Source: Thelephora terrestris
Lineage: Eukaryota > Basidiomycota > Agaricomycetes > Thelephorales > Thelephoraceae
Assembly: GCA_015956445.1 (NCBI GenBank)
Contig: WIUZ02000013.1
Location: 1,054,001 to 1,118,000, forward strand
Direction of reading: 5' to 3'
Length of the DNA: 64,000 bases
The position numbers and the translations under genes are program-made. Position 1 is the first letter of the stretch. Each line of letters starts with the position of its first letter. Of this stretch, positions 1-64,000 are shown in pieces. Under the pieces are notes generated by a model. That model searched no databases. It had not been told where the DNA came from and saw nothing but the letters and a program-made list of their open reading frames with translations.

Positions 1-445
1 GGTTGGGAAGTCGGTGAATAGCTGCTTCTGAACGGCAGGGCTCGACCGTCAAAACTGTGGCGGAACGATTGGAGTTCACTAAGGGAGGATCACTCACGAG
101 AGCTAACGTCTTGTAATTCTTCCCAGTCGGCTTAGGCCTGTCCACGCTCGCAAAGCCGTTCACAGCCCCCAGTGAAGACCCCCCCAGCGTGACATCCACC
201 CCGTCCTTCTTAGCTTGCGGGTAAGAGGAATAGTCAAACAAGTTTTGAATGACTCTTTCTACGGCTTGGTCCGCGTAAATAGGATAGAGCGCCTTGATTT
301 GACCCATGGCGTGTTCAGGGTGAACGTCAGGAATGACCTCTCGGACGAGGGCGAGGTGCCTCGAATAAAGATCGGCGTTGCTTTCCGGTGTCGGGTCTGG
401 ATCCTCGACTACGCGAGAGGAGAACATAGAGAGCACATAGTCCAT
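1..445 (-). CDS. RNF216-like RBR E3 ubiquitin ligase, N-terminal part (runs off left edge)
   Basis: The reverse strand reads from an ATG at 445 for 116 codons, then meets a GTGAG donor at 97 and a CAG acceptor at 28 (70-base intron). The next exon leaves the window in frame. The segment VREVIPDVHPEHA, then an AVERVIQNLF helix, then YKTLALKQLFTDFP across the splice, matches the N-terminal region of fungal RNF216/TRIAD3-type proteins. Those carry a RING-IBR-RING module further downstream that transfers ubiquitin through a thioester. The RING part lies outside the window, so the assignment rests on this N-terminal pattern alone. The gene starts only 131 bases from the oppositely transcribed SYLF gene, so the two may share a promoter. 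Confidence 0.6.
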   Translation of the reverse strand, partial: MDYVLSMFSSRVVEDPDPTPESNADLYSRHLALVREVIPDVHPEHAMGQIKALYPIYADQAVERVIQNLFDYSSYPQAKKDGVDVTLGGSSLGAVNGFASVDRPKPTGKNYKTLALVSDPPLVNSNRSATVLTVEPCRSEAAIHRLPN

Positions 446-576
446 TGCCGCTATGTGGACCTGGCGAGGAACGCGGGGAGAGGGTACAACTGATCAAAGC
501 CACATGGGGAGGTGTGAGAGCGTCACGCGCTACTTCTCTACTTCGCGATCCTCCACACCAACTTTCTTCGACGACC
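446..576. promoter_or_regulatory. Short divergent promoter between RBR ligase and SYLF gene
   Basis: Only 131 bases separate the two start codons, which point away from each other, so both core promoters must lie here or overlap the 5' ends. No TATA box is evident. The idea of a shared bidirectional promoter comes from the spacing alone. Confidence 0.5.
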
Positions 577-1652
577 ATGCTTAACAAGTTCCGAATGGCA
601 GCAGAGAAGGCCGGAATCCAGGCCACAGCGTTCATCAAGGAGAGTAGCAACAAGGTGGCGAACGAGTCGAGAGATTTTGTACAGGGATTCAGTCTCCCTG
701 GAGAAGCGGAGAAAGCTGCAAAGATCCTTGAAAGTTTCCTCGGTGAATTGCGTTTATTTGTGTATTTTCCGAGGGGATTCCCGAGGCTAACCAGTCGCTC
801 GGGATGCAGCTGATCCAAGTCATCCTGAATCTGCGCTCAACTCCATCCCGAAAGCAGTCCTACAACATGCTAGAGGTTCTTATCTCCCTTATGTCACGTA
901 TTTGATTTTTGATCACACTCTCAACTGACTATCCTACCCCCCTCTGGTACATTCGTTACATCCTCTAGGGCTGGCTGTATTCCAAGTCATCAAAGCCGGT
1001 TTTGTATTCTCCGGCAAGGCAGGCTCAGGGCTTGTAATCGCACGACTACCAGACGGTTCATGGTCCGCGCCATCTTGTATTGCAACGGGCGGCCTCGGAT
1101 GGGGCCTTCAGATCGGAGCAGACATTACAGATTTCGTGATTGTCCTGAACAGCGAGGACTCCGTGAGGGCGTTTTCGATGGGCGGGAACATGACGATCGG
1201 AGGGAATATCTCTGCCACAGCTGGACCAATTGGAACTGGAGGAGCGGTCCAATCAAGTTTGGCCCACCCGGCCCCGATGTTTTCGTACTCGAAATCTAAA
1301 GGTACGTGTTTAATAATACCAGGCTCCGGCACCTGGTAACCCCGTGGTAATTTTGGAACTTTGTGCTTGGTTTCTAGGTCTCTTTGCCGGACTATCGTTG
1401 GAAGGAACCGTGCTTGTTGAGAGGAAGGACGCAAATCGAGACTTCTACGGATCCCCCGTACCGGCTCGGGATATCCTTAGTGGACGGGTTCCGCCACCAG
1501 AGGTAGCATCACGATTGTATGAGGTTATTGAAGCTGCTGAGGGTATCGACGAGACCGGTGTTCCCGACACATCGTATGTTCCGACAGCAACCGGTGATCA
1601 CATCGAGGTCGGGGGAGGACGAACCGTGTTCGATGTCGAGGGCCATCAGTAA
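577..1652 (+). CDS. SYLF-domain (Ysc84/SH3YL1-type) lipid- and actin-binding protein
   Basis: Four exons (577-742, 810-875, 969-1301, 1378-1652) give a 279-residue protein with all phases closing. The SYLF domain fills most of it: an ALNSIPKAVLQHARGLAVF helix, the glycine-rich GKAGSGLVIAR and GGLGWGLQIGADITD strands, and SYSKSKGLFAGLSLEGTVL followed by NRDFYG. These are the family's hallmark blocks. Yeast Ysc84/Lsb3 proteins use this domain to bind phosphoinositides and actin at endocytic sites, usually with a C-terminal SH3 domain. This one ends after the SYLF domain without SH3, as many basidiomycete members do. It looks complete. The role in endocytosis is inferred from the family. Confidence 0.9.
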
Positions 1653-2064
1653 AACATCCCCGAGGGCTCCTTTACCTAGTTGTATGTATCGGATCTTCTC
1701 AGTTTACCTTGGAGACGCATCCACACCGTTCCGCTTTGTTGCTATCTCTATTCCTTCAAAGTTTCCCCCTCCAGTCCCCACTTTCATCGCCTAACTCTTC
1801 TCCTCGAGTATCAAAGCCCTATCTCCTTTTGGTCTCCTGCTGTACCCACTGTATACAATCAAACTTTTCGCGGTTCCCCTGATGAGATTACATCTGCATT
1901 TAATGATAACCCGCGTTAACGGTAACCGCAAAGCCTAAAGCCGCAGATGAGGCACGTGACCACTCGGGGGAACGAAACGGCACTGCAGTGAGATGATATA
2001 AAACAGCAGCACGAACAACATCCCCCCCGAACATTCTCTCTTCTGCTCTCCCAGGTGGCCAGCC
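1653..2064. promoter_or_regulatory. Chorismate mutase upstream region with E-box and TATA
   Basis: This gap holds the SYLF 3' end and the chorismate mutase promoter. A CACGTG E-box (1953-1958, followed by AC), the kind bound by Cbf1-type bHLH factors, lies 112 bases before the ATG. A TATAAAA box follows at 1997-2003. No Gcn4-type TGACTCA site was seen. Factor binding is inferred from the motif only. Confidence 0.5.
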
Positions 2065-3302
2065 ATGCAGTCCAATTATATGCTCACTGGAGATCCTCTC
2101 TCTCTCGACAGGATCCGCTCCGTTTTGACTCGGCTCGAGGACACTATCATCTTCGGCCTCATCGAGCGTGCTCAGTTTGCCCATAACCCGAAGATATACC
2201 ACAAAGGAGCTTTTGAAGAGCTCAATAAGCTAGATATCAAGGGAAGCTGGCTTGAATGGTTTCTCAGCGAAACCGAGGCTTTCCACGGTAAGGGTCTTGT
2301 GCGATTCAGAACCCACCGATTTGTTCCATCGGTTCTCTCCGTTTCCTTCCCCCCTTCGTCCTGCTGACCGTGACGATTGTTTTTTTCAGCGAAAGCACGC
2401 AGATATACCAGGTGGGATCTCCCACAGATCCCTTGCGTAGCGCGTGCTGATCCTCCGCTAACGCCGTTCGCAGTCCTGACGAATACCCGTTCACATCGAA
2501 CCTCCCCGAACCTGTGCTCAAACCCGTGGACTTTCCACAAATCTTGTACCCGAATTCCATCAATGCGAACCGGTCCATTGTTTCTTTCTATACCCGTCAG
2601 ATCGTTCCGAGGATAACCAAGAGGTCCACCATCCAACTTGCCGCTTTTAAACGTGCGAAAGGCATCATCGGCGACGAAGAATATGAAGACGATGGGAACT
2701 ACGGAAGCGCTGCAACCTTAGACGTCGAAGTTCTCCAGGCGATCTCCAAACGTGTCCATTACGGTACGGGTTCCCTCTGCCCTATCCAGAAAGTCGATCC
2801 TGCAAAACTGACTAGATCACACGATCTCTGCATACCTGATCTTTTACGTCTCCGAATCATCGGTACACTGCGATTTTTCTACTCTGCTCCCCGCACCCAG
2901 GGAAATTCGTCTCAGAGTCCAAGTTCGTCTCGGATCCTGCAGCCTTCATTCCACACATCCAGAACCCGAACCGGCCTGCCCTCGAGGGCCTGATCACGAA
3001 ACCGGAAGTTGAAAGGAAGCTATTACAGAGGCTGCGCAAGAAGGCAACCATCTATGCACAGGACGTCGCGGCAGACGGAAGCCCGAACCAGGATGAAACG
3101 TACAAGATCGACGTGGATGGAGTCGTTGAGTTGTACGAGCACTACATCATTCCGCTGACCAAGGAGGTCGAGGTGCGTGTTTCGTTCCATGAGGTCGCTT
3201 GTATGTGCAACTGAAGTTCCGGTGCAGGTTGACTACTTGTTGCAACGCCTCGATGGCTTGACTCCGGAACAAATCGAGGAGCTGTCCAAACGAAAGCCCT
3301 AG
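2065..3302 (+). CDS. ARO7: Chorismate mutase (AroQ, fungal Aro7 type)
   Basis: Five exons (2065-2287, 2390-2411, 2474-2763, 2901-3172, 3228-3302) give 293 residues with all phases closing. The enzyme rearranges chorismate to prephenate, the branch step towards phenylalanine and tyrosine. Visible family features are the N-terminal [21 protein letters not shown] helix, [55 protein letters not shown] with the catalytic-helix Arg/Lys, and the C-terminal helix carrying [23 protein letters not shown]. Exon 2 is a 22-base micro-exon. The protein is somewhat longer than the 256-residue yeast enzyme. It is the intact parent of two broken copies at 15.3 and 20.7 kb, and it converges on F-box A1. Confidence 0.93.
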
Positions 3303-3622
3303 ATTTCCCCTGTGAGCTCTCGTGTATAAAGACACCCGTGTCGTGTCGTGTTGGCCCCGATATCTTCCCTGAGCGTCATAATTTCGACAATGGTAACTAG
3401 TGTAAATTTCGCTGTTGTACGGAGATATTTAGAAATCAAGCTGGCGAATCGCAAACCTGAACTTGGCCCACATGATCCCTCGGAAGCATACCGGCTGCAG
3501 ATATGAAAATGCTTTTTATTGCTACAATCCTTGGTTCCCGGGAGATGGGTGGATAAGTACGCGTACTTGCCACCAAAGCGAGGCAGTCAATGGCTTGACA
3601 CAGGAGCAACAGCGCTCGCCAA
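3303..3622. other. Convergent 3' intergenic region
   Basis: 320 bases between the converging ends of chorismate mutase and F-box A1. I see no coding signal or repeat. The same stretch recurs with small changes at 16209-16561, as part of the segmental duplication. Confidence 0.6.
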
Positions 3623-4903
3623 TCAATCCCAGCAATCGCTGATTATGGGGTAAGTTTCGAAGTGAATACATCCCCTGCTCGCCAACCAACGGAAACCTTC
3701 CTTTACGTCCCTTCGGAAAGACCTCATGTCATAGCAGTGTCCGAATTTGATTGTGAGCTTAAAGTTCCCGTGCTTGGCGAACCGGTCATAAAGAAACCAA
3801 TCAATTCCTCCCCAAAGGTCCCAACGTACCCCATCGAAATGAGGGGGAAATCTACCCACTACAAGCTCGAGCTCGCAGAGGGCAGTAGAGCTGATGGTAA
3901 AGATTAGAGGGAAACTCCTTGCGAAGTTGAAATAAGTGGCGAGTATGGGTCGAACGGTCACCCGACGAAGGTCCTTGATCTCTCCAAGTTTAAGAGACCC
4001 CAGCCGCTCGTATCCTGTCGGAGGAAACTTGGTCAAACCCCCTTTACAGAACAGGAGGGACGAGAGTCTGTGCGTGCCTTTACTACTAGCTGTTATAGTG
4101 AGGTATTGAAGGGTGTTTGCGCACGCATTCAGCAGGCGCTGGCCATGATCCCCGAAGGAATCCTCCAGCTCGACAGATCGGAGGTTGAACCCGTGTTGGA
4201 GCCCATAGATGAGCTTCATCGGACACTGGACCGCATTGTCTGCGTGGTCGAGCCGGAAGTGCCTGTGGGGAAGCGAAGATTGGTCGACAATCGCAGGAGT
4301 GGTTAGATTCGGTCGGGCCCGTCCCACATTTCCGTCCAGCCACTCGAGACACAAGTTTTCGAGGTTCGGGAACTGTAGAAAGAATTGCAAAACATGTCGA
4401 TGATTGCCGAGAGGACGACGGAGCGTGAGAGAAGTTAGAGTGGGACAGAAGTGCGCGAAGCAGCTTTTGTGATGGTTTGCCCACACATCACTGTCATAGA
4501 GATCGATGGTGATGACGTGGACTCGGTCCGGGGATTGGAAGTGGTGCATGTGAGGTCGTAGGGCATCCGGAGTGAATGTGCCGGTGTTGTGGATGTCACC
4601 CTGTCGAGCGCTATGGATGTAGATCTTTCGAGTGTGCTGGAGCAAACCGCGTTCATCCATATAAGCTAAGAAGCGAAGTTGAACGTCCTGATATCCCTGC
4701 GTCAGGCGGCGGAGCTTTCTTCTTTCCTCTCTTGTGAGCACCCTCTGGTTGTTCCGTGAAGTCAGACACAATGCCATCTGATGCACGAGATGCCGAGCCG
4801 AAGCAAACATAGCTTTACAGGTCAACGCACACGCTTTGAGTGCCAGACGGTCGTCGTGGAGCGTGTCAACGATGCGGTCGACGAGAATTTGGGGCAGGCC
4901 CAT
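3623..4903 (-). CDS. F-box-like protein, family A, copy A1
   Basis: Reading starts at the ATG of MGLPQILVDRIVDTLHDD. This is the conserved start of all four family A members, and the frame before it has no ATG. The product is about 426 residues. Residues 1-45 form an F-box-like helix set (LVDRIVDTL, ALKACALTCKAMF). The rest carries irregular leucine-rich strands such as CPTLTSLTLRRPLG and FPNLENLCLEWLDG, and it ends with a conserved aromatic tail ISDCWD. F-box proteins usually bring substrates to SCF ubiquitin ligases through Skp1; that role is inferred. A 48-base in-frame GTAAAG...AAAG stretch near residue 300 may be an intron. It is nearly identical to A2, with which it was duplicated. Confidence 0.7.
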   Translation of the reverse strand: MGLPQILVDRIVDTLHDDRLALKACALTCKAMFASARHLVHQMALCLTSRNNQRVLTREERRKLRRLTQGYQDVQLRFLAYMDERGLLQHTRKIYIHSARQGDIHNTGTFTPDALRPHMHHFQSPDRVHVITIDLYDSDVWANHHKSCFAHFCPTLTSLTLRRPLGNHRHVLQFFLQFPNLENLCLEWLDGNVGRARPNLTTPAIVDQSSLPHRHFRLDHADNAVQCPMKLIYGLQHGFNLRSVELEDSFGDHGQRLLNACANTLQYLTITASSKGTHRLSSLLFCKGGLTKFPPTGYERLGSLKLGEIKDLRRVTVRPILATYFNFARSFPLIFTISSTALCELELVVGRFPPHFDGVRWDLWGGIDWFLYDRFAKHGNFKLTIKFGHCYDMRSFRRDVKEGFRWLASRGCIHFETYPIISDCWD

Positions 4904-5929
4904 ACAACCACCATGGAATGTGGCGCAAATCGAGTCGAGGTCGACCAGCGCGGCGAAGAATGTAGCTCTTCGGAGAAGCACCCAGATTGGTAACGCTGAT
5001 TGATCCTATTAGTGATCCCTGAGGAATTCGTGGTACTAGGTTTGCGTACGAAGTTCAACCATTTGATTTGGCGAGAAGGGCGCAGACGGTTGGTAGAGGT
5101 TAGACTCTGGAGGGAGGTGATGGTGACCGAGAAAGGAACGAACACATCTGCCCACGAACGAGAGGGGGAGCTCTTGTTGTTTTACGACTCAGAGTCCCTG
5201 TAAACATCAAGTCGCTTTTACCCGCGGTCTCCTTGTGGTTGGCCGTTCGTGAGATGGCAAGCGCTTGCTTTCAACGTGACTTGCCGAGCTCACCAACTCA
5301 TCGCATGGGATCTAGATCAATCTTTTCGTACCGTGCTACTCCCTCTCGCGAACGGAACGCGATTACTGAATCTCGTAATTGTGACTTTAACAAGTACAGA
5401 GTCCTCTCCCGGGCGCACACGGTTAAGGGATGGCAGCCCCTTGCAAAACTCCGTGTCTTCTGTGACTTGCCTGCCCGTCGAGCTAATCCACCCCCAAACC
5501 AAGCTGTTTCTGTCGCAGATTGATTATTCTCTGGAGTCCTCTCTGGGTCGAAGATCCAATAGCTCCTAGATCCCCGCCTGCGGGTCACTATGGTCTTGTC
5601 GTGGTTATACCCCGACTTTCTACCCTGTGTTTCGAGCAGCTGATGAACTTCAGCCTCGGTCCGGTCCTGGGTCAAATTAATACTCAGGCTATTCGCGTCC
5701 TCTCGTAGTAGGGATCGAATAAGAGTTTGGCCTCCGCACAGCAGGACGTTGGGGCCCTCATCGCGTCAACTCTGAGATTGAGTGCTGTGACAAAGCCTGT
5801 GCACTTCAAAGTTCATTTACGGACTGAAAGCCGTAAGTCTGAAAAGCCTAAACGATCGATTCGCGGCTTTCTTCACATCCAGACCAGGGGAATTGTGATC
5901 AGGAACGAAGCGGAGGAGAATCATCTCTA
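4904..5929. other. Upstream region of F-box A1 and decayed sequence
   Basis: The first ~340 bases are the A1 upstream region, shared with A2 up to about position 5245 (matching about 18195). Beyond that, 5270-5480 is weakly similar to 20300-20500, upstream of the third chorismate mutase fragment, which suggests a shared ancestral block. No gene is supported. Confidence 0.45.
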
Positions 5930-6560
5930 GGTACTGTGGAGAATGGAGCCGAAGTTCGGTGCGCACGGAACTCTTTCTCGGTCGGTACACTTTCCTTGGT
6001 TTAACGCCTTCCTTCTCTAGGCCGAATACCTCGCTCGCGGCGGTTGGGACCAAAGCAAGAGAACCGTTCAAGCGGAGGGGAGCGTCCTCTTCCAAGAGCG
6101 TTCCAGCCTTCCGTTACTTCTCCTGAAGAGCGTGCATTTCGTCCATCTGTCTGGCAAGAAAGAGCTCTGACTCCCGGCGAAGGTTCTTTGCTTCCCTCTC
6201 TTCAAATACCCGGGATTCGTTGTCAGCAGATTCTTCGGCGGCGAGACTACGGGTCTGCATCGTGCGCCAACAGGGCCTACAAACAACCGAGCGAACGTTA
6301 CATAGAAATGTCGAACTTGGTTACGTACCTACCGGTGTACATGAGTTCATCGCTCTCGTCGTCGTCCCAGATGTCAAGGCGCGACCGCATCTCAATCCTA
6401 TCATTCTTCTCGGCCTCCTTTACCGCCCGTTCCCTTGCCAAAGTACGCTCCAGGGTCTGGATCCTGACACGCTCCAGAGGCTCCGATTGGGTTGTTCTCG
6501 TGTCCGAGAGCCTGATCAAGCTCGACTTGAAGTTTTGATCGAGCTTTGGCTTCAAGGCGA
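5930..6560 (-). pseudogene. Remnant of an RBM25-like (PWI-protein, U1 snRNP-associated) splicing gene
   Basis: The reverse strand contains RIQTLERTLARERAVKEAEK, the block WDDDESDEL, then after a gap AEESADNESRVFEEREAKNL and FLARQMDEMHALQEK, ending near LEEDAPLRLNGSLAL and VFGLEKEG. This is the charged-helix order of fungal RBM25-type proteins between the RNA-binding and PWI domains. An in-frame TAA follows ALQEK, and neither an RRM nor a PWI domain is present, so this is a fragment. It joins the P450 remnant directly on its upstream side. Family recognition is from memory of the motif order, so confidence is moderate. Confidence 0.45.
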
Positions 6561-7641
6561 GGTAGGTGATAGCGCAGGAGGAGGTGGAATTTTGTTCAAA
6601 TTTTATTCAAGTGAGTTGTGCGTGCAAGACACCAAGGCTAGAAGTCTCACTCGGAGGTGGTATTTGAGCCGGCAATGAGTTGAGCGAGGGCCTCGGTGAG
6701 TTCCGAGCGTCCCACAGGCTCCCCTTCATCGTCTTTGCCTTCCTGGAGTTTAAAATCCACAGTCCGACGAGGACTTGAGGCGTTTGCAGACGGCAGGGAT
6801 GGCGATCCCAGCCGGATTCACAGTCGAAACGCTTCCCTTGGGATACCACCGGTGAAATTTCTTCAGAAGCAGTCGGATCCACGGAGGGAGAACGCCCATC
6901 AAATCAGAATAGTCCCCGCGTTCGTTCAAGATCTGGACGGCGGGGAAGTACTCAACGTCTACTTCCGCTTCCGCGTTTCCGTAGGCGGCCATTGCGTTAG
7001 GTTAGGATTTGGCTACGGGGGATCCAAAGGCAAGGTCGCCGATGACATTGAACGCGAGGTAGTTGTACCCTAAGAATCAATCAAAAGCGGTGAGATGACT
7101 GCGCCTCTACGAATGCTGGACTGCGTAGCAAGACAAGTCACATGGGGGGAAATCAAGCCACACCCAGCCGTCCTTTCCGAATTATCTGTCACCTTCATCG
7201 CCCGAAAGTCTCTTCTCTCCGGCTTCAGCGAGTTTGTCCCATTGCCTGAGCAATTCCCCGACGTGCAGACGAGTGGATGGCTCAATCTCGAGCTCGCTCT
7301 CGAGGGAGAAGATGTGAGAGATGATCGATGATCCTGCGCTTTGTCCCGTGGTCTGGTTGGTTGTGGGTGTCGAGAGGCCTCTGGATGGACACGAACGCGT
7401 CGTAAAATTTTCTCTTTAGGGTTCTGTTTCCGTAGGCCGTCTGGGTCGGCGATTGGCACGTTCTTTGTAGCGAGTTGTACAAAGGGTCCTGCGGCGCTGA
7501 TAATGTGCTTTCATAACCTTTTAGTGTCTGGGAGGTTCCGCCGGGAGCGGCGGGAATAGACCGTTCCGAGCAGGGTTGGATGGACGAACGGTATCGTGAT
7601 GCGGGTCGCGAACGTGTATGGAGGCATCCTAGACGCCCCAA
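6561..7641 (-). pseudogene. Cytochrome P450 pseudogene (benzoate-hydroxylase/pisatin-demethylase-like)
   Basis: Pieces of one P450 appear in order on the reverse strand but in different frames. They are APQDPLYNSLQ with FYDAFVSIQR, an HVGELLRQWDKLAEAGEK helix, EYFPAVQILNERGDY with GVLPPWIRLLLKK, NPAGIAIPAVCKRL, and the helix-I oxygen-binding segment GRSELTEALAQLIAGSNTTS followed by SSCAITYLAL. The K-helix ExxR and the heme-binding FxxGxxxC loop are missing. After helix I the sequence switches to the RBM25-like remnant. Several frame changes lie between the blocks, so no P450 can be made. Confidence 0.6.
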
Positions 7642-8171
7642 AGTGTCCCGAAATCACTGCCAACGCCGTCTCGAATGAGAATGACTCGGGCGGTACGTTG
7701 AGACGAGAGGAAAGATGAAGGTGTGATGGGGGAGCATTGGCAGTGGCACATTCCTGGTCCCACCAGGCGACCACAGGAGTTGTGTGATCGTGCGTTCGCA
7801 TTGTACCTTTGGTGTGGATACATATATTGCTACGCATGCCTCTGAATTGGTGGGCTGGAGGTAACAGCAAGGAGACATGATGATGGGAAGAGGGGCCCGG
7901 AAGTGCCAAGCACCCATAAATTAGCTTCTTGTAGTCTTCGGAAGTTCTTGCTGCCAATCATACGTGATTAAATAAAAATACAGACATTACGAAAAAATAC
8001 AGACGGTCTGCTATGAATGAGAAGGAAAGCGAGAGGACATGCAAGAATTTGCCAATGAGTTGCGGGACGACGGAGTCAACAAAGGATCACAGGACAATGC
8101 ATGGATGGGCATAGTACTACGTCTACACCAGTCTGTTAGAGAACATCGGAAGAGAGTTACAGGCAGAGTGT
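7642..8171. other. Intergenic region below the NB-ARC gene
   Basis: Upstream of the P450 fragment and downstream of the NB-ARC-TPR gene. A reverse-strand open frame at 7511-7957 shows no domain I recognise. It could be decayed 5' sequence of the P450, but nothing supports that strongly. Confidence 0.35.
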
Positions 8172-11100
8172 TTAGGAATGAGTTGTTCCTCTGGATTTAC
8201 CTGCACGCAAAGGGAGAATTACCAGGTGTAGAGAAGCAGAGTCGCGTACAAAAACTCACCAATTGAGTCTGATGCAACAGCAGTAGCCCGACTTTCCATT
8301 TCTTCTTCAATAGCCTCGATGAGACGCCCGACATTCCCCAGATCCCTCGCTGCCCCAAGTGTCTCATAGATCTCCTTTGCGCCCAAGGCTTCGGACATTG
8401 CGTCCTCGAGGCTGCCTTGCTTAAGCCAAATCCGACCCTGCATTTCCATCACATTACCAAGGCACAATTTGTCATCGACCGCGTGGAGCTTGGCTTGCGT
8501 AATATGGGCTTGCGCGTCGTCGAGCTCATGTTCAAAGTAAAACAGCCAGGCCATGTCGTGATGAATCCAAAAGATGCCGTTGTGCCATTCGAAACGGGAT
8601 GCGATTCCGAGTGCCACCTCGAAATTCTGAACCGCCTTCTCCCGCTCGCCTTTGTGGTCATATATCCAGCCAAGGGTTCGATGAGATTGACAGATATTGA
8701 ATTCTTGGTCTTCCTCCCAGAGATTGATGGCGCGGGATATCGCATCTTCTGCCGCGTCGAGTTGATTGTTAACGAGCAACAGAAGAGCGAGGGATTCCAA
8801 ACACTTCGCTCGCTCCCAAGTGCCACCAACCCTTTCCATAATTTCCAATGCTTCCTTCGCTTCTCGTATCCCTTCCTCAAAGAGGCCAAGCTGTCGGTTT
8901 GCATTAGAGAGTTCCCGCAATGTTCGAGCAACCTGAAAGTCGTTCCCTTCTGTTCTACGGAGTGCTAAGAGGCAAAGAAGAAGAGATTTTTGTTCCGTAT
9001 TGTTCCCCATTGAATCAAACAATCGCGAGAGCTGGAATAAGCACTCAGGCTTGGAGGGATGGTCGTCCGGAAGCCGCTCCGCATTCGACCTTAGTATTGT
9101 TTGCCGTGGTTTGTGCCAATAGAGGTGCTTCATAAAGTCGGCACAGGCGTCCCAAATGACTTTCGAGTTTGCATCGATGAGTGTGAAGGCATCCAGAAGG
9201 TGCTCAGCATTCACATCCTCCGAGATGATCCATCTCGTTTCTCCAAATGTGGGTGAGCCAAAGTCAACGTCAACTGCCAACCGGGTGAGGTAGAGGTCCT
9301 TGGTTGCGCAGAGGAGCAGGGATTGTGTTGGATCCATGGGACAAAGATAATCTCGGAGGGGCGCGAGCATCGTGACGAAACCGCCACTGCGATATGCGAG
9401 GGAGAGGATACAGAACTTGTCAAAGATGGTGGTGATGTTGGGGATGGCTGGAAACAACCAGCAGAGGTTCGTCTCGTCGACACCTTGCGGGAAAAACGCA
9501 ACAATTCCGAGAAGCCCTCGGGCGTCAGGGCCGAGTGCCCTGAACATGGGGGAGGCAAGTGAGAGTTCAATTGTGGCCGCAAGGCTATCGTCGTGCTCCG
9601 TCTGAAGCACACCTGTTTGACGTCGCCCCCACTCTCCCGCCAGTCGACTGTTATCCCACTTATTTTGTTGTGCAACGGTGGCTAGCAACGTGACCGAGAG
9701 TGGGTGGTAGTCAAGCTGGCTCAGGATGTCGTTGACCCCATCCGATCGTCCGCCGTACTCGTAGATCCGATAGAACGCGTTATGCGCGGCCTCCATCGAT
9801 AGCGTTGGAACCTCGAGGGTTTTGCAATCTGGGGGGACGGTGGTGATGCGGGAGGTGATCACGAGGCATAGGTTCTTGAATTGGCACAACTCCTTCACCA
9901 CACCATAGATCTCCTTCCCGCCGGTTCCCCGCGGGTCGAGAATCGATTCCGCGTTGTCGATGACGATCACCATGTCTTTGGAAGATAGGACTGATCGGAG
10001 GGGATCCAAGTCCTCAGGATTCTCGACGCCAGCCCCGATCACCTGTGAGAGTCGGCGAAGGAAGTTGGACCGGGACGCTGGAAACTTGTCGCAGCGGATA
10101 AAGCGCCGCTTCCCACCAAACCGTTCCTTGATCCGACTGTGGTCGAGGACAGTGAGAGCGATCGACGTTTTTCCGATCCCCCCTGCACCGATCAGAGCGA
10201 TGGGTTCCAGGTTTTCGGCCATCCCGACGACCTTCTCGATCATCCCCTCACGTCCGAAAAAAGCCCTTGGGGCTGGGGGAGGCGTTTCTCCAGCAGTCAC
10301 ACTACACACTCATCAGACCGTGGGCTTCTGGGGTTTACGATCACTGACCTTGCTTGAGTCTAAGCAACGATCAGTGTTCTGGTATATACGGAGAGGGAGC
10401 TACGCTTACCGACTGATGTTGGCTGTTAGTGGACTCCTGGCGTGCTAACGCGTGGCGATGAAGATCTGCAAGCATTATGTGGTTCTTCACCGACAGCTCC
10501 GTCTAACGGGCAAACACTGAGCAATGATCGTCAATCAGGGCCCACTGAACGTACGTGGAAGATTTGGAGGATTCTGGTGAGGTCCTGCTTCCAACCGGCA
10601 ATCGTGTCCTCCCTGTCCTTGCGGAAGAGTCGAGAGCGCATGTTCCGTTTGCCCTTATTGATGGTCTCCTTCCGAATCGCAGTCAGAGTCCTGAGATCAG
10701 GACCTTGGTAAGTGAAGTGCTATGCGTGTACGCTCCTGGCCGAACTCACGCAGTTAACTGTTTAATTGCCTCTAGGATGGATGGACTGACTTCGTCTGGC
10801 TGACTCCCTTCCAAGCCCCGCTCGAGAGCTTTACATACGTCAAGACAGGACCGCCCGAGATCCATGTAATCCTCTTCATCGGCCGTAGAATCCTGCGTGG
10901 AGATGAGTCCGAACCTCGTCGCTGCGGAAGAGGAGGAATCGCACCCTAATCGTGGTAAGGAAGGCACTGGCAGAGTCGTAAGCCTCTCGAGCCGGCTGAA
11001 GGTGACAAGCATCCATCGCATGGTTCAAAACTTGGATGTCTGCATCCAACGCCGAGCGACCGTCATCACGCCCTCTCTTTCTCTGGGATGTTGAAGCCAT
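8172..11100 (-). CDS. NB-ARC/STAND ATPase with TPR repeats (NLR-like receptor)
   Basis: Seven exons (10945-11100, 10750-10892, 10555-10690, 10410-10502, 10349-10359, 8260-10301, 8172-8200) give 869 residues with all phases closing. Residues 1-180 form a helical N-terminal domain of the kind seen on Agaricomycete NLRs (DYMDLGRSCLDVCKALERGL, KNHIMLADLHRHAL). The NTPase follows, with P-loop GAGGIGKT near 218, Walker B MVIVIDNAES near 290, LVITSR, and the helical YHPLSVTLL. TPR-like helices such as RTLRELSNANRQLGLFEEGI and HRTLGWIYDHKGEREKAVQN fill about 450-840. Such proteins are switch-like sensors in fungal self/non-self recognition. That role is inferred. If the last intron is not removed, the end is 8219. 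A second, dead copy lies at 23.3-24.1 kb. Confidence 0.85.
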
Positions 11101-14100
11101 CGTTGGGAATCGTGGCGGTTGTGAGGAAGCGGTGTGGTGTCCACGCGGTGGGGAAATGCCCGGACCCTAATGCCCCAAATGTGGGGATGGGCGGTGATTT
11201 AGTCACGGCACGCCTCGTTCAGGCATAGCCCTTTGATTGGCTGTTACGGCGTAGTTTATGGGTGCGGCCACAACTCTGATGCGGCTTCGGCCTAAGGGTC
11301 GAATGTTCAAAGGGTCCGAGGACACGGACACAACGTAACATACCTCTCTGCCCCTTGCCAATCCGGTGAGTCAAATCACCCCCGTTCACGCCTCTCAACC
11401 AACACCGTTTCTGCTTTAGACCGAAGCAGGAGTTAGTTTGCGTTCCGCAAGACCGAGGGGCTCCTTGACGATTCTTTTGTATCTGCCATGACGAGGGGTA
11501 GAAGAGGGCTAGAGACCGGTGAGCGCGAAGGGGAAACTCAACGAGCGCCAAGTGTCGTCGGTCGCCAGGCGCTAGGCTTCAGAGCGTTTTTGAGTCGTCA
11601 AAATTCGATCAGCTCACGCATTGGGACGCAAGCGCCAAACGAACTGTTCGCGCGAAACTTCAGAGTGCGTTCAGTAGAGCGACCATTTACCGTTAAGTAC
11701 TTGAGTGAAATCTATCTATCCGAACGTTCAGCTATTGAAGTCCACGAGGGACACGCAGAGATCACATTTCTCATGCTCGGACTCCTCGTAGACTCTTGTG
11801 TTCCGGGGAATCATCGAAGATCGATTGGAGTGAAAGCCAGTAAACACACTGCGTACTCGGATTGAGAGAACTAAAATATTATCTAAGACTGGAGCGAAGC
11901 GACGTAAACCGGCCATGCTTGCTCTCGAAAATTACTTGTCCCCGAAGGTCAATCGTAAACTGGGCGGCCGCTTCCTCCAGGACCTAACGGCTGATGCAGA
12001 TGCATCAGCCGTTTTCCGCTGAGTTCCAATTTCTACTTCGCTGTTGATGGCATCGTACGTCCAGGCTCGACATCCCGGCCCGACACGACGCTGGAGCCAA
12101 GTCCTCCACTCCTACTATCGCTCCAGTCGAAAGAAACCCCACGAAACGTCTCTGGCAACGGCATGGGGTATCGGCGGCCCACGTTCAGAAAATCGAGTTG
12201 GTGGCCTGCCGGTCAATGCACAAATCGGCCGATGCCGCGATGCCGAGTTACCGAATCAGACGCGGTCCAAAGGTAAACAACTCCGCGAAGGACTGACTTG
12301 AAGATTACTATGCACCTCTCTCAACTAGCGTTCCAATCGTTTATCCCATGTTACCAAGGATCACTGCTCCGTTGAGCGCGCCTTTTTTGCAGCCTTCTCA
12401 GAAACTCTCATTATGATATACGTTTTGTTGCCCTCGTCCAATATCTCGGCAGCGCTCCATTTGAACACGCCACCCAACATCCCTGAGGCGATAGAGGATC
12501 GGGTGGCATACACACTTTTATGTGCGGACTAATCAGAGGCGTCCTCGACCCACGTCTTTCCCCCGACAAACGACTCGCGCCTCGGTTCATCGATGGTCGC
12601 CAGTTCCTCATCACAGAGGGTAAGTGTCTTCTTGTTTGAACCCGAGACCTACAGTTAGTCCTACGTCCTTTCATTTACCGTGCGAGCGGTGTTTTGATCC
12701 CCCGCTCCTGAAGATCTTGTTCTTAGTATTGAAATGGCCCTTTTCTTAGCTGGAAGATGGGCACGAGCCCGACGTAAACCAGGGCTCGGGTGAGCGGAAA
12801 CAAGCTGGTCCCAGTGATAACGTCGGCCTCCTCTCGTTCATACGATATTGAGAACGATCGTTGCGAGGAAAATGGGGACCGTTGAACATGGGAAATCAGA
12901 ACGAGGTGTCCCGCCTTCGTCAACTGCATGCCTGCGGCGGGGTTCCATAGAGGGGGACGGTAGGATCGCGAAGTCCAAGATATGTGAGATCTAACGGAAC
13001 AATGCTACCTGACGCCCAGAAATCGGTTTGTAACCGTCCACGTTAGGCCTTCGACAGGTAGATTTAGCACGCGATTGAGAATGGGCGTATCGCTGTGGTA
13101 CATCGACCAGGCCTCGTGATCAGATCTTTTGAAAGCGTGAACCCATGGTCAGCGGTTTTCGGCGAGTGAATCGACGAGAAATTCCCTCGCCGCCTGGACA
13201 CTAAGTGGGTCGAAAATTCACGGAGTGATGAGGTTACAACCACAAGCCCAAGTGTTCGAAATACGAAGTGGTGACCACAACCAACATGGTGGCCCTCAGC
13301 CTTCCAGACCAGGGCCAGGTTGGAGATCGTCCGAGTGCCACGGATAGAACACGGAAGGGTAAGGGAGGAAATCGAGCGATCGGACGGTGACCGGAAGGAC
13401 TCGTGCAGGCACTCCAATCCTGTGGTCTTTAGGCGTTACGCGTTGGCCATCAAACAACAAAGGAAGAGAGGTGGTGTGGCCCTCGATTGGGTGATGTACA
13501 CAACACATGATATTAGGGCAAATTTTTGAAAATAGGATGAACCATCAGAGGGTCGGCCAGAGCAGATTTATAGTCGGTCTCATATATGTTGGTATGGCGG
13601 CGGAACTGCCGAGTCCACGGCGATACCAAGCGTCGACTATTGTGCGGCACAATCAGTAGACGAACCAGATACGCCATTACCTCGAGAGGTATGAAGGAGA
13701 GGATGGTCCAGCAAGCGTTGTTCCACTGAATGGTGTTCGGTGGTGTGGTAGCGGCACAATGATCCTGAAAGCGTGGTGGCTCGCTGTGTTGATCCTGGAG
13801 GTGGCGGGATCAATTTGTCCGGGGATCGAGATCGAGACACTCACTCTTGCCAGACCGAAGGACGCATGACTCTCGGCTTGAAGACAATGCGGTGCGGGAA
13901 CCAAATATTGCCTTTCGTCGTGCTGGTTACGGGTCACCGCAATGCCACTCTCACTTTAAATCCTCCTTGAAATGTATCTCCCCATCGAAGCCTAACCGCT
14001 ACACGTGTTATTCGAACCAGGTTGAAGTTCAGTTTTCGAGTGGCCATCCCGGGTATGTTACCCAAGTACTCTGCTTACTTCACGGAAACCAACTCCATCT
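11101..14100. other. 3-kb gene-poor decayed region
   Basis: Short open frames on both strands show no domain I can name. A reverse-strand stretch at about 12700-13520 reads as protein-like text in pieces (for example FLVDSLAENR, SMYHSDTPILNRVLNLPVEG) broken by stops, and may be an old gene. A perfect palindrome lies at 11986-12013. The last few hundred bases may hold the lost 5' part of the trehalase. No functional gene is supported. Confidence 0.4.
11986..12013. repeat. Perfect inverted repeat, 13-bp arms with 2-bp spacer
   Basis: AACGGCTGATGCA, then GA, then TGCATCAGCCGTT. The arms are exact reverse complements and the pairing stops abruptly on both sides. It lies in otherwise featureless sequence. 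It could be a cruciform, a terminator-like hairpin or a scar; nothing beside it decides. Confidence 0.85.
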
Positions 14101-14114
14101 TTCACTAATCGCTC

Positions 14115-15335
14115 CAACCCCATAGGTGGAAACCATCCTGGTTCTAACGGAACAAGTGTTCCCGACACGCGATCGAACAACTCGACGGGACTCACTTTTC
14201 CGGCGACGGTCACTTTAACCCTGCCATCCTCAACGACCTCAAGAATCCCTTCGTCAAGGCCTGGACTGGCATCGTCAGCGGTTATCTGACGCAACTCATC
14301 AGGGACACCGACGATTCCGCCCTTTGCAACGGTTTTACCCGCAAGAGCACTCTCGAATTCCCTTGAACTACACTTTCGTTGTCCTTGGTGATCGCTTCAG
14401 AGAAATCTGTGAGCTTATTGATCCTCTAACTCACGACGTAAGATTCATCTTCGACTCTCAGGCTACTGGCATAGTTCGAACTCTACGATGTTGTCGACTC
14501 CGCCCTCCAGAACTTCATGGATCAATTGGAGCGATTCGAATTCATCCCAAATGGTGGACGTATCTATTATCTGAACCGGTCCCAGCCGCCCTTGTTCTCT
14601 CGCATGCTCGACCGCTATATCAACGCTACGAACGACACCACCATCTTGGAACGCGCATTGCCTTTAGCCGAGCTCGAACTGGAGTGGTGGTCAACGAACA
14701 GGAGCATCACCGTCACCAACTCTAACACCTCTCAGATGTACAACATGTTTCACTACGCTGTCAACAACCACGCTCCCCGTCTGAAGCCTTATTTGGAGGA
14801 TTACCGGTCCGTGACTGGTGTGAACTTGACTGAACAGCAGCGTTCAGACTTGTACGCCGAGTTGGCAAGGGGGCAGAACCCGGTAATGCTTCAACTCAAC
14901 TTGGAAAAGATTTCTTCCTTACCGAGCATCACTAGGTTGGGATTACATCGGTCGATGGCTCAAGCAACCTCTGGCCGGAGTCAACTTGAACGATCAAGAT
15001 TCCAAGCTCAGGACGCTAAACATCAGGAGCACCATCCCCGTCGACTCTAATTCCCCTTTTGTGTATGTGAAGTTCTCACCCACCGCAGAGAACGCGCCGT
15101 TGAATTTCTTCCAGAAAAGTCTCACCAAATCCTCGCCGGGTACCTCGACCAGGAGGGATCCACCTCTCAAGCGGCAAGCCACCGCGACACCGCTTCGAAC
15201 CTCCGCATCGGTATCATCGATCTCTCCTGGGACTCCAACAAACTTTCCTTCTACGACTACGACCCGGTTTCAAACGCCCGTAACGGCTATTACTCGCCCG
15301 CCATCTTTTATCCATCCTGGGTCTGAAAGATTTCC
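14115..15335 (+). pseudogene. GH37 trehalase pseudogene, truncated
   Basis: Blocks of a trehalase, which hydrolyses trehalose to two glucoses, run in order on the + strand. They include NPAILNDLKNPFVKAWTGIV with LTQLIRDTDDSALCNG, STLEFP then PLNYTFVV, ELYDVVDSALQNFMDQLERF with the signature IPNGGRIYYLNRSQPPLFSR, ILERALPLAELELEWW, IGRWLKQPLAGVNLNDQDSK, LRTLNIRSTIPVD, and finally IGIIDLSWDSNKLSFYDY with YSPAIFYPSWV. The PGGRFxExYxWDxY region is badly altered and several frame changes and stops separate the blocks. The gene stops where the duplicated chorismate mutase block begins, so the C-terminal catalytic part is gone. It is probably the secreted, acid-type family, judging by the Asn-rich loops. 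Confidence 0.75.
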
Positions 15336-16208
15336 ACGATCCCTTGCCAAGCGGGCGCTGACCCTCCGCAAACGCCGTTCGCAGTCCTGACGAATAACCG
15401 TTCACATCGAACCTCCCCGAAACTGTGCTCAAACCCGTGGACTTTCCACAAATCTTTTACCCGAATTCCATCAATGCGAACCGGTCCATTGTTTCTTTTA
15501 TACCCGTCAGATCGTTCCGATGATAACCAAGAGGTCCACCATCCAACTTGCCGCTTTCAAACGTGCGAAAGGCATCATCGGCGATGAAGAATACGAAGAC
15601 GATTGGAACTACGGAAGCGCTGCAACCTTGGACGTCGAAGTTCTCCAGGCAATCTCCAAACGTGTCCATTACGGTACGGGTTCCCCCTACCCGACAAAGT
15701 CGATTCTGCAAAACTGACTAGATCACACGATCTCTGCATACATGATCTTTTACGTCTCCAAACCACCGGTACACTGCGATTTTCCTACTCTACTCCCCGC
15801 ACCCAGGGAAATTCGTCTCAGAGTCTAAGTTCGTCTAGGATCCCGCAGCCTTCATCACACACATTCAGAACCCGAACCGGCCTGTCCTTGAGGGTCTGAT
15901 CACGAAACCGGAAGTGGAAAGGAAGCTCCTACAGAGGCTGCGCAAGAAGGCAACCATCTATGCACAGGACGTCGCGGCAGACGGAAGCCCGAACCAGGAT
16001 GAAACGTACAAGATCGACGTGGATGGAGTCGTTGAGTTGTACGAGCACTACATCATTCCGCTGACCAAGGAGGTCGAGGTGCGTGTTTCGTTCCATGAGG
16101 TCGCTTGTATGTGCAACTGAAGTTCCGGTGCAGGTTGACTACCTGTTGCAACGCCTCGATGGCTTGACTCCGGAACAAATCGAGGAACTGTCCAAACGAA
16201 AACCCTAG
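15336..16208 (+). pseudogene. Truncated chorismate mutase copy (duplicate of 2425-3302)
   Basis: From about 15340 the sequence follows the intact chorismate mutase at 2425 onward with long runs of identity. It includes the exon 3, 4 and 5 equivalents and the stop. Exons 1 and 2 are missing because the break lies inside intron 2. Early in the exon 3 equivalent the codon after SPDE is TAA instead of TAC, and a base is lost in the tract before TRQIV, so no enzyme can be made. Exons 4-5 (from about 15911) remain almost unchanged, which suggests a fairly recent event. Confidence 0.88.
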
Positions 16209-18195
16209 ATTCCCCCTGTGAGCTTTCGTGTATAGCGAGGCTCGCATCGCGTCGTGTTGGCTCCGAGTCCGTTATCTTCCTTGAGCGTCTGAAGATCGAC
16301 AATATCAAATAGTGTAAATTTCGCTGTTGTACGGAGATATTTAGAAATCAAGCTGACGAATCGCAAAGCTGAACTCGGCTCACATGATCCCCAAGAATCA
16401 TCATGAAAATACCGGTTGCAGATATGAGAACAGTTTTTATTGCCACACCCTTGGTTCCCGGGAGATGGGTGCATAAGTACACGTACTTGCCACAAAAGCG
16501 AGGCAGTACACAACTTGACACGGGAGCAACAGCGCCAATTATCAATCCCAGGAATCGCTAATCAGGTGATATGTTTCGAAGTGAATACACATCCCCTGCT
16601 CTCCAACCAACGGAAACCTTCCTTTGCGTCCCTTTGGAAAGAACCCAGGTCATAGCAGTGTCCCAATTTGATTGTGAGCTTGAAGTCGCCGTGCTTGGCG
16701 AACCGGTCATAAAGAAACCAATCAATTCCTCCCCAAAGGTCCCAACGTACCCCATCGAAATGAGGGGGAAATCTACCCACTACAAGCTCGAGCTCGCAGA
16801 GGGCGGTAGAGCTGATGGTAAAGATTAGAGGGAAACTCCTTGCAAAGTTGTGATAAGTGGCGAGTACGGGTCGAACGGTCACCCGACGGAGGTCCTTGAT
16901 CTCTCCAAGTTTAAGAGACCCCAGCAGCTCGTGTCCTGTCGGAGGAAACTTGGTCAAACCCCCTTTACACAACAAGAGGGACGAGATTCGGTGCGTGCCT
17001 TTACTACTAGCTGTTATAGTGAGGTATTGAAGGGTGTTTGCGCACGCATTCAGCAGGCGCTGGTCATGATCCCCGAAGGAATCCTCCAGCTCGATAGATC
17101 GGAGGTTGAACCCGTGTTGGAGCCCATAGATGAGCTTCATCGGACACTGGACCGCATTGTCTGCGTGGTCGAGCCGGAAGTGCCTGTGGGGAAGTGAAGA
17201 TTGATCGACAATCGCAGGAGTGGTTAGATTCGGTCGGGCCCGTCCCACATTTCCGTCCAGCCACTCGAGACACAAGTTTTCGAGGTTCGGGAACTGTAGA
17301 AAGAATTGCAAAACATGTCGATGATTGCCGAGAGGACGACGGAGCGTGAGAGAAGTTAGAGTGGGACAGAAGTGTGCGAAGCAGCTTTTGTGATGGTTTG
17401 CCCACACGTCACTGTCATAGAGATCGATGGTGATGACGTGGACTCGGTCCAGGGACTGGAAGTGGTGCATGTGAGGTCGTAGGGCATCCGGAGTGAATGT
17501 GCCGGTGTTGTGGATGTCACCCTGTCGAGCGCTATGGATGTAGATCTTTCGAGTGTGCTGGAGGAAGCCGCGTTCACCCATATAAGCTAAGAAGCGAAGT
17601 TGAACGTCCTGATATCCCTGCGTCAGGCGGCGGAGCTTTTTTCTCTCCTCTCTTGTGAGCACGCTCTCGTTGTTCCGTGGAGTCAGACACAATGTTTGAT
17701 GGACGAGATGTCGAGCCGAAGCCAACATGGCTTTACAGGTCAAAGCACATACCTTGAGGGCTGGAAGGTCGTCGTGGAGCGCGTCAACGATGCGGTTGAC
17801 GAGATCTTGGGGCAGGCCCATACAACCACGATGGACCATGGCGCAAATCAAGTCGAGGTCGACCAGCGCGGCGAAGAATGTAGCTCTTCGGAGAAGCACC
17901 CGGATTGGTAATGCCGATTGATCCTATGAGCGATCCCTGAGGAATTCGTGGTACTAAGTTTGCGTACAAAGCTCGACCATTTAAGTTGGCGAGAAGGGCG
18001 CAGATGATTGGTAGGGGTTAGACACTGGAGGGAGGTGATGGTAACCGAGAAAGGAACGAGCTCATCTGCCCACGACCGAGAGGGGGAAATCCTGTCGTTT
18101 TGTTGTTCAACTTTTAAGGTAAGCGACTCAGAGTCACCCCTCAGGTGTAAACTTTAAGTTGCTTTTACCCGTGGTCTCTGTGTGGTTGGGTTACC
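15340..18195. repeat. Segmental duplication, copy 2 (chorismate mutase fragment plus F-box A2)
   Basis: Counterpart of 2425-5245. Its left edge abuts the broken trehalase. Its right edge meets an unrelated 400-base island. The F-box gene inside stays open while the chorismate mutase part is dead. Confidence 0.85.
16562..17821 (-). CDS. F-box-like protein, family A, copy A2
   Basis: 419 residues from MGLPQDLVNRIVDALHDD. It is very close to A1 along its whole length, including the F-box-like head (LPALKVCALTCKAMLASARH) and the leucine-rich body. A 2-base insertion at the very end shifts the last ten codons, replacing the ISDCWD tail with TSKHIT. It therefore stays open but differs where all other members agree. 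It arose by the 2.8-kb duplication. Whether it is expressed cannot be judged; the promoter region was copied with it. Confidence 0.65.
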   Translation of the reverse strand: MGLPQDLVNRIVDALHDDLPALKVCALTCKAMLASARHLVHQTLCLTPRNNESVLTREERKKLRRLTQGYQDVQLRFLAYMGERGFLQHTRKIYIHSARQGDIHNTGTFTPDALRPHMHHFQSLDRVHVITIDLYDSDVWANHHKSCFAHFCPTLTSLTLRRPLGNHRHVLQFFLQFPNLENLCLEWLDGNVGRARPNLTTPAIVDQSSLPHRHFRLDHADNAVQCPMKLIYGLQHGFNLRSIELEDSFGDHDQRLLNACANTLQYLTITASSKGTHRISSLLLCKGGLTKFPPTGHELLGSLKLGEIKDLRRVTVRPVLATYHNFARSFPLIFTISSTALCELELVVGRFPPHFDGVRWDLWGGIDWFLYDRFAKHGDFKLTIKLGHCYDLGSFQRDAKEGFRWLESRGCVFTSKHIT

Positions 18196-18690
18196 TCCCT
18201 CAATACACACGGCTTCTTGCACATGGTTGCCGTTGGTGGAGGGGGATCTGTTTTCTGGGTCCCTCAGTGCCAGTTAATGCAGACGCGTCACTGGGGCTAC
18301 ATCTCGGCCCGAGCAGGTTTGCAGGCCCCTTGGTGGGGCTACGATTTTGCCGGCCCGGAAAACTTTTCTTTTTGTCACCCCTTCGGGGTGAATTGGACCT
18401 ACGGGTTCGCCGAAGGCGTCTTCTTTGGCTACAGCACAATTCTACAAATCATCTATAATAAAGGCCCCGTCTCCTCGTCCTCACCCTCAGAGGCTCTGAT
18501 CTGGAAAGCTGCCTGGTTCCAGGCCTTAGATGGGCCGATCGTAGGCCATGGTGTTCATTGACGTCCATCAATATCACCACACCGTAGTATCCTTCGTATT
18601 TCAAGAATGAATCGAACATATACTGGACATTTCAGCCGCGTGCCTGTGACTAAAACGAATTCGTACATACAGCAACCCAGGAGCGATAGC
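18196..18690. other. Composition island between F-box A2 promoter and A3
   Basis: This sequence has no match in A1 upstream DNA. It holds small hairpins such as ACCCCTTCGGGGT and a tryptophan-rich open frame (18217-18561, 114 codons, with PWWGYDFAGPENF). I recognise no domain, and codon text this rich in Trp and Phe is unusual. It could be an inserted non-coding repeat. No gene is called. Confidence 0.35.
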
Positions 18691-18695
18691 GCCAA

Positions 18696-19964
18696 TCAAT
18701 CCCAGGCTTTATCGATCAAGTGGCATACCTCGAAGTGAATATATCCTCTACTCGCCAACAAAGGAAAGACTTCAGTTGCATGCCTTCGGAACGCACCCAG
18801 GACAGAAATATTGCCAGCTTTGACGACGAGCCTGAAGTGTCCATGCTTGGCAAATCGTTCATAAAGAAATCTATCGATCTCTGTACAAGGGCGCCACAAC
18901 GTCCAAACAATAACATGGCGATTGGTACCCAGCGCAAGCACGAGCTCGCAGAAGACGGTAGAAGTGATGGTCAAGATTGGGAGGAACTGGGATGCGGTGC
19001 TGGGATAGGAACGGAGTACCGGACGGATTGCCAGCCGACGGAGTCCCTTGATCCTTGTGAGGTCGAGCTGCTGGTATCCTACTAACAGAAAGTTAGTCAA
19101 ACATCCCCCTTTACCCGGCGAGAGTAAATGCGCACCCCCACTACCAGATAAGATAGCGAGGTCTTGAATGGTATCTGCGCACGCATTCAGCACATCCTGG
19201 CCGTGATTCCAGGAAGAGCCGTCCAGTTCGACAGACCGAAATTTGAGCTTGTTTCCCAGTCTAAAAACGAAGTCCATCGGCTCCCAGAAGTGATCGAAAT
19301 TGACGAGTCGGAGGTGACCACGGGGAATCGAGGGTTGGTCAACGATTGTGGGTGCGGCCGGAGCCAGTGGAGTGCGTCTTACACCATCGTCATTTCCACC
19401 CAGCCACTCGAGAGACAGGTTCTCGAGATTCGGGAACTGTAACACGAGCTGTAACACGAGTCCATCATCACCGAGAGGGCGACGGAGCGTGAGGGAGGTT
19501 AGAGTGGGATAGAAGTGCGCGAAACAGCTTTTGTGATGCCTCGCCCACACGTCGCTCTCACAGAGTTCAATAGTGATGGCGTGGACTCGTGCCAGGGATT
19601 GGAAGTGGTGCATGTGGGGTAGTAGGGTATCCGGGGTGAATGCACCGGCGTTGTGGATGTAACCCGGCCCAGGGGCGTCGATGTAGACCTTTCGAGCGTA
19701 CTGGAGCAAACCGCGTTCACCCATATGAGCTAAGAAGCGAAGTTGAACGTCCTGATATCCCTGCGTCAGGCGGCGGAGCTTTTTTCTCTCCTCTCTTGTG
19801 AGCACGCTCTCGTTGTTCCGTGGAGTCAGACACAATGTCTGATGTACGAGACGCCGAGCCGAAGCAAACATCGCTCTGCAGGTCAACGCACATGCTTTGA
19901 GTGCCGGAAGGTCGTCGTGGAGCGTGTCAACGATGCGGTCGACAAGCTCTTGGGGAAGACCCAT
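18696..19964 (-). CDS. F-box-like protein, family A, copy A3
   Basis: 422 residues from MGLPQELVDRIVDTLHDDLP. The F-box-like head and the first ~150 residues are close to A1/A2, while the leucine-rich body has diverged (FPNLENLSLEWLGGNDDG, LVNFDHFWEPMDFVFRLGN). The tail LIDKAWD matches the family end. It is an older duplicate than A1/A2 with an intact frame. The substrate-binding half has diverged most, as expected if it adapts to different targets. That interpretation is inference. Confidence 0.7.
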   Translation of the reverse strand: MGLPQELVDRIVDTLHDDLPALKACALTCRAMFASARRLVHQTLCLTPRNNESVLTREERKKLRRLTQGYQDVQLRFLAHMGERGLLQYARKVYIDAPGPGYIHNAGAFTPDTLLPHMHHFQSLARVHAITIELCESDVWARHHKSCFAHFYPTLTSLTLRRPLGDDGLVLQLVLQFPNLENLSLEWLGGNDDGVRRTPLAPAAPTIVDQPSIPRGHLRLVNFDHFWEPMDFVFRLGNKLKFRSVELDGSSWNHGQDVLNACADTIQDLAILSGSGGAHLLSPGKGGCLTNFLLVGYQQLDLTRIKGLRRLAIRPVLRSYPSTASQFLPILTITSTVFCELVLALGTNRHVIVWTLWRPCTEIDRFLYERFAKHGHFRLVVKAGNISVLGAFRRHATEVFPLLASRGYIHFEVCHLIDKAWD

Positions 19965-20690
19965 GCAACCGCCATGAACTGTAGAGCAAATCAAGTTGAG
20001 ATCTACGGGCTGATGGCCCGTCGGGGCTGGGCGCTCGGCAAATAACCTAATTCTTTGGCCAAGTGCCCGAACGGGGCGTAACGCTGGTCGACCCCATCAG
20101 TAACTCTCTCTGGAATTCACGAAACTAGGGTCACCCACAAAAGCCAACCATTTGGTTCGGTGACAAGGGGCGGGTGAGTTGGAGGTGCCGGAAGGAGATG
20201 ATGGCAGCTGATGATCACTGGATGGGCGCGCTCGATCGCACTGCCTCACATCTGTCACCTTCAAGTTAGAGAAAAAGAGCGGCTGGCGCAAATGGTTCGC
20301 CGTTTTGTGGACAGCGGCGTTGGTTTTGACTGCGAGTTTCTGGCAAGCGCATGCCAACGCGTTGCCAGGACGCACTCTCTGCACTCTACCATTCTCTCTC
20401 GTGTGTGGAACTCAACCTTGGAACCTCATGATTGTGACTGTGACAATGACAAAGTCCTCTCCTGGACGTGCACAATTTACGAGGAGCCCCCCTGCACAAA
20501 ACCCATACCATCGAGCACATCTACGTACGTCCGGTCTTTCGAGAAGGGCCGATATGCTGTCTGTTGCGGGTGCTTTTTGAGGTATTCCCTGAGGTTTCTC
20601 GAGTGGGCCTGTTCACGAAGAGAATTGACAACCCCTGCTCGAACGTTTGCGTTGGGCAACTCACAGTAGCTTGCGCTTTGCCATCACTTT
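19965..20690. other. Region upstream of F-box A3, similar to A1 upstream
   Basis: The stretch 20300-20500 resembles 5270-5480 (shared ATTGTGACT and AAGTCCTCTCC-like blocks). Upstream DNA was therefore amplified with the F-box units. I see no gene here. Confidence 0.4.
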
Positions 20691-20694
20691 CTCA

Positions 20695-20765
20695 CCCGTC
20701 TTTACTACCAGGGAGATTCATCTCAGAGCCCAGGTTCCTCTCGGATCCTGCCCCCTCTCAATAAC
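20695..20765 (+). pseudogene. Short chorismate mutase exon relic
   Basis: About 65 bases match the splice acceptor and start of chorismate mutase exon 4 (2885-2945): CCAGGGAGATTCATCTCAGA corresponds to CCAGGGAAATTCGTCTCAGA, coding GRFISEPRFLSDPAP versus [15 protein letters not shown]. It sits just before F-box A4, as the larger pieces sit before A1 and A2. Confidence 0.65.
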
Positions 20766-20892
20766 ACCGGTAGGTTTACAGATGTAAAAAACATTTACAG
20801 GTACTACATCGCTTGTGTCGAGTACATGCTTAGCGTAAGTAAGTAGGCGTACAAAGCGGAATCGTACACACCAAAAAGCGGTCACGATGGCG

Positions 20893-22180
20893 CCGGACAA
20901 TCCCAGCATCCATCGACCAAGCCGAATGTTTCGAAACGAATACATCCTATACTCGCCAACTGAGGAAACCCTTCCTCCACATGCTTTTGGAAAGCACACA
21001 GGCCATCAAGGTTTCCCGCTTTGATAACGAGTCTGAAGTCCCCGTGTTCGGCGAATCGCTCATAAAGAAACCCATCAATATCTGTCCAACGGCTCCAATA
21101 CAGCCCATCGAAACAAAAGCAATGTCTACACACTACGAGCACAAGTTCGCGGAGGGTGGTGGAAGTGATGGTATAAATCGGGAGGAACTCGAATGCGATG
21201 TCGGAGGAGGTGAGTATTCGTGGGTGCATCGTCAACCGACGGAGATCCTTGATGCCCATGAGTTTGATGTATCTCAACGCCTTGCATCCTGTGGTAGGAA
21301 AGCTCGTCAAACTTGCCTAGCAAGGTAACCGTAGTCAATGCATATCCTTACCACTTGATATGATAGTGAGGTCTTGAATGGTATTCGCGTGCGCATTTAG
21401 CACGTGCTGACCAAGATTCCAGGAAGAGCCTTCGAGTTCAACGGATCGAAGCTTGAACCCATTTCGGAGGTCATAAGCCAAGTTCATCGGCAATCGAACC
21501 GCGTTGTCCATATGGGCGAGTCGGAGGTGCCCACGGATAAGTGATGGTTGGCCAAAAATCGTGGAGACGGACGGCGGGGCCGGTCTGGTTGGTCGTACAC
21601 CTTCATTACCTTCATCCGGCCACTCGAGACACAAGTGTTCGAGATTGGGGAACTGTAGAGCGAATTGCAAAAAACTCTGATAGTGACCAAGAGGGCGACA
21701 GAGCGTGAGGGAGGTTAGAGTGGGATAAAAATGGGCGAAGCAGCTTTTGTAATGGTGTCTCCATGCGTCAGCATCGTAGTTCTCGATTGTTAGGGCGTGG
21801 ACTCGGTCCAAGGATCGGAAGTGGTGTAGGTGAGGTCGTAGGGTATCTGGAGTGAACACGCCGAGGTCTGGGATGTAAACCGGCCGAGGGGTGTAGATGT
21901 AGATCTTTCGAGTGTACTGGAGTAACCTGCGTTCTCCCATGTAAGATAAGAAGCGGAGTTGAACATCCTGATACCCCTGGTTCAGGCGTCGGAACCTCTT
22001 GTTCTCCTCTTGCGTGAGAACGCTCTTGTTGTTCCATGGAGTCAGACATAATGTTTTGTGGATGAGATGTCGAGTTGAAGCAAACATTGCTTTGCAAGTC
22101 AACGAACACGATTTGAGCGCCGGAAGGTCGTCGTGAAGCATTTCGATGACGTGGTCGACGAGTTCCTGGGGCAGACCCAT
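20893..22180 (-). pseudogene. F-box-like protein, family A, copy A4 (probably broken)
   Basis: Starts as MGLPQELVDHVIEMLHDD and follows the family through FPNLEHLCLEWPDEGNEG to about residue 280, where the frame ends. The rest continues from TSFPTTGCKALRYIKLMGI to FETFGLVDGCWD in another frame. A GTAAGG...GCTAG stretch of only 35 bases lies at the junction. Splicing it out does not restore the frame, so a frameshift is more likely than an intron. The usual stop after CWD is also lost, adding four residues. It is the most diverged of the four copies. Confidence 0.6.
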
Positions 22181-23299
22181 ACAGCCACGATGGATCACAG
22201 CGGAAATGAAGTCGGTGTAGACAGGTTGCCGTGCTACCCCGACGAATGATCCAACCGTTCGTCCAAGTGCCTGAATGCGGTCCGCTAGTCAACATTATCA
22301 GTATTCTCTGGTGAATTGCGGTTTGTTGTCACGCACAAATGCTGACCGGGGCCATTTGGTCCAGTAAAATGGGTGGGAATGATTGGTGCACCCTTGGAGG
22401 TGGCGGCAGCGTACGATCGAGGCAACTGAAAGAGAGTCTTGTCTTGGCGAAGTGGAAGATGCCGGTGATCGATGATCGATGATCTGGTACCCGTCCCGCT
22501 TTCGAGGACACTTCCACCTCCTCACTATCTCTCGCTATCCGGTCGTCCTCCGCCTTTCCTTTTTTCTTTCCCACCCTCCTCACCTTCTAACTTTGAAGAC
22601 ACCCTCCCTACCACGAGGGTATCATCAAATCTCACTGGCCGAAACTAGCTTGTGGGACCCACCCACCCCCGCAGCTGCCTTTGATCCCCGACCTTCACCT
22701 CTCTCGGCCTGGAAGCCCTTCGGTCTTTCGCCCAGCACTCGCCATCTTTGCCGCGCCACTCTGTAACATCTGTATCTACTCCAATATCACTCTTCTTACC
22801 TTTGCTACGGAGGTACGAGAGCGAACGCAAAGACCAAGCGCAACTGTACTGCCACATCACAGTGTCTGTCGCGCTGTTGTCGCGCTGGATCGCCGTGAGA
22901 GTCTGTGATCGTAGACGGCAGGTACTTCAAGCTTCAAGTTTCAGCTTCAACCATCGCCACCCGTCCCAGTCTCCCTGGTGGCTATAAGCGTCCCCACGGC
23001 CCCCAGCGGGATCCCCGAGCCCCGGTCTGAGTCGACCAGCAATTTCCTGTGCCAATATGATAATGTTCCACTCCGAGAGCACTATGTTTGACTGAACCTG
23101 ACCAACCATCTATCAGTACGGAGCCCAGATCTTCCATCTTCAAATGTGGCGAGATGAGCGATGGGATCCTGCGCACGACGTACAGAGCTTCCAGAGTCTA
23201 TATTCGATTCCAGACGAACCCGCCGGAATTTTCAAGTGCCCATCCAGCTGCCCAACCACCACTTCTCTAGTGGATTCAGAAACCACTGCGGGATCTTCA
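22181..23299. other. Intergenic region, F-box A4 promoter side
   Basis: About 1.1 kb with no recognisable gene. The stretch 22540-22780 is pyrimidine-rich on the + strand. It ends where the NB-ARC relic starts. Confidence 0.4.
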
Positions 23300-24125
23300 T
23301 CAATGTCTTCAAAGTCTCGGCCATCGAAGAAGCTCGACGGCGTTCTCCCAAAGACGGACGCCGCCATCCAACTCCCAACTATTGCCAAGGACGTCTGCGG
23401 CGTCGCTCTCGCTCAAATCGCTTCAGGTTCTGCTCGCGTCCTCCTGGCTATGATTCTGGTGCATTCCCTTCCGTTCTTCGACGAAGGGCCCTAGATTCAT
23501 GTTTGTTCAGGAACCTTTGGGCAACAAACAGGACTTTATCGATCTTGGACTGGTCTGCGTCGATGTGTGTGAATCCTTATCAGAAGACTAGGCTCAGACC
23601 AGGTTGGTGACAAGAAATACAACAAGGTCAACAGCCTCATACTTTCAGAGCATTTCCTCCCCGGAGAATTGCTTTCCGCCGGCGCTGAGGGCACTGTTTT
23701 TGAACGCAAAGATCTGGTTGAGAAGGGTCCTCGGAACCCGCTGAAAATCTCTCGAACCCATTTCTCTCATTGGCGCAGGCGGGATCCGGGAAAACTTTGG
23801 CAATCGCCCTCAGCCTCGCATGGGGACCCCGCATACATTTCAACGCCACAACCGCCCGAGGCCGTACCTTCCGTTTATTTCCGACCGATCCCCCTGTGCC
23901 TGGGACCCTTGGAAGTTGGTACCTGCGTCGGTCAGCGGCACGCACTTTCTCCCTCGAGTCGATCGTATGTCACAGCTGTATGCAGATGTATCAAAGTCAA
24001 AGCACGGACCATCGCCGCTCTCGGAATAATTAGTATCGCGGCTCCTGAGCACGATCTCCCCACACCTACCGCAAGCATCACCGGAGCTTCCGGGTATCGA
24101 CATCTCCCGGGAGGCTTCTGAAGCT
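23300..24125 (+). pseudogene. Relic of a second NB-ARC (NLR-like) gene
   Basis: Pieces align in order with the intact NB-ARC-TPR gene. They are an N-terminal helix (MSSKSRPSKKLDGVLPKTDA then LAQIASGSARVLLAMI), QDFIDLGLVCVDVCESL (matching EDYMDLGRSCLDVCKAL), GAEGTVFERKDLVEKV, and LEPISLIGAGGIRENFG. The last is the P-loop region LEPIALIGAGGIGKT with a frame change inside GKT; the next frame reads GSGKTLAIAL. The remainder of the ATPase and all TPRs are absent. It lies on the opposite strand to the intact gene, 12 kb away. Confidence 0.65.
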
Positions 24126-24422
24126 TGATGCTTGAGGCCTGGCCCAGACTCAAGGATCCATCAAGCATGCGTGTGGGAAAGAATTCGCTAGGCTCCGTGA
24201 TGCAAAATGGGGATAGAGAGACCCACCGGATCCCAAACGCATCGCGGGATGCAGACTCATGGGATAGAGTGTCGGCGTTGCCGAGATGTTCTCAACTCAT
24301 CGTCGTCTGGGGGGGTAAAATTGTTACTGTTATATCAAGTTATATGCGACTACTCTACGTGGTATACTACTGGCGCTTACATAGGAATTAGAAGATAAAA
24401 GATAAGAATGACATGTGGAATC
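24126..24422. other. Intergenic spacer
   Basis: Nothing recognisable between the NB-ARC relic and the end of F-box B1. Confidence 0.5.
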
Positions 24423-25646
24423 TTAATATTCCACGCTGAATGAACACTCATTCAAGACATCTGTCCACGCGGTCTGAAGAGGTTTCATAACCCACGGAAG
24501 CGGCACCGCAATTTCAAATTTGACACTGCCTCCACTCGCGGCCCTGATCCGTTTTATTTCGCTTCCAACGTCCCGCAGGTCTTTCATCACGCTCTCGCTC
24601 AGCGCGGTCTCGGAAACGATCCGCGCTGGTGGTACGTGGCGGTGGAGGTAGATCGTTACGGCGCGCAAGCGAGGGGAGTTTGTCGGGTCGATGGTCGAAA
24701 GCGCCGTTGAAAGCCAGCGACAGCTCGCAAAATTCGACAGGAGTGAGAATGACAGATGTTCGAGGGATTTATGGTGGAGAAAATTGAAGGTGGGGGTGAT
24801 CTTGTTGGGTATGACGATAGCTGCTGCAGCTGTCAGCTCAGTGTCTAGCAAAGGGCGTTCAAGTTGCTCACCGTCTGCGGAAACGGAGATGTCCAGATCA
24901 ACCAGGGTATCTTGACAGCTCGCTACCAAATCCACATAGACCGGAAAGTCGTCTTCAGTGTTGCAAAGCGCCTTGATGCTCCTGAAGCCCAGACCCTCGG
25001 GTGCTTTCAAAAGAGATCTCACGATGCCCGCGTGGAAATCTTCCATGAGAAGGAGGTCCAACTTCCCGCTATATCTCCCCCTCAGGATCTCACCAGCCTC
25101 GGCTGTGAGACCGGCTTCTCTGAAAGCGGAAAGGGAGATATCGTCGAGGTTGGGGAGCTGCTCCATGATCTCGAGCACCTGGGCGTTCGTGATCGACGCG
25201 AACTTCATCGTCAGGGAGCGGATGGAGGTGGGAAGTCGGCCGAGGCTCGGGATCCAGTCGCGGACTTCGCACCTTCCGCCGATCAGGGTCAGATCACGGA
25301 CATTTGAAAAGTACGGCATGTACTCGGCAAGCTGTATCGGCGCACTGGGGGCAAGGTGGATACGCATTTCGTGGGTATATGCGGCTGGACACGTCGAAGG
25401 GTTGGGGAAGGTGACCTTCCAGGCGGGAAGGTTATGCGGGCGGAACACGATTCGTTTGAAGAGGTGACGGCGGCATGTTGGAAGGAAATTGCTTGCAGCG
25501 ATCGAGCAACGACGAAGAGAGGTGGGGTCATCGGCGAGGTGGTCGATAATCTCGTCCAAGAGCTCCTGAGGGAGACCTGGGGTGTTGGCAACGTCGTTCG
25601 ATGATTCGGTTTTTGAATGACGAGATTTGGATGTAGCAGCACCCAT
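24423..25646 (-). CDS. F-box/leucine-rich protein, family B, copy B1
   Basis: Starts at MGAATSKSRHSK; about 390 residues after removal of a likely 42-51-base in-frame intron with its donor at 24871. The F-box is clear at about 28-70 (LPQELLDEIIDHLADDPTSL, RRCSIAASNFLPTCRRHLF). Leucine-rich strands follow (VRDLTLIGG, SIRSLTMKFASI, LEIMEQLPNLDDISLS). The MGAATSK start resembles an N-myristoylation signal (Gly2, Ser/Thr6), which the array members on the + strand lack. The product is probably an SCF substrate adaptor. Substrate unknown. Confidence 0.75.
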   Translation of the reverse strand: MGAATSKSRHSKTESSNDVANTPGLPQELLDEIIDHLADDPTSLRRCSIAASNFLPTCRRHLFKRIVFRPHNLPAWKVTFPNPSTCPAAYTHEMRIHLAPSAPIQLAEYMPYFSNVRDLTLIGGRCEVRDWIPSLGRLPTSIRSLTMKFASITNAQVLEIMEQLPNLDDISLSAFREAGLTAEAGEILRGRYSGKLDLLLMEDFHAGIVRSLLKAPEGLGFRSIKALCNTEDDFPVYVDLVASCQDTLVDLDISVSADGEQLERPLLDTELTAAAAIVIPNKITPTFNFLHHKSLEHLSFSLLSNFASCRWLSTALSTIDPTNSPRLRAVTIYLHRHVPPARIVSETALSESVMKDLRDVGSEIKRIRAASGGSVKFEIAVPLPWVMKPLQTAWTDVLNECSFSVEY

Positions 25647-27439
25647 TTCGTGGTAGATCCGACAGGAAGATGAGGGAGTGAGTAAGGGGGAGGGGGGTTG
25701 AGTGAGAGGGGATGGACCACGTACGTACCTCAGGGTTTTATAAGCGTAGACCCTTCCCGCCGAAAAAGGTTGAGGCGAATGTTGAGCTAACACATGTTTA
25801 GCAGTGGCGGTTGATTCAATGATCGTTTCCACTCCCGCTCAAATGCCTTGCAGATGGTGGGCGCGAGGAAAGCAATTGGGAGGACAATTCGGAAACTGTG
25901 GGAAAACGTTCTGCACCAGGATATATGGGCGTGGCTGTTCCTCGTTCTTTTCGTCAGTTTTCGCAGAGATACAAAGAAAAGTTGGCAGGCATCTTCAGAC
26001 TCAATCTACGCCAACGTCATGAAACGAGCGACTCACCCTGATTGAGATGCATCACGAGCTCGCCGTGGATCGCATCGAAACCATCTGTGTTGCAACGAAG
26101 AATCTATGCTGTGTGTTCGGCTTCCTCTGACTCTTTTCGATCAGCCTGCACAAATGAACAATTGGATCAATGGACACCGCAGAGGGGATCCTAGGCTAGT
26201 CACATGATCGGCACCCACTTTCACCCCCGAGTCCCCGGTCGCGTGGACCCTTGTCCTTCGAAGAACGCTTCACTGTTCGAGGTCATCCAAATCCTTCTCC
26301 CTTTCCTCAATGTATCACCGCACATCACACCCAGCCATCACGCCTCCGACACCTCCTTTTCTCAATCACTTCACCACAGCCACGGAACATATCCTGTGCT
26401 CCTCCAGCATAGGCCGTTTGTTGTTGGGAATGGTCAAACCCGGTTAGCTCTCTCCCCTTTCACAGGAATTACCCACGGTGCGTTATCTGTGGGTGCAATT
26501 GACGACATTGCAAGGGCCCGCTCGGCTCCCGGGTGCCATAGTTCGCCGCTTCCCGGTCGTCTCTCCCACAAGAACTCGTTTGAGGATCGGAAATGCCCAA
26601 GTTTGTAGGAGCTAGCGGCGCCAACTTCCGCGCGTCGTGACGAGTCCAACGTGCTGAACATTCCGGCAGGGTCGTATCTCCTCGGAGTCTTTACTGTCCA
26701 GGACGATGGAAAGTTTTTCTCCCCAGACTCTCCGAAAATCCGCAAGCGTCCAATTCGAAGGTTCCACTCCACTATCCTAAGCGAGTCACTATGGAGTCGA
26801 TACGAGCGATGATTCACCCGACTCTTTCTTACACCGCAATATTCGGACCTTCGGCTTTTCCCCCTTTCCATCTCTTAGGATACCCAAAATCTGCATTTCC
26901 TGGGCAAGAAATGACCATCTGGAGGTTCCCCGGAAAACCCTCAAATCCATGACGTACCTACAGTTGTAGGAGTTGGGAGTGGTGTACCTCAGATCAGAGC
27001 GGGCCGAACCTGAGGTCTAGGAGGGTCGCAGTCATCGACTCATTCCAACACGGTGTTCGGAGGCCTTTGTGCTGTGCCACTCTCGGGAAGAAGTGGTTCA
27101 TGACCGAGGAGGACCTTGTGAGCCATCACCTTACCAGGGGCCCTGTTTTGGCAGCAATAAAGGCCGCGAGGGGCCGAAGACCACGCAACTGCAGATTTTC
27201 CAGCCTTCGGTGCCGGATTGGCCAATGATGCAGAAAAAAGGCTTGGTCTTTCCCAGTCTCGTACCTCCCGCACCTGCTCATTCGCGCCGTCCGGAGCGAT
27301 CTTTTCTTCCTGTTTAATCTTGTTGTTCCGGGCGCTTAGTTATCGCATCTATTCATTCGATGGAGCGCGCCACAACCAGTCGACCAGGGTCGACTTCACC
27401 CCTCCACCACACTTTTCCCATCGTCAACACTTTTTTCTG
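25647..27439. other. Upstream regions of F-box B1 and CC1, with a decayed repeat block
   Basis: The first part is the B1 promoter. The stretch 26440-26680 resembles 30520-30720 and 33470-33690 (shared text GITHGALS / GITHSALC and a CGTGxxCAACGTGCTG block), so each CC gene carries a similar 1-kb upstream segment. Its original coding content, if any, is no longer readable. Confidence 0.4.
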
Positions 27440-29753
27440 ATGCCGATGCACATATCCTCGACCATCGACACGGGCCCAGATCGTATTGCTGCAGTAGGTG
27501 TTCGATATTCTGTCCAAACTTCACAGTTGTTGACGCCACCAGTAGATGTTTCCGATCACGAGCTCGCTTTCCCTCTCCACGCATAGCGATATCCTCGGAA
27601 TCTTACAACGAGAACAGGATCGCGCGGTGGCACTCCTCTCTTCGAGTCCACTGCTCTCCAGTCTGTTCGTCTCTTATGCCAACCAAGCTGCAGCCACCCA
27701 GTCCGCCACTCCTTCTACAGAGGCCGAGGAACGGAAAGCGCTCGAGCACACGATCTCTACGCTACAGGAGGATATCGACAAGCTGAAGCCGGAGAACCTC
27801 AAGATGACGAAAAATCTTGAGGTAGCTACGGCTTCACTGGATGCGTTCCGTTCTCAGGTCGCATCCCTCAAGGAAGTGATCTCGCAGCAGCAACGGGATC
27901 TCGATTCCTTACGGGCAGACCAATCTGAGTCCAAGGAAAAGTGTAAACAACTCGTGAAAGATTTGAATGTAGAGAGGGACAATTTCCAGAGTACGACTTC
28001 GGATTTTGCGGTATGCTCAGCATCGTGTTCATCGTGGGTTGGATGTGCTGATCAACGCCCGTTGTTTGGTCAGGTGGAACGAGCAGAGCTCAAGGAGACG
28101 ATTGTTCAACAGCAACTCAAGATATCGAGGCTTGAACGTCAGGGCTCCAGCAGTCCGTCGAACGGTCCTCCTCTCACGGCGGTGGCGGAGGCCATAGTCA
28201 ACCGCAAACCTGTCGAGCCTGAAGACCGCAGGCTCGCCCTGAGGGGTAAGTCCGGGAGGGAACCAAAGGAGAATACTTTCCTCGAAGTCGAGAAGATGGG
28301 GGAAGAGAAAAGTCAGGGACCCCTTCCACCAGCTTTGCGTTGGGCCGTCGGGATGAACAGCGATCACCCGAGGGTGATCTCGCAGGAGGAGCGGAAGAGT
28401 GTATGGAGTGATATCCGGGGTTCCTATTCCACCGAGGAAGATGAAACCTCTGCCCCACCTTCGATTATCAACTCTCCCGTTCCTGGAGGCACCTTTGACG
28501 CCTGCGTAATCAATCCTTTCCCTAGGGTGGATTCGCCATGCGGATCTGGGGTGCTCGACCCCCGTACGGCCCTGACGAAGAAAGGCGATGACATTGGTAT
28601 TCTGGCTAGTCCTTCTGTGGTCGTTAACCCCATCACGTCTCCGAGGTTCCCTGCCCCCAGGGGGAACCTGAGCCTTCCACACCGTGAGCAACGACCGCCG
28701 CTCTCCCCCGGATCTCCTTATCTTTCTCCCACACCAGAAGCGACGCTCAAGGCCTCCCAGAAATCTACTTCTAAGTTGCTGGAGACGCCTAAGGATGTCG
28801 CGGAACAGGTCTTGACGGCTTCTAGATGTCCGCTCCCTCCTTCCTTTTTATCCTCCGCACAACTTCGGGTTACTATACCTGCTCCTTCTCCTGCGAAGGT
28901 AGAGCCAGAGAAACCGTTTTCCTTGCTGGAACGTGCCACGGAACTCAAACCGGTGACATCGGGAGGCGGTATTGGTGGAGGGAACGAAAGGAAGGTCGAC
29001 TAGCGGGAGAATATGAGCGAAGGGCCCTGGAGTAATGACCGGTTCCGTGTTCCCCCTGCTCAGTCCAAGATCACCACGAAACCGACATCTGTTCCAGAAC
29101 CTGCTCCTGCTCCTGTCAGGTCCTCTGGATGGGGTTCATCCTTGCTCCAGGCCGTTGCGGCCTCCGTTGCAGAGTGGCCGCCTCCCCCTGTCAAGCCAAA
29201 AATCGTGGATCCTACGAGAGGATACACCCCCAATACGCTCCCTGCGAGTAGACCGGCTGGATTGAACAAACCTGCTTTGGGTGCGTCTGGTCCTGGAGAC
29301 GACACGCGGGGCGTTGTCATAGACAGCCTCAGAGACACCGCTCTGGAAAGCGGGTCCAGTTCTACTCCTGGTCTGGGAACGGGCAAGAGCGTCACTGTTG
29401 ACACCACGACGACATTCCCAGGGAGTCACCCAAACGCTGTCGAGCCGAAGAATATCTCTGAGTTAGCGGTCAAGCATGGTGCTGGGTTGTTTGAGATCAG
29501 CGCTCCCCCGCCTGTTGAAATGAAAGTACCCGAACAGCCGGCAGAAGAAGCTGAATTGCCTGCAAAGGAGACGCCTAACCCTGCGGGTGAAGACGAATTC
29601 GATAATTTGGCTTGGGCCAAAGCAGGGAAGAAGAAGAAGAAGAATCGTGGAGTTACTTCGTCCGTGCCAGATCTATATCCTGACCCTGGCACCACGGACG
29701 ATTTACTTGCTGGGGGGGCGGAAGTCAAGAAGAAGAAGAAGGGAAAGAGGTAA
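27440..29753 (+). CDS. Coiled-coil protein CC1 (unrecognised fungal family)
   Basis: Four exons (27440-27493, 27546-28010, 28074-28952, 29004-29753) give 715 residues with all phases closing. Exon 1 codes only 18 residues (MPMHISSTIDTGPDRIAA). Exon 2 carries the family signature DILGILQREQDRAVALLSSS, then LFVSYANQAAA and a heptad-rich coiled coil (about 70-170). The rest is Ser/Pro-rich and low in order, with a PPSIINSPVPGG motif shared with CC2 and CC3. The C-terminus has two lysine runs (KKKKKNRG, KKKKKGKR) that could act as nuclear signals. I recognise no domain. The last two introns do not show as gaps in the frame, so automated models may miss them. Confidence 0.75.
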
Positions 29754-30976
29754 ACGGGTACGCAATCGTGTTCTTTGTGCTCTTTTCTCGCGCTTCCATC
29801 CATCTCGTTCGCCTCATTCTTGTTTCATGCCGTGCCATTTATACATGAATTTCCCGCTTGTTTTTCCTCTGCCGCGTTTGGACTTTACTGAGTCCCGACT
29901 GAATCCGTCTTTGACTACTCATGCGATTGCAGTGAAATGTGCCGTGAAGTTGTTGACAATCGACGAGGTGCAAACAGCGCAGAATATGGACTGATGCAGT
30001 CCACGGAATTTACCCTGATGCGAAAGGGCGACCTGATCAAGTTTCGTCATTCATCGTGGAGAGGGGTGTGATCCTTTTTCGTGCTTTCTTGGCTGTTACG
30101 TCTTGAAAATGTGGACGGTGGCCTAGGGCCCTGGTCCTCAGGAGCGGCCCGGGTCCTGCTCCTGCACAACGAAAAGGCTTTCATCAGGCTTGGCGCGAGG
30201 AAGGTCGAGGGTTTGGCTCGAACTAAAGGTTCTGTAGTGACGTTACCTGCTCAAGGTGCCCACTTACTTGGTTTCCGTTGAGCTGGCTCCTCGATCGCGA
30301 TCATCATCATCGCGTTTTGGAATCGGATGCTGCGGAAAAAGTCCCTCGGTCACCTGCCCGGGACGTCGCAAGCCCTTCGACTCATCCTGGGACCCTTCAA
30401 TGCCTTTTAACGCTCGTTCTCCGGAGTCTGCTTCAATGCCGGCTGCTTTCCAGGTAATCCAGAGCCCTTTGGATATCCAGAGCGAGAAAGTTTGCTTTGA
30501 GAGCGAACGAACTTGAGTGGCCACCCCCACGGGTATCACACATAGTGCATTGTGCGCGGATGGGGCATCACGCTCGACCGAATACAGCCTGTCGTCCAAT
30601 TTCTGGTCGGGCGGTAACCTCCACCACGAAGGACCTTACAAACATATCCTGAAGGAAGATTCCTGTAGGAGATTGCGACTCTACGGGTCGCAGCGTGTTT
30701 GACATGCTCGTGGACGTGCTGATAACTTCGCGCTTCACCAGGGCGGTAGTTTTTTGGTTGATGGAAAGGTCTTCCGGGATGCTATGAGGCTGGTGGAAGC
30801 CCACAAATCATCACAACCTTCCATTCGTGTCATCTGGAGCAACCTTACCTTCGTTGTTTGGTCCTGTTGTATCAGGCGCCTTACTCCACATATTTATCTG
30901 ATGGGCGGACAATCAGTAGACCAGGGTCCACTTCCTCCCTCCGCCACACTTTTTCTATCGTCAACAATCCCCTGTG
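29754..30976. other. CC1-CC2 spacer containing the repeated upstream block
   Basis: CC1 3' sequence, then from about 30240 the block shared with the other CC upstream regions. No gene is supported. Confidence 0.4.
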
Positions 30977-32716
30977 ATGCCGATGCACATCCCCCCAGCC
31001 ATCGACACTGACCTAGGTCGTATGGCAACCGTAAGCCTTCTATCTGTCGGGTTGTTGGATTGGCTTTCACGACTCCTCCGCTAGATGTTTCCTCAGATCA
31101 GCCCAACGGCGAATTCGCTTTCCCCCGCCACACAAAGTGATATCCTTGGAATCCTCCAACGAGAGCAGGATCGCGCGGTGGCACTGCTTTCTTCGAGTCC
31201 ATTGCTTGCCAGTCTGTTTGTTTCTTATGCCAACCAAGCTGCTGCTCTCGGGTCCGTCACTCCCTCTACCGAGACCGAGGAATGGAAAGCGCTCGAGAAC
31301 ACGATCTCCTCGCTACAGGGAGAGATCGATAAACTGAGGCCGGAGAATCTCAAGATGACGCAAAGCCTCGAGGCAGCTAAGGCTTCCATGGAAGCGTTCC
31401 GCTCTCAGGTCGCAACTCTCAAAGAATTAAATGTAACTCATCAACAAGATATCGAATCCCTACGGGTGGAGCTCTTTGACTCTAAGGTCAAGTACAGTCA
31501 ACTCGTGGAAGATTCGACTGCGGAGAGGGACACTTTTCAGAGTAAGATCTCGGATCTTGAGGTATGCCCAGCATCGTGTTGATCGTAGGTAGGGCGTGCT
31601 GATTAACGCCTGTTATACGTGTAGGTGCAACGAGTAGAGCTAAAGGAGACAGTTGTCGAACAGCAACTCAGGATATCGAAACTTGTACGACAGGAATCCA
31701 GCAGTCTCTCGAATCCTCCTCCTTTCACCACGATGACGGGGACCACGGACATTCGCAAAGCCAACGAACCTAAAGACCGGAAGCGAGCCTCGAGGAGTAA
31801 ATCCGAGAGGGAGAAGCTTGAACCCTCTGCTCCACCTCCAATCATCACCTCGTCCGTTCCTGCTGGCACGTTTGGCACTGGGATAATCGACTCGTTTGCT
31901 GGGAAAGATTCGGCTTACGAGTCCGATGTGGCTGACCCCAGTACGTCCATGACGAAGGAAAGTGATGATATTGATTTTCTGACCGGCCCTTCCAAAGTCT
32001 TTACCCCCATTGCATCTTCTGTTACCCCGGGGGTTCAGAGGTTTCCAGATACGGAGATTCGGCCGTCTCCCTCCGGATCCCCTTATCTGACTCCCTTGCC
32101 GGAGATGCCAAAGGATGTTCCGGAAGTTCCCCTTCCTACAAAGTCGGAGCCAGAGAGACCACTCTCCTTGTGGGAACGTAAGAACCTCAAGACGGCAACA
32201 CTGCCAGCAGGTGGTAGTGGCGGCTGGAACGCTGGAACGATCGCTACGCCAACCCTCGCAGGAACAGGCAAGGACGTCTTTGTTGATTCCGCGACGACGA
32301 AACTTTCGGAGAGTCACTCAAATACCGCCCGGGTAGAAAATCTCCCTGAGTCAGCTGTCGAGATCAAGAATGTTCCTGCACCTGGAATGTTTTCTAGCTC
32401 AATTACGGGAAAGGAGGCTGGGGAAGCTCAACGTGATAGTTGGTTTTGGGGAGGTAGTAAGAACGAGAGCAGTTCTAAACCTCCCTTGCCTTTCGAAGAC
32501 AAGGAGAAGGGTCGAGCCAGTCAAGTCTCTCAGACACCGTCCGTGCCGAATATCCCTGACCCTGACAACGCTACCGGTCGACCATTTGGAAGCGGACGTA
32601 AGAAGAAGAGGGGCTCGGTTCCACCAATTATGCAACAACAGAAACCTCGGTTACCAGAAGATTTTCTGCCCCAAAGTGACGAAAATGGTGGCATTTTCCA
32701 GCCAGCCCCGTTCTAA
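30977..32716 (+). CDS. Coiled-coil protein CC2
   Basis: Three exons (30977-31030, 31085-31561, 31625-32716) give 540 residues with phases closing at the same positions as in CC1. Exon 1 reads MPMHIPPAIDTDLGRMAT. Exon 2 holds DILGILQREQDRAVALLSSS, LFVSYANQAAA and the coiled coil (EIDKLRPENLKMTQSLEAAK). The tail keeps PPPIITSSVPAGTF, a GSPYLTPLPEMP segment and a basic GRKKKRGS stretch, but lacks the CC1 lysine-run end. Function unknown. Its place in a three-copy tandem array points to unequal crossing-over. Confidence 0.75.
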
Positions 32717-34137
32717 CCTTGAACCCTTACAGATGTACAATGGGTTGAGCCTGAGTTCGAATATCACAATAGTTCAGAATAGTTTTAAAGCATTTGAGAG
32801 CTTTGTTTCCATAAATGTCCTTCATGTCCATAGCACGCTAGTGTAGGCTGGGGGGGCGGACTTCGATTGAATGTTTGCTCATATTGTTTTTAAATGTAGG
32901 GTTTCCACGGGCACAGCCGGTGTGGTCATGCAAACAAGGATAATCGATTGACGTGCAGGTGGTGTGGGTGAGACGGACAGATCAACACCAGCAGCGCAGA
33001 TCACAGGGTCTGAGGCCGAGGCCTGAGGGAGTAATGGCTGAATATTTGAATGATTATTATGCTGGCGTTGATGCATGATGTGCTATGAACTCCGGCTTAT
33101 ATTCTGGTAAATCTGTCGGCGAAGTTGTTATCTGCCCAATGGCGTGGCAGCAAAGAGCTCCGGCTCCTATCTGTCTCTTATCCCTTAAGATTTAGGTTGT
33201 CTACTCGTGCTGGCTGCAATCGGGCGTGGGGGCTTTAACATTTTCTGGTCAGTTGGTTCCTCCGCCGAGATCGTGCCGATCACCGCGATTCGGATGTTTC
33301 CGATTAGTCGCCTGACCAGGGGTGCACTTGTCGCCGCCCTGAGCCAGCCTGAGCCCTCCTGGGACTCTCAGGCTTGTCCGCTTAAACTCTTGGAGTTCTT
33401 CTGGGACCGTTTCAGCGACGACCTCTTTTCGAGGTAACGCAGAACATGTCTGCTCCCGCGAACTTCACCCCGATTACTCGGCCACCCGGGGCACACGACC
33501 ATTCCTCACTGGCCACTCTTTCACAAGTACCGTTTACAGTGCGCCGTCCGCGGATGGGCAATATGGCATCGCACCGACAGAATTCACACGAAGTTCAAGT
33601 GACCAGGTCGGAGTACTTCTTTATCGGTTGGTAACCTCCGCGTGAGATTGCAATTCTATGGGTCGCGACGTGTCCAACGTGCTGGCGGGCGTGCTGGCTA
33701 GCTTGCGCTCCATCATACCATGGTTGATGGTAGGGTTTCACGGGGTAGCCTGAAGGTAGCGAAAGCTCACTAGCGTTCCACCATTCCAGCTTTCAACGTG
33801 AGCAACCGTAGGGTCAACATGGACCATCTCGCCGCTTTCCTGAGGCATGTGTGAAATTGTCCGGGTCCTCACCCCTTTCCACCTCTCGAAATACTGGAAC
33901 TCAATGTTTCTCAGTCTGGCAGTGACGAAACTTGGAATTCCTGGTTCCGGAAACCCGCCGTCCTATCAACTCACGATGGCTCATACTTAACGAGTAGTCT
34001 GGCAACCCACCCTCCGTGTTTGACCCTGTTGTAGACGCCCAGCTGTTTGCATATGCGTTAGCCACAATCAGTTGATTGGAGCTTGCTTCGTTCCTCCGCC
34101 ACACTTTTGCCATAGTCAACGCTTCCTTATCGTACGA
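32717..34137. other. CC2-CC3 spacer containing the repeated upstream block
   Basis: From about 33240 the third copy of the shared upstream block is recognisable (GGTAACCTCCxxC and GGGTCGCGACGTGTCCAACG). Nothing coding is supported. Confidence 0.4.
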
Positions 34138-35667
34138 ATGCATATCATCGACAAGGACCTAGGCCGCACCTCTGCTGTAAGCTTTCCAGATATCTTGTTG
34201 ACTATTTGCATTTGTTGACTCCGTCGTTTGATGTTTCTTCAGATGAGTCTGACCACGAACTCGCTTTCCCCCGCCACACAAAGCGATATCCTCGGAATCC
34301 TCCAACGAGAGCAGGATCGTGCGGTGGCACTCCTATCTTCGAGCCCATCGCTTGCCAGTCTCTTCGTTTCCTACGCCAACAGAGCTGCGGCCCTCGAGAC
34401 CACCACTCCTTCTACAGAGGCTGGGGAATGGGAAACACTCAAGAACACGATCTCCGCACTACAGGCTGAGATCGGCAAACTGAAGCCAGAGAACCTCTAT
34501 ATCACCGAAAGGCTTGAGGTAGCCAAGGCTTCATTGGAAGCGTCTCGTTGCCAGATCGCATCTCTCAAAGAAGCGAACGCAACTCAGGAACAGGATATTG
34601 ATTTCCTACGAATCGACCTTTTTAAGTCTCATGAAGAGTACGATAGGCTCGTGAAGGATTCAAGTGCGCAGGAGGATGCGCTTCGGAGCACGATCTCTGA
34701 GCTTGAGGTATGTTTAGCACATACCTGATTGTGGATCGAACGAACTGATTGGCGCGCGTCATCTTGGGAGGTTCAACGAGCAGAGTTGAACGAGACAATT
34801 GTCCAACAGCAACTCAAGATATCGAGACTGGAACACCAAATCTTCCGCGGTCTCTCCGACCTTCCCACTCCCACAAGGACGACGGAGTTCGCAGATATCC
34901 CCGAATGCCATATGACGGGCGACGAGACCGCGAAAGTCGATGAAGCTGGGGAACATACCGAGCAACTGGCAACAAAGGCATTCGGGCAAGGTGAGAGGGA
35001 GGCCGAGGAACGTGGAGAGCGCATAGAACGAGAAGCACGAGAGGCGAGAGAAGCTCAGGAACAAGCCGAGAAGGAAGCCAAAGAATGGGCGGAGAAGGCG
35101 GTGAGGGAATTTATGGATAATATTGCTGAGAGGAAAGCTAAGAGAAAAGCTGAGAGAAAAGCCGAGTGGAGGGCCAAAAAGGAAGCTAGAGAGCAAGCTA
35201 AGCGGGAGGTAAAAGAGAGGGCTGAAAGAGAGAAAGCCGAGCGGGAGGCAAGCAAACAAGCTGAGCGTGGTGCCAGAGAACGGGCTGAGCGAGACGGAAA
35301 GGAGAAAGTGGAGCAGGAGGAAGCTGAGAGGGGAGAGGAGGAGGAGATGGCGGAGAAGGGAGCTGAGGAAAAGGCTGATCGTGAGACAAAAGGCAAGAAA
35401 CTCTTCGCATCGACCCCGTCTACGTGGGGTTCGGCCATTAGGAAGGATGACAATCACCCGAGGAACCTCTCGCAGAAGGAGCAGAAGAACGAGTGGGCCA
35501 GCGCCTGGGATTTTGACTCTGTTGGGAAAAGAGGTGAAGCCTCTGGCTCGCCTCCAATTATCATCTCGTCCATCCCAGGTGGTGTCCTCGGCGGTGTCGG
35601 AAAGTTTGACTTTGTTGCTGACAGAGACTCACCTGGTAGTGCTGAGCTCGCAAGAGCAACTTGGTAG
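34138..35667 (+). CDS. Coiled-coil protein CC3 with ER/K-type single-helix insert
   Basis: Three exons (34138-34176, 34243-34707, 34771-35667) give 466 residues with phases closing. Exon 1 is shorter (MHIIDKDLGRTSA). Exon 2 carries the family signature DILGILQREQDRAVALLSSS and a coiled coil. The third exon differs from CC1/CC2. About residues 235-380 are almost purely Glu, Arg, Lys and Ala (for example EREAREAREAQEQAEKEAKE), typical of a stable single alpha helix. Then SPPIIISSIPGGVLG restores the family motif and the protein stops soon after. The long C-terminal tail of CC1 is absent. Function unknown. Confidence 0.75.
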
Positions 35668-36320
35668 TGGCGCGACGAAGGGAAAGAGATAGGTGTTGTA
35701 CATGCCTACATCCGATGACGAGTGTCACAGTGTGGGAGTGTTTTGTGTATTTTTACAGGTGTACAGTCGCTATGCTAAGACTGCGCCCCAAATCTTGGTT
35801 TACCCTTTAATGGTTCTGGCATCGTTGTCTGCTGGTTCGTTTGTTAGCCTCCAGCAGCTAATTTACTTCTTTTGATTTTGGTCTTGAGTGGCAGTGGCGA
35901 GTCCCAAGCCAACGGTCCCGTGTGGTTTGCAGTTCTCCTCAGAGATCGTCCCGAAAGAGATCTCCTACTAGCGATGGGTCGCATCCCAAAAGTAGTGTTC
36001 TTGATGCGATGCAGACTCATGTGGATGTGGCTCGGGTTGGCGATAAGTGCATCGAGCAGACATTGTCACCACCTGTGCTCGAGGGGGAGACCTCTTTCTG
36101 TGGTGGATGTGACAGGTCCTGGTGTGACATGGTGTGACCCACTCTCTGGGTTCAAAGTCCGCCGCGGATATCACCGAATGACGACCTTCAGCCAAAGGGT
36201 CGAATTCAGGACACAAAGTGCTTGCAAAGTGCCGACAAAGAGCTCATCTTGACATCCGTGTTCACGCGTCGCTCCCAAATGGTCTCAGGTACCTCGGAAA
36301 CGCAGCAGCTCACATCCGCG
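35668..36320. other. Spacer after CC3
   Basis: About 650 bases with no recognisable gene. The part 36000-36200 weakly resembles 43200-43330, which lies before F-box B5. Shared flanks of family B copies would explain this. Confidence 0.35.
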
Positions 36321-37510
36321 AGAGTCCGCACGGCCACTGTTCTCACAAGAAATCATCGATGAACAATTGTGGATAACCTCGTCCCCCCTGATGGGCGGTT
36401 CAAGCAGTGGCTTCGATCCTGTTCACTGGTGTCGAAATCGTGAGTTGCACCATGTCGGCGGCACCTTTTCCGCGCTGTTGTACTTGACGGAAGGGGTGTG
36501 GCTCAATGGCTCGAGACATCTCCGGTGCCAGAGCAGAGTCCCGCCTACCACGTGAGGGATCTATGTCCATCGCTTTTGGACGATTACTGTGATCCTGAGT
36601 AATTGTTCAAGCGCACCCAGGGGTTTACGAATGTGAAGAAGGTGTCTGTGTGGGGACGTGGGGGTGGGGAAAGACCAGCGTGGATACCTTCGTTCAGGAG
36701 GTTACCGCAGTCTGTGACCACTTTAGCCGTCGGTGGAAACACAGCCACTCTCTTGCAGATCTGATGGTACAGCTAACTTGGACGATTTGTTGCTGTCGGG
36801 ACCTCTTGTTATCATGGACAGGGAGAGGTTGCGGGGGATGGGGACAGTTCTGAGGGGACATTAGGTGGACAATTGCGACTCCACGGCATTTATGCGGGTC
36901 TCGTGAGCATGCTGCTCAAAACCCAAACTGGGTTGCACTTCACCGAGGCGTGCATCGGTAGTGTGGACAAGCGTCTCCTCCCAGTCGTGAGACTCACGGG
37001 AGCTTTTGGCGACAACCCCATCAATCTGACTTGCATGGCTAACGAGCATGGCGAACCCGCCATTTCTTGATTCTAGCCCACGAAGCGCTTGACCAAGAGC
37101 TTTTCTCCTGGTCGTTCGATTTTGCGAAGCTGCCAAACCTCAGGCGGGTGGAGCTTTTGGCCTATTGGTCCTCTGGAGGTATACTTTGGATTCCTAAAGC
37201 CCTTTAGACAATCAAACCTGCCATCTCACCACGTATATCCGCTATCGAAATCGACCTGACCCCATGGCTTATCCCCTAGAGACTCGCGGGAACGGTTGTT
37301 CAGCGAGCTTCAGCTCACCGAAAACGAAGTCACCCGGCTAAAAAGTCATTTTGCGGGAGTGGTGAATTTGACCGTCAATTTGGAGTATTGGTGGGCGTAC
37401 TCCACTCCAATCTTCGGCGCGCTTTTTTCCAAGGACCGTCCTGCTACTTTGTACAGCATCAAGTTGCTTATCCCGAGGGAGTACTCCGTGTCGATACATA
37501 TGTAACTGTC
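36321..37510 (+). pseudogene. F-box/LRR family B pseudogene
   Basis: Decayed copy of the gene just downstream. It retains pieces such as RSCSLVSKS, APCRRHLFRAVV, SPVPEQSPAYHVRDL, RRLPQSVTTLAVGG, TGLHFTEACIGSVDKRLLPV, SWSFDFAKLPNLRRVELLAY and GGILWIPKAL, separated by several stops and frame changes. All pieces lie in the order of family B members, so one former gene is present. The upstream F-box start is no longer readable. Confidence 0.75.
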
Positions 37511-37734
37511 GTGCTCCTCATTTTTGCATATTTCAAGTTGCGTTCATCCTCTAACATAGTTCGTAAGTAGTGAACGAGTCCTAAGACCGAAAATGAAACA
37601 TCCTGCGGTCTCAATTTCTTTTCTGGCGGGATGTAAATGCGATTCCCACGCATGATGCCCAGTACGCAATACCAGATGAACACGTTGAAACGGCGCCGAG
37701 CGCTCATCCACCCACTTACGCACCACTCTCCCCA

Positions 37735-38980
37735 ATGGACTCGGAAACCTTGGAGGCGAAACAGTCCACCTCCGTAGAAATCCGCCCAGCGGAGACTTCC
37801 GGAATTCCACACGATATAGTTGACGAAATTCTGGACCACCTTAACCCCGACTCAGACTTCAAACTCTCCCTCCTAAACTGTTCCCTCATATCGAAGTCAT
37901 GGGTCGTACCGTGTCGGCAGCGTCTCTTCCATAACATCGCTTTGAATGGGGGGGATATGGCTGGTTGGCTCAAGTCTTTCCCGGAGCCGGAACGGAGTCC
38001 CGCTCACTTCGTCAGAGAGTTAACCCTCTCGCTCGGAGGGCGTCACTCTGCCCCGGAGGAGTTTTTCAGACATACTCCATGGTTTAAAAACGTGAAGAAG
38101 TTGACAGTGTTGGGCAATCAAGGGCTCCAGCCTGTGTGGATACCTCCGTTTGGGAGGCTGCCACAGTCTGTGACTTCTTTGACCATCAATACGGATATTG
38201 CCACCCTTTTGGAAATCCGGGACCTTATGGCGCAGCTACCAAACCTAAACGACTTTGCGCTATCGGGATCTATTCACGGGATGGACGGCGATGGATTGCT
38301 GGGAATCGGGACAGTACTGAAGGGGGAGTTTGGTGGACAATTGCGACTCCTCCGACTCAAAAGACACGCCGACCCGGAAGTCATGAACATGCTACTCGAA
38401 GTGCCAACTGGGTTGCACTTCACTGAGGTGTACATCCTCACTGTATACGATTGTCTCCCCTCGACTGTGAGGCTCGCGGAAGCATGTGGCAAGAACCTCG
38501 TCAAGTTCACTTATTCAATTGATGAGCACGGTAAATCCATCCCTATTTCAGCCGGATCTTGCACGCGGAACGCTGACATGCCACCATATCTCGCACTAGG
38601 CGATAAAGATGTCTTCGATCGGTCCTTCGACTTCACCAAGTTGCCAAATCTCCAGGAAGTCAAGTTTAACGTCAATTGGACCGCCGGAGGACTCCTTTGG
38701 ATATCCGTGGCCCTTTCGACAATAAACCCCGCTACATCACCGCACCTGTACACCCTCCAGCTCAAACTCGGTGGCCGGTTTCTGCGGTATATTCCTGAAG
38801 ACCGGAGGGAGCGATTGACAGACGATCTTCGACTCATCGATGAAGAAGTTGCCCGAATCGAACATGAATTCATGGGAGCGCTGGAGTTGACCGTGGCCCA
38901 GTATCCTGGGTTTAGGGTGCGTGACCTCGCTTTCGATTTTCATCCATCCCTTACAGATCTTTCAGCATGATGCCGGTTAA
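37735..38980 (+). CDS. F-box/leucine-rich protein, family B, copy B2
   Basis: Exons 37735-38530, 38600-38916 and 38957-38980, about 378 residues. F-box at about 22-65 (IPHDIVDEILDHLNPDSDFK, LLNCSLISKSWVVPCRQRLF). Leucine-rich repeats follow (LPQSVTSLTINTDI, LMAQLPNLNDFALSG, TGLHFTEVYI). A conserved FDFTKLPNLQEVKF block comes after the first intron. That intron is 69 bases and has no stop, so it can be read through, but its GTAAATCC...CACTAG ends match introns of B3 and B4. The final exon adds IFQHDAG, as in B5 (VFQH). Probable SCF substrate adaptor. Confidence 0.75.
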
Positions 38981-39432
38981 CACGGAACCTGTGGAAATCA
39001 TTCTCATTGTCTCGTTCGGTTGATAAATGGAACCCCGTCGTATCGCCAAATCGTGGATTTCGCTGATTGGCTCACTTGAGCGGCGATTCCAGGGCGCCCA
39101 AAAATCCCGCTCCCTTCCAACATTCGCAGACAGCATCTTCTCGCCGCTCCGTCAGTAGTCTGGGTCTCAGAACGTATTGTCTGGTACTATACTGTTCTGT
39201 TTGTAACACACTGCAGGATCCCAAACCCATCGCATTATCACGTAGTCTCACGTAGTGTACACATTGCTCGCCCTCATTTTCAACACGTGGTGTCCACGTG
39301 TTTTATGGCACTTGAACCAGGGTCGTAGGCGGAGGGGACAACGTCCGGGTTAGTTTTCCCGCCCTTTGAAGTGACTTTCGCTTCCTCCCCCCATTCCTCA
39401 TCTGTACCCTCTCGATCACATTGCTAGGTCCT
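38981..39432. promoter_or_regulatory. B2-B3 intergenic region
   Basis: 450 bases containing the B3 promoter. Similar text recurs before B4 (41040-41520): CACGTGGTGTCCACGTG-like blocks and ACTTGAACCxGGGT. The two promoters therefore share descent. The nested CACGTG motifs at 39283-39300 could bind bHLH factors. Confidence 0.4.
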
Positions 39433-40659
39433 ATGTTTCTCGCTCCCTACATCGCCTGGAGCCTTTCTCCAATAGGTTCGGATTCATCGGAGGCGCAACA
39501 ACCCATCTCTGTATCAGCCAAGGCGGCCACCATCCCTGCGATCCCACAAGAAATCATCTACGAAATCGTTGATCATCTCGTCACCGATGCATATTTCAGA
39601 CCCATCCTCCGATCTTGCGCCCTTGTATCCAGGTTGTGGGTCATACCATGTCAGCGGCACCTCTTCCATACCGTTTTCTTCAGCCTCAGGGACACGTCCA
39701 AGTGGCTTGAGGTGTTCCCGGTTCCGGAGCAGAGCCCTGCCCACCATGTCAAGTATTTACACCTCTCGCTCGAAGGGAATTACTACGCTCCTCATGAGTT
39801 TTTTCAACGCATTCAGTCGTTCCCTAACGTGGAGGGAATCACCATGTCGGGTGACGGAGGCCCAGGCCAGTCGTGGTGGATGCCTTCGTCTGGGAGGTTA
39901 CCGCGGTCGGCGACTTCTTTGACTATAACCAGAGGCAAGATCACTCTCTTGAAGATCCGGAACGTCATGGCGCAGCTACCCAACCTGGACAGTTTGACGA
40001 TATCCGGGTCCCTTCGTGCAATGGATAGGAAGAAGTTACAGGGTATCGGAAAAGTTTTGAAGGGGAAGTTCTGCGGGCGGTTGCAGCTGAAAAGGCTCAG
40101 CAAAAACACTGACGCGGATATAGCGAACATGCTTCTCGAGATTCCAACTGGGTTATACTTTACCGAGATGGATATTCACGGCACCTACTATTGCCTCCTC
40201 TCAACCGCGAAGCTCGTAGAAGCATGCGCCCAGACTCTCGAGAAGCTGTCGTACGCTGTCAACGAGTACGGTAAATCCACTCCCCTTTCCTCACTCGCAC
40301 GATTGATATTGACGCTGACGCCACCTCTCGGGCTAGATGGCCTTGGGGCTCATGGCAAGTCTCTGAGCTTCGAGAAGTTGCCCAATCTCAGGGACATGAG
40401 GCTTACCGTTCATTGGACCGCTGGAGATCTACTTTGGGTTTCTACAGCTCTTGGGACAATCAAGCCCATCACCTCACCGCGGCTATCCACAATCCGGCTC
40501 AAGTTCATTGGACACGGTCTACCGTACATCCCATTCCACTTGCGGGGGCGGTTAATCCATGACCTTAAACTGATCGATGAAAGCATCGCCCGGATCGAAC
40601 ATGAATTTGCGGGGGTCGTAGACGTGACCATTATTGGGTATCCAGGGTTTGAGATCTAG
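39433..40659 (+). CDS. F-box/leucine-rich protein, family B, copy B3
   Basis: Exons 39433-40270 and 40337-40659, about 386 residues. It starts at the ATG of MFLAPYIAWSLSP; the codon further up is TTG. F-box at about 36-80 (IPQEIIYEIVDHLVTDAYF, LRSCALVSRLWVIPCQRHLF). The body has LHLSLEGNYYAPHEFF, RLPRSATSLTITRGKITLLK, RNVMAQLPNLDSLTISGSLR and TGLYFTEMDI. The 66-base intron has no stop and keeps the frame. The protein ends YPGFEI and lacks the last small exon of B2, B4 and B5. Confidence 0.75.
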   Translation: MFLAPYIAWSLSPIGSDSSEAQQPISVSAKAATIPAIPQEIIYEIVDHLVTDAYFRPILRSCALVSRLWVIPCQRHLFHTVFFSLRDTSKWLEVFPVPEQSPAHHVKYLHLSLEGNYYAPHEFFQRIQSFPNVEGITMSGDGGPGQSWWMPSSGRLPRSATSLTITRGKITLLKIRNVMAQLPNLDSLTISGSLRAMDRKKLQGIGKVLKGKFCGRLQLKRLSKNTDADIANMLLEIPTGLYFTEMDIHGTYYCLLSTAKLVEACAQTLEKLSYAVNEYGKSTPLSSLARLILTLTPPLGLDGLGAHGKSLSFEKLPNLRDMRLTVHWTAGDLLWVSTALGTIKPITSPRLSTIRLKFIGHGLPYIPFHLRGRLIHDLKLIDESIARIEHEFAGVVDVTIIGYPGFEI

Positions 40660-40679
40660 GCACCTAGATCGCGTAATAG

Positions 40680-41010
40680 GTGGTTATGAGGTCCTTGGAC
40701 GGTCCTTTGACCTTACAAGTTATCAAACAAAAAGTGAAGCCTAACGTCAATTGGGTTGCCGAAGGTTTACTTTGGATCCTTACAGCTCCCCACAATGAAA
40801 CCCGCCACCTTACCGCGCTTGTCCATTTCTGCGCTACGTCCCCGAAGACCTGAGGAAACAGTTGAAGCAGCGACCTTGGACTCGTCGCCAGAATCGAATG
40901 CGAACTCGTGGGAGCAGTGAACTTCACCACGAGTCAGCATCCAGGGTTTAGGGTGAGTGGTCTCGACTTAGATTCCCATTCGTCCCTCACAGGACTTTCA
41001 GCATGACGTC
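40680..41010 (+). pseudogene. 3' fragment of a family B F-box gene
   Basis: Contains GRSFDLTSYQT, LRYVPEDLRKQLKQ, an ARIECELVG-like stretch and a VSQHPGFR-like end, matching the last third of B2. Stops interrupt it and no F-box is present. It follows B3 immediately. Confidence 0.6.
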
Positions 41011-41523
41011 GTTGAATACGGTACCTGTGAATATTATTCTCATGTTCACGTTCGATTTGTCAGTATCCGACCGCGTTGTACCGTCCAGTCGTGGGTGTCG
41101 CTGATCGGTTCATCGGGCTCTGGTTCTAGGGCGTCGAAGATTTCGCTGCTCCTCTGATATTCGTAACGGACGGATGGCACCCCGCCGGCTCTCCGTCAAT
41201 ATTGGGCTCTGAGAACTCTCGAGATGTTCGGGCTGGCACCGCATTGCTTCATTTGTAGCACACCCTCAAGGTTTTCAAACTCGTCGTGTCATCACGTAGC
41301 GTACACGTTGTTATTAGGCTCGTGTTCGCAGCCCGGTGCCCACGAGTTCTAGGGTACTTGAACCGGGGTTGTAGGTGGGGATGGGGGGGATGCCCAATTT
41401 CCCGTCTAGGTCAGCCCGAAGTTAGCCTCCTCGCCGTTTAAAGTATTTCTCATCGACACCTTCTGTGCTCTCTAGATCATATATCCGATAGCATCCGGGG
41501 CCCTCGATTCGAAGCTACTTCCT
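41011..41523. promoter_or_regulatory. B4 upstream region
   Basis: Related to the B3 upstream region (see 38981-39432). No coding content. Confidence 0.4.
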
Positions 41524-42925
41524 ATGTTTCTCAATCGCTACCTGAACTGGCTCTTCAGTAGCCACCCACTTCTCACTCACCACTTAATCTGGTTGCCCCG
41601 AAGCCACCCACACCATGCTCCCTCAATAGGTTCGGAAGCCTCGGAAGCACAAAAACTCACCCCTACAGAAGACAATACGGCCGTCGTCCCCGTGATTTCA
41701 CAAGATGTCATTTACGAGATCGTCGACCATCTCGTCACCGATGCATACTTCAAGCCCACCCTCCTATCTTGCTCCCTTATATCTAAATCATGGATCACAC
41801 CATGCCAACGGTACCTCTTCCAAACTCTCTCCTTCAGCCTGAGGGATACGTTCAGATGGCTCGAGGTGTTCCCGGTTCCGGAGCAAAGCCCTGCCCACCA
41901 TGTCAAATACTTAAGCCTCTCGCTCGAAGGGAGTTACTTTGTTCCTGACGAGTTTTTCGAACGTATCCAGCTGTTTATCAATCTAAAGGAAATCGTTTTG
42001 TTGGGCGAAGGGAGCCAAGGCCAGTCGTGGTGGATACCTTCGTCTGCGATGTTACCGCAGTCTGTGACTTCTTTGACCATAATCAGAGGCAATCTCTCTC
42101 TCTCGGAGATACGGAACGTTATGGCACAGCTACCTAACCTGAACGATCTGACACTATCTGTGTCTTTTCGCACGAGGAATGGATTGCAGGGGTTTGGAAG
42201 AAACTTGAAGGGGAAATTTGGCGGACGATTGCAGCTTCACAGGCTCAGGATGGGCCCTGACGCGGATATCGCAAACATGTTACTCGAGATCCCAACCGGT
42301 TTACACTTTACCGAGATAGTCATCGAGGGCACTTCCTGGTGCCTCCTCTCGACCGTGAAGCTTGCACAAGTATGTAGCAAGACTCTCGTGAAGCTGTCGT
42401 ATACGGTCGACAACTACGGTAAATCTTGCCCTTTCCCTCATCCCACTGGGTCTTGCACGCGGACCTTTAACGCTGATGCCACATCTCGCACTAGGTAGTT
42501 TTGAGGCTCCCAGGCGATCCTTCGACTTTGCGCAGTTGCCAAACCTCAAGGAGATGAATTTTGCTGTAAAATGGCTCACCGGGGACCTACTTTGGATCCC
42601 TACAGCTCTTTCAACGATAAAACCCGTCACCTCGCCACATTTATCATCAATCCGACTCAGCTTCAGTGGCCGAGATCTACAGGAAATCCCCCCACACCCG
42701 CGGGAGCGCCTGATCAACGAACTTACAGTTATCGGTGAAGACGCTGCCCGGATCGAGCGCGAATTTGCGGGGATCCTGGATTTGACCGTGGTTTGGTACC
42801 CAGGGTTCGAGGTTGGTGGTTTCGGTCTCAGCCAAACCCTTTTCTCACAGATTTTCAGCATTGAAGTTCGTGCGGGGCCTGTGGAACGTCCTCCTCATTT
42901 TGGCTTGTGCGATTGTTCAGTGTAG
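41524..42925 (+). CDS. F-box/leucine-rich protein, family B, copy B4
   Basis: Exons 41524-42418, 42495-42811 and 42851-42925 give 428 residues with all phases closing. It starts MFLNRYLNWLFSSHPLLTHH. The N-terminus is hydrophobic and shared in pattern with B3 and B5 (MF--YL-W-F). F-box at about 60-105 (ISQDVIYEIVDHLVTDAYFK, LLSCSLISKSWITPCQRYLF). Leucine-rich body as in B3. Here the first intron is essential, since the unspliced frame stops at the acceptor. This confirms the conserved GTAAATC...CACTAG intron for the whole family. The C-terminal exon is longer than in the sisters. Confidence 0.85.
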
Positions 42926-43961
42926 GAAGTTGCTGGGTTGTTTATCCATGCACGCGACTGATTAGTTCACCCAGTACACATGCAGGATGGCCACGGCTGC
43001 GATTTACAGCATTAAGCGATGCAAATGGTGTATTTTAACCTGCGAGAATAAATTGACCGCGTGATGATTAATGATTATGGGGCAGGCCTTGTTTTGACGA
43101 CGCCCACACCTCCAACGGTACTCCTGTCCAAGCTCGTTTCTTGTCTCCGCAGGAAATCACGCTTAGTTGTACTGAGTACGATCCATTACAGAGACACATA
43201 GCGATGAAAGCTGCTAGTCATACCGGATGGCAGATATTGTCACAAACCTCACCAGGGGCTGTAAGCCCGTCGTGCAAAATGAGCAACCGTTCACTTTCAG
43301 ACATGGCTTTCAGCCAAAAACCCGAACCAAAAGCACCGACATCGGACTTCCGTGGTGACTTCCAAGTTGGTGGCAAAATTGAATCTGAATCTATGGAGAG
43401 TGTCGCGATCAAGAGCCGCGAGCTTTCTGGCTAGGAACGCCCCTTCAAACCCATAGCTTTAGAGAGGTGGTGTCTGTGTGGGAATGAGTTACCGATGTTC
43501 AAGTGATTGAAAGAGCGTTCGCTGAATCGCAAAGAGACTCTCCTGATCCGCAAGCGTCATCGTCATCGTGATCCCCTGGAATTAGTATTGACCAGGACTC
43601 CTCACCACCGTGCTCACCGCTACCACTGTAAAACCTACCACAGCTCATCCACCTCCGTCGAAATCGACATGATTCAGGCCTCAGATGCGGCCTTCTGTAG
43701 TTTCCCTTTTCCAACTCGATGTCATCTCATCTCATTTCCGTGAACGATGAATGCTTTCTTGGTTAGGCGAGCCCCACGCACAATACGACGTATCTGGGGG
43801 AAGGAAAACGCACGACCTGGATTGTATTGAAACATGGAAGCGCTCGAGTCCACATTGCGACCACGTGTTGACGATTCGTAAACTAGAGAGAACTCTGTCC
43901 CTCGGTTCTCTCTGCCACTCTGACCTCTCGCCGCCAAAGCCATCGCGTTCGATTCTTCCTC
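42926..43961. other. B4-B5 spacer
   Basis: About 1 kb. 43200-43330 weakly resembles 36000-36200. A 97-codon open frame at 43141 shows no domain. I see no gene. Confidence 0.4.
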
Positions 43962-45271
43962 ATGTTTCCCACCCACTACCTAGACTGGATCTTCGGCACT
44001 CATCCACACCGTGACCAGGCTCTCCCAACGGATTCGGAAACTTCGGAGGCAGAAGAGCCCACTTGTACGGAAACAGAGGAACTTTGCGTCCCCGCAATTC
44101 CACAGGACATGGTCCACGAGATTCTAGACCACCTTGTCGCCGATCCTGGTTTTAGACCCTCCCTGCGATCTTGTTCCCTCGTATCCAAATCGTGGGTCAC
44201 GCCGTGCCGGCAGCGGCTCTTCCACACGATCTCCTTCAGGTCTGCGGATACGTTTCAATGGATCATGACGTTCCCCGTACCAGAGCGAAGTCCCGCACAC
44301 CACGCCAGAGAATTAAACCTCTTGCTCGAAGGATATTCTTACGTCCCTCACGAGTTTTTCAAACGCATCCAGTCGTTCACGAACGTGAAGACGGTGACGA
44401 TGTCGGGCGGGAGAGATAAAGACTGGTGGCGGATATACTCATCTGGGGGGTTACCGCAGTCTGTGACCTCATTGACTATCGAGTACGCAAGCTCGACCGC
44501 CCTCTTGCAAATTTGGAACATCATGCTGCGGCTACCCAACTTGAACAACTTTTCGTTATCTGGGCCTCTTCGCACGGTGGAGCCGCAGGGTGTCGGTATG
44601 GGGAGAATTCTGGGGGGGGGGGGAAATTCCGCGGGCGTTTGCAGCTCTACGAACTCGAGAGGTGCTACACGAGTGTCGTGAACACGTTACTCGAAGTTCC
44701 AACTGGGCTGCGTTTTACCGAGTTGGATATTCGTGCCTCGCACAAGTACTTCCTCTCCACTGTGAGCCTCGCGGAGGCCTGTGGAGAGTCCCTCATGAGG
44801 TTGTCTTACACGGTCATTGACTACGGTAAATGCCAATCTTTCTCCTTGCCCAGCTGGATCTTGCATTCGAACACTGACACTGGTGACATATCCAGAAAGA
44901 GTTCAATGGGAGGACCTTGACCGGACCTTTGACTTTGTGCAATTTCCAAACCTCAGGGAAGCGAGGTTCAAGGTCCATTGGGCAGACGGAAGTCTACTTT
45001 GGATCCACAAAGCCCTGTCAACGATCAAACCCGACACATCGCGCTTTCATGCTCTCCAACTTGACCTTTCGACTCTGTCGCCGCCGCGCCTCGACAGCAC
45101 ATCCCAGGAAATCTCAGTCAGTGAACTTCGACTTATCACCGCAGAAGTCGCTCTGATCGAGCGTGAATTCGCGGGAGCGGTGGGTTTGACCGTGAATCTT
45201 CCCCCGTGGTTTGAGGTGGGTGGGTCTCAGGTTCAGACTCTATTTGATTTTCACAGGTTTTTCAGCATTAA
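43962..45271 (+). pseudogene. F-box/leucine-rich protein, family B, copy B5, frame broken at a G12 tract
   Basis: Exons 43962-44825, 44896-45215 and 45257-45271 follow the family exactly, starting MFPTHYLDWIFGTHPHRDQA with F-box IPQDMVHEILDHLVADPGFR. At 44612-44623 a run of 12 G residues puts the frame off by one. The family continues after it as FRGRLQLYELERC and TGLRFTELDI. Everything else, including both splice junctions and the VFQH end, is well kept. The break could be a very recent mutation, a length-variable tract, or a sequencing error in the homopolymer. With a different tract length the product would be about 398 residues. Confidence 0.65.
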
Positions 45272-45529
45272 TGTCATTTCGATTTTTTGGATCCATGGAC
45301 ATCCTTCTCATCCAGCCCGTCCGAGTGGCCATTACGGGGTAGCTCTGGATCGTCCGGTCGAGTGTACCGCCAACCGATTCACTTGGACGCTTATCCCAGG
45401 ATGTCGAACACTTTACTCCTCTTCCGACGTAGTAGACGACCAGCGACTGCTCGCGCCTCCCATTCGTGGCCGAAGCGCGTCAACCTCCAGGTTATCGGAC
45501 ATCCTACCGCCTAATGTACAAGCAGTAAG

Positions 45530-47727
45530 CTATAATTTCGCCTTACCAGTCGGGGTACCCGTCTTTCTCTCCTGTTCGTACGCGTTCTGTAATACCCTCC
45601 TTAGAACCTTTCCCGTTGGCAATTTGGGTATCTGATAATCCAAAACCGTCAACTCTCCGTGCTCATCTCGTATCGGAGAAGGGGATGCACACCTCATCCA
45701 TGACCTCAAACCCTCCCCTCAGCCACTTCTGTTTCGTTAGATTCGTCTGGGACCACTCTTCCAGGGCTTTTATCGTCGCCGCTGCGCCTTTCCTCTTGCC
45801 AGCTTGGCTGAGGACTATCCACGCCCTGGGAACCTTCTCGCCTTGCGTGCGACCGCCACTGACGCCTGCCACGGCAACGTCATCGATGAGGCGGTCGGGT
45901 TGAGCCAGTAATGCGATCTCGAGCTCGGATGGGGAGACTTGAACTCCGGAAATCTTCAACGTGTCCTTCTCCCTTTCAATGAAGCTATCGGGGCATCCAA
46001 AATCAGCGCCACGAATACAAGGCGAGGTAAAATGACACGCGGAGCCTCACAAGAAATTTTGCTTCTCGTCGATGGTGAAGATATCACCCGTCTTGAGCCA
46101 GCCATCCTTCGTGAGCGCCTTCGAAGTGGCTTCCTCGTCGTTGAAGTAACCTGAGAAGACACAGCCCCCCCTGACCCAAAGTTCGCCAGGTTCTCCGACG
46201 CCACCGTTCGCACCGTCCTTGCGGATGATCTTGGCCTCGAGGCCAGGCATGAGAAGGCCTACTGAACCAGCGACCGGTTTGTACCCGGGGATGCAGTTCT
46301 CTCGCATCGATCCGGTGATCGATAGTGTCTAAAAGAGTTCGCTGATACGTGAGCCTTTCGAGAAACGTAGGGAGTGGAAAGTGAGATACGAACTGTTTCT
46401 GACGAGCCGTAGCCGTGCAACATGTGCGACTTCAGCTTAGAGTGGAATTTCGCGCTCAGGTCTGGAGGCAAGAAAGCCGCTCCGCTCGCCGTGATTTCTA
46501 TGCTACTCGTGTCCGCCTTTGCCCACTCCGGGGAATTCAACAACTGGAGCATCATCGGTGGCACGAGGGGTAACATCGTCACCTTCCACCTTTGCACGAA
46601 AAGACACGGGGGAGTTCATTTAAACGACACTCGCACGAGCAAATCAAAGGAACGCACTTTGGAACCAGCTTCGGGATTAGGTTCAAGTCCCATTTTGGCA
46701 CGATCAAGAGCGTAGAGGGAGCGGAGAACCCACGGAAACAAAACGCGCTCAGCCCGTAACTATGGTAAAACGGTACAGGGACCAATACAACCGGAATGCC
46801 AGTGGATCGCGGGGGCTGGGGTACGCGAATCGACGAGGCAACATCAATAAAAAACTCCTACTGAGCCAGGCTTGGGAAGGAAGGCTTACCGGTGCGACTG
46901 CTCTGTTTAGCGCCCCCGCGATGAACCCCTGCATCGCCGAGAACATGACGTTCTTGTGCGACATCATGACTGCTGGAAACCCCAACACGATCTGTATTAG
47001 CACCGGCGGGTTTGAACGAATCCCCGCAGCGTATCATTCCCCTCACCTTTGGGCGGCCCAGTCGTTCCGCTGGAGAACACGAGATACGCCAAAGCGTCCT
47101 TGCCGACTGGTTTCGCGTACCCCTTCGCGGGCTCCTTAACAGAACGAACGAGGTCATCAAACGACCGTCTCCCCTTCACCTCCCCTTCGAGTATGTAAAT
47201 CCCATCCGATTCCGAGAACCCAGCCTCCTTAGCGATGATCCGGGCTCTCTGAAGGTTCCGCGGGCTCGTGAACACTTTCTTGACTTTTGAAACTTTCACC
47301 AGGTGTTTCAACTCGTATGGGGTGGGTGACGCCGGGAACAACGCGAACGGAATGCCAGCGGCTAACAACGAGTGGATCAGCGCCACGTATTCCTACACAC
47401 ACACACACACATCCCGAGGTGGCACTTTCCGTCAGTTCGTGGCCTCAATAAACGAAAGGATGAATCAAAACTCACCACACAGTTCTCGCTCAGGATCCCC
47501 ACGATCTCGTTCTCCCTGTGGGGAAACAGATCGGGGTTTCCGAACGCGGTAGCGGCACGTTTTACACGGTCCTTGAACTCGTTCCACCTCCTCGCCTTGC
47601 CCGTGATCGCGTCGACGTGAAGCACGTAGTCTTCCCATTCCGATTGGTCCGGGCGGTTCAAGAAGAGGTGGTGGGCGTTGGGAAACGGAAGGTCTGGAAC
47701 CGGTGGGAGCAACGATTGGAAGATCAT
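45530..47727 (-). CDS. Acyl-CoA synthetase / 4-coumarate-CoA ligase-like enzyme (ANL superfamily)
   Basis: Eight exons (47476-47727, 47047-47392, 46890-46972, 46658-46815, 46394-46589, 46051-46328, 45693-45984, 45530-45631) give 568 residues with every phase closing. The enzyme activates a carboxylic acid with ATP as acyl-AMP and transfers it to CoA. The P-loop-like LVFSSGTTGPPKA lies near 193, followed by VMMSHKN, PFYHSYGL, the ITASGAAFLPPDL and HGYGSSET blocks, GELWVRGG, DGWLKTGDI, and the C-terminal hinge and catalytic lysine region (FIEREKDTLKISGVQVSPSE; IPKLPTGKVLRR with the conserved Lys). The substrate cannot be read from sequence. No PTS1-type SKL end is present (it ends KAKL). The start at MIFQSLLPPVPDLPF is the family's usual one. 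Confidence 0.9.
47393..47412. repeat. CA/TG microsatellite at an intron acceptor
   Basis: A (CA)n run on the + strand (47395-47410) forms the TG-rich tract immediately before the TAG acceptor of the ligase's first intron, where a pyrimidine tract would be expected. Length change here could alter splicing. Confidence 0.8.
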
Positions 47728-48268
47728 AGTGACGAGTGAGGGGAGGGGGGGGGAGGTGATGGAGGTGGAGGGAGATAGAGAAGGGGAGGTTCTGCTACCT
47801 GTCAAGTGTCAGAACAGATGAAGGGGCTTGTTAAGCATGTACTTACGCGGAACTCACTCCGGAGCTTAACTGAATTGGCACCACCTATCCACCAACGACC
47901 TCGTCAACCATCGTCAGTTCTAAAACTTCCGAAGTCTTATGCAGAGGCACTTTCATGCATTTTAATCTCCACACACCGGCTTCGGGACGTGACCGAGGCC
48001 GTACGAAACGCATTCTGCGCATGTCTGTGGGAGTGAACGTTGCATGGGTGATTCGGACCAACGGCACGGTGACCACACGTTGCTTCCACGTTCCCGCGAG
48101 GTCAGGTGTGAACATTTTTCTCCCACGAAAACGGTATATATGATACAGTGCGACGAACCCTACGCCAACACACTCCCCGACGGAAATTTTCGTTCAACCT
48201 CTCCGATAGTGAACCCTACGGTCAACCGCCGCACCAGCAAACCCCGATGAGCTCGAAGCGCCAAAGGC
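47728..48268. other. Spacer between ligase promoter and F-box C
   Basis: About 540 bases holding the ligase 5' flank and the F-box C 3' end. A 15-base purine-rich tract lies at 47740-47755. No gene. Confidence 0.45.
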
Positions 48269-50040
48269 TCACGCGTGGTTTACTGATGCGCTCGCCACCC
48301 GCAGGTCACCCCCCTCAAAACCGTCTCTGTCATGCTGCCACTCGAACAGCTCCCTGAGCCTCCCCTCATCAACGACCCCATCCTTATCCTTGTACTTGAA
48401 CTCGACGCAGGGAACCAAGTTCGCCATCTGCTCTTCTCCCTGACGTGGAATTTGAGCCTGAGGACCGGACACGATCCGAAGTTTCTGTAATCGTAAACCT
48501 GCGGCAGCCCTATCGCGGAGCATCTTCAAGAAAGGTACCGCCCAATCGCTCCAGCTTCCGTCGTGGGGAACCTCCAAGATGATGGTCGAGAGCGAATGGC
48601 ACGGCAAGCCCTCGAGTCGCAAAGGCCCACCAGGAGGGAGATTTGGTTGAGGAGAGAGGAGGCGGAAGATGTCTTTCATGGTGGCAAGTCCGCAAGAATC
48701 GATAACGAACGTTCGGAGGTTCCTCGACCGTTCGAAAACCTTGGAGAGCCAGCCCAGGTCTTGGCCCTTACCGGCAACGTCTATGAACTGCTGACTTTCA
48801 GCGAACCTGAACTTCTCTACGGATTGCAGGGGAAGCCTTTCCAACTCCTGGTAAGGCTCGTTTTTCCCCTCGAACTTCACCTCCCCGCTCGGTCCGCTCG
48901 CCTCGATGCAGTATCCAGACCTGCGTTGGATGAACAGGTTCTTGACCTCGGATAGGTTCTGGAGGTGTTCGAGGGATTCAGGGAGGATGACCTCGTACTC
49001 CTCCATTTCCGCCCACAACAAGAACGATACGGACGCTCCTCTGGGAATCGAGAGCTTGCGGAGCAACGGTAGAGGCGAGTAGAAGTCGAACTTGAGGGTG
49101 CGCAAACGAGGGATAATCACGGCCCCTTCCGGCCGAGGATCCGTCTCGTCGGAGCATTTGATGCTGAACGCAACCGTCTCGAGCAAGGGGTTCGATACGA
49201 CCAAGTCGAGGATCGCGGTCATAGAGGCGAAGGGATGGGCCAACTCGAGATTGACAAGGTGCCTGAGCTTGAGAATCTCGGGCGTGAGGTCGATAGACGC
49301 GAGGCGTAGGTCCTTGAGTGACGGCATGCTCCCGGAGATAATCCTGAGCCTATTAATCGACGAACCCTGGTCCGCATTTCTCCGGTACAATTCAAGCCTT
49401 TCCAGATTCGGAGAAACTTTGGTGAGTCCCCCGAAAAGGGTCGTGAAGTTCGCCTTGTTCAAGGTGCAGCGGAGGCTTCGGAACGGTGTATCCTTCGATC
49501 TTAACAAAGGGACCCTATATTCGTCGGCGTGTCAGTTAAGCCGCACCCCACTGATGTAAGTGAATCCGTCCATACAATCCATTGGGAAGATTGCATATTT
49601 CCGCGTCAACCGGCACGTTCTTTGATCTCTGTAACCATACTTTAAATAACCTGAGAGGACACTTGGTGGAGACTTGGGTCCAATTGAGCGGACATTCGAT
49701 AAACACTCGACGCCAGTAGGTACAGACGCCGGTGATGCTGAGCATTGCGTATCGGTCGTCACGCAGATACACGGCGACCTCGAGCAACAAGTCGGACGGC
49801 ATGTTTCCCCAGGATAATAACTTTTTAACGACTTTTGGGACACAGGGTTTGGCCCGTGCAGGCGTCGCTTGACCGAGAGCTAGCATCAGAGCCTGAGTGG
49901 GCAATCAGAACCCTCGTCCCCCAGAAACCGCAAGCACGATGAGCGCTCACCCTCGGCAGTATAACTCTAGGTGCCATTTTTGAGGTTTGGGAAGGATCCA
50001 GGTTTCGTCGTCGCATCGTAGTCGGGGCAGTCGTCGTCAT
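48269..50040 (-). CDS. F-box/leucine-rich protein C (typical Agaricomycete F-box)
   Basis: Exons 49951-50040, 49576-49892 and 48269-49514 give 550 residues with phases closing. The second intron (61 bases, GTATGG...ATATAG) joins CNLPNG to LVPLLRSKDTPFRSLRCTL. The F-box lies at about 54-95: MPSDLLLEVAVYLRDDRYAM then ITGVCTYWRRVFIECPLNWT, the standard basidiomycete form with its conserved W-P-W spacing. Leucine-rich repeats follow (VSPNLERLELYRR, MPSLKDLRLASIDLTPEILK, LRHLVNLELAHPF, RSRNLRTFVIDSCGLATMKD). It is unrelated in detail to families A and B. Probable SCF adaptor, substrate unknown. Confidence 0.85.
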
Positions 50041-50511
50041 GGGGGATCAGTGGGAACCCTGAGATAGCACTGGCACCACTCGACGCTCCCTTCAACGGGC
50101 TACACCCGGATCACCACCCCGGTCACGAAAAAGGTAACTCGTTTCCACGCCCGCTATGCTTGATTTCGTCGCTTAAAACTCGGTAGACAGAGATTAGATA
50201 TTTCAACGTACCTACAGTAAAATTTAGGACACGATTGGAGGCACAGGTATCTTGAGAACGGGATATCATAATGAGCTCCTGGGTTTTGGGTCACGACTCA
50301 AGAGTCACACGGATCAGTCGGCGCCACCGTGACAATCAGCCAGGGGGGGCGCGGCAGCGCACCCAGGGACACCTAACTATCAAAGCCCCGATAGGACCCC
50401 GGAAGTATCGTTCACTACCCAAATTTGGGTGAACCCCCTTAAGCGCACCCGTATATGGTAGTAAACGCCAAACAAACACAAATACAGACGTAATATGAGC
50501 TCGGCTAATGA
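50041..50511. other. Left flank of the KDZ transposon
   Basis: Host intergenic sequence up to the target site. It includes a CCAAATTTGGG palindrome near 50418. No gene recognised. Confidence 0.5.
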
Positions 50512-50518
50512 GCAACGG
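50512..50518. repeat. Target-site duplication, left copy (GCAACGG)
   Basis: Exact 7-base match to 62366-62372. The next bases outward differ (A before, G after), which fixes the length at 7. Confidence 0.85.
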
Positions 50519-51775
50519 CAGTAGTCCTTACTCAAATAGTACTTTTCTCCGGGACTTTGTCCCAGAGCAGGGGAATAAAATTCCATGGACAGGGTAAAAC
50601 CTATTCCCCAGGCTTACCTTGGCTCACGGCGGGGTTTTACCATTCCCAGGAGATTCCCACGACCTATTCCCCTCGCGTAGGGGATGACCTGGTGGCATCC
50701 CTGACCGATCACGTGTCTGGGATGTTGCAATCGTGAGAATTTCGCTTTTCCTCCCATCACGCGTCACCCGCTGGCTTCCCCGGGCTTCCCCACGCGGTTC
50801 GCTCGCATCAATTAATTCCGGTAGGATTCCCATCCGTGGGAAATATCATTATTCTGGTGCCGCGCGTCGTTCAGCCGCTGGGCGCCACCTCCCATCAATT
50901 ACTTCGGGAGGATGCCTCCGGTTATTCCCCCTTCCGGTTATTCCCCCTTCCGGTTATTCCCCCTTCCGGTTTCCCGCTCCCGGCTTTCCTCCCTCCCGGC
51001 TATTATCCACCCGCGGTACCCTCCCTTCCCCTCCCTTATATAGACACGGGTATATATTAAATATATTCAATTTGAAATGAGTTGCGAAATGAGCGCCCAT
51101 AAAAAACGCGAATAAAAATAAAATAAAAATACCATTAAATACCGTAAGATAACCGCAGTTTATCCCGCTAAACGCGACTCAAATCCAAAAAGAATTGAGC
51201 CAGAAATACTCGATTTAGTTGCCAGCGAGCAGCAGCATCGACGGCGCGTTTCGGGAATTCCCGATCGGGACCATTCCCTTTTTTGGATCGCCCGCTCAGT
51301 ATTTTTGGCCAGCGTTTGGGGGACACGGCCTCCCGTTCTGTTATTTAAATGTATAGAGTAGTTACAGAACTATATACAAAATTTTGGAGCAGAAAAAAAG
51401 CCGGAATGGGCCGGATCTTGCACACCAGGCCAGGCGCGCGCGCGCTGCATGCCACGCCTGGGCCCCTTGTAATAATTATTAAAATCAGCAATATATTGGA
51501 AGGTAGGAAACACGGGAGGGACTACTGAACGCCGGTATTCCTTATGTCTACAATTATTACATACGAGGAGAAAAAAATCACAAGTCCATAAGCGCCCCCA
51601 AGGGAGAGTGACTTGGCGCAAAAAAATTACAAGTCCATAAGCGCCCTCAAGGGAGAGGGACTTTGCACGAAAAAATTCCAAGTCCACAGGCGCCGCGCGC
51701 TTTCACAATTTTCCCACGGTTGCTCATTCCGCCGGTTTGAACAGAGAACAAAAATCTTTGAATTTCACCGCCGCA
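50519..51775 (+). repeat. KDZ left terminal inverted repeat (1257 bp)
   Basis: Outer part holds palindromic motifs (GGGACTTTGTCCC). The middle has three or four copies of a TTATTCCCCCTTCCGG unit near 50930-50985. The inner end has three ~58-base units of CAAGTCCATAAGCGCC type (51587-51700). Such ordered subterminal repeats are usual transposase-binding candidates. Confidence 0.92.
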
Positions 51776-51829
51776 GACTATGTACTACACAAAAACAAAC
51801 AGGGCAATAATGGCGGGAGTCAACGGTAC

Positions 51830-54108
51830 TCAAGAACTCCTGGATTCCAGAAGTTTACGAGATGGCTTGGGCTGGCGCTTTCCAGTCGCACGGGCCATCC
51901 AAGTTACCTCTGGTTTGGATTTCTGGGGGTTCTGGGAGGGTGCAGGTTGAGCGAGCGGAGCAGGTGGTTCGGACGCCTGGAGTGCCTTGTGGGATTCCAT
52001 AACCTGGTCTATCACCCACCTGATGTCATCCACTGCTTTGTCGAACTCAACCCATTCCTCCTCAGATCGGATGGAGAATGCCCACCACGTAGTAGAAACA
52101 ACAACTAGAAATAAACCGTTCTGTCCACGAGCACCTATCTTGACCCAATTGGTGGTGCCCTCGTTGTCTCTTGGAAGCGGCCACCCCTTCCCACGGCGCC
52201 AGGGTGGTTGGCACGAGGTCCACCACTTCATCCAACCGTCGCGGTACGACGAGACATTAGAGATGAATGGGATGTGAGCCGGCAAGTAGGAACGGGTTTT
52301 CATCCATTTGGTCACCTCCTCTGGTCGAGAGATGATGGAAAGACGAGGAGACTAAAAACTTAATTAGCGAGTAGAATAAATTGAAAGATAATATACACGT
52401 ACACCATTTGCGGGGGGAAACTCTTCGAGACGGAGGAAGGAAGCGACCATGTCTGTCCACTGCTGACCGGCATGTACAGTCTGGAAGTACTGTATTGCCG
52501 GTGGGATAAATGGCATGGAACCATCAAATACGAACGCCCCTGCAGGTGAGGATGGCCTTGCGAACCGATTGAAGGCATCTGGGGGAAGATCCGGGGGAAG
52601 ATCCAGGGGAGGATCCTGCTCGCTCGTGGGCTGATCAAGGAGGTCGGCAAACTCAGTGGCCTGGTCTTCAGGTGGACTGATATCGGGGGAAACGGGTGGT
52701 ATGGTCTGGTGAAGAGGAGGTGATTCATCATTGGGCCTGGGTGTGGTTCGTTGGGGTGTGGGAGATGGTTCCTGGAGTGGCGGCGAGGGCAAGGGAGGAG
52801 GGGTGAGAGAGGCAGGAGGTATCGCGATAACTGGGCTTGTGGTCGCTTCAGCTGGAGACGGCAGAGGAGAAGTGAGGAGGGCCGAAGGCATGTCAACAGC
52901 TGCGCTCGTGGTTGGAGTCGCCTCAATGACCGGAGCTGGAGTGGCAGCAGTGTGCCCCAAAACTGTTGGATGGCCCATCCGCCGAGAAACCTCGTCGCTG
53001 GCTGCAATACTGTAAGCGAGTGCCCCAAAAAGGTTGAAGTTTACTTACAGTAGACAGTGCGCAACCACGCAACAAACGCTTCGTGGAACACCTCGAAACC
53101 CGACCAGGATTGGGAGAAGGGGAGGTCTTGCCCTATTGATCTTCCTGTCTCGTAGCTAAGGCGACGGATTGGTGAGGATGCACTGGCATAAGATAACGAA
53201 GGACTTACAAGTGAGTGCTGAAGTCCCCGTTCGCAGCAGGGGTTGGGCCACCTATAAGGATAATCGCCTTCATACCAGTTGAAAGCTCGACCTGCTCCAA
53301 CACCTGGTCGATTGTGCTTGGGAGAGCGTCGATACAGCTGAAAGCTTGTTAGTTTGCGACAGCAACATCAAAGGGAAAGGGAAACGAACCGTTGAATGTA
53401 TACATTTTCCGCAGCCAACTCATCGGCATCCACCTCTACCGTCGCCTTCCACGGCTGTTTCAACCTTCCCTCTCTAGCTGCCAGTTCCTTATTGATCCAG
53501 TCCTGATGTTCTTGACGTTCTTCGTCCGTGAAGAGTGAGCACTTCCACCGCATGAAGCTGTTGTGGAAATCGAGGCGGTCGGTGAAGGTGTTGGCGGTCG
53601 CAAAGGGAGACAACAGCTCAATAACCGATTCTTCTCCCCGCCGGTCCCAGAGGTCGTCAACTTCTTGGCGAAGTTCTTCGCGGAGTGGAGAGTCATTCGA
53701 GCGGTAGAAGCGAGCAGAGAAAGCATGGTGAAACTGAAGTGGTAAGGGCTTTCGGTCGCCTTTTCTGGTCAGGTCGAAGAGAGTCTGGGCTTTGGGGGCA
53801 GCAGCGAGACGCTTTCGGTATCTAAACCACTCGCTAATTTGCTGGCGACAGATTGTAGTTAGCAGGGAGTAGATGAAAAAAGACGCAAGACTCACATTTT
53901 TTCGCCTCGCATCCATAAGCTCCTGCAAGTGATTTTCATCCTTAGCTGCCTTTCGCTCCTTTTCGTTTGGCTCGGTCGTCCACTTCGCAAGGAATTGTTT
54001 CGAGATACGGGCGTAGTATGCATTGAGGCCGTTCGAATTCCTCTCCCGCTCCAGGTTCGGCATGAAACTTTGGAGGAACTCGGCTTGTTCAGGGGTGGCC
54101 CAGGTCAT
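51830..54108 (-). CDS. Conserved partner gene of the KDZ element, 682 residues, function unknown
   Basis: Six exons (53896-54108, 53390-53841, 53209-53337, 53049-53182, 52403-53001, 51830-52351) close in phase, from MTWATPEQAEFLQSFMPNLE to the stop. The N-terminal half is charged and helical with aromatic anchors (KQFLAKWTTEPNEKER, ISEWFRYRKRLA, LPLQFHHAFSARFY). The middle has a Pro/Ser/Thr-rich linker. The C-terminal part has IQYFQTVHAGQQWTDMVASF, EVTKWMKTRSY, WMKWWTSCQPPWRRGKGWPL and TTWWAFSI, a strikingly Trp-rich block. No DNA methyl-oxidase HxD motif (TET/JBP), nuclease or protease motif is visible. Similar hypothetical proteins are common in Agaricomycete genomes as far as I recall. Its intact state inside a young element suggests a role in transposition or element fitness. 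Confidence 0.8.
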
Positions 54109-54280
54109 CCGGGCAATTACCCTCCAAGCACAGAAGGCACGACGAGTGAGGAAGGAAACAAGAGGGGCCCAAGGAGTTAGACGAGGGAGTGTGGCAAGGG
54201 AAGTGGGTGGGCTTCGACTTCGACCGTCAGGATTTAAAATAAAATAAAAGCCTCCGCTGGCATCGTACGCGCAAGCGACC

Positions 54281-54355
54281 AACGCACAGACCACAGACGC
54301 ACGGACCACAGACGCACGGACCACAGACGCACGGACCACAGACGCACGGACCATG
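54281..54355. repeat. 15-bp tandem repeat (about five copies) upstream of the partner gene
   Basis: Unit GCACGGACCACAGAC repeated head to tail, the first copy with one change. It lies about 175 bases before the partner gene's start codon. Confidence 0.85.
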
Positions 54356-54636
54356 CATATGGACGTAAACTGACAGACCACATTCTGACCCCGATCACGG
54401 CCAACACTTCCAAGCGTGCAGAAGCATCGACGCAATCCTAAGTTCAAACACCACATATCCTTGTATGACTACGTGATACTGTAGGGACTGCACAAGCGAG
54501 CGACGAGTACTAATGGCCTTGAGAGTGAGAGCGAGGACAGGTGAGATAGAAAAAAGATCCTATGAGTTATCTAGTGCGAAATGAATTCCCCAATCCGACA
54601 AACTACCGTCACATAATTTCAAATCGGTACCGTGTG

Positions 54637-55782
54637 CTAAATGAGGAGTTCGGTCCTACAACGGTTGATGGCGCACTGAGCAATAGAATATATGAGGGAC
54701 TCGAACTGCGAACGAAGGAGCTTGAGGTTGATGTGCTTGGGTCTAGAAGCATCCATGCCGATGAACGGGAGGTTGACCTCAGTCTGGGTGGTGGAAGAAA
54801 GTTCAATCTTGGCTTTCTCAGCAGCCTCCCGAACGCGTTGTACGGCCATAGCGTTGCCGGAGAGGTCGAGACCCGTGTCTTTCTTGAATTCCGCAAGGAT
54901 GTGTTTGACGAGGGCGATATCGAAGTCCTCGCCGCCGAGGTGGGTGTCACCGTTGGTTGACTTGACCTCAAATACGCCACTCTGGAGCTCAAGGACGGAG
55001 ATGTCGAAAGTTCCACCTCCCAGGTCATAGACGGCCGCAACGTTCTCCCCAGACTTGTCCATACCGTAGGCAAGGGCGGCGGCGGCGGGTTCGTTGATGA
55101 CCCGGAGCACATCGAGTCCTGCGATCTTTCCGGCATCCTTCGTTGCTTGTCTTTGAGCGTCGTTGAAATAGGCTGGAACGGTGACAACGGCGTGTTTGAC
55201 TTTCTTCCCCAGATACTGTTCGGCGGTTTCCTTCATCTTGACGAGTATCATGGATGAAAGTTCCTCTTTTCCTGACAGGCGAGAAGTAGTGGGGTCACTG
55301 AGGGCCGGTGGTAAGGAAGAGAGTGAAGGTGTTTCGACGGTGGAGGGGGAGATGGGGGAAGAGAGCTGCTGCACACGACACTGTTATCGCAGAGTCCTAT
55401 TAGGGGCGCCGTACCTCGTCATACAAACTGAGTGAGTACTGACCTGCGTGTTCTCAGAGGGCGATTCAACAACGCGTGCCACATACGAAGGCGGAATTTG
55501 GTCAGGGAGCGAGTCGGTCGCGACGAGGGCATGGTGAGTCGTTGGACGTGTTGAACGGGGCGGAGATGTTGAAATAGCAGACATGGCGCTATTGAGGTAG
55601 GGAACTGGTGACGAGGGCGAAATGAGAGTGCTGGAGTAGGAAGCTGGAGACCACGAAGTCGAGTCGATCAAGGTAGAGTTGTAGGGTTGCCGGCGCGAAG
55701 TCGAGTTGATCAAGGTAGAGTTGTAGGGTTGCCGGCGCGATTTGCTGTGGGTTCCCGCGCCATCCGAGCTTCGCTGGGCCAT
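54637..55782 (-). CDS. Chimeric gene: Ser/Pro-rich leader fused to a mitochondrial Hsp70 ATPase fragment
   Basis: Two exons (55444-55782, 54637-55380) close in phase for 360 residues. Exon 1 (from [20 protein letters not shown]) is low-complexity and holds a doubled [10 protein letters not shown] unit. Exon 2 joins another Ser/Pro stretch to a piece of Hsp70 running from [20 protein letters not shown] through [54 protein letters not shown] and [13 protein letters not shown] to [10 protein letters not shown]. The DnaK/Ssc1-type text ([20 protein letters not shown]) shows a mitochondrial Hsp70 origin. The first ~110 residues of the ATPase, its last lobe and the whole substrate-binding domain are missing, so chaperone activity is not expected. 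The captured part has no intron. Confidence 0.7.
55660..55745. repeat. Two-copy ~42-bp tandem duplication
   Basis: The segment GTCGAGTCGATCAAGGTAGA through TTGCCGGCGCGA is repeated once with minor change. It lies in exon 1 of the Hsp70 chimera and codes the doubled [10 protein letters not shown] motif. Confidence 0.8.
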
Positions 55783-55888
55783 CGAGTATGGCAGAGTTCC
55801 CGGGTTGAATCGAGGGCGCAATAGAGAGAGGGGGGAATAGAGAGCAAGTAGACAGAGTGAAAGTGTTATCTTGAATGGAGCATAGGCG

Positions 55889-56760
55889 GTGATGACAGGT
55901 TCCTGTCGAATTCGGACTCGGACTTGGGACTGGAAGGAGTGGAAGGGGAGATTTCGGGTGGAGCAGCGAGGATATTCGCAGGGAATATGTTGTGACCGGG
56001 TTGAGAGTTGGTGAACTTGAGTCGATGTCGACAGCAGTCGATGCGTCTTGCCAAAGTATGGGCGGTGGTGACAGGCTCTTGCTGGATGTTGAATTCGAGC
56101 TCGGCGACCTGGTACTGGAAGCAATGGAAAGAGAGATTTTGGAAGGAGCAGCGAGGATATTTGCAGGGAATACGTTGTGACCGGGTTGAGAGTTGGTGAA
56201 CCCGAGTCGATGTCGATCGAGGCGACGACGGTCGATGCGTATTGTCGAAGTATGGGGGATGGTGACAGGTTCTTGCTGGATGTTGGATTCGAGCTCGGAG
56301 ACCTGGTACTGGAAGCAGTGGAAAGAGAGATTTCGGAAGGAGCAGCGAGGATATTTGCAGGGAATACGTTGTGACCGGGTTGAGAGTTGGCAGTGAGATG
56401 TCGATCGAGGTGATTGCGGTCGATGGATATTATCAAAGTGTAGGCGATAGTGACAGGTTCTTGCTGGATGTTGGGTTCGAGTTCGCTGGGACTGGGAGGA
56501 GTGGGAAGAGAGATTTCGGAAGGAGCAGCGAGGATATTTGCAAGGAGCACGTTGCAGCTGGGTTGGGAGTCGGCCGCTCAAGTTTGCGGTATCGCGGTGT
56601 GACAGGTTCTTGGTGGATCTTGGATTCGGACTCGGCCTGGGAGAAATGGGGAGACACTTTGGGGGAGGATGAGCAAAGATATGCAGAAGAAATTCGTACG
56701 TACCTTACAACGTGGTTGAGGGCTGGCCGTTCGAGTCGATAGTTAATCGAGGTCATGGAC
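55889..56760. repeat. Minisatellite, five units of about 150-195 bp
   Basis: TGACAGG blocks at 55894, 56069, 56263, 56451 and 56600 each start a similar unit containing AGAGAGATTTCGGAAGGAGC, GAGGATATTTGCAGGGAATA and GACCGGGTTGAGAGTTGG. The reverse strand is open across several units but no start or domain is evident. It lies between the chimera's start codon and the transposase promoter. Confidence 0.85.
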
Positions 56761-57141
56761 AATGCATGTCGTCAACAAGTGCGTAAAGATACCATAATCG
56801 GGCTGCAATTCACAATAGAGAGTCAGCAGCGTGTGGATAATGAGGACGTTTCATTAACTCGTGATGGCCCCTATCTACATAATCTGCATAAATCCATACA
56901 TAAAACGAACGGATGGAAGTCCGTAGGTATCTGATATAATTCATTTGAGATCAAGGATCTGCCTACTGATTGCGGCCTTGAGTCCGCATGGAGAAACAGG
57001 GAGAAACTCGCGACTTCTCGATCGCCCTCATTGTCTCTTATTATGTCCCGCGTTCGCCTCCCCTTCTCTCAGCTCCTTCTCTCTTCTCACCACGATTCCT
57101 CACGCCCTGGCCCCCCTCGTATATCTCTACCGCCGTCGCCA
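56761..57141. promoter_or_regulatory. Transposase upstream region
   Basis: 380 bases between the minisatellite and the transposase ATG. The stretch 57057-57120 is CT-rich on the + strand, as often seen at fungal transcription starts. An in-frame ATG at 57043 would add 33 residues; 57142 is preferred because the Lys/Arg-rich protein text begins there. Confidence 0.4.
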
Positions 57142-60100
57142 ATGGTCGTTTCGCAGGAACGAAAGAATACCAGGACCAAGAAAGCACCTCGCCGAGTGTC
57201 CGTTGGGATTCGCAAAAACATCCCTTTCAAAAAAGGCGAGGTCGTTACACGTACCGAAGTTTCCCGGAAGGTCAACAATCGCGTCTTGACCAAGTCGACC
57301 AAGGTCCTCGTCCCCATAGCTCCCTCCGACCCTCCGAAACCGCCAGATCCGTCCCTTCTGCCACCCCCTGACCAGGACGCTCCCACTCCCTCAAAGCAGT
57401 CGCGCAAAGGTCCCAGCCGTTCAGCTGCAGTAGGCCTCCCTCCCCCTCCTCGTTCTATTTAACGAACTAATATCTATTTAGACGAGACTAGAAGAGTGGC
57501 TCCAGTACAGGGAAGAATTTTCTGACGAGTTCATCAAGCACGAAGCACTACACCTGGGGGATGAACCATCTCCCTGCCAGACGTGTGGTGACAGCAACGC
57601 GTTGTTCCGTTGCTTGAACTGCTTCTCATGCGGTTCATCTTGTCAGTCCTGCCTCGTTTCACAGCACGCACACGGTATCCTGCACAGGCTCCAGGTAAGT
57701 CGGCGTTTATTTACCCATGCACCGCGTCTAACATTCTATTTTTTTAGAAATGGAACGGGTCGTTTTTCGACGACACGTCGCTCTTTGAGCTCGGCGTGTC
57801 GCACCAGCTTGGTCACGACATCAACGATCCCTGTTCTCTCCCATCCGCCCCCGTCACGCTTACACTATTCGACCTCTCGGGTGTTCACACAATACGAGTC
57901 AAGTTCTGTCTATGCGAGGACAACGGGGAGGAACCTGCCGCCCGCCGTTGCCAACTCCTTCGTGCCCGCTGGTTCCCAGCAACTTGCATTCGACCCAGCA
58001 CTGCCTTCACATTTCGCCTTCTCGACTTCCTCCACAAGCTTCAAACTCAAAGCAAGATCAATCTCTACGACTTCTATACTTCTCTCGTGTTTGTAAACAA
58101 TTCTGCTGGCCAGAAGCCTGCCGTGGTACGAGTCAATTTATTGCACGTCTGCATGACTCACCCAAACCATTTGACAGTATCGGTACAATGAATTCTCGCT
58201 CGTGTTACGGATTTGGGTTCACCTGCGACAGCTTCGACGCGGAGGTGGGGTTCACGTTTCGGGTGGTTTCCAAGCACTCGCACCAGGGTCGCTGTCTGTC
58301 GAATGTCCTGCATGTCCCCATCCTGGGAAGAACCTTGTCTCTCCGCAGGTAGACAGGTAGTTGCCGCCGATTTTAAATGTATTTCTCGCTGTTTGACTCA
58401 TGTATTACTCTAAAGTTGGCTTAACACGCTTTACGTCTCGATGGACGCCAACTTCAAACTCAAGCAGAAGGAAAGGGGTTTCAGCGACCCCCCTCTCTCG
58501 AACGGGCTCGCCTATATGGTCCCAAATCAGAAACTTCAAGAGCATCTTTCTCATTGCTCAAAATCGGGCCAGACCGGAGAAGTAAGACTTTTTAATTATG
58601 ATGGTCCCTGGTGCGCGCTGATCGTAATTTTCCATCAGATTAATACTTGCGGTTCTTCGTTCAATGCCGTCAGCCAGGCCTATACGAAGTACGCCAAGGG
58701 GTACGCTGTTACCGGCGTCGGCGGGGTTGACTGCGCACGACATGGTTTCAAGCGACCGAATGGCGTTGTTGACCTACAACGAGGGGAACGGTGAGTCAGC
58801 CTACGGCTGCATTTGTTTCCCAGCTGATCGGCGGGGTTAGATATTGCAATATGGACTTCGCGCTGATGTCAACCTTGGTCCCATCCTTGAACGCCGGCAT
58901 AACCCGAATCCTCATCTCTTATGACATTGCATGTCAGTGGCACAAAAATTTCCAAGCACGTCTGAAAACCTACAACGCCTTTCCTCCCCTCCAACTCTCC
59001 GCTCTCACATACTGGAAGGTCGTCGTTCCGAAGTTTCACCTCCCTGGGCATGGTCAGGAGTGCCAGTTGTCCTACAATCTGGCATACACGAAGTGGGCCG
59101 GTCGGACAGATGGTGAGCGTATAGAGGCCGGATGGGCACAGGTCGCCCCCATGGCAACTTGGACACGGGAGAGTGGCCCGAACGCCCGTCGTGGCATCCT
59201 AGACGACCACTGGAATGCCGGCAATTGGAGCAAGACGCTAAAACTTCGTAAGTTTCCGCTCCCTTCCTGCAACACCCTCCCTCACCCTTGATACAGGTGT
59301 GGCCCTCAACAGAAACCTCCAACGCTCAGTCGCATGGAGCACAAGCCAGCGGGAGGTTGCCACTCTCATCTCCGGGAGCTACCCGGCTGAGATTGTTGCC
59401 AAGTGGCGTGAAATGCGGGCCAACTTTGATCGCGACCCCTCTAGGCCCAATCCATATAAGGAAGTCGAACGACGTAAGTTTCCTCCCTTTCTTATATCCG
59501 TCTACTTATCCAGCCCCTAGATCTCACCATCGCTGAGCTACAGAAAGAGCTTCTCAAGGAAGCGAAGCCTGCCTCCGACGCCCATCCGCTTCCCGTTGCC
59601 GATGCGCGGTCCTCAAATGTATCCCCTGGCACGCTTTTCCAAAAGGCGATCGAGGTTGAGGATCGAATGTATGTATTCTCTTTGATTTCAACGACGTTCT
59701 CTCATATCCATTTACCTCAGTCGCGTACTCTCTGCAAAATTGGCGTCAAAGGTCTCCACTGTTCGCCATCAAGTTGACACCCTCGAGCTCCGAAACTCGA
59801 TCTCACGGAACCTTGCTGAATTTCGCCGATCCCAGCGTCTCTTCATGCCCGCTCTTGGCCCCATTCTCGACGAAGCGTGCGACGACAAACCCACCGAGGA
59901 CTCATTCAAGCTCTTTCTTCCATCTGAACTTTCCGTGGACGACCGGGTGGCCTGGTGCCCTCCGGGAACCCCTGCCCTCGAGTTTCGGTTCCGTTACGCT
60001 CAGGCCGATGATAGCCTTGCCGAAATGCGTCGCCTCCTTCGTCTCAAGCGGAATCTTCGTGACGAAAATTCAAAGCACCTTCACATGGCCCAGAGGTCTA

Positions 60101-61028
60101 TCACACGGACCAAAGGACTGTTCGAGAGTTTCCATACCCGAATCCACCGCTTCGCAGACCGCTATTCCCACGCTCGCAGCGCAATGCTTGCTCTGGATCC
60201 AGATCAACAGTATAGTCCCGGGTGGATGGAACGGTATCAGAAACTGGATGGGAAAGACATTTGTGGTCCCGGTCGTGAGGAAAGTGATACGTCTGAGGGA
60301 AAGTTCACGCCCTCCTGGATTTGGCTGGTGCCTCGGCTGTCTCATCCTCCTCCCGCCGTGTCTCCATCAAATGCGACAACCCCCCCGTTAACGAGTCTAC
60401 TGCAGCAAGCGACCTAGAGCTCACTGACTCGATGCGTGCCCACTGGGCGAAGTGCCAAGCTCGAGCAGAACGATACGAAGAGGAAGTTTTGCTGACCGTC
60501 GAAGAGATGGGTCGTACCCTTTCTTACTTCGAGTGGAAGCGATCTTGGTGGCTCTCCCTTCAATCTGAGCGAGAAATGTCAGACTCCCCCCCCCCAGCTA
60601 GCGTTCAACGTGGATTGCGAGCATACGCCCATCGTCAGGCAAACATTTATGACACCCTGATCCATTCATTCGCAGACAAGTGGAGGGAAACTTTAAAGGC
60701 TCATAACCTTTATCCCGCTTGGATGTCTCGCTACCCCGCTACCGCTCATCCCCACGACCACTCCCAACCGGGAACCGAGCCCAAGTCGCCCACCCATGCA
60801 AGTCACAATCTCCCCCCCTCGACCTCTGCGCTACCTCACAACGACAGCACAAGCATTCCCCTGGCAGATGATATGGACACCAGCGACGACGGCGACAACG
60901 GAAACAATAACGACAACAATAACGACGACGACGACGACGACGACGACGGTAACAATAGTGACGGCGACTATGTTTTTGACGATGCGGACGCATTTGAGTT
61001 TGATCTTGACGACGACTTTATGGCTTGA
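57142..61028 (+). CDS. KDZ transposase with N-terminal CxC2 cysteine cluster, 1094 residues
   Basis: Eleven exons (57142-57429, 57482-57694, 57748-58125, 58178-58356, 58416-58581, 58639-58790, 58841-59247, 59297-59473, 59521-59668, 59721-60274, 60406-61028) close in phase. A basic N-terminal tail precedes the CxC2 zinc-binding cluster (CQTCGDSNALFRCLNCFSCG, then SCQSCLVSQHAHGILHRLQ). The RNase H-fold core has the three expected acidic positions: MDANFKLKQKERGF, ILISYDIACQWHKNF and GRTDGERIEAGWA. Also present are KYAKGYAVTGVGGVDCARHG, FKRPNGVVDLQRGERYCNMD, VPKFHLPGHGQECQ and LDDHWNAGNWSK. A long helical region follows, and the C-terminus ends in an Asp/Asn run. The tenth intron (131 bases) is the least certain, but it alone restores phase. 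Confidence 0.93.
60910..61020 (+). repeat. GAC/AAC trinucleotide-rich acidic tail coding region
   Basis: Imperfect (GAC)n and (AAC)n runs code the transposase's final Asp/Asn-rich segment. Mirrored valine-rich open frames on the other strand are by-products. Confidence 0.85.
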
Positions 61029-61108
61029 GCACACTTCTTTTCCCCCTTTCCTTACTGTCATACGCCCATTACCTACCTACCCATACATTTTTGTGTGCTA
61101 AGTACTCT

Positions 61109-62365
61109 TGCGGCGGTGAAATTCAAAGATTTTTGTTCTCTGTTCAAACCGGCGGAATGAGCAACCGTGGGAAAATTGTGAAAGCGCGCGGCGCCTGTGG
61201 ACTTGGAATTTTTTCGTGCAAAGTCCCTCTCCCTTGAGGGCGCTTATGGACTTGTAATTTTTTTGCGCCAAGTCACTCTCCCTTGGGGGCGCTTATGGAC
61301 TTGTGATTTTTTTCTCCTCGTATGTAATAATTGTAGACATAAGGAATACCGGCGTTCAGTAGTCCCTCCCGTGTTTCCTACCTTCCAATATATTGCTGAT
61401 TTTAATAATTATTACAAGGGGCCCAGGCGTGGCATGCAGCGCGCGCGCGCCTGGCCTGGTGTGCAAGATCCGGCCCATTCCGGCTTTTTTTCTGCTCCAA
61501 AATTTTGTATATAGTTCTGTAACTACTCTATACATTTAAATAACAGAACGGGAGGCCGTGTCCCCCAAACGCTGGCCAAAAATACTGAGCGGGCGATCCA
61601 AAAAAGGGAATGGTCCCGATCGGGAATTCCCGAAACGCGCCGTCGATGCTGCTGCTCGCTGGCAACTAAATCGAGTATTTCTGGCTCAATTCTTTTTGGA
61701 TTTGAGTCGCGTTTAGCGGGATAAACTGCGGTTATCTTACGGTATTTAATGGTATTTTTATTTTATTTTTATTCGCGTTTTTTATGGGCGCTCATTTCGC
61801 AACTCATTTCAAATTGAATATATTTAATATATACCCGTGTCTATATAAGGGAGGGGAAGGGAGGGTACCGCGGGTGGATAATAGCCGGGAGGGAGGAAAG
61901 CCGGGAGCGGGAAACCGGAAGGGGGAATAACCGGAAGGGGGAATAACCGGAAGGGGGAATAACCGGAGGCATCCTCCCGAAGTAATTGATGGGAGGTGGC
62001 GCCCAGCGGCTGAACGACGCGCGGCACCAGAATAATGATATTTCCCACGGATGGGAATCCTACCGGAATTAATTGATGCGAGCGAACCGCGTGGGGAAGC
62101 CCGGGGAAGCCAGCGGGTGACGCGTGATGGGAGGAAAAGCGAAATTCTCACGATTGCAACATCCCAGACACGTGATCGGTCAGGGATGCCACCAGGTCAT
62201 CCCCTACGCGAGGGGAATAGGTCGTGGGAATCTCCTGGGAATGGTAAAACCCCGCCGTGAGCCAAGGTAAGCCTGGGGAATAGGTTTTACCCTGTCCATG
62301 GAATTTTATTCCCCTGCTCTGGGACAAAGTCCCGGAGAAAAGTACTATTTGAGTAAGGACTACTG
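61109..62365 (-). repeat. KDZ right terminal inverted repeat (1257 bp)
   Basis: Mirror of 50519-51775 with the same length and, by eye, the same sequence. It starts 81 bases after the transposase stop codon, so the transposase 3' end probably lies inside the repeat. Confidence 0.92.
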
Positions 62366-62372
62366 GCAACGG
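62366..62372. repeat. Target-site duplication, right copy (GCAACGG)
   Basis: Partner of 50512-50518, directly abutting the element's CTACTG end. Confidence 0.85.
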
Positions 62373-63200
62373 GGACCATACGCGATCACTGAAGTTGGCA
62401 GGGGGAGGTTACCCATCCATTTTAGGTTATGCGTATTCTAACTTTATTGGAAGATCCGTCCTTCATTTTCTGTTGGCTCAGAGGGATATTTTGTTCCATG
62501 TAGTAATGGCTACAGCTTTGTGTGCGAGTGGTTTGCAAGAAAATGCGCCCGCTGTCGAGTTAGCTGAGGTTGTAGTGAAGAGGTCTATAAGAACTCTTAC
62601 TAGTCCTTCTTGGTTTACTTAGAAGCTAAGCGTTAACAACTAAGTAGGCTGGTTGAGAAGTCAGTTATCCCGACTATCAACTCCACAGGGTGGGCGGGGT
62701 TTCGTACTTTCCGGCTCCTTGTCCTGATGAGTTCGCTGAAGGAGGTTGTAGGTCCTTCAGATGTGTTCAGAGGGGTTCAGTAACCTTTATCACTACTGCA
62801 CGTATATTCCCTGGTCCAAACACCTAGTAAGAATGTAAAGGGGGTTGCTGATCTTGATAAGAATGGAGTTCCTGATCTACGCTGATGATCGGGAATGGAG
62901 ATAATGATGTGTGAAACTGATACGATCGAGGCTGTGTATGAGGCTGTGAAGAAGGCTGTGTAGAATGCTGTGCACTGTGGCTGTGTAAGTGGCTGTGCTG
63001 TGGCTGTGTTAAGGGGGTGGCTGTGCTAATACTTCTGAGGCTGTGCTGATATGTCTGAGTAGTTTTGATGATCTGTCAATATACTGCTGAGGTACGTCCA
63101 AATGCTGCTGAGATATGTCTGATAACTTGATACTGCTGAAACTTGAGAACCTGTCTTGATAAGATAAACTTCTTGATATGTCTGAGATACTGATACGTCG
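62373..63200. other. Right flank of the KDZ element, low-complexity
   Basis: A 75-codon open frame at 62395-62622 shows no domain I can name. From 62900 to 63190 the sequence is built of GGCTGTGT- and CTGATATGTCTGAG-like short repeats. It may be the internal part of the LTR-like element that follows. Confidence 0.35.
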
Positions 63201-63975
63201 GATACCAATGTGGTACTATTACTAAATCTGTCTGTCACCTAGTCAGTCACTAGTCTGAGGTAGAATACTCTCTGCCTGAAGGGTCTGCCTTCAGCACTAA
63301 CAGAGATAAGGATATTGCTACGTCACAGAGTCAAGTGTACTAAGCTTATTCAGAAGTCCAAACTTAGAACTTATTCACACAGAGGTGGGGCTCAAAATGG
63401 TATGTGATTACTGAAAATCACTCAACCACTCAGGCCTAAGGAGGTGAGGCAAAGTAGGGGTCTTGGTGAAAAGGGGTAGAGTAAAAGAGGGTGGGTTATA
63501 GAGAGAAGAGGGGATAGAAGGGACAACTACTGGCCAGTGGCCAACAGCTGTTGGGTAGAGAGAGAGGGGGGTAAAAGGTTATGGGTGAGTTGCCTTTCCT
63601 TAGAACTGGGGGTGAGTTCTTTATATACTTTTTCATGTGAGATTATTCTAGAACGTTCTATGGCCTTCTACTGTATTCTATGGTAATTAATGGTGTGACA
63701 GACGTCACAAGTGTGACAAAATGTCACAAAAGCGTGACCGATGTCACATGGGGTGTGACGTTCCGTCACCTTCTAGAATATTCCGGCAAGTTCCAGGATG
63801 TTCCAGCGCATTCTAGGATGTTCCTGAACTTTCTGTAACATTCTGTAACATTCCATGAGTTTCTTGTCCTTATCTAATCTAATCTTATCTGATAAGACTG
63901 TTATCTTATCTAATCTAATCTTGTTGTGGTGAATTATCATAAATAATGACATGGTTGTTCTCATGTCCGACATCC
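63200..63975 (-). mobile_element. Probable LTR of an old LTR-retroelement (fossil fragment)
   Basis: Read on the reverse strand, the segment looks like a long terminal repeat. An upstream part carries repeated GTGACxxxxGTCAC-type motifs and TTCTAGAA-like blocks, a TATATAAAG box follows, then a pyrimidine-rich leader. An ACCACA end stands directly before TTGGTATCCG, which resembles a primer-binding site. No matching second repeat or polyprotein is in the window, so the family (copia or gypsy kin) is open. It appears to be a partial, inactive remnant. Confidence 0.4.
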
Positions 63976-64000
63976 GCGGGGAACTTTTAAACGATCGTCC

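Follow-up and report, generated by a model that had tools for sequence, protein, structure and literature searches.

The locus at 50519-62365 of the window, the window being the whole 64-kb stretch of Thelephora terrestris DNA that was analysed, raises the question of what a pair of very long and perfectly matching ends says about the history of a transposon. The original prediction took this 11,847-bp KDZ element to be an apparently young copy with all its parts present, which joins two claims: that the identity of the terminal inverted repeats (TIRs) dates the insertion, and that the transposase gene is complete. The locus allows both to be addressed, since a single KDZ element here displays its ends, its target duplication and its gene set side by side (Table 1). 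The account that we consider probable is an autonomous-type KDZ transposon with Kyakuja-like ends, whose arms were rendered identical by recent copying and which carries a passenger derived from an Hsp70 gene.

Table 1. Features of the KDZ element, its flanks and the related transposase on L009. Positions are those of the window, except in the last line, where they are those of L009.
Feature	Position	Strand	Description or basis
Left target-site duplication	50512-50518		GCAACGG; 7 bp match, 8 bp fail
Left TIR	50519-51775	+	1257 bp, first bases CAGTAGTCC; 0/1257 mismatches against reverse complement of right arm
16-bp subterminal unit	50917-51004	+	5.6 copies; tandem repeat in left arm
Second multi-exon gene	51830-54108	-	At most 707 codons; rough splice model, exon borders provisional
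Mitochondrial Hsp70 fragment	54694-55266	-	191 codons, part of ATPase domain; PF00012 (1.4e-93) and PDB matches
194-bp tandem repeat	55920-56554		3.4 copies; between the two divergent genes
KDZ transposase gene	57142-61028	+	Splice model with KDZ and CxC2 domain matches
Transposase exons 1-5	57142-57429, 57482-57694, 57748-58125, 58178-58356, 58416-58581	+
Transposase exons 6-9	58639-58790, 58841-59247, 59297-59473, 59521-59668	+
Transposase exon 10	59721 to about 60327	+	End uncertain
Last-junction stretch	60275-60419	+	Candidate readings: a long intron, a short but weak one, a shift of frame
Transposase exon 11	about 60420-61028	+
Right TIR	61109-62365	-	1257 bp; begins 80 bp past transposase stop
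Right target-site duplication	62366-62372		GCAACGG; 7 bp match, 8 bp fail
L009 KDZ transposase	1572-5127		Several introns, at least one in-frame stop

Ends and target duplication

The element terminates in CAG...CTG. Its inverted repeats had been described as 1257 bp long, equal in length and identical wherever compared, and base-by-base comparison of the whole arms confirms this, with 0 mismatches placing the 95% upper bound of arm divergence at 0.24%. Even the internal tandem arrays, built of 16-bp and 49-bp units, are identical in both arms. The 7-bp direct duplication of the target was recovered as well, with GCAACGG on both flanks and the match stopping at 7 bp. The terminal 15-mer, with up to 2 mismatches allowed, finds 2 matches in the window (0.14 expected), both of which are the element ends, and no further copy of the element was found within these 64 kb.

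Within the arms, the motif GGGGAATA occurs six times per arm, three of them in the 16-bp array, and once in the 59,844 bp of remaining window sequence, both strands considered; this motif, together with the array, is a putative transposase-binding site. Loss of CpG was not seen in the element, where the observed/expected ratio is 1.11 for the TIR and 0.95 for the interior, and a search of Rfam over 50000-64000 returned nothing at gathering score.

The transposase and its relative

The assignment to KDZ transposons is borne out by the predicted transposase, which carries a KDZ transposase domain (PF18758; 3.3e-62, positions 2-216 of the 217 in the profile) and an N-terminal CxC2 cysteine cluster (1.6e-30). 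Nine of its introns are canonical, running from GT to AG over 47-59 bp, and exons 1-10 join into an open frame of 905 codons. The KDZ/CxC2 type and the shortness of the introns would suit a basidiomycete host.

Relatives were sought in viral and genome contigs. Patterns of KDZ-core peptides gave 2 matches in viral and 17 in genome contigs, none of which was confirmed as a relative. Scanning with a degenerate motif yielded 29 loci, 6 of them viral and 23 from genome contigs; L009 is the sole one to encode a KDZ relative, and every other tblastn match has an E value of at least 1.1. L009 is a contig from a MAG labelled as the cyanobacterium Rhizonema sp., with 'Dictyo' in the contig name, and looks like carry-over from a lichen fungus. 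It may be a damaged copy, since an in-frame stop lies inside the aligned core. Three acidic residues, D363, D487 and E551 in the numbering of this analysis, are common to the window transposase and L009, and we take them to be candidate catalytic acids of the KDZ transposase. On the TIRs L009 is uninformative, because its DNA has no significant match to the element and its inverted repeats reach only 23 bp.

The last junction of the transposase gene

The prediction of an 11-exon transposase in which every phase closes holds for the nine canonical introns and for the frame through exon 10, but the candidates for a tenth intron either score low or remove a SWIW motif. The frame must shift before about 60420. 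Among in-phase introns from GT to AG that retain SWIW, the best reaches 2.9 bits. Widening the splice scan upstream brings up higher-scoring in-phase candidates, chief among them 60275-60405, of 131 bp and 6.4 bits, and 60284-60405, of 122 bp and 6.1 bits; both would excise SWIW, which is kept in L009, and even the longest of the nine canonical introns is less than half the length of either. These scores are read against 12 reference introns from two gene models, three of which belong to the second gene, whose model is the rougher. Scored with a matrix from which it is omitted, each of the 12 lies within 4.3-14.8 bits, and within 8.5-15.5 bits with a matrix that includes it. L009 has a canonical-looking intron directly after SWIW, which favours an intron near 60328 in the window transposase.

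The alternative that best survives is a recently disabled copy, in which a length change in the linker that precedes the C-terminal region would have thrown the last ~200 codons out of frame, so that the element now depends on other copies for its movement. We regard this as a tentative possibility, to be held at less than even. It draws on the obligatory change of frame and the poor scores of all short in-phase introns, on a homopolymer run within the junction stretch that would fit a frame shift, natural or from sequencing, and on the C-terminal part of the transposase (60420-61028), which still finds its match in L009 at E 6.9e-15. An error in sequencing, the use of a weak intron or splicing of the 131-bp intron would look just the same, however, and L009 has its intron at the equivalent place.

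The reading from which we started, a young and fully intact copy whose TIR identity means recent insertion and whose 11 exons splice in frame, is in our estimate doubtful. As to splicing, it can point to the nine good introns, to the L009 intron, which makes one near 60328 plausible, and to the in-phase candidate 60275-60405, whose 6.4 bits are within what the modelled introns reach (4.3-14.8); against this, the introns that keep SWIW do not exceed 2.9 bits, and the 131-bp one costs the motif and is out of proportion to the other introns. Consequently, of the claim that all parts are present, the ends, the duplication and the transposase domains stand, while completeness is uncertain on account of this junction. 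For a full-length transposase made from the present copy, neither a working nor a broken state is favoured.

Origin of the identical arms

In a cut-and-paste element both arms move along with the rest, and, unlike the LTRs of retrotransposons, they are not rewritten upon insertion. Identity of the TIRs therefore gives no insertion date, having been moved and not re-copied at transposition, and the description of the element as apparently young does not follow from it. This weighs directly against the reading of a young and intact copy, which draws on 0 mismatches in 1257 bp and an exact 7-bp duplication. The duplication does provide a separate, weak hint at a fairly recent insertion.

Identical arms instead suggest that they were recently homogenised, that they arose recently, or that they are an artefact of the assembly. 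That the assembly used the sequence of one arm twice is improbable: tandem arrays that agree exactly are indeed unexpected for arms ageing independently, but the 7-bp duplication lies directly outside the arms and the sequence inside them differs. Beyond the perfect arms, a diverged inverted similarity runs inward for ~20 bp, with a score that 4 of 500 interior pairs drawn at random also reached, and it might, as a weak indication, fit the edge of a conversion tract. In bacterial insertion sequences, conversion of one TIR by the other has been described (PMC3004938).

In the explanation that we prefer, that of an autonomous-type KDZ transposon with recently copied arms, one 1257-bp arm would have been copied onto the other by gene conversion or by repair across the inverted arms. 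The identity of the arms would be owed to such copying, and the insertion itself would not need to be recent. The transposase would cut at CAG/CTG and make target cuts staggered by 7 bp on insertion. The TIR may double as a putative transposase-binding region and as the 3' end common to both transcripts. The case cautions against the use of TIR identity as a clock.

Second gene and captured Hsp70 fragment

The transposase gene and a second multi-exon gene are divergent and point outward, each ending just inside a TIR, with stops 80 bp from the right and 54 bp from the left repeat, respectively; given this position, both would share 3' sequence. Pieces of the second gene had no match in Pfam, and in a tblastn search of the 29 motif-scan loci the best of its three matches has an E value of 0.41. 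It is a feature to look for in relatives of the element. The text of the original prediction omits the second gene, the 194-bp repeat and the Hsp70 fragment.

The Hsp70 fragment is in frame over all its 191 codons and free of stops. Among PDB entries it matches mitochondrial Hsp70 proteins best, the human one included, at 304 bits as against 265 for DnaK; its identity to human mortalin is 70.2%. Because both ends of the protein are missing, we take it as a fragment and not as a working chaperone. When compared with 11 relatives, namely mortalin and ten bacterial proteins, it departs from 5 of the 83 columns that are invariant among them. With each relative left out in turn as a control, human mortalin breaks 8 of 91 columns and L039 7 of 90, and the other nine break 0-3; some decay of the fragment is possible, since these nine of the 11 break fewer columns than it does. 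The open frame and the modest number of broken columns, read from the sequence, suggest either a recent capture or selection. The piece would be a passenger picked up from the fungal host, and would thus exemplify the capture of a host gene by an element that has retained a transposase gene of its own. A match to NAD-GH on the strand opposite the fragment was set aside as a known antisense artefact of Hsp70.

These features invite a broader conjecture, which we consider unlikely as it stands: a Kyakuja-type lineage would combine kilobase TIRs, kept identical by repeated arm conversion and used by two outward genes as their common 3' end, with a transposase gene of its own and the pickup of host genes such as that of mitochondrial Hsp70.

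Surroundings of the element

The remainder of the window contains several repeated gene families. A tandem family of four copies occupies 2422-22222, with minus-strand ORFs of about 320-470 aa, and two of its stretches, 2422-5242 and 15334-18189, align over 2.87 kb at 91.6% identity, indicating a recent segmental duplication. At 8222-10309 lies an NLR-like protein composed of an NTPase (nSTAND1-like, just under the cut-off) and TPR repeats. Three diverged tandem gene copies are found at 27279-34885, of which the one copy scanned had no Pfam match, and about five diverged tandem repeats at 36411-45194, with an F-box (PF00646, 4.3e-4) in the one ORF scanned. The right flank of the element, 62372-64000, stands out from the other measured stretches by a low CpG observed/expected ratio (0.48) and by short tandem repeats.

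Comparison with known systems

The founding paper on KDZ transposons is that of Iyer et al. 2014. Zisupton elements have a KDZ transposase domain encoded by a multi-exon gene; the window element resembles them in both respects and differs in its duplication, which is 7 bp and not 8 bp. The original prediction had singled out this difference as an oddity. In Kojima 2025 (PMC12730594), 8-bp duplications are given for Zisupton and for one Dileera element (Zisupton-1_PGr), from which the window element likewise departs, whereas the two Kyakuja families of Laccaria bicolor, Kyakuja-1_LB and Kyakuja-2_LB, have 7-bp duplications and CA..TG ends and "have no TIRs". The 7-bp duplication is thus in print for Kyakuja and serves as a lineage marker: it is expected in a Kyakuja-like element, and long TIRs are not. 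The window element shares the 7-bp duplication, the CA..TG ends and a KDZ transposase with Kyakuja, but its 1257-bp TIRs set it apart from the two L. bicolor families, in which the lack of TIRs is perhaps not defining. According to that paper (PMC12730594), both families carry a TET/JBP gene; Pfam showed none in 27 element stretches scanned (10+1+6+10, partly overlapping, and a subset of the six-frame ORFs).

KDZ copies are, in the original prediction, usually decayed; the KDZ1-3 elements of Cryptococcus are described as full-length and mobile, about 9-11 kb in size, with TIRs of 139-241 bp (PMC12810828), beside which the ends of the window element are, as had been stated, unusually long. The likeness extends to size, to a CxC domain in the KDZ transposase, and to the presence of TIRs and target duplications. 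The Cryptococcus elements differ in having 8-bp duplications (4-8 bp for KDZ2/3) and CxC1, where the window element has 7 bp and CxC2 as its best domain. Pack-TYPE transposons of plants, non-autonomous elements with captured host coding fragments (PMC8903248), offer a parallel for the Hsp70 piece, but, unlike them, the window element has a KDZ transposase gene of its own, possibly out of frame at its end. Relatives with long TIRs may already be known, since a supplement to PMC8290104 is said to give TIR motifs of KDZ or Plavaka elements of Marasmius oreades.

On these comparisons the element would best be filed as a KDZ element that is Kyakuja-like by its ends alone, and it separates the signature of a 7-bp duplication and CA..TG ends from the absence of TIRs.
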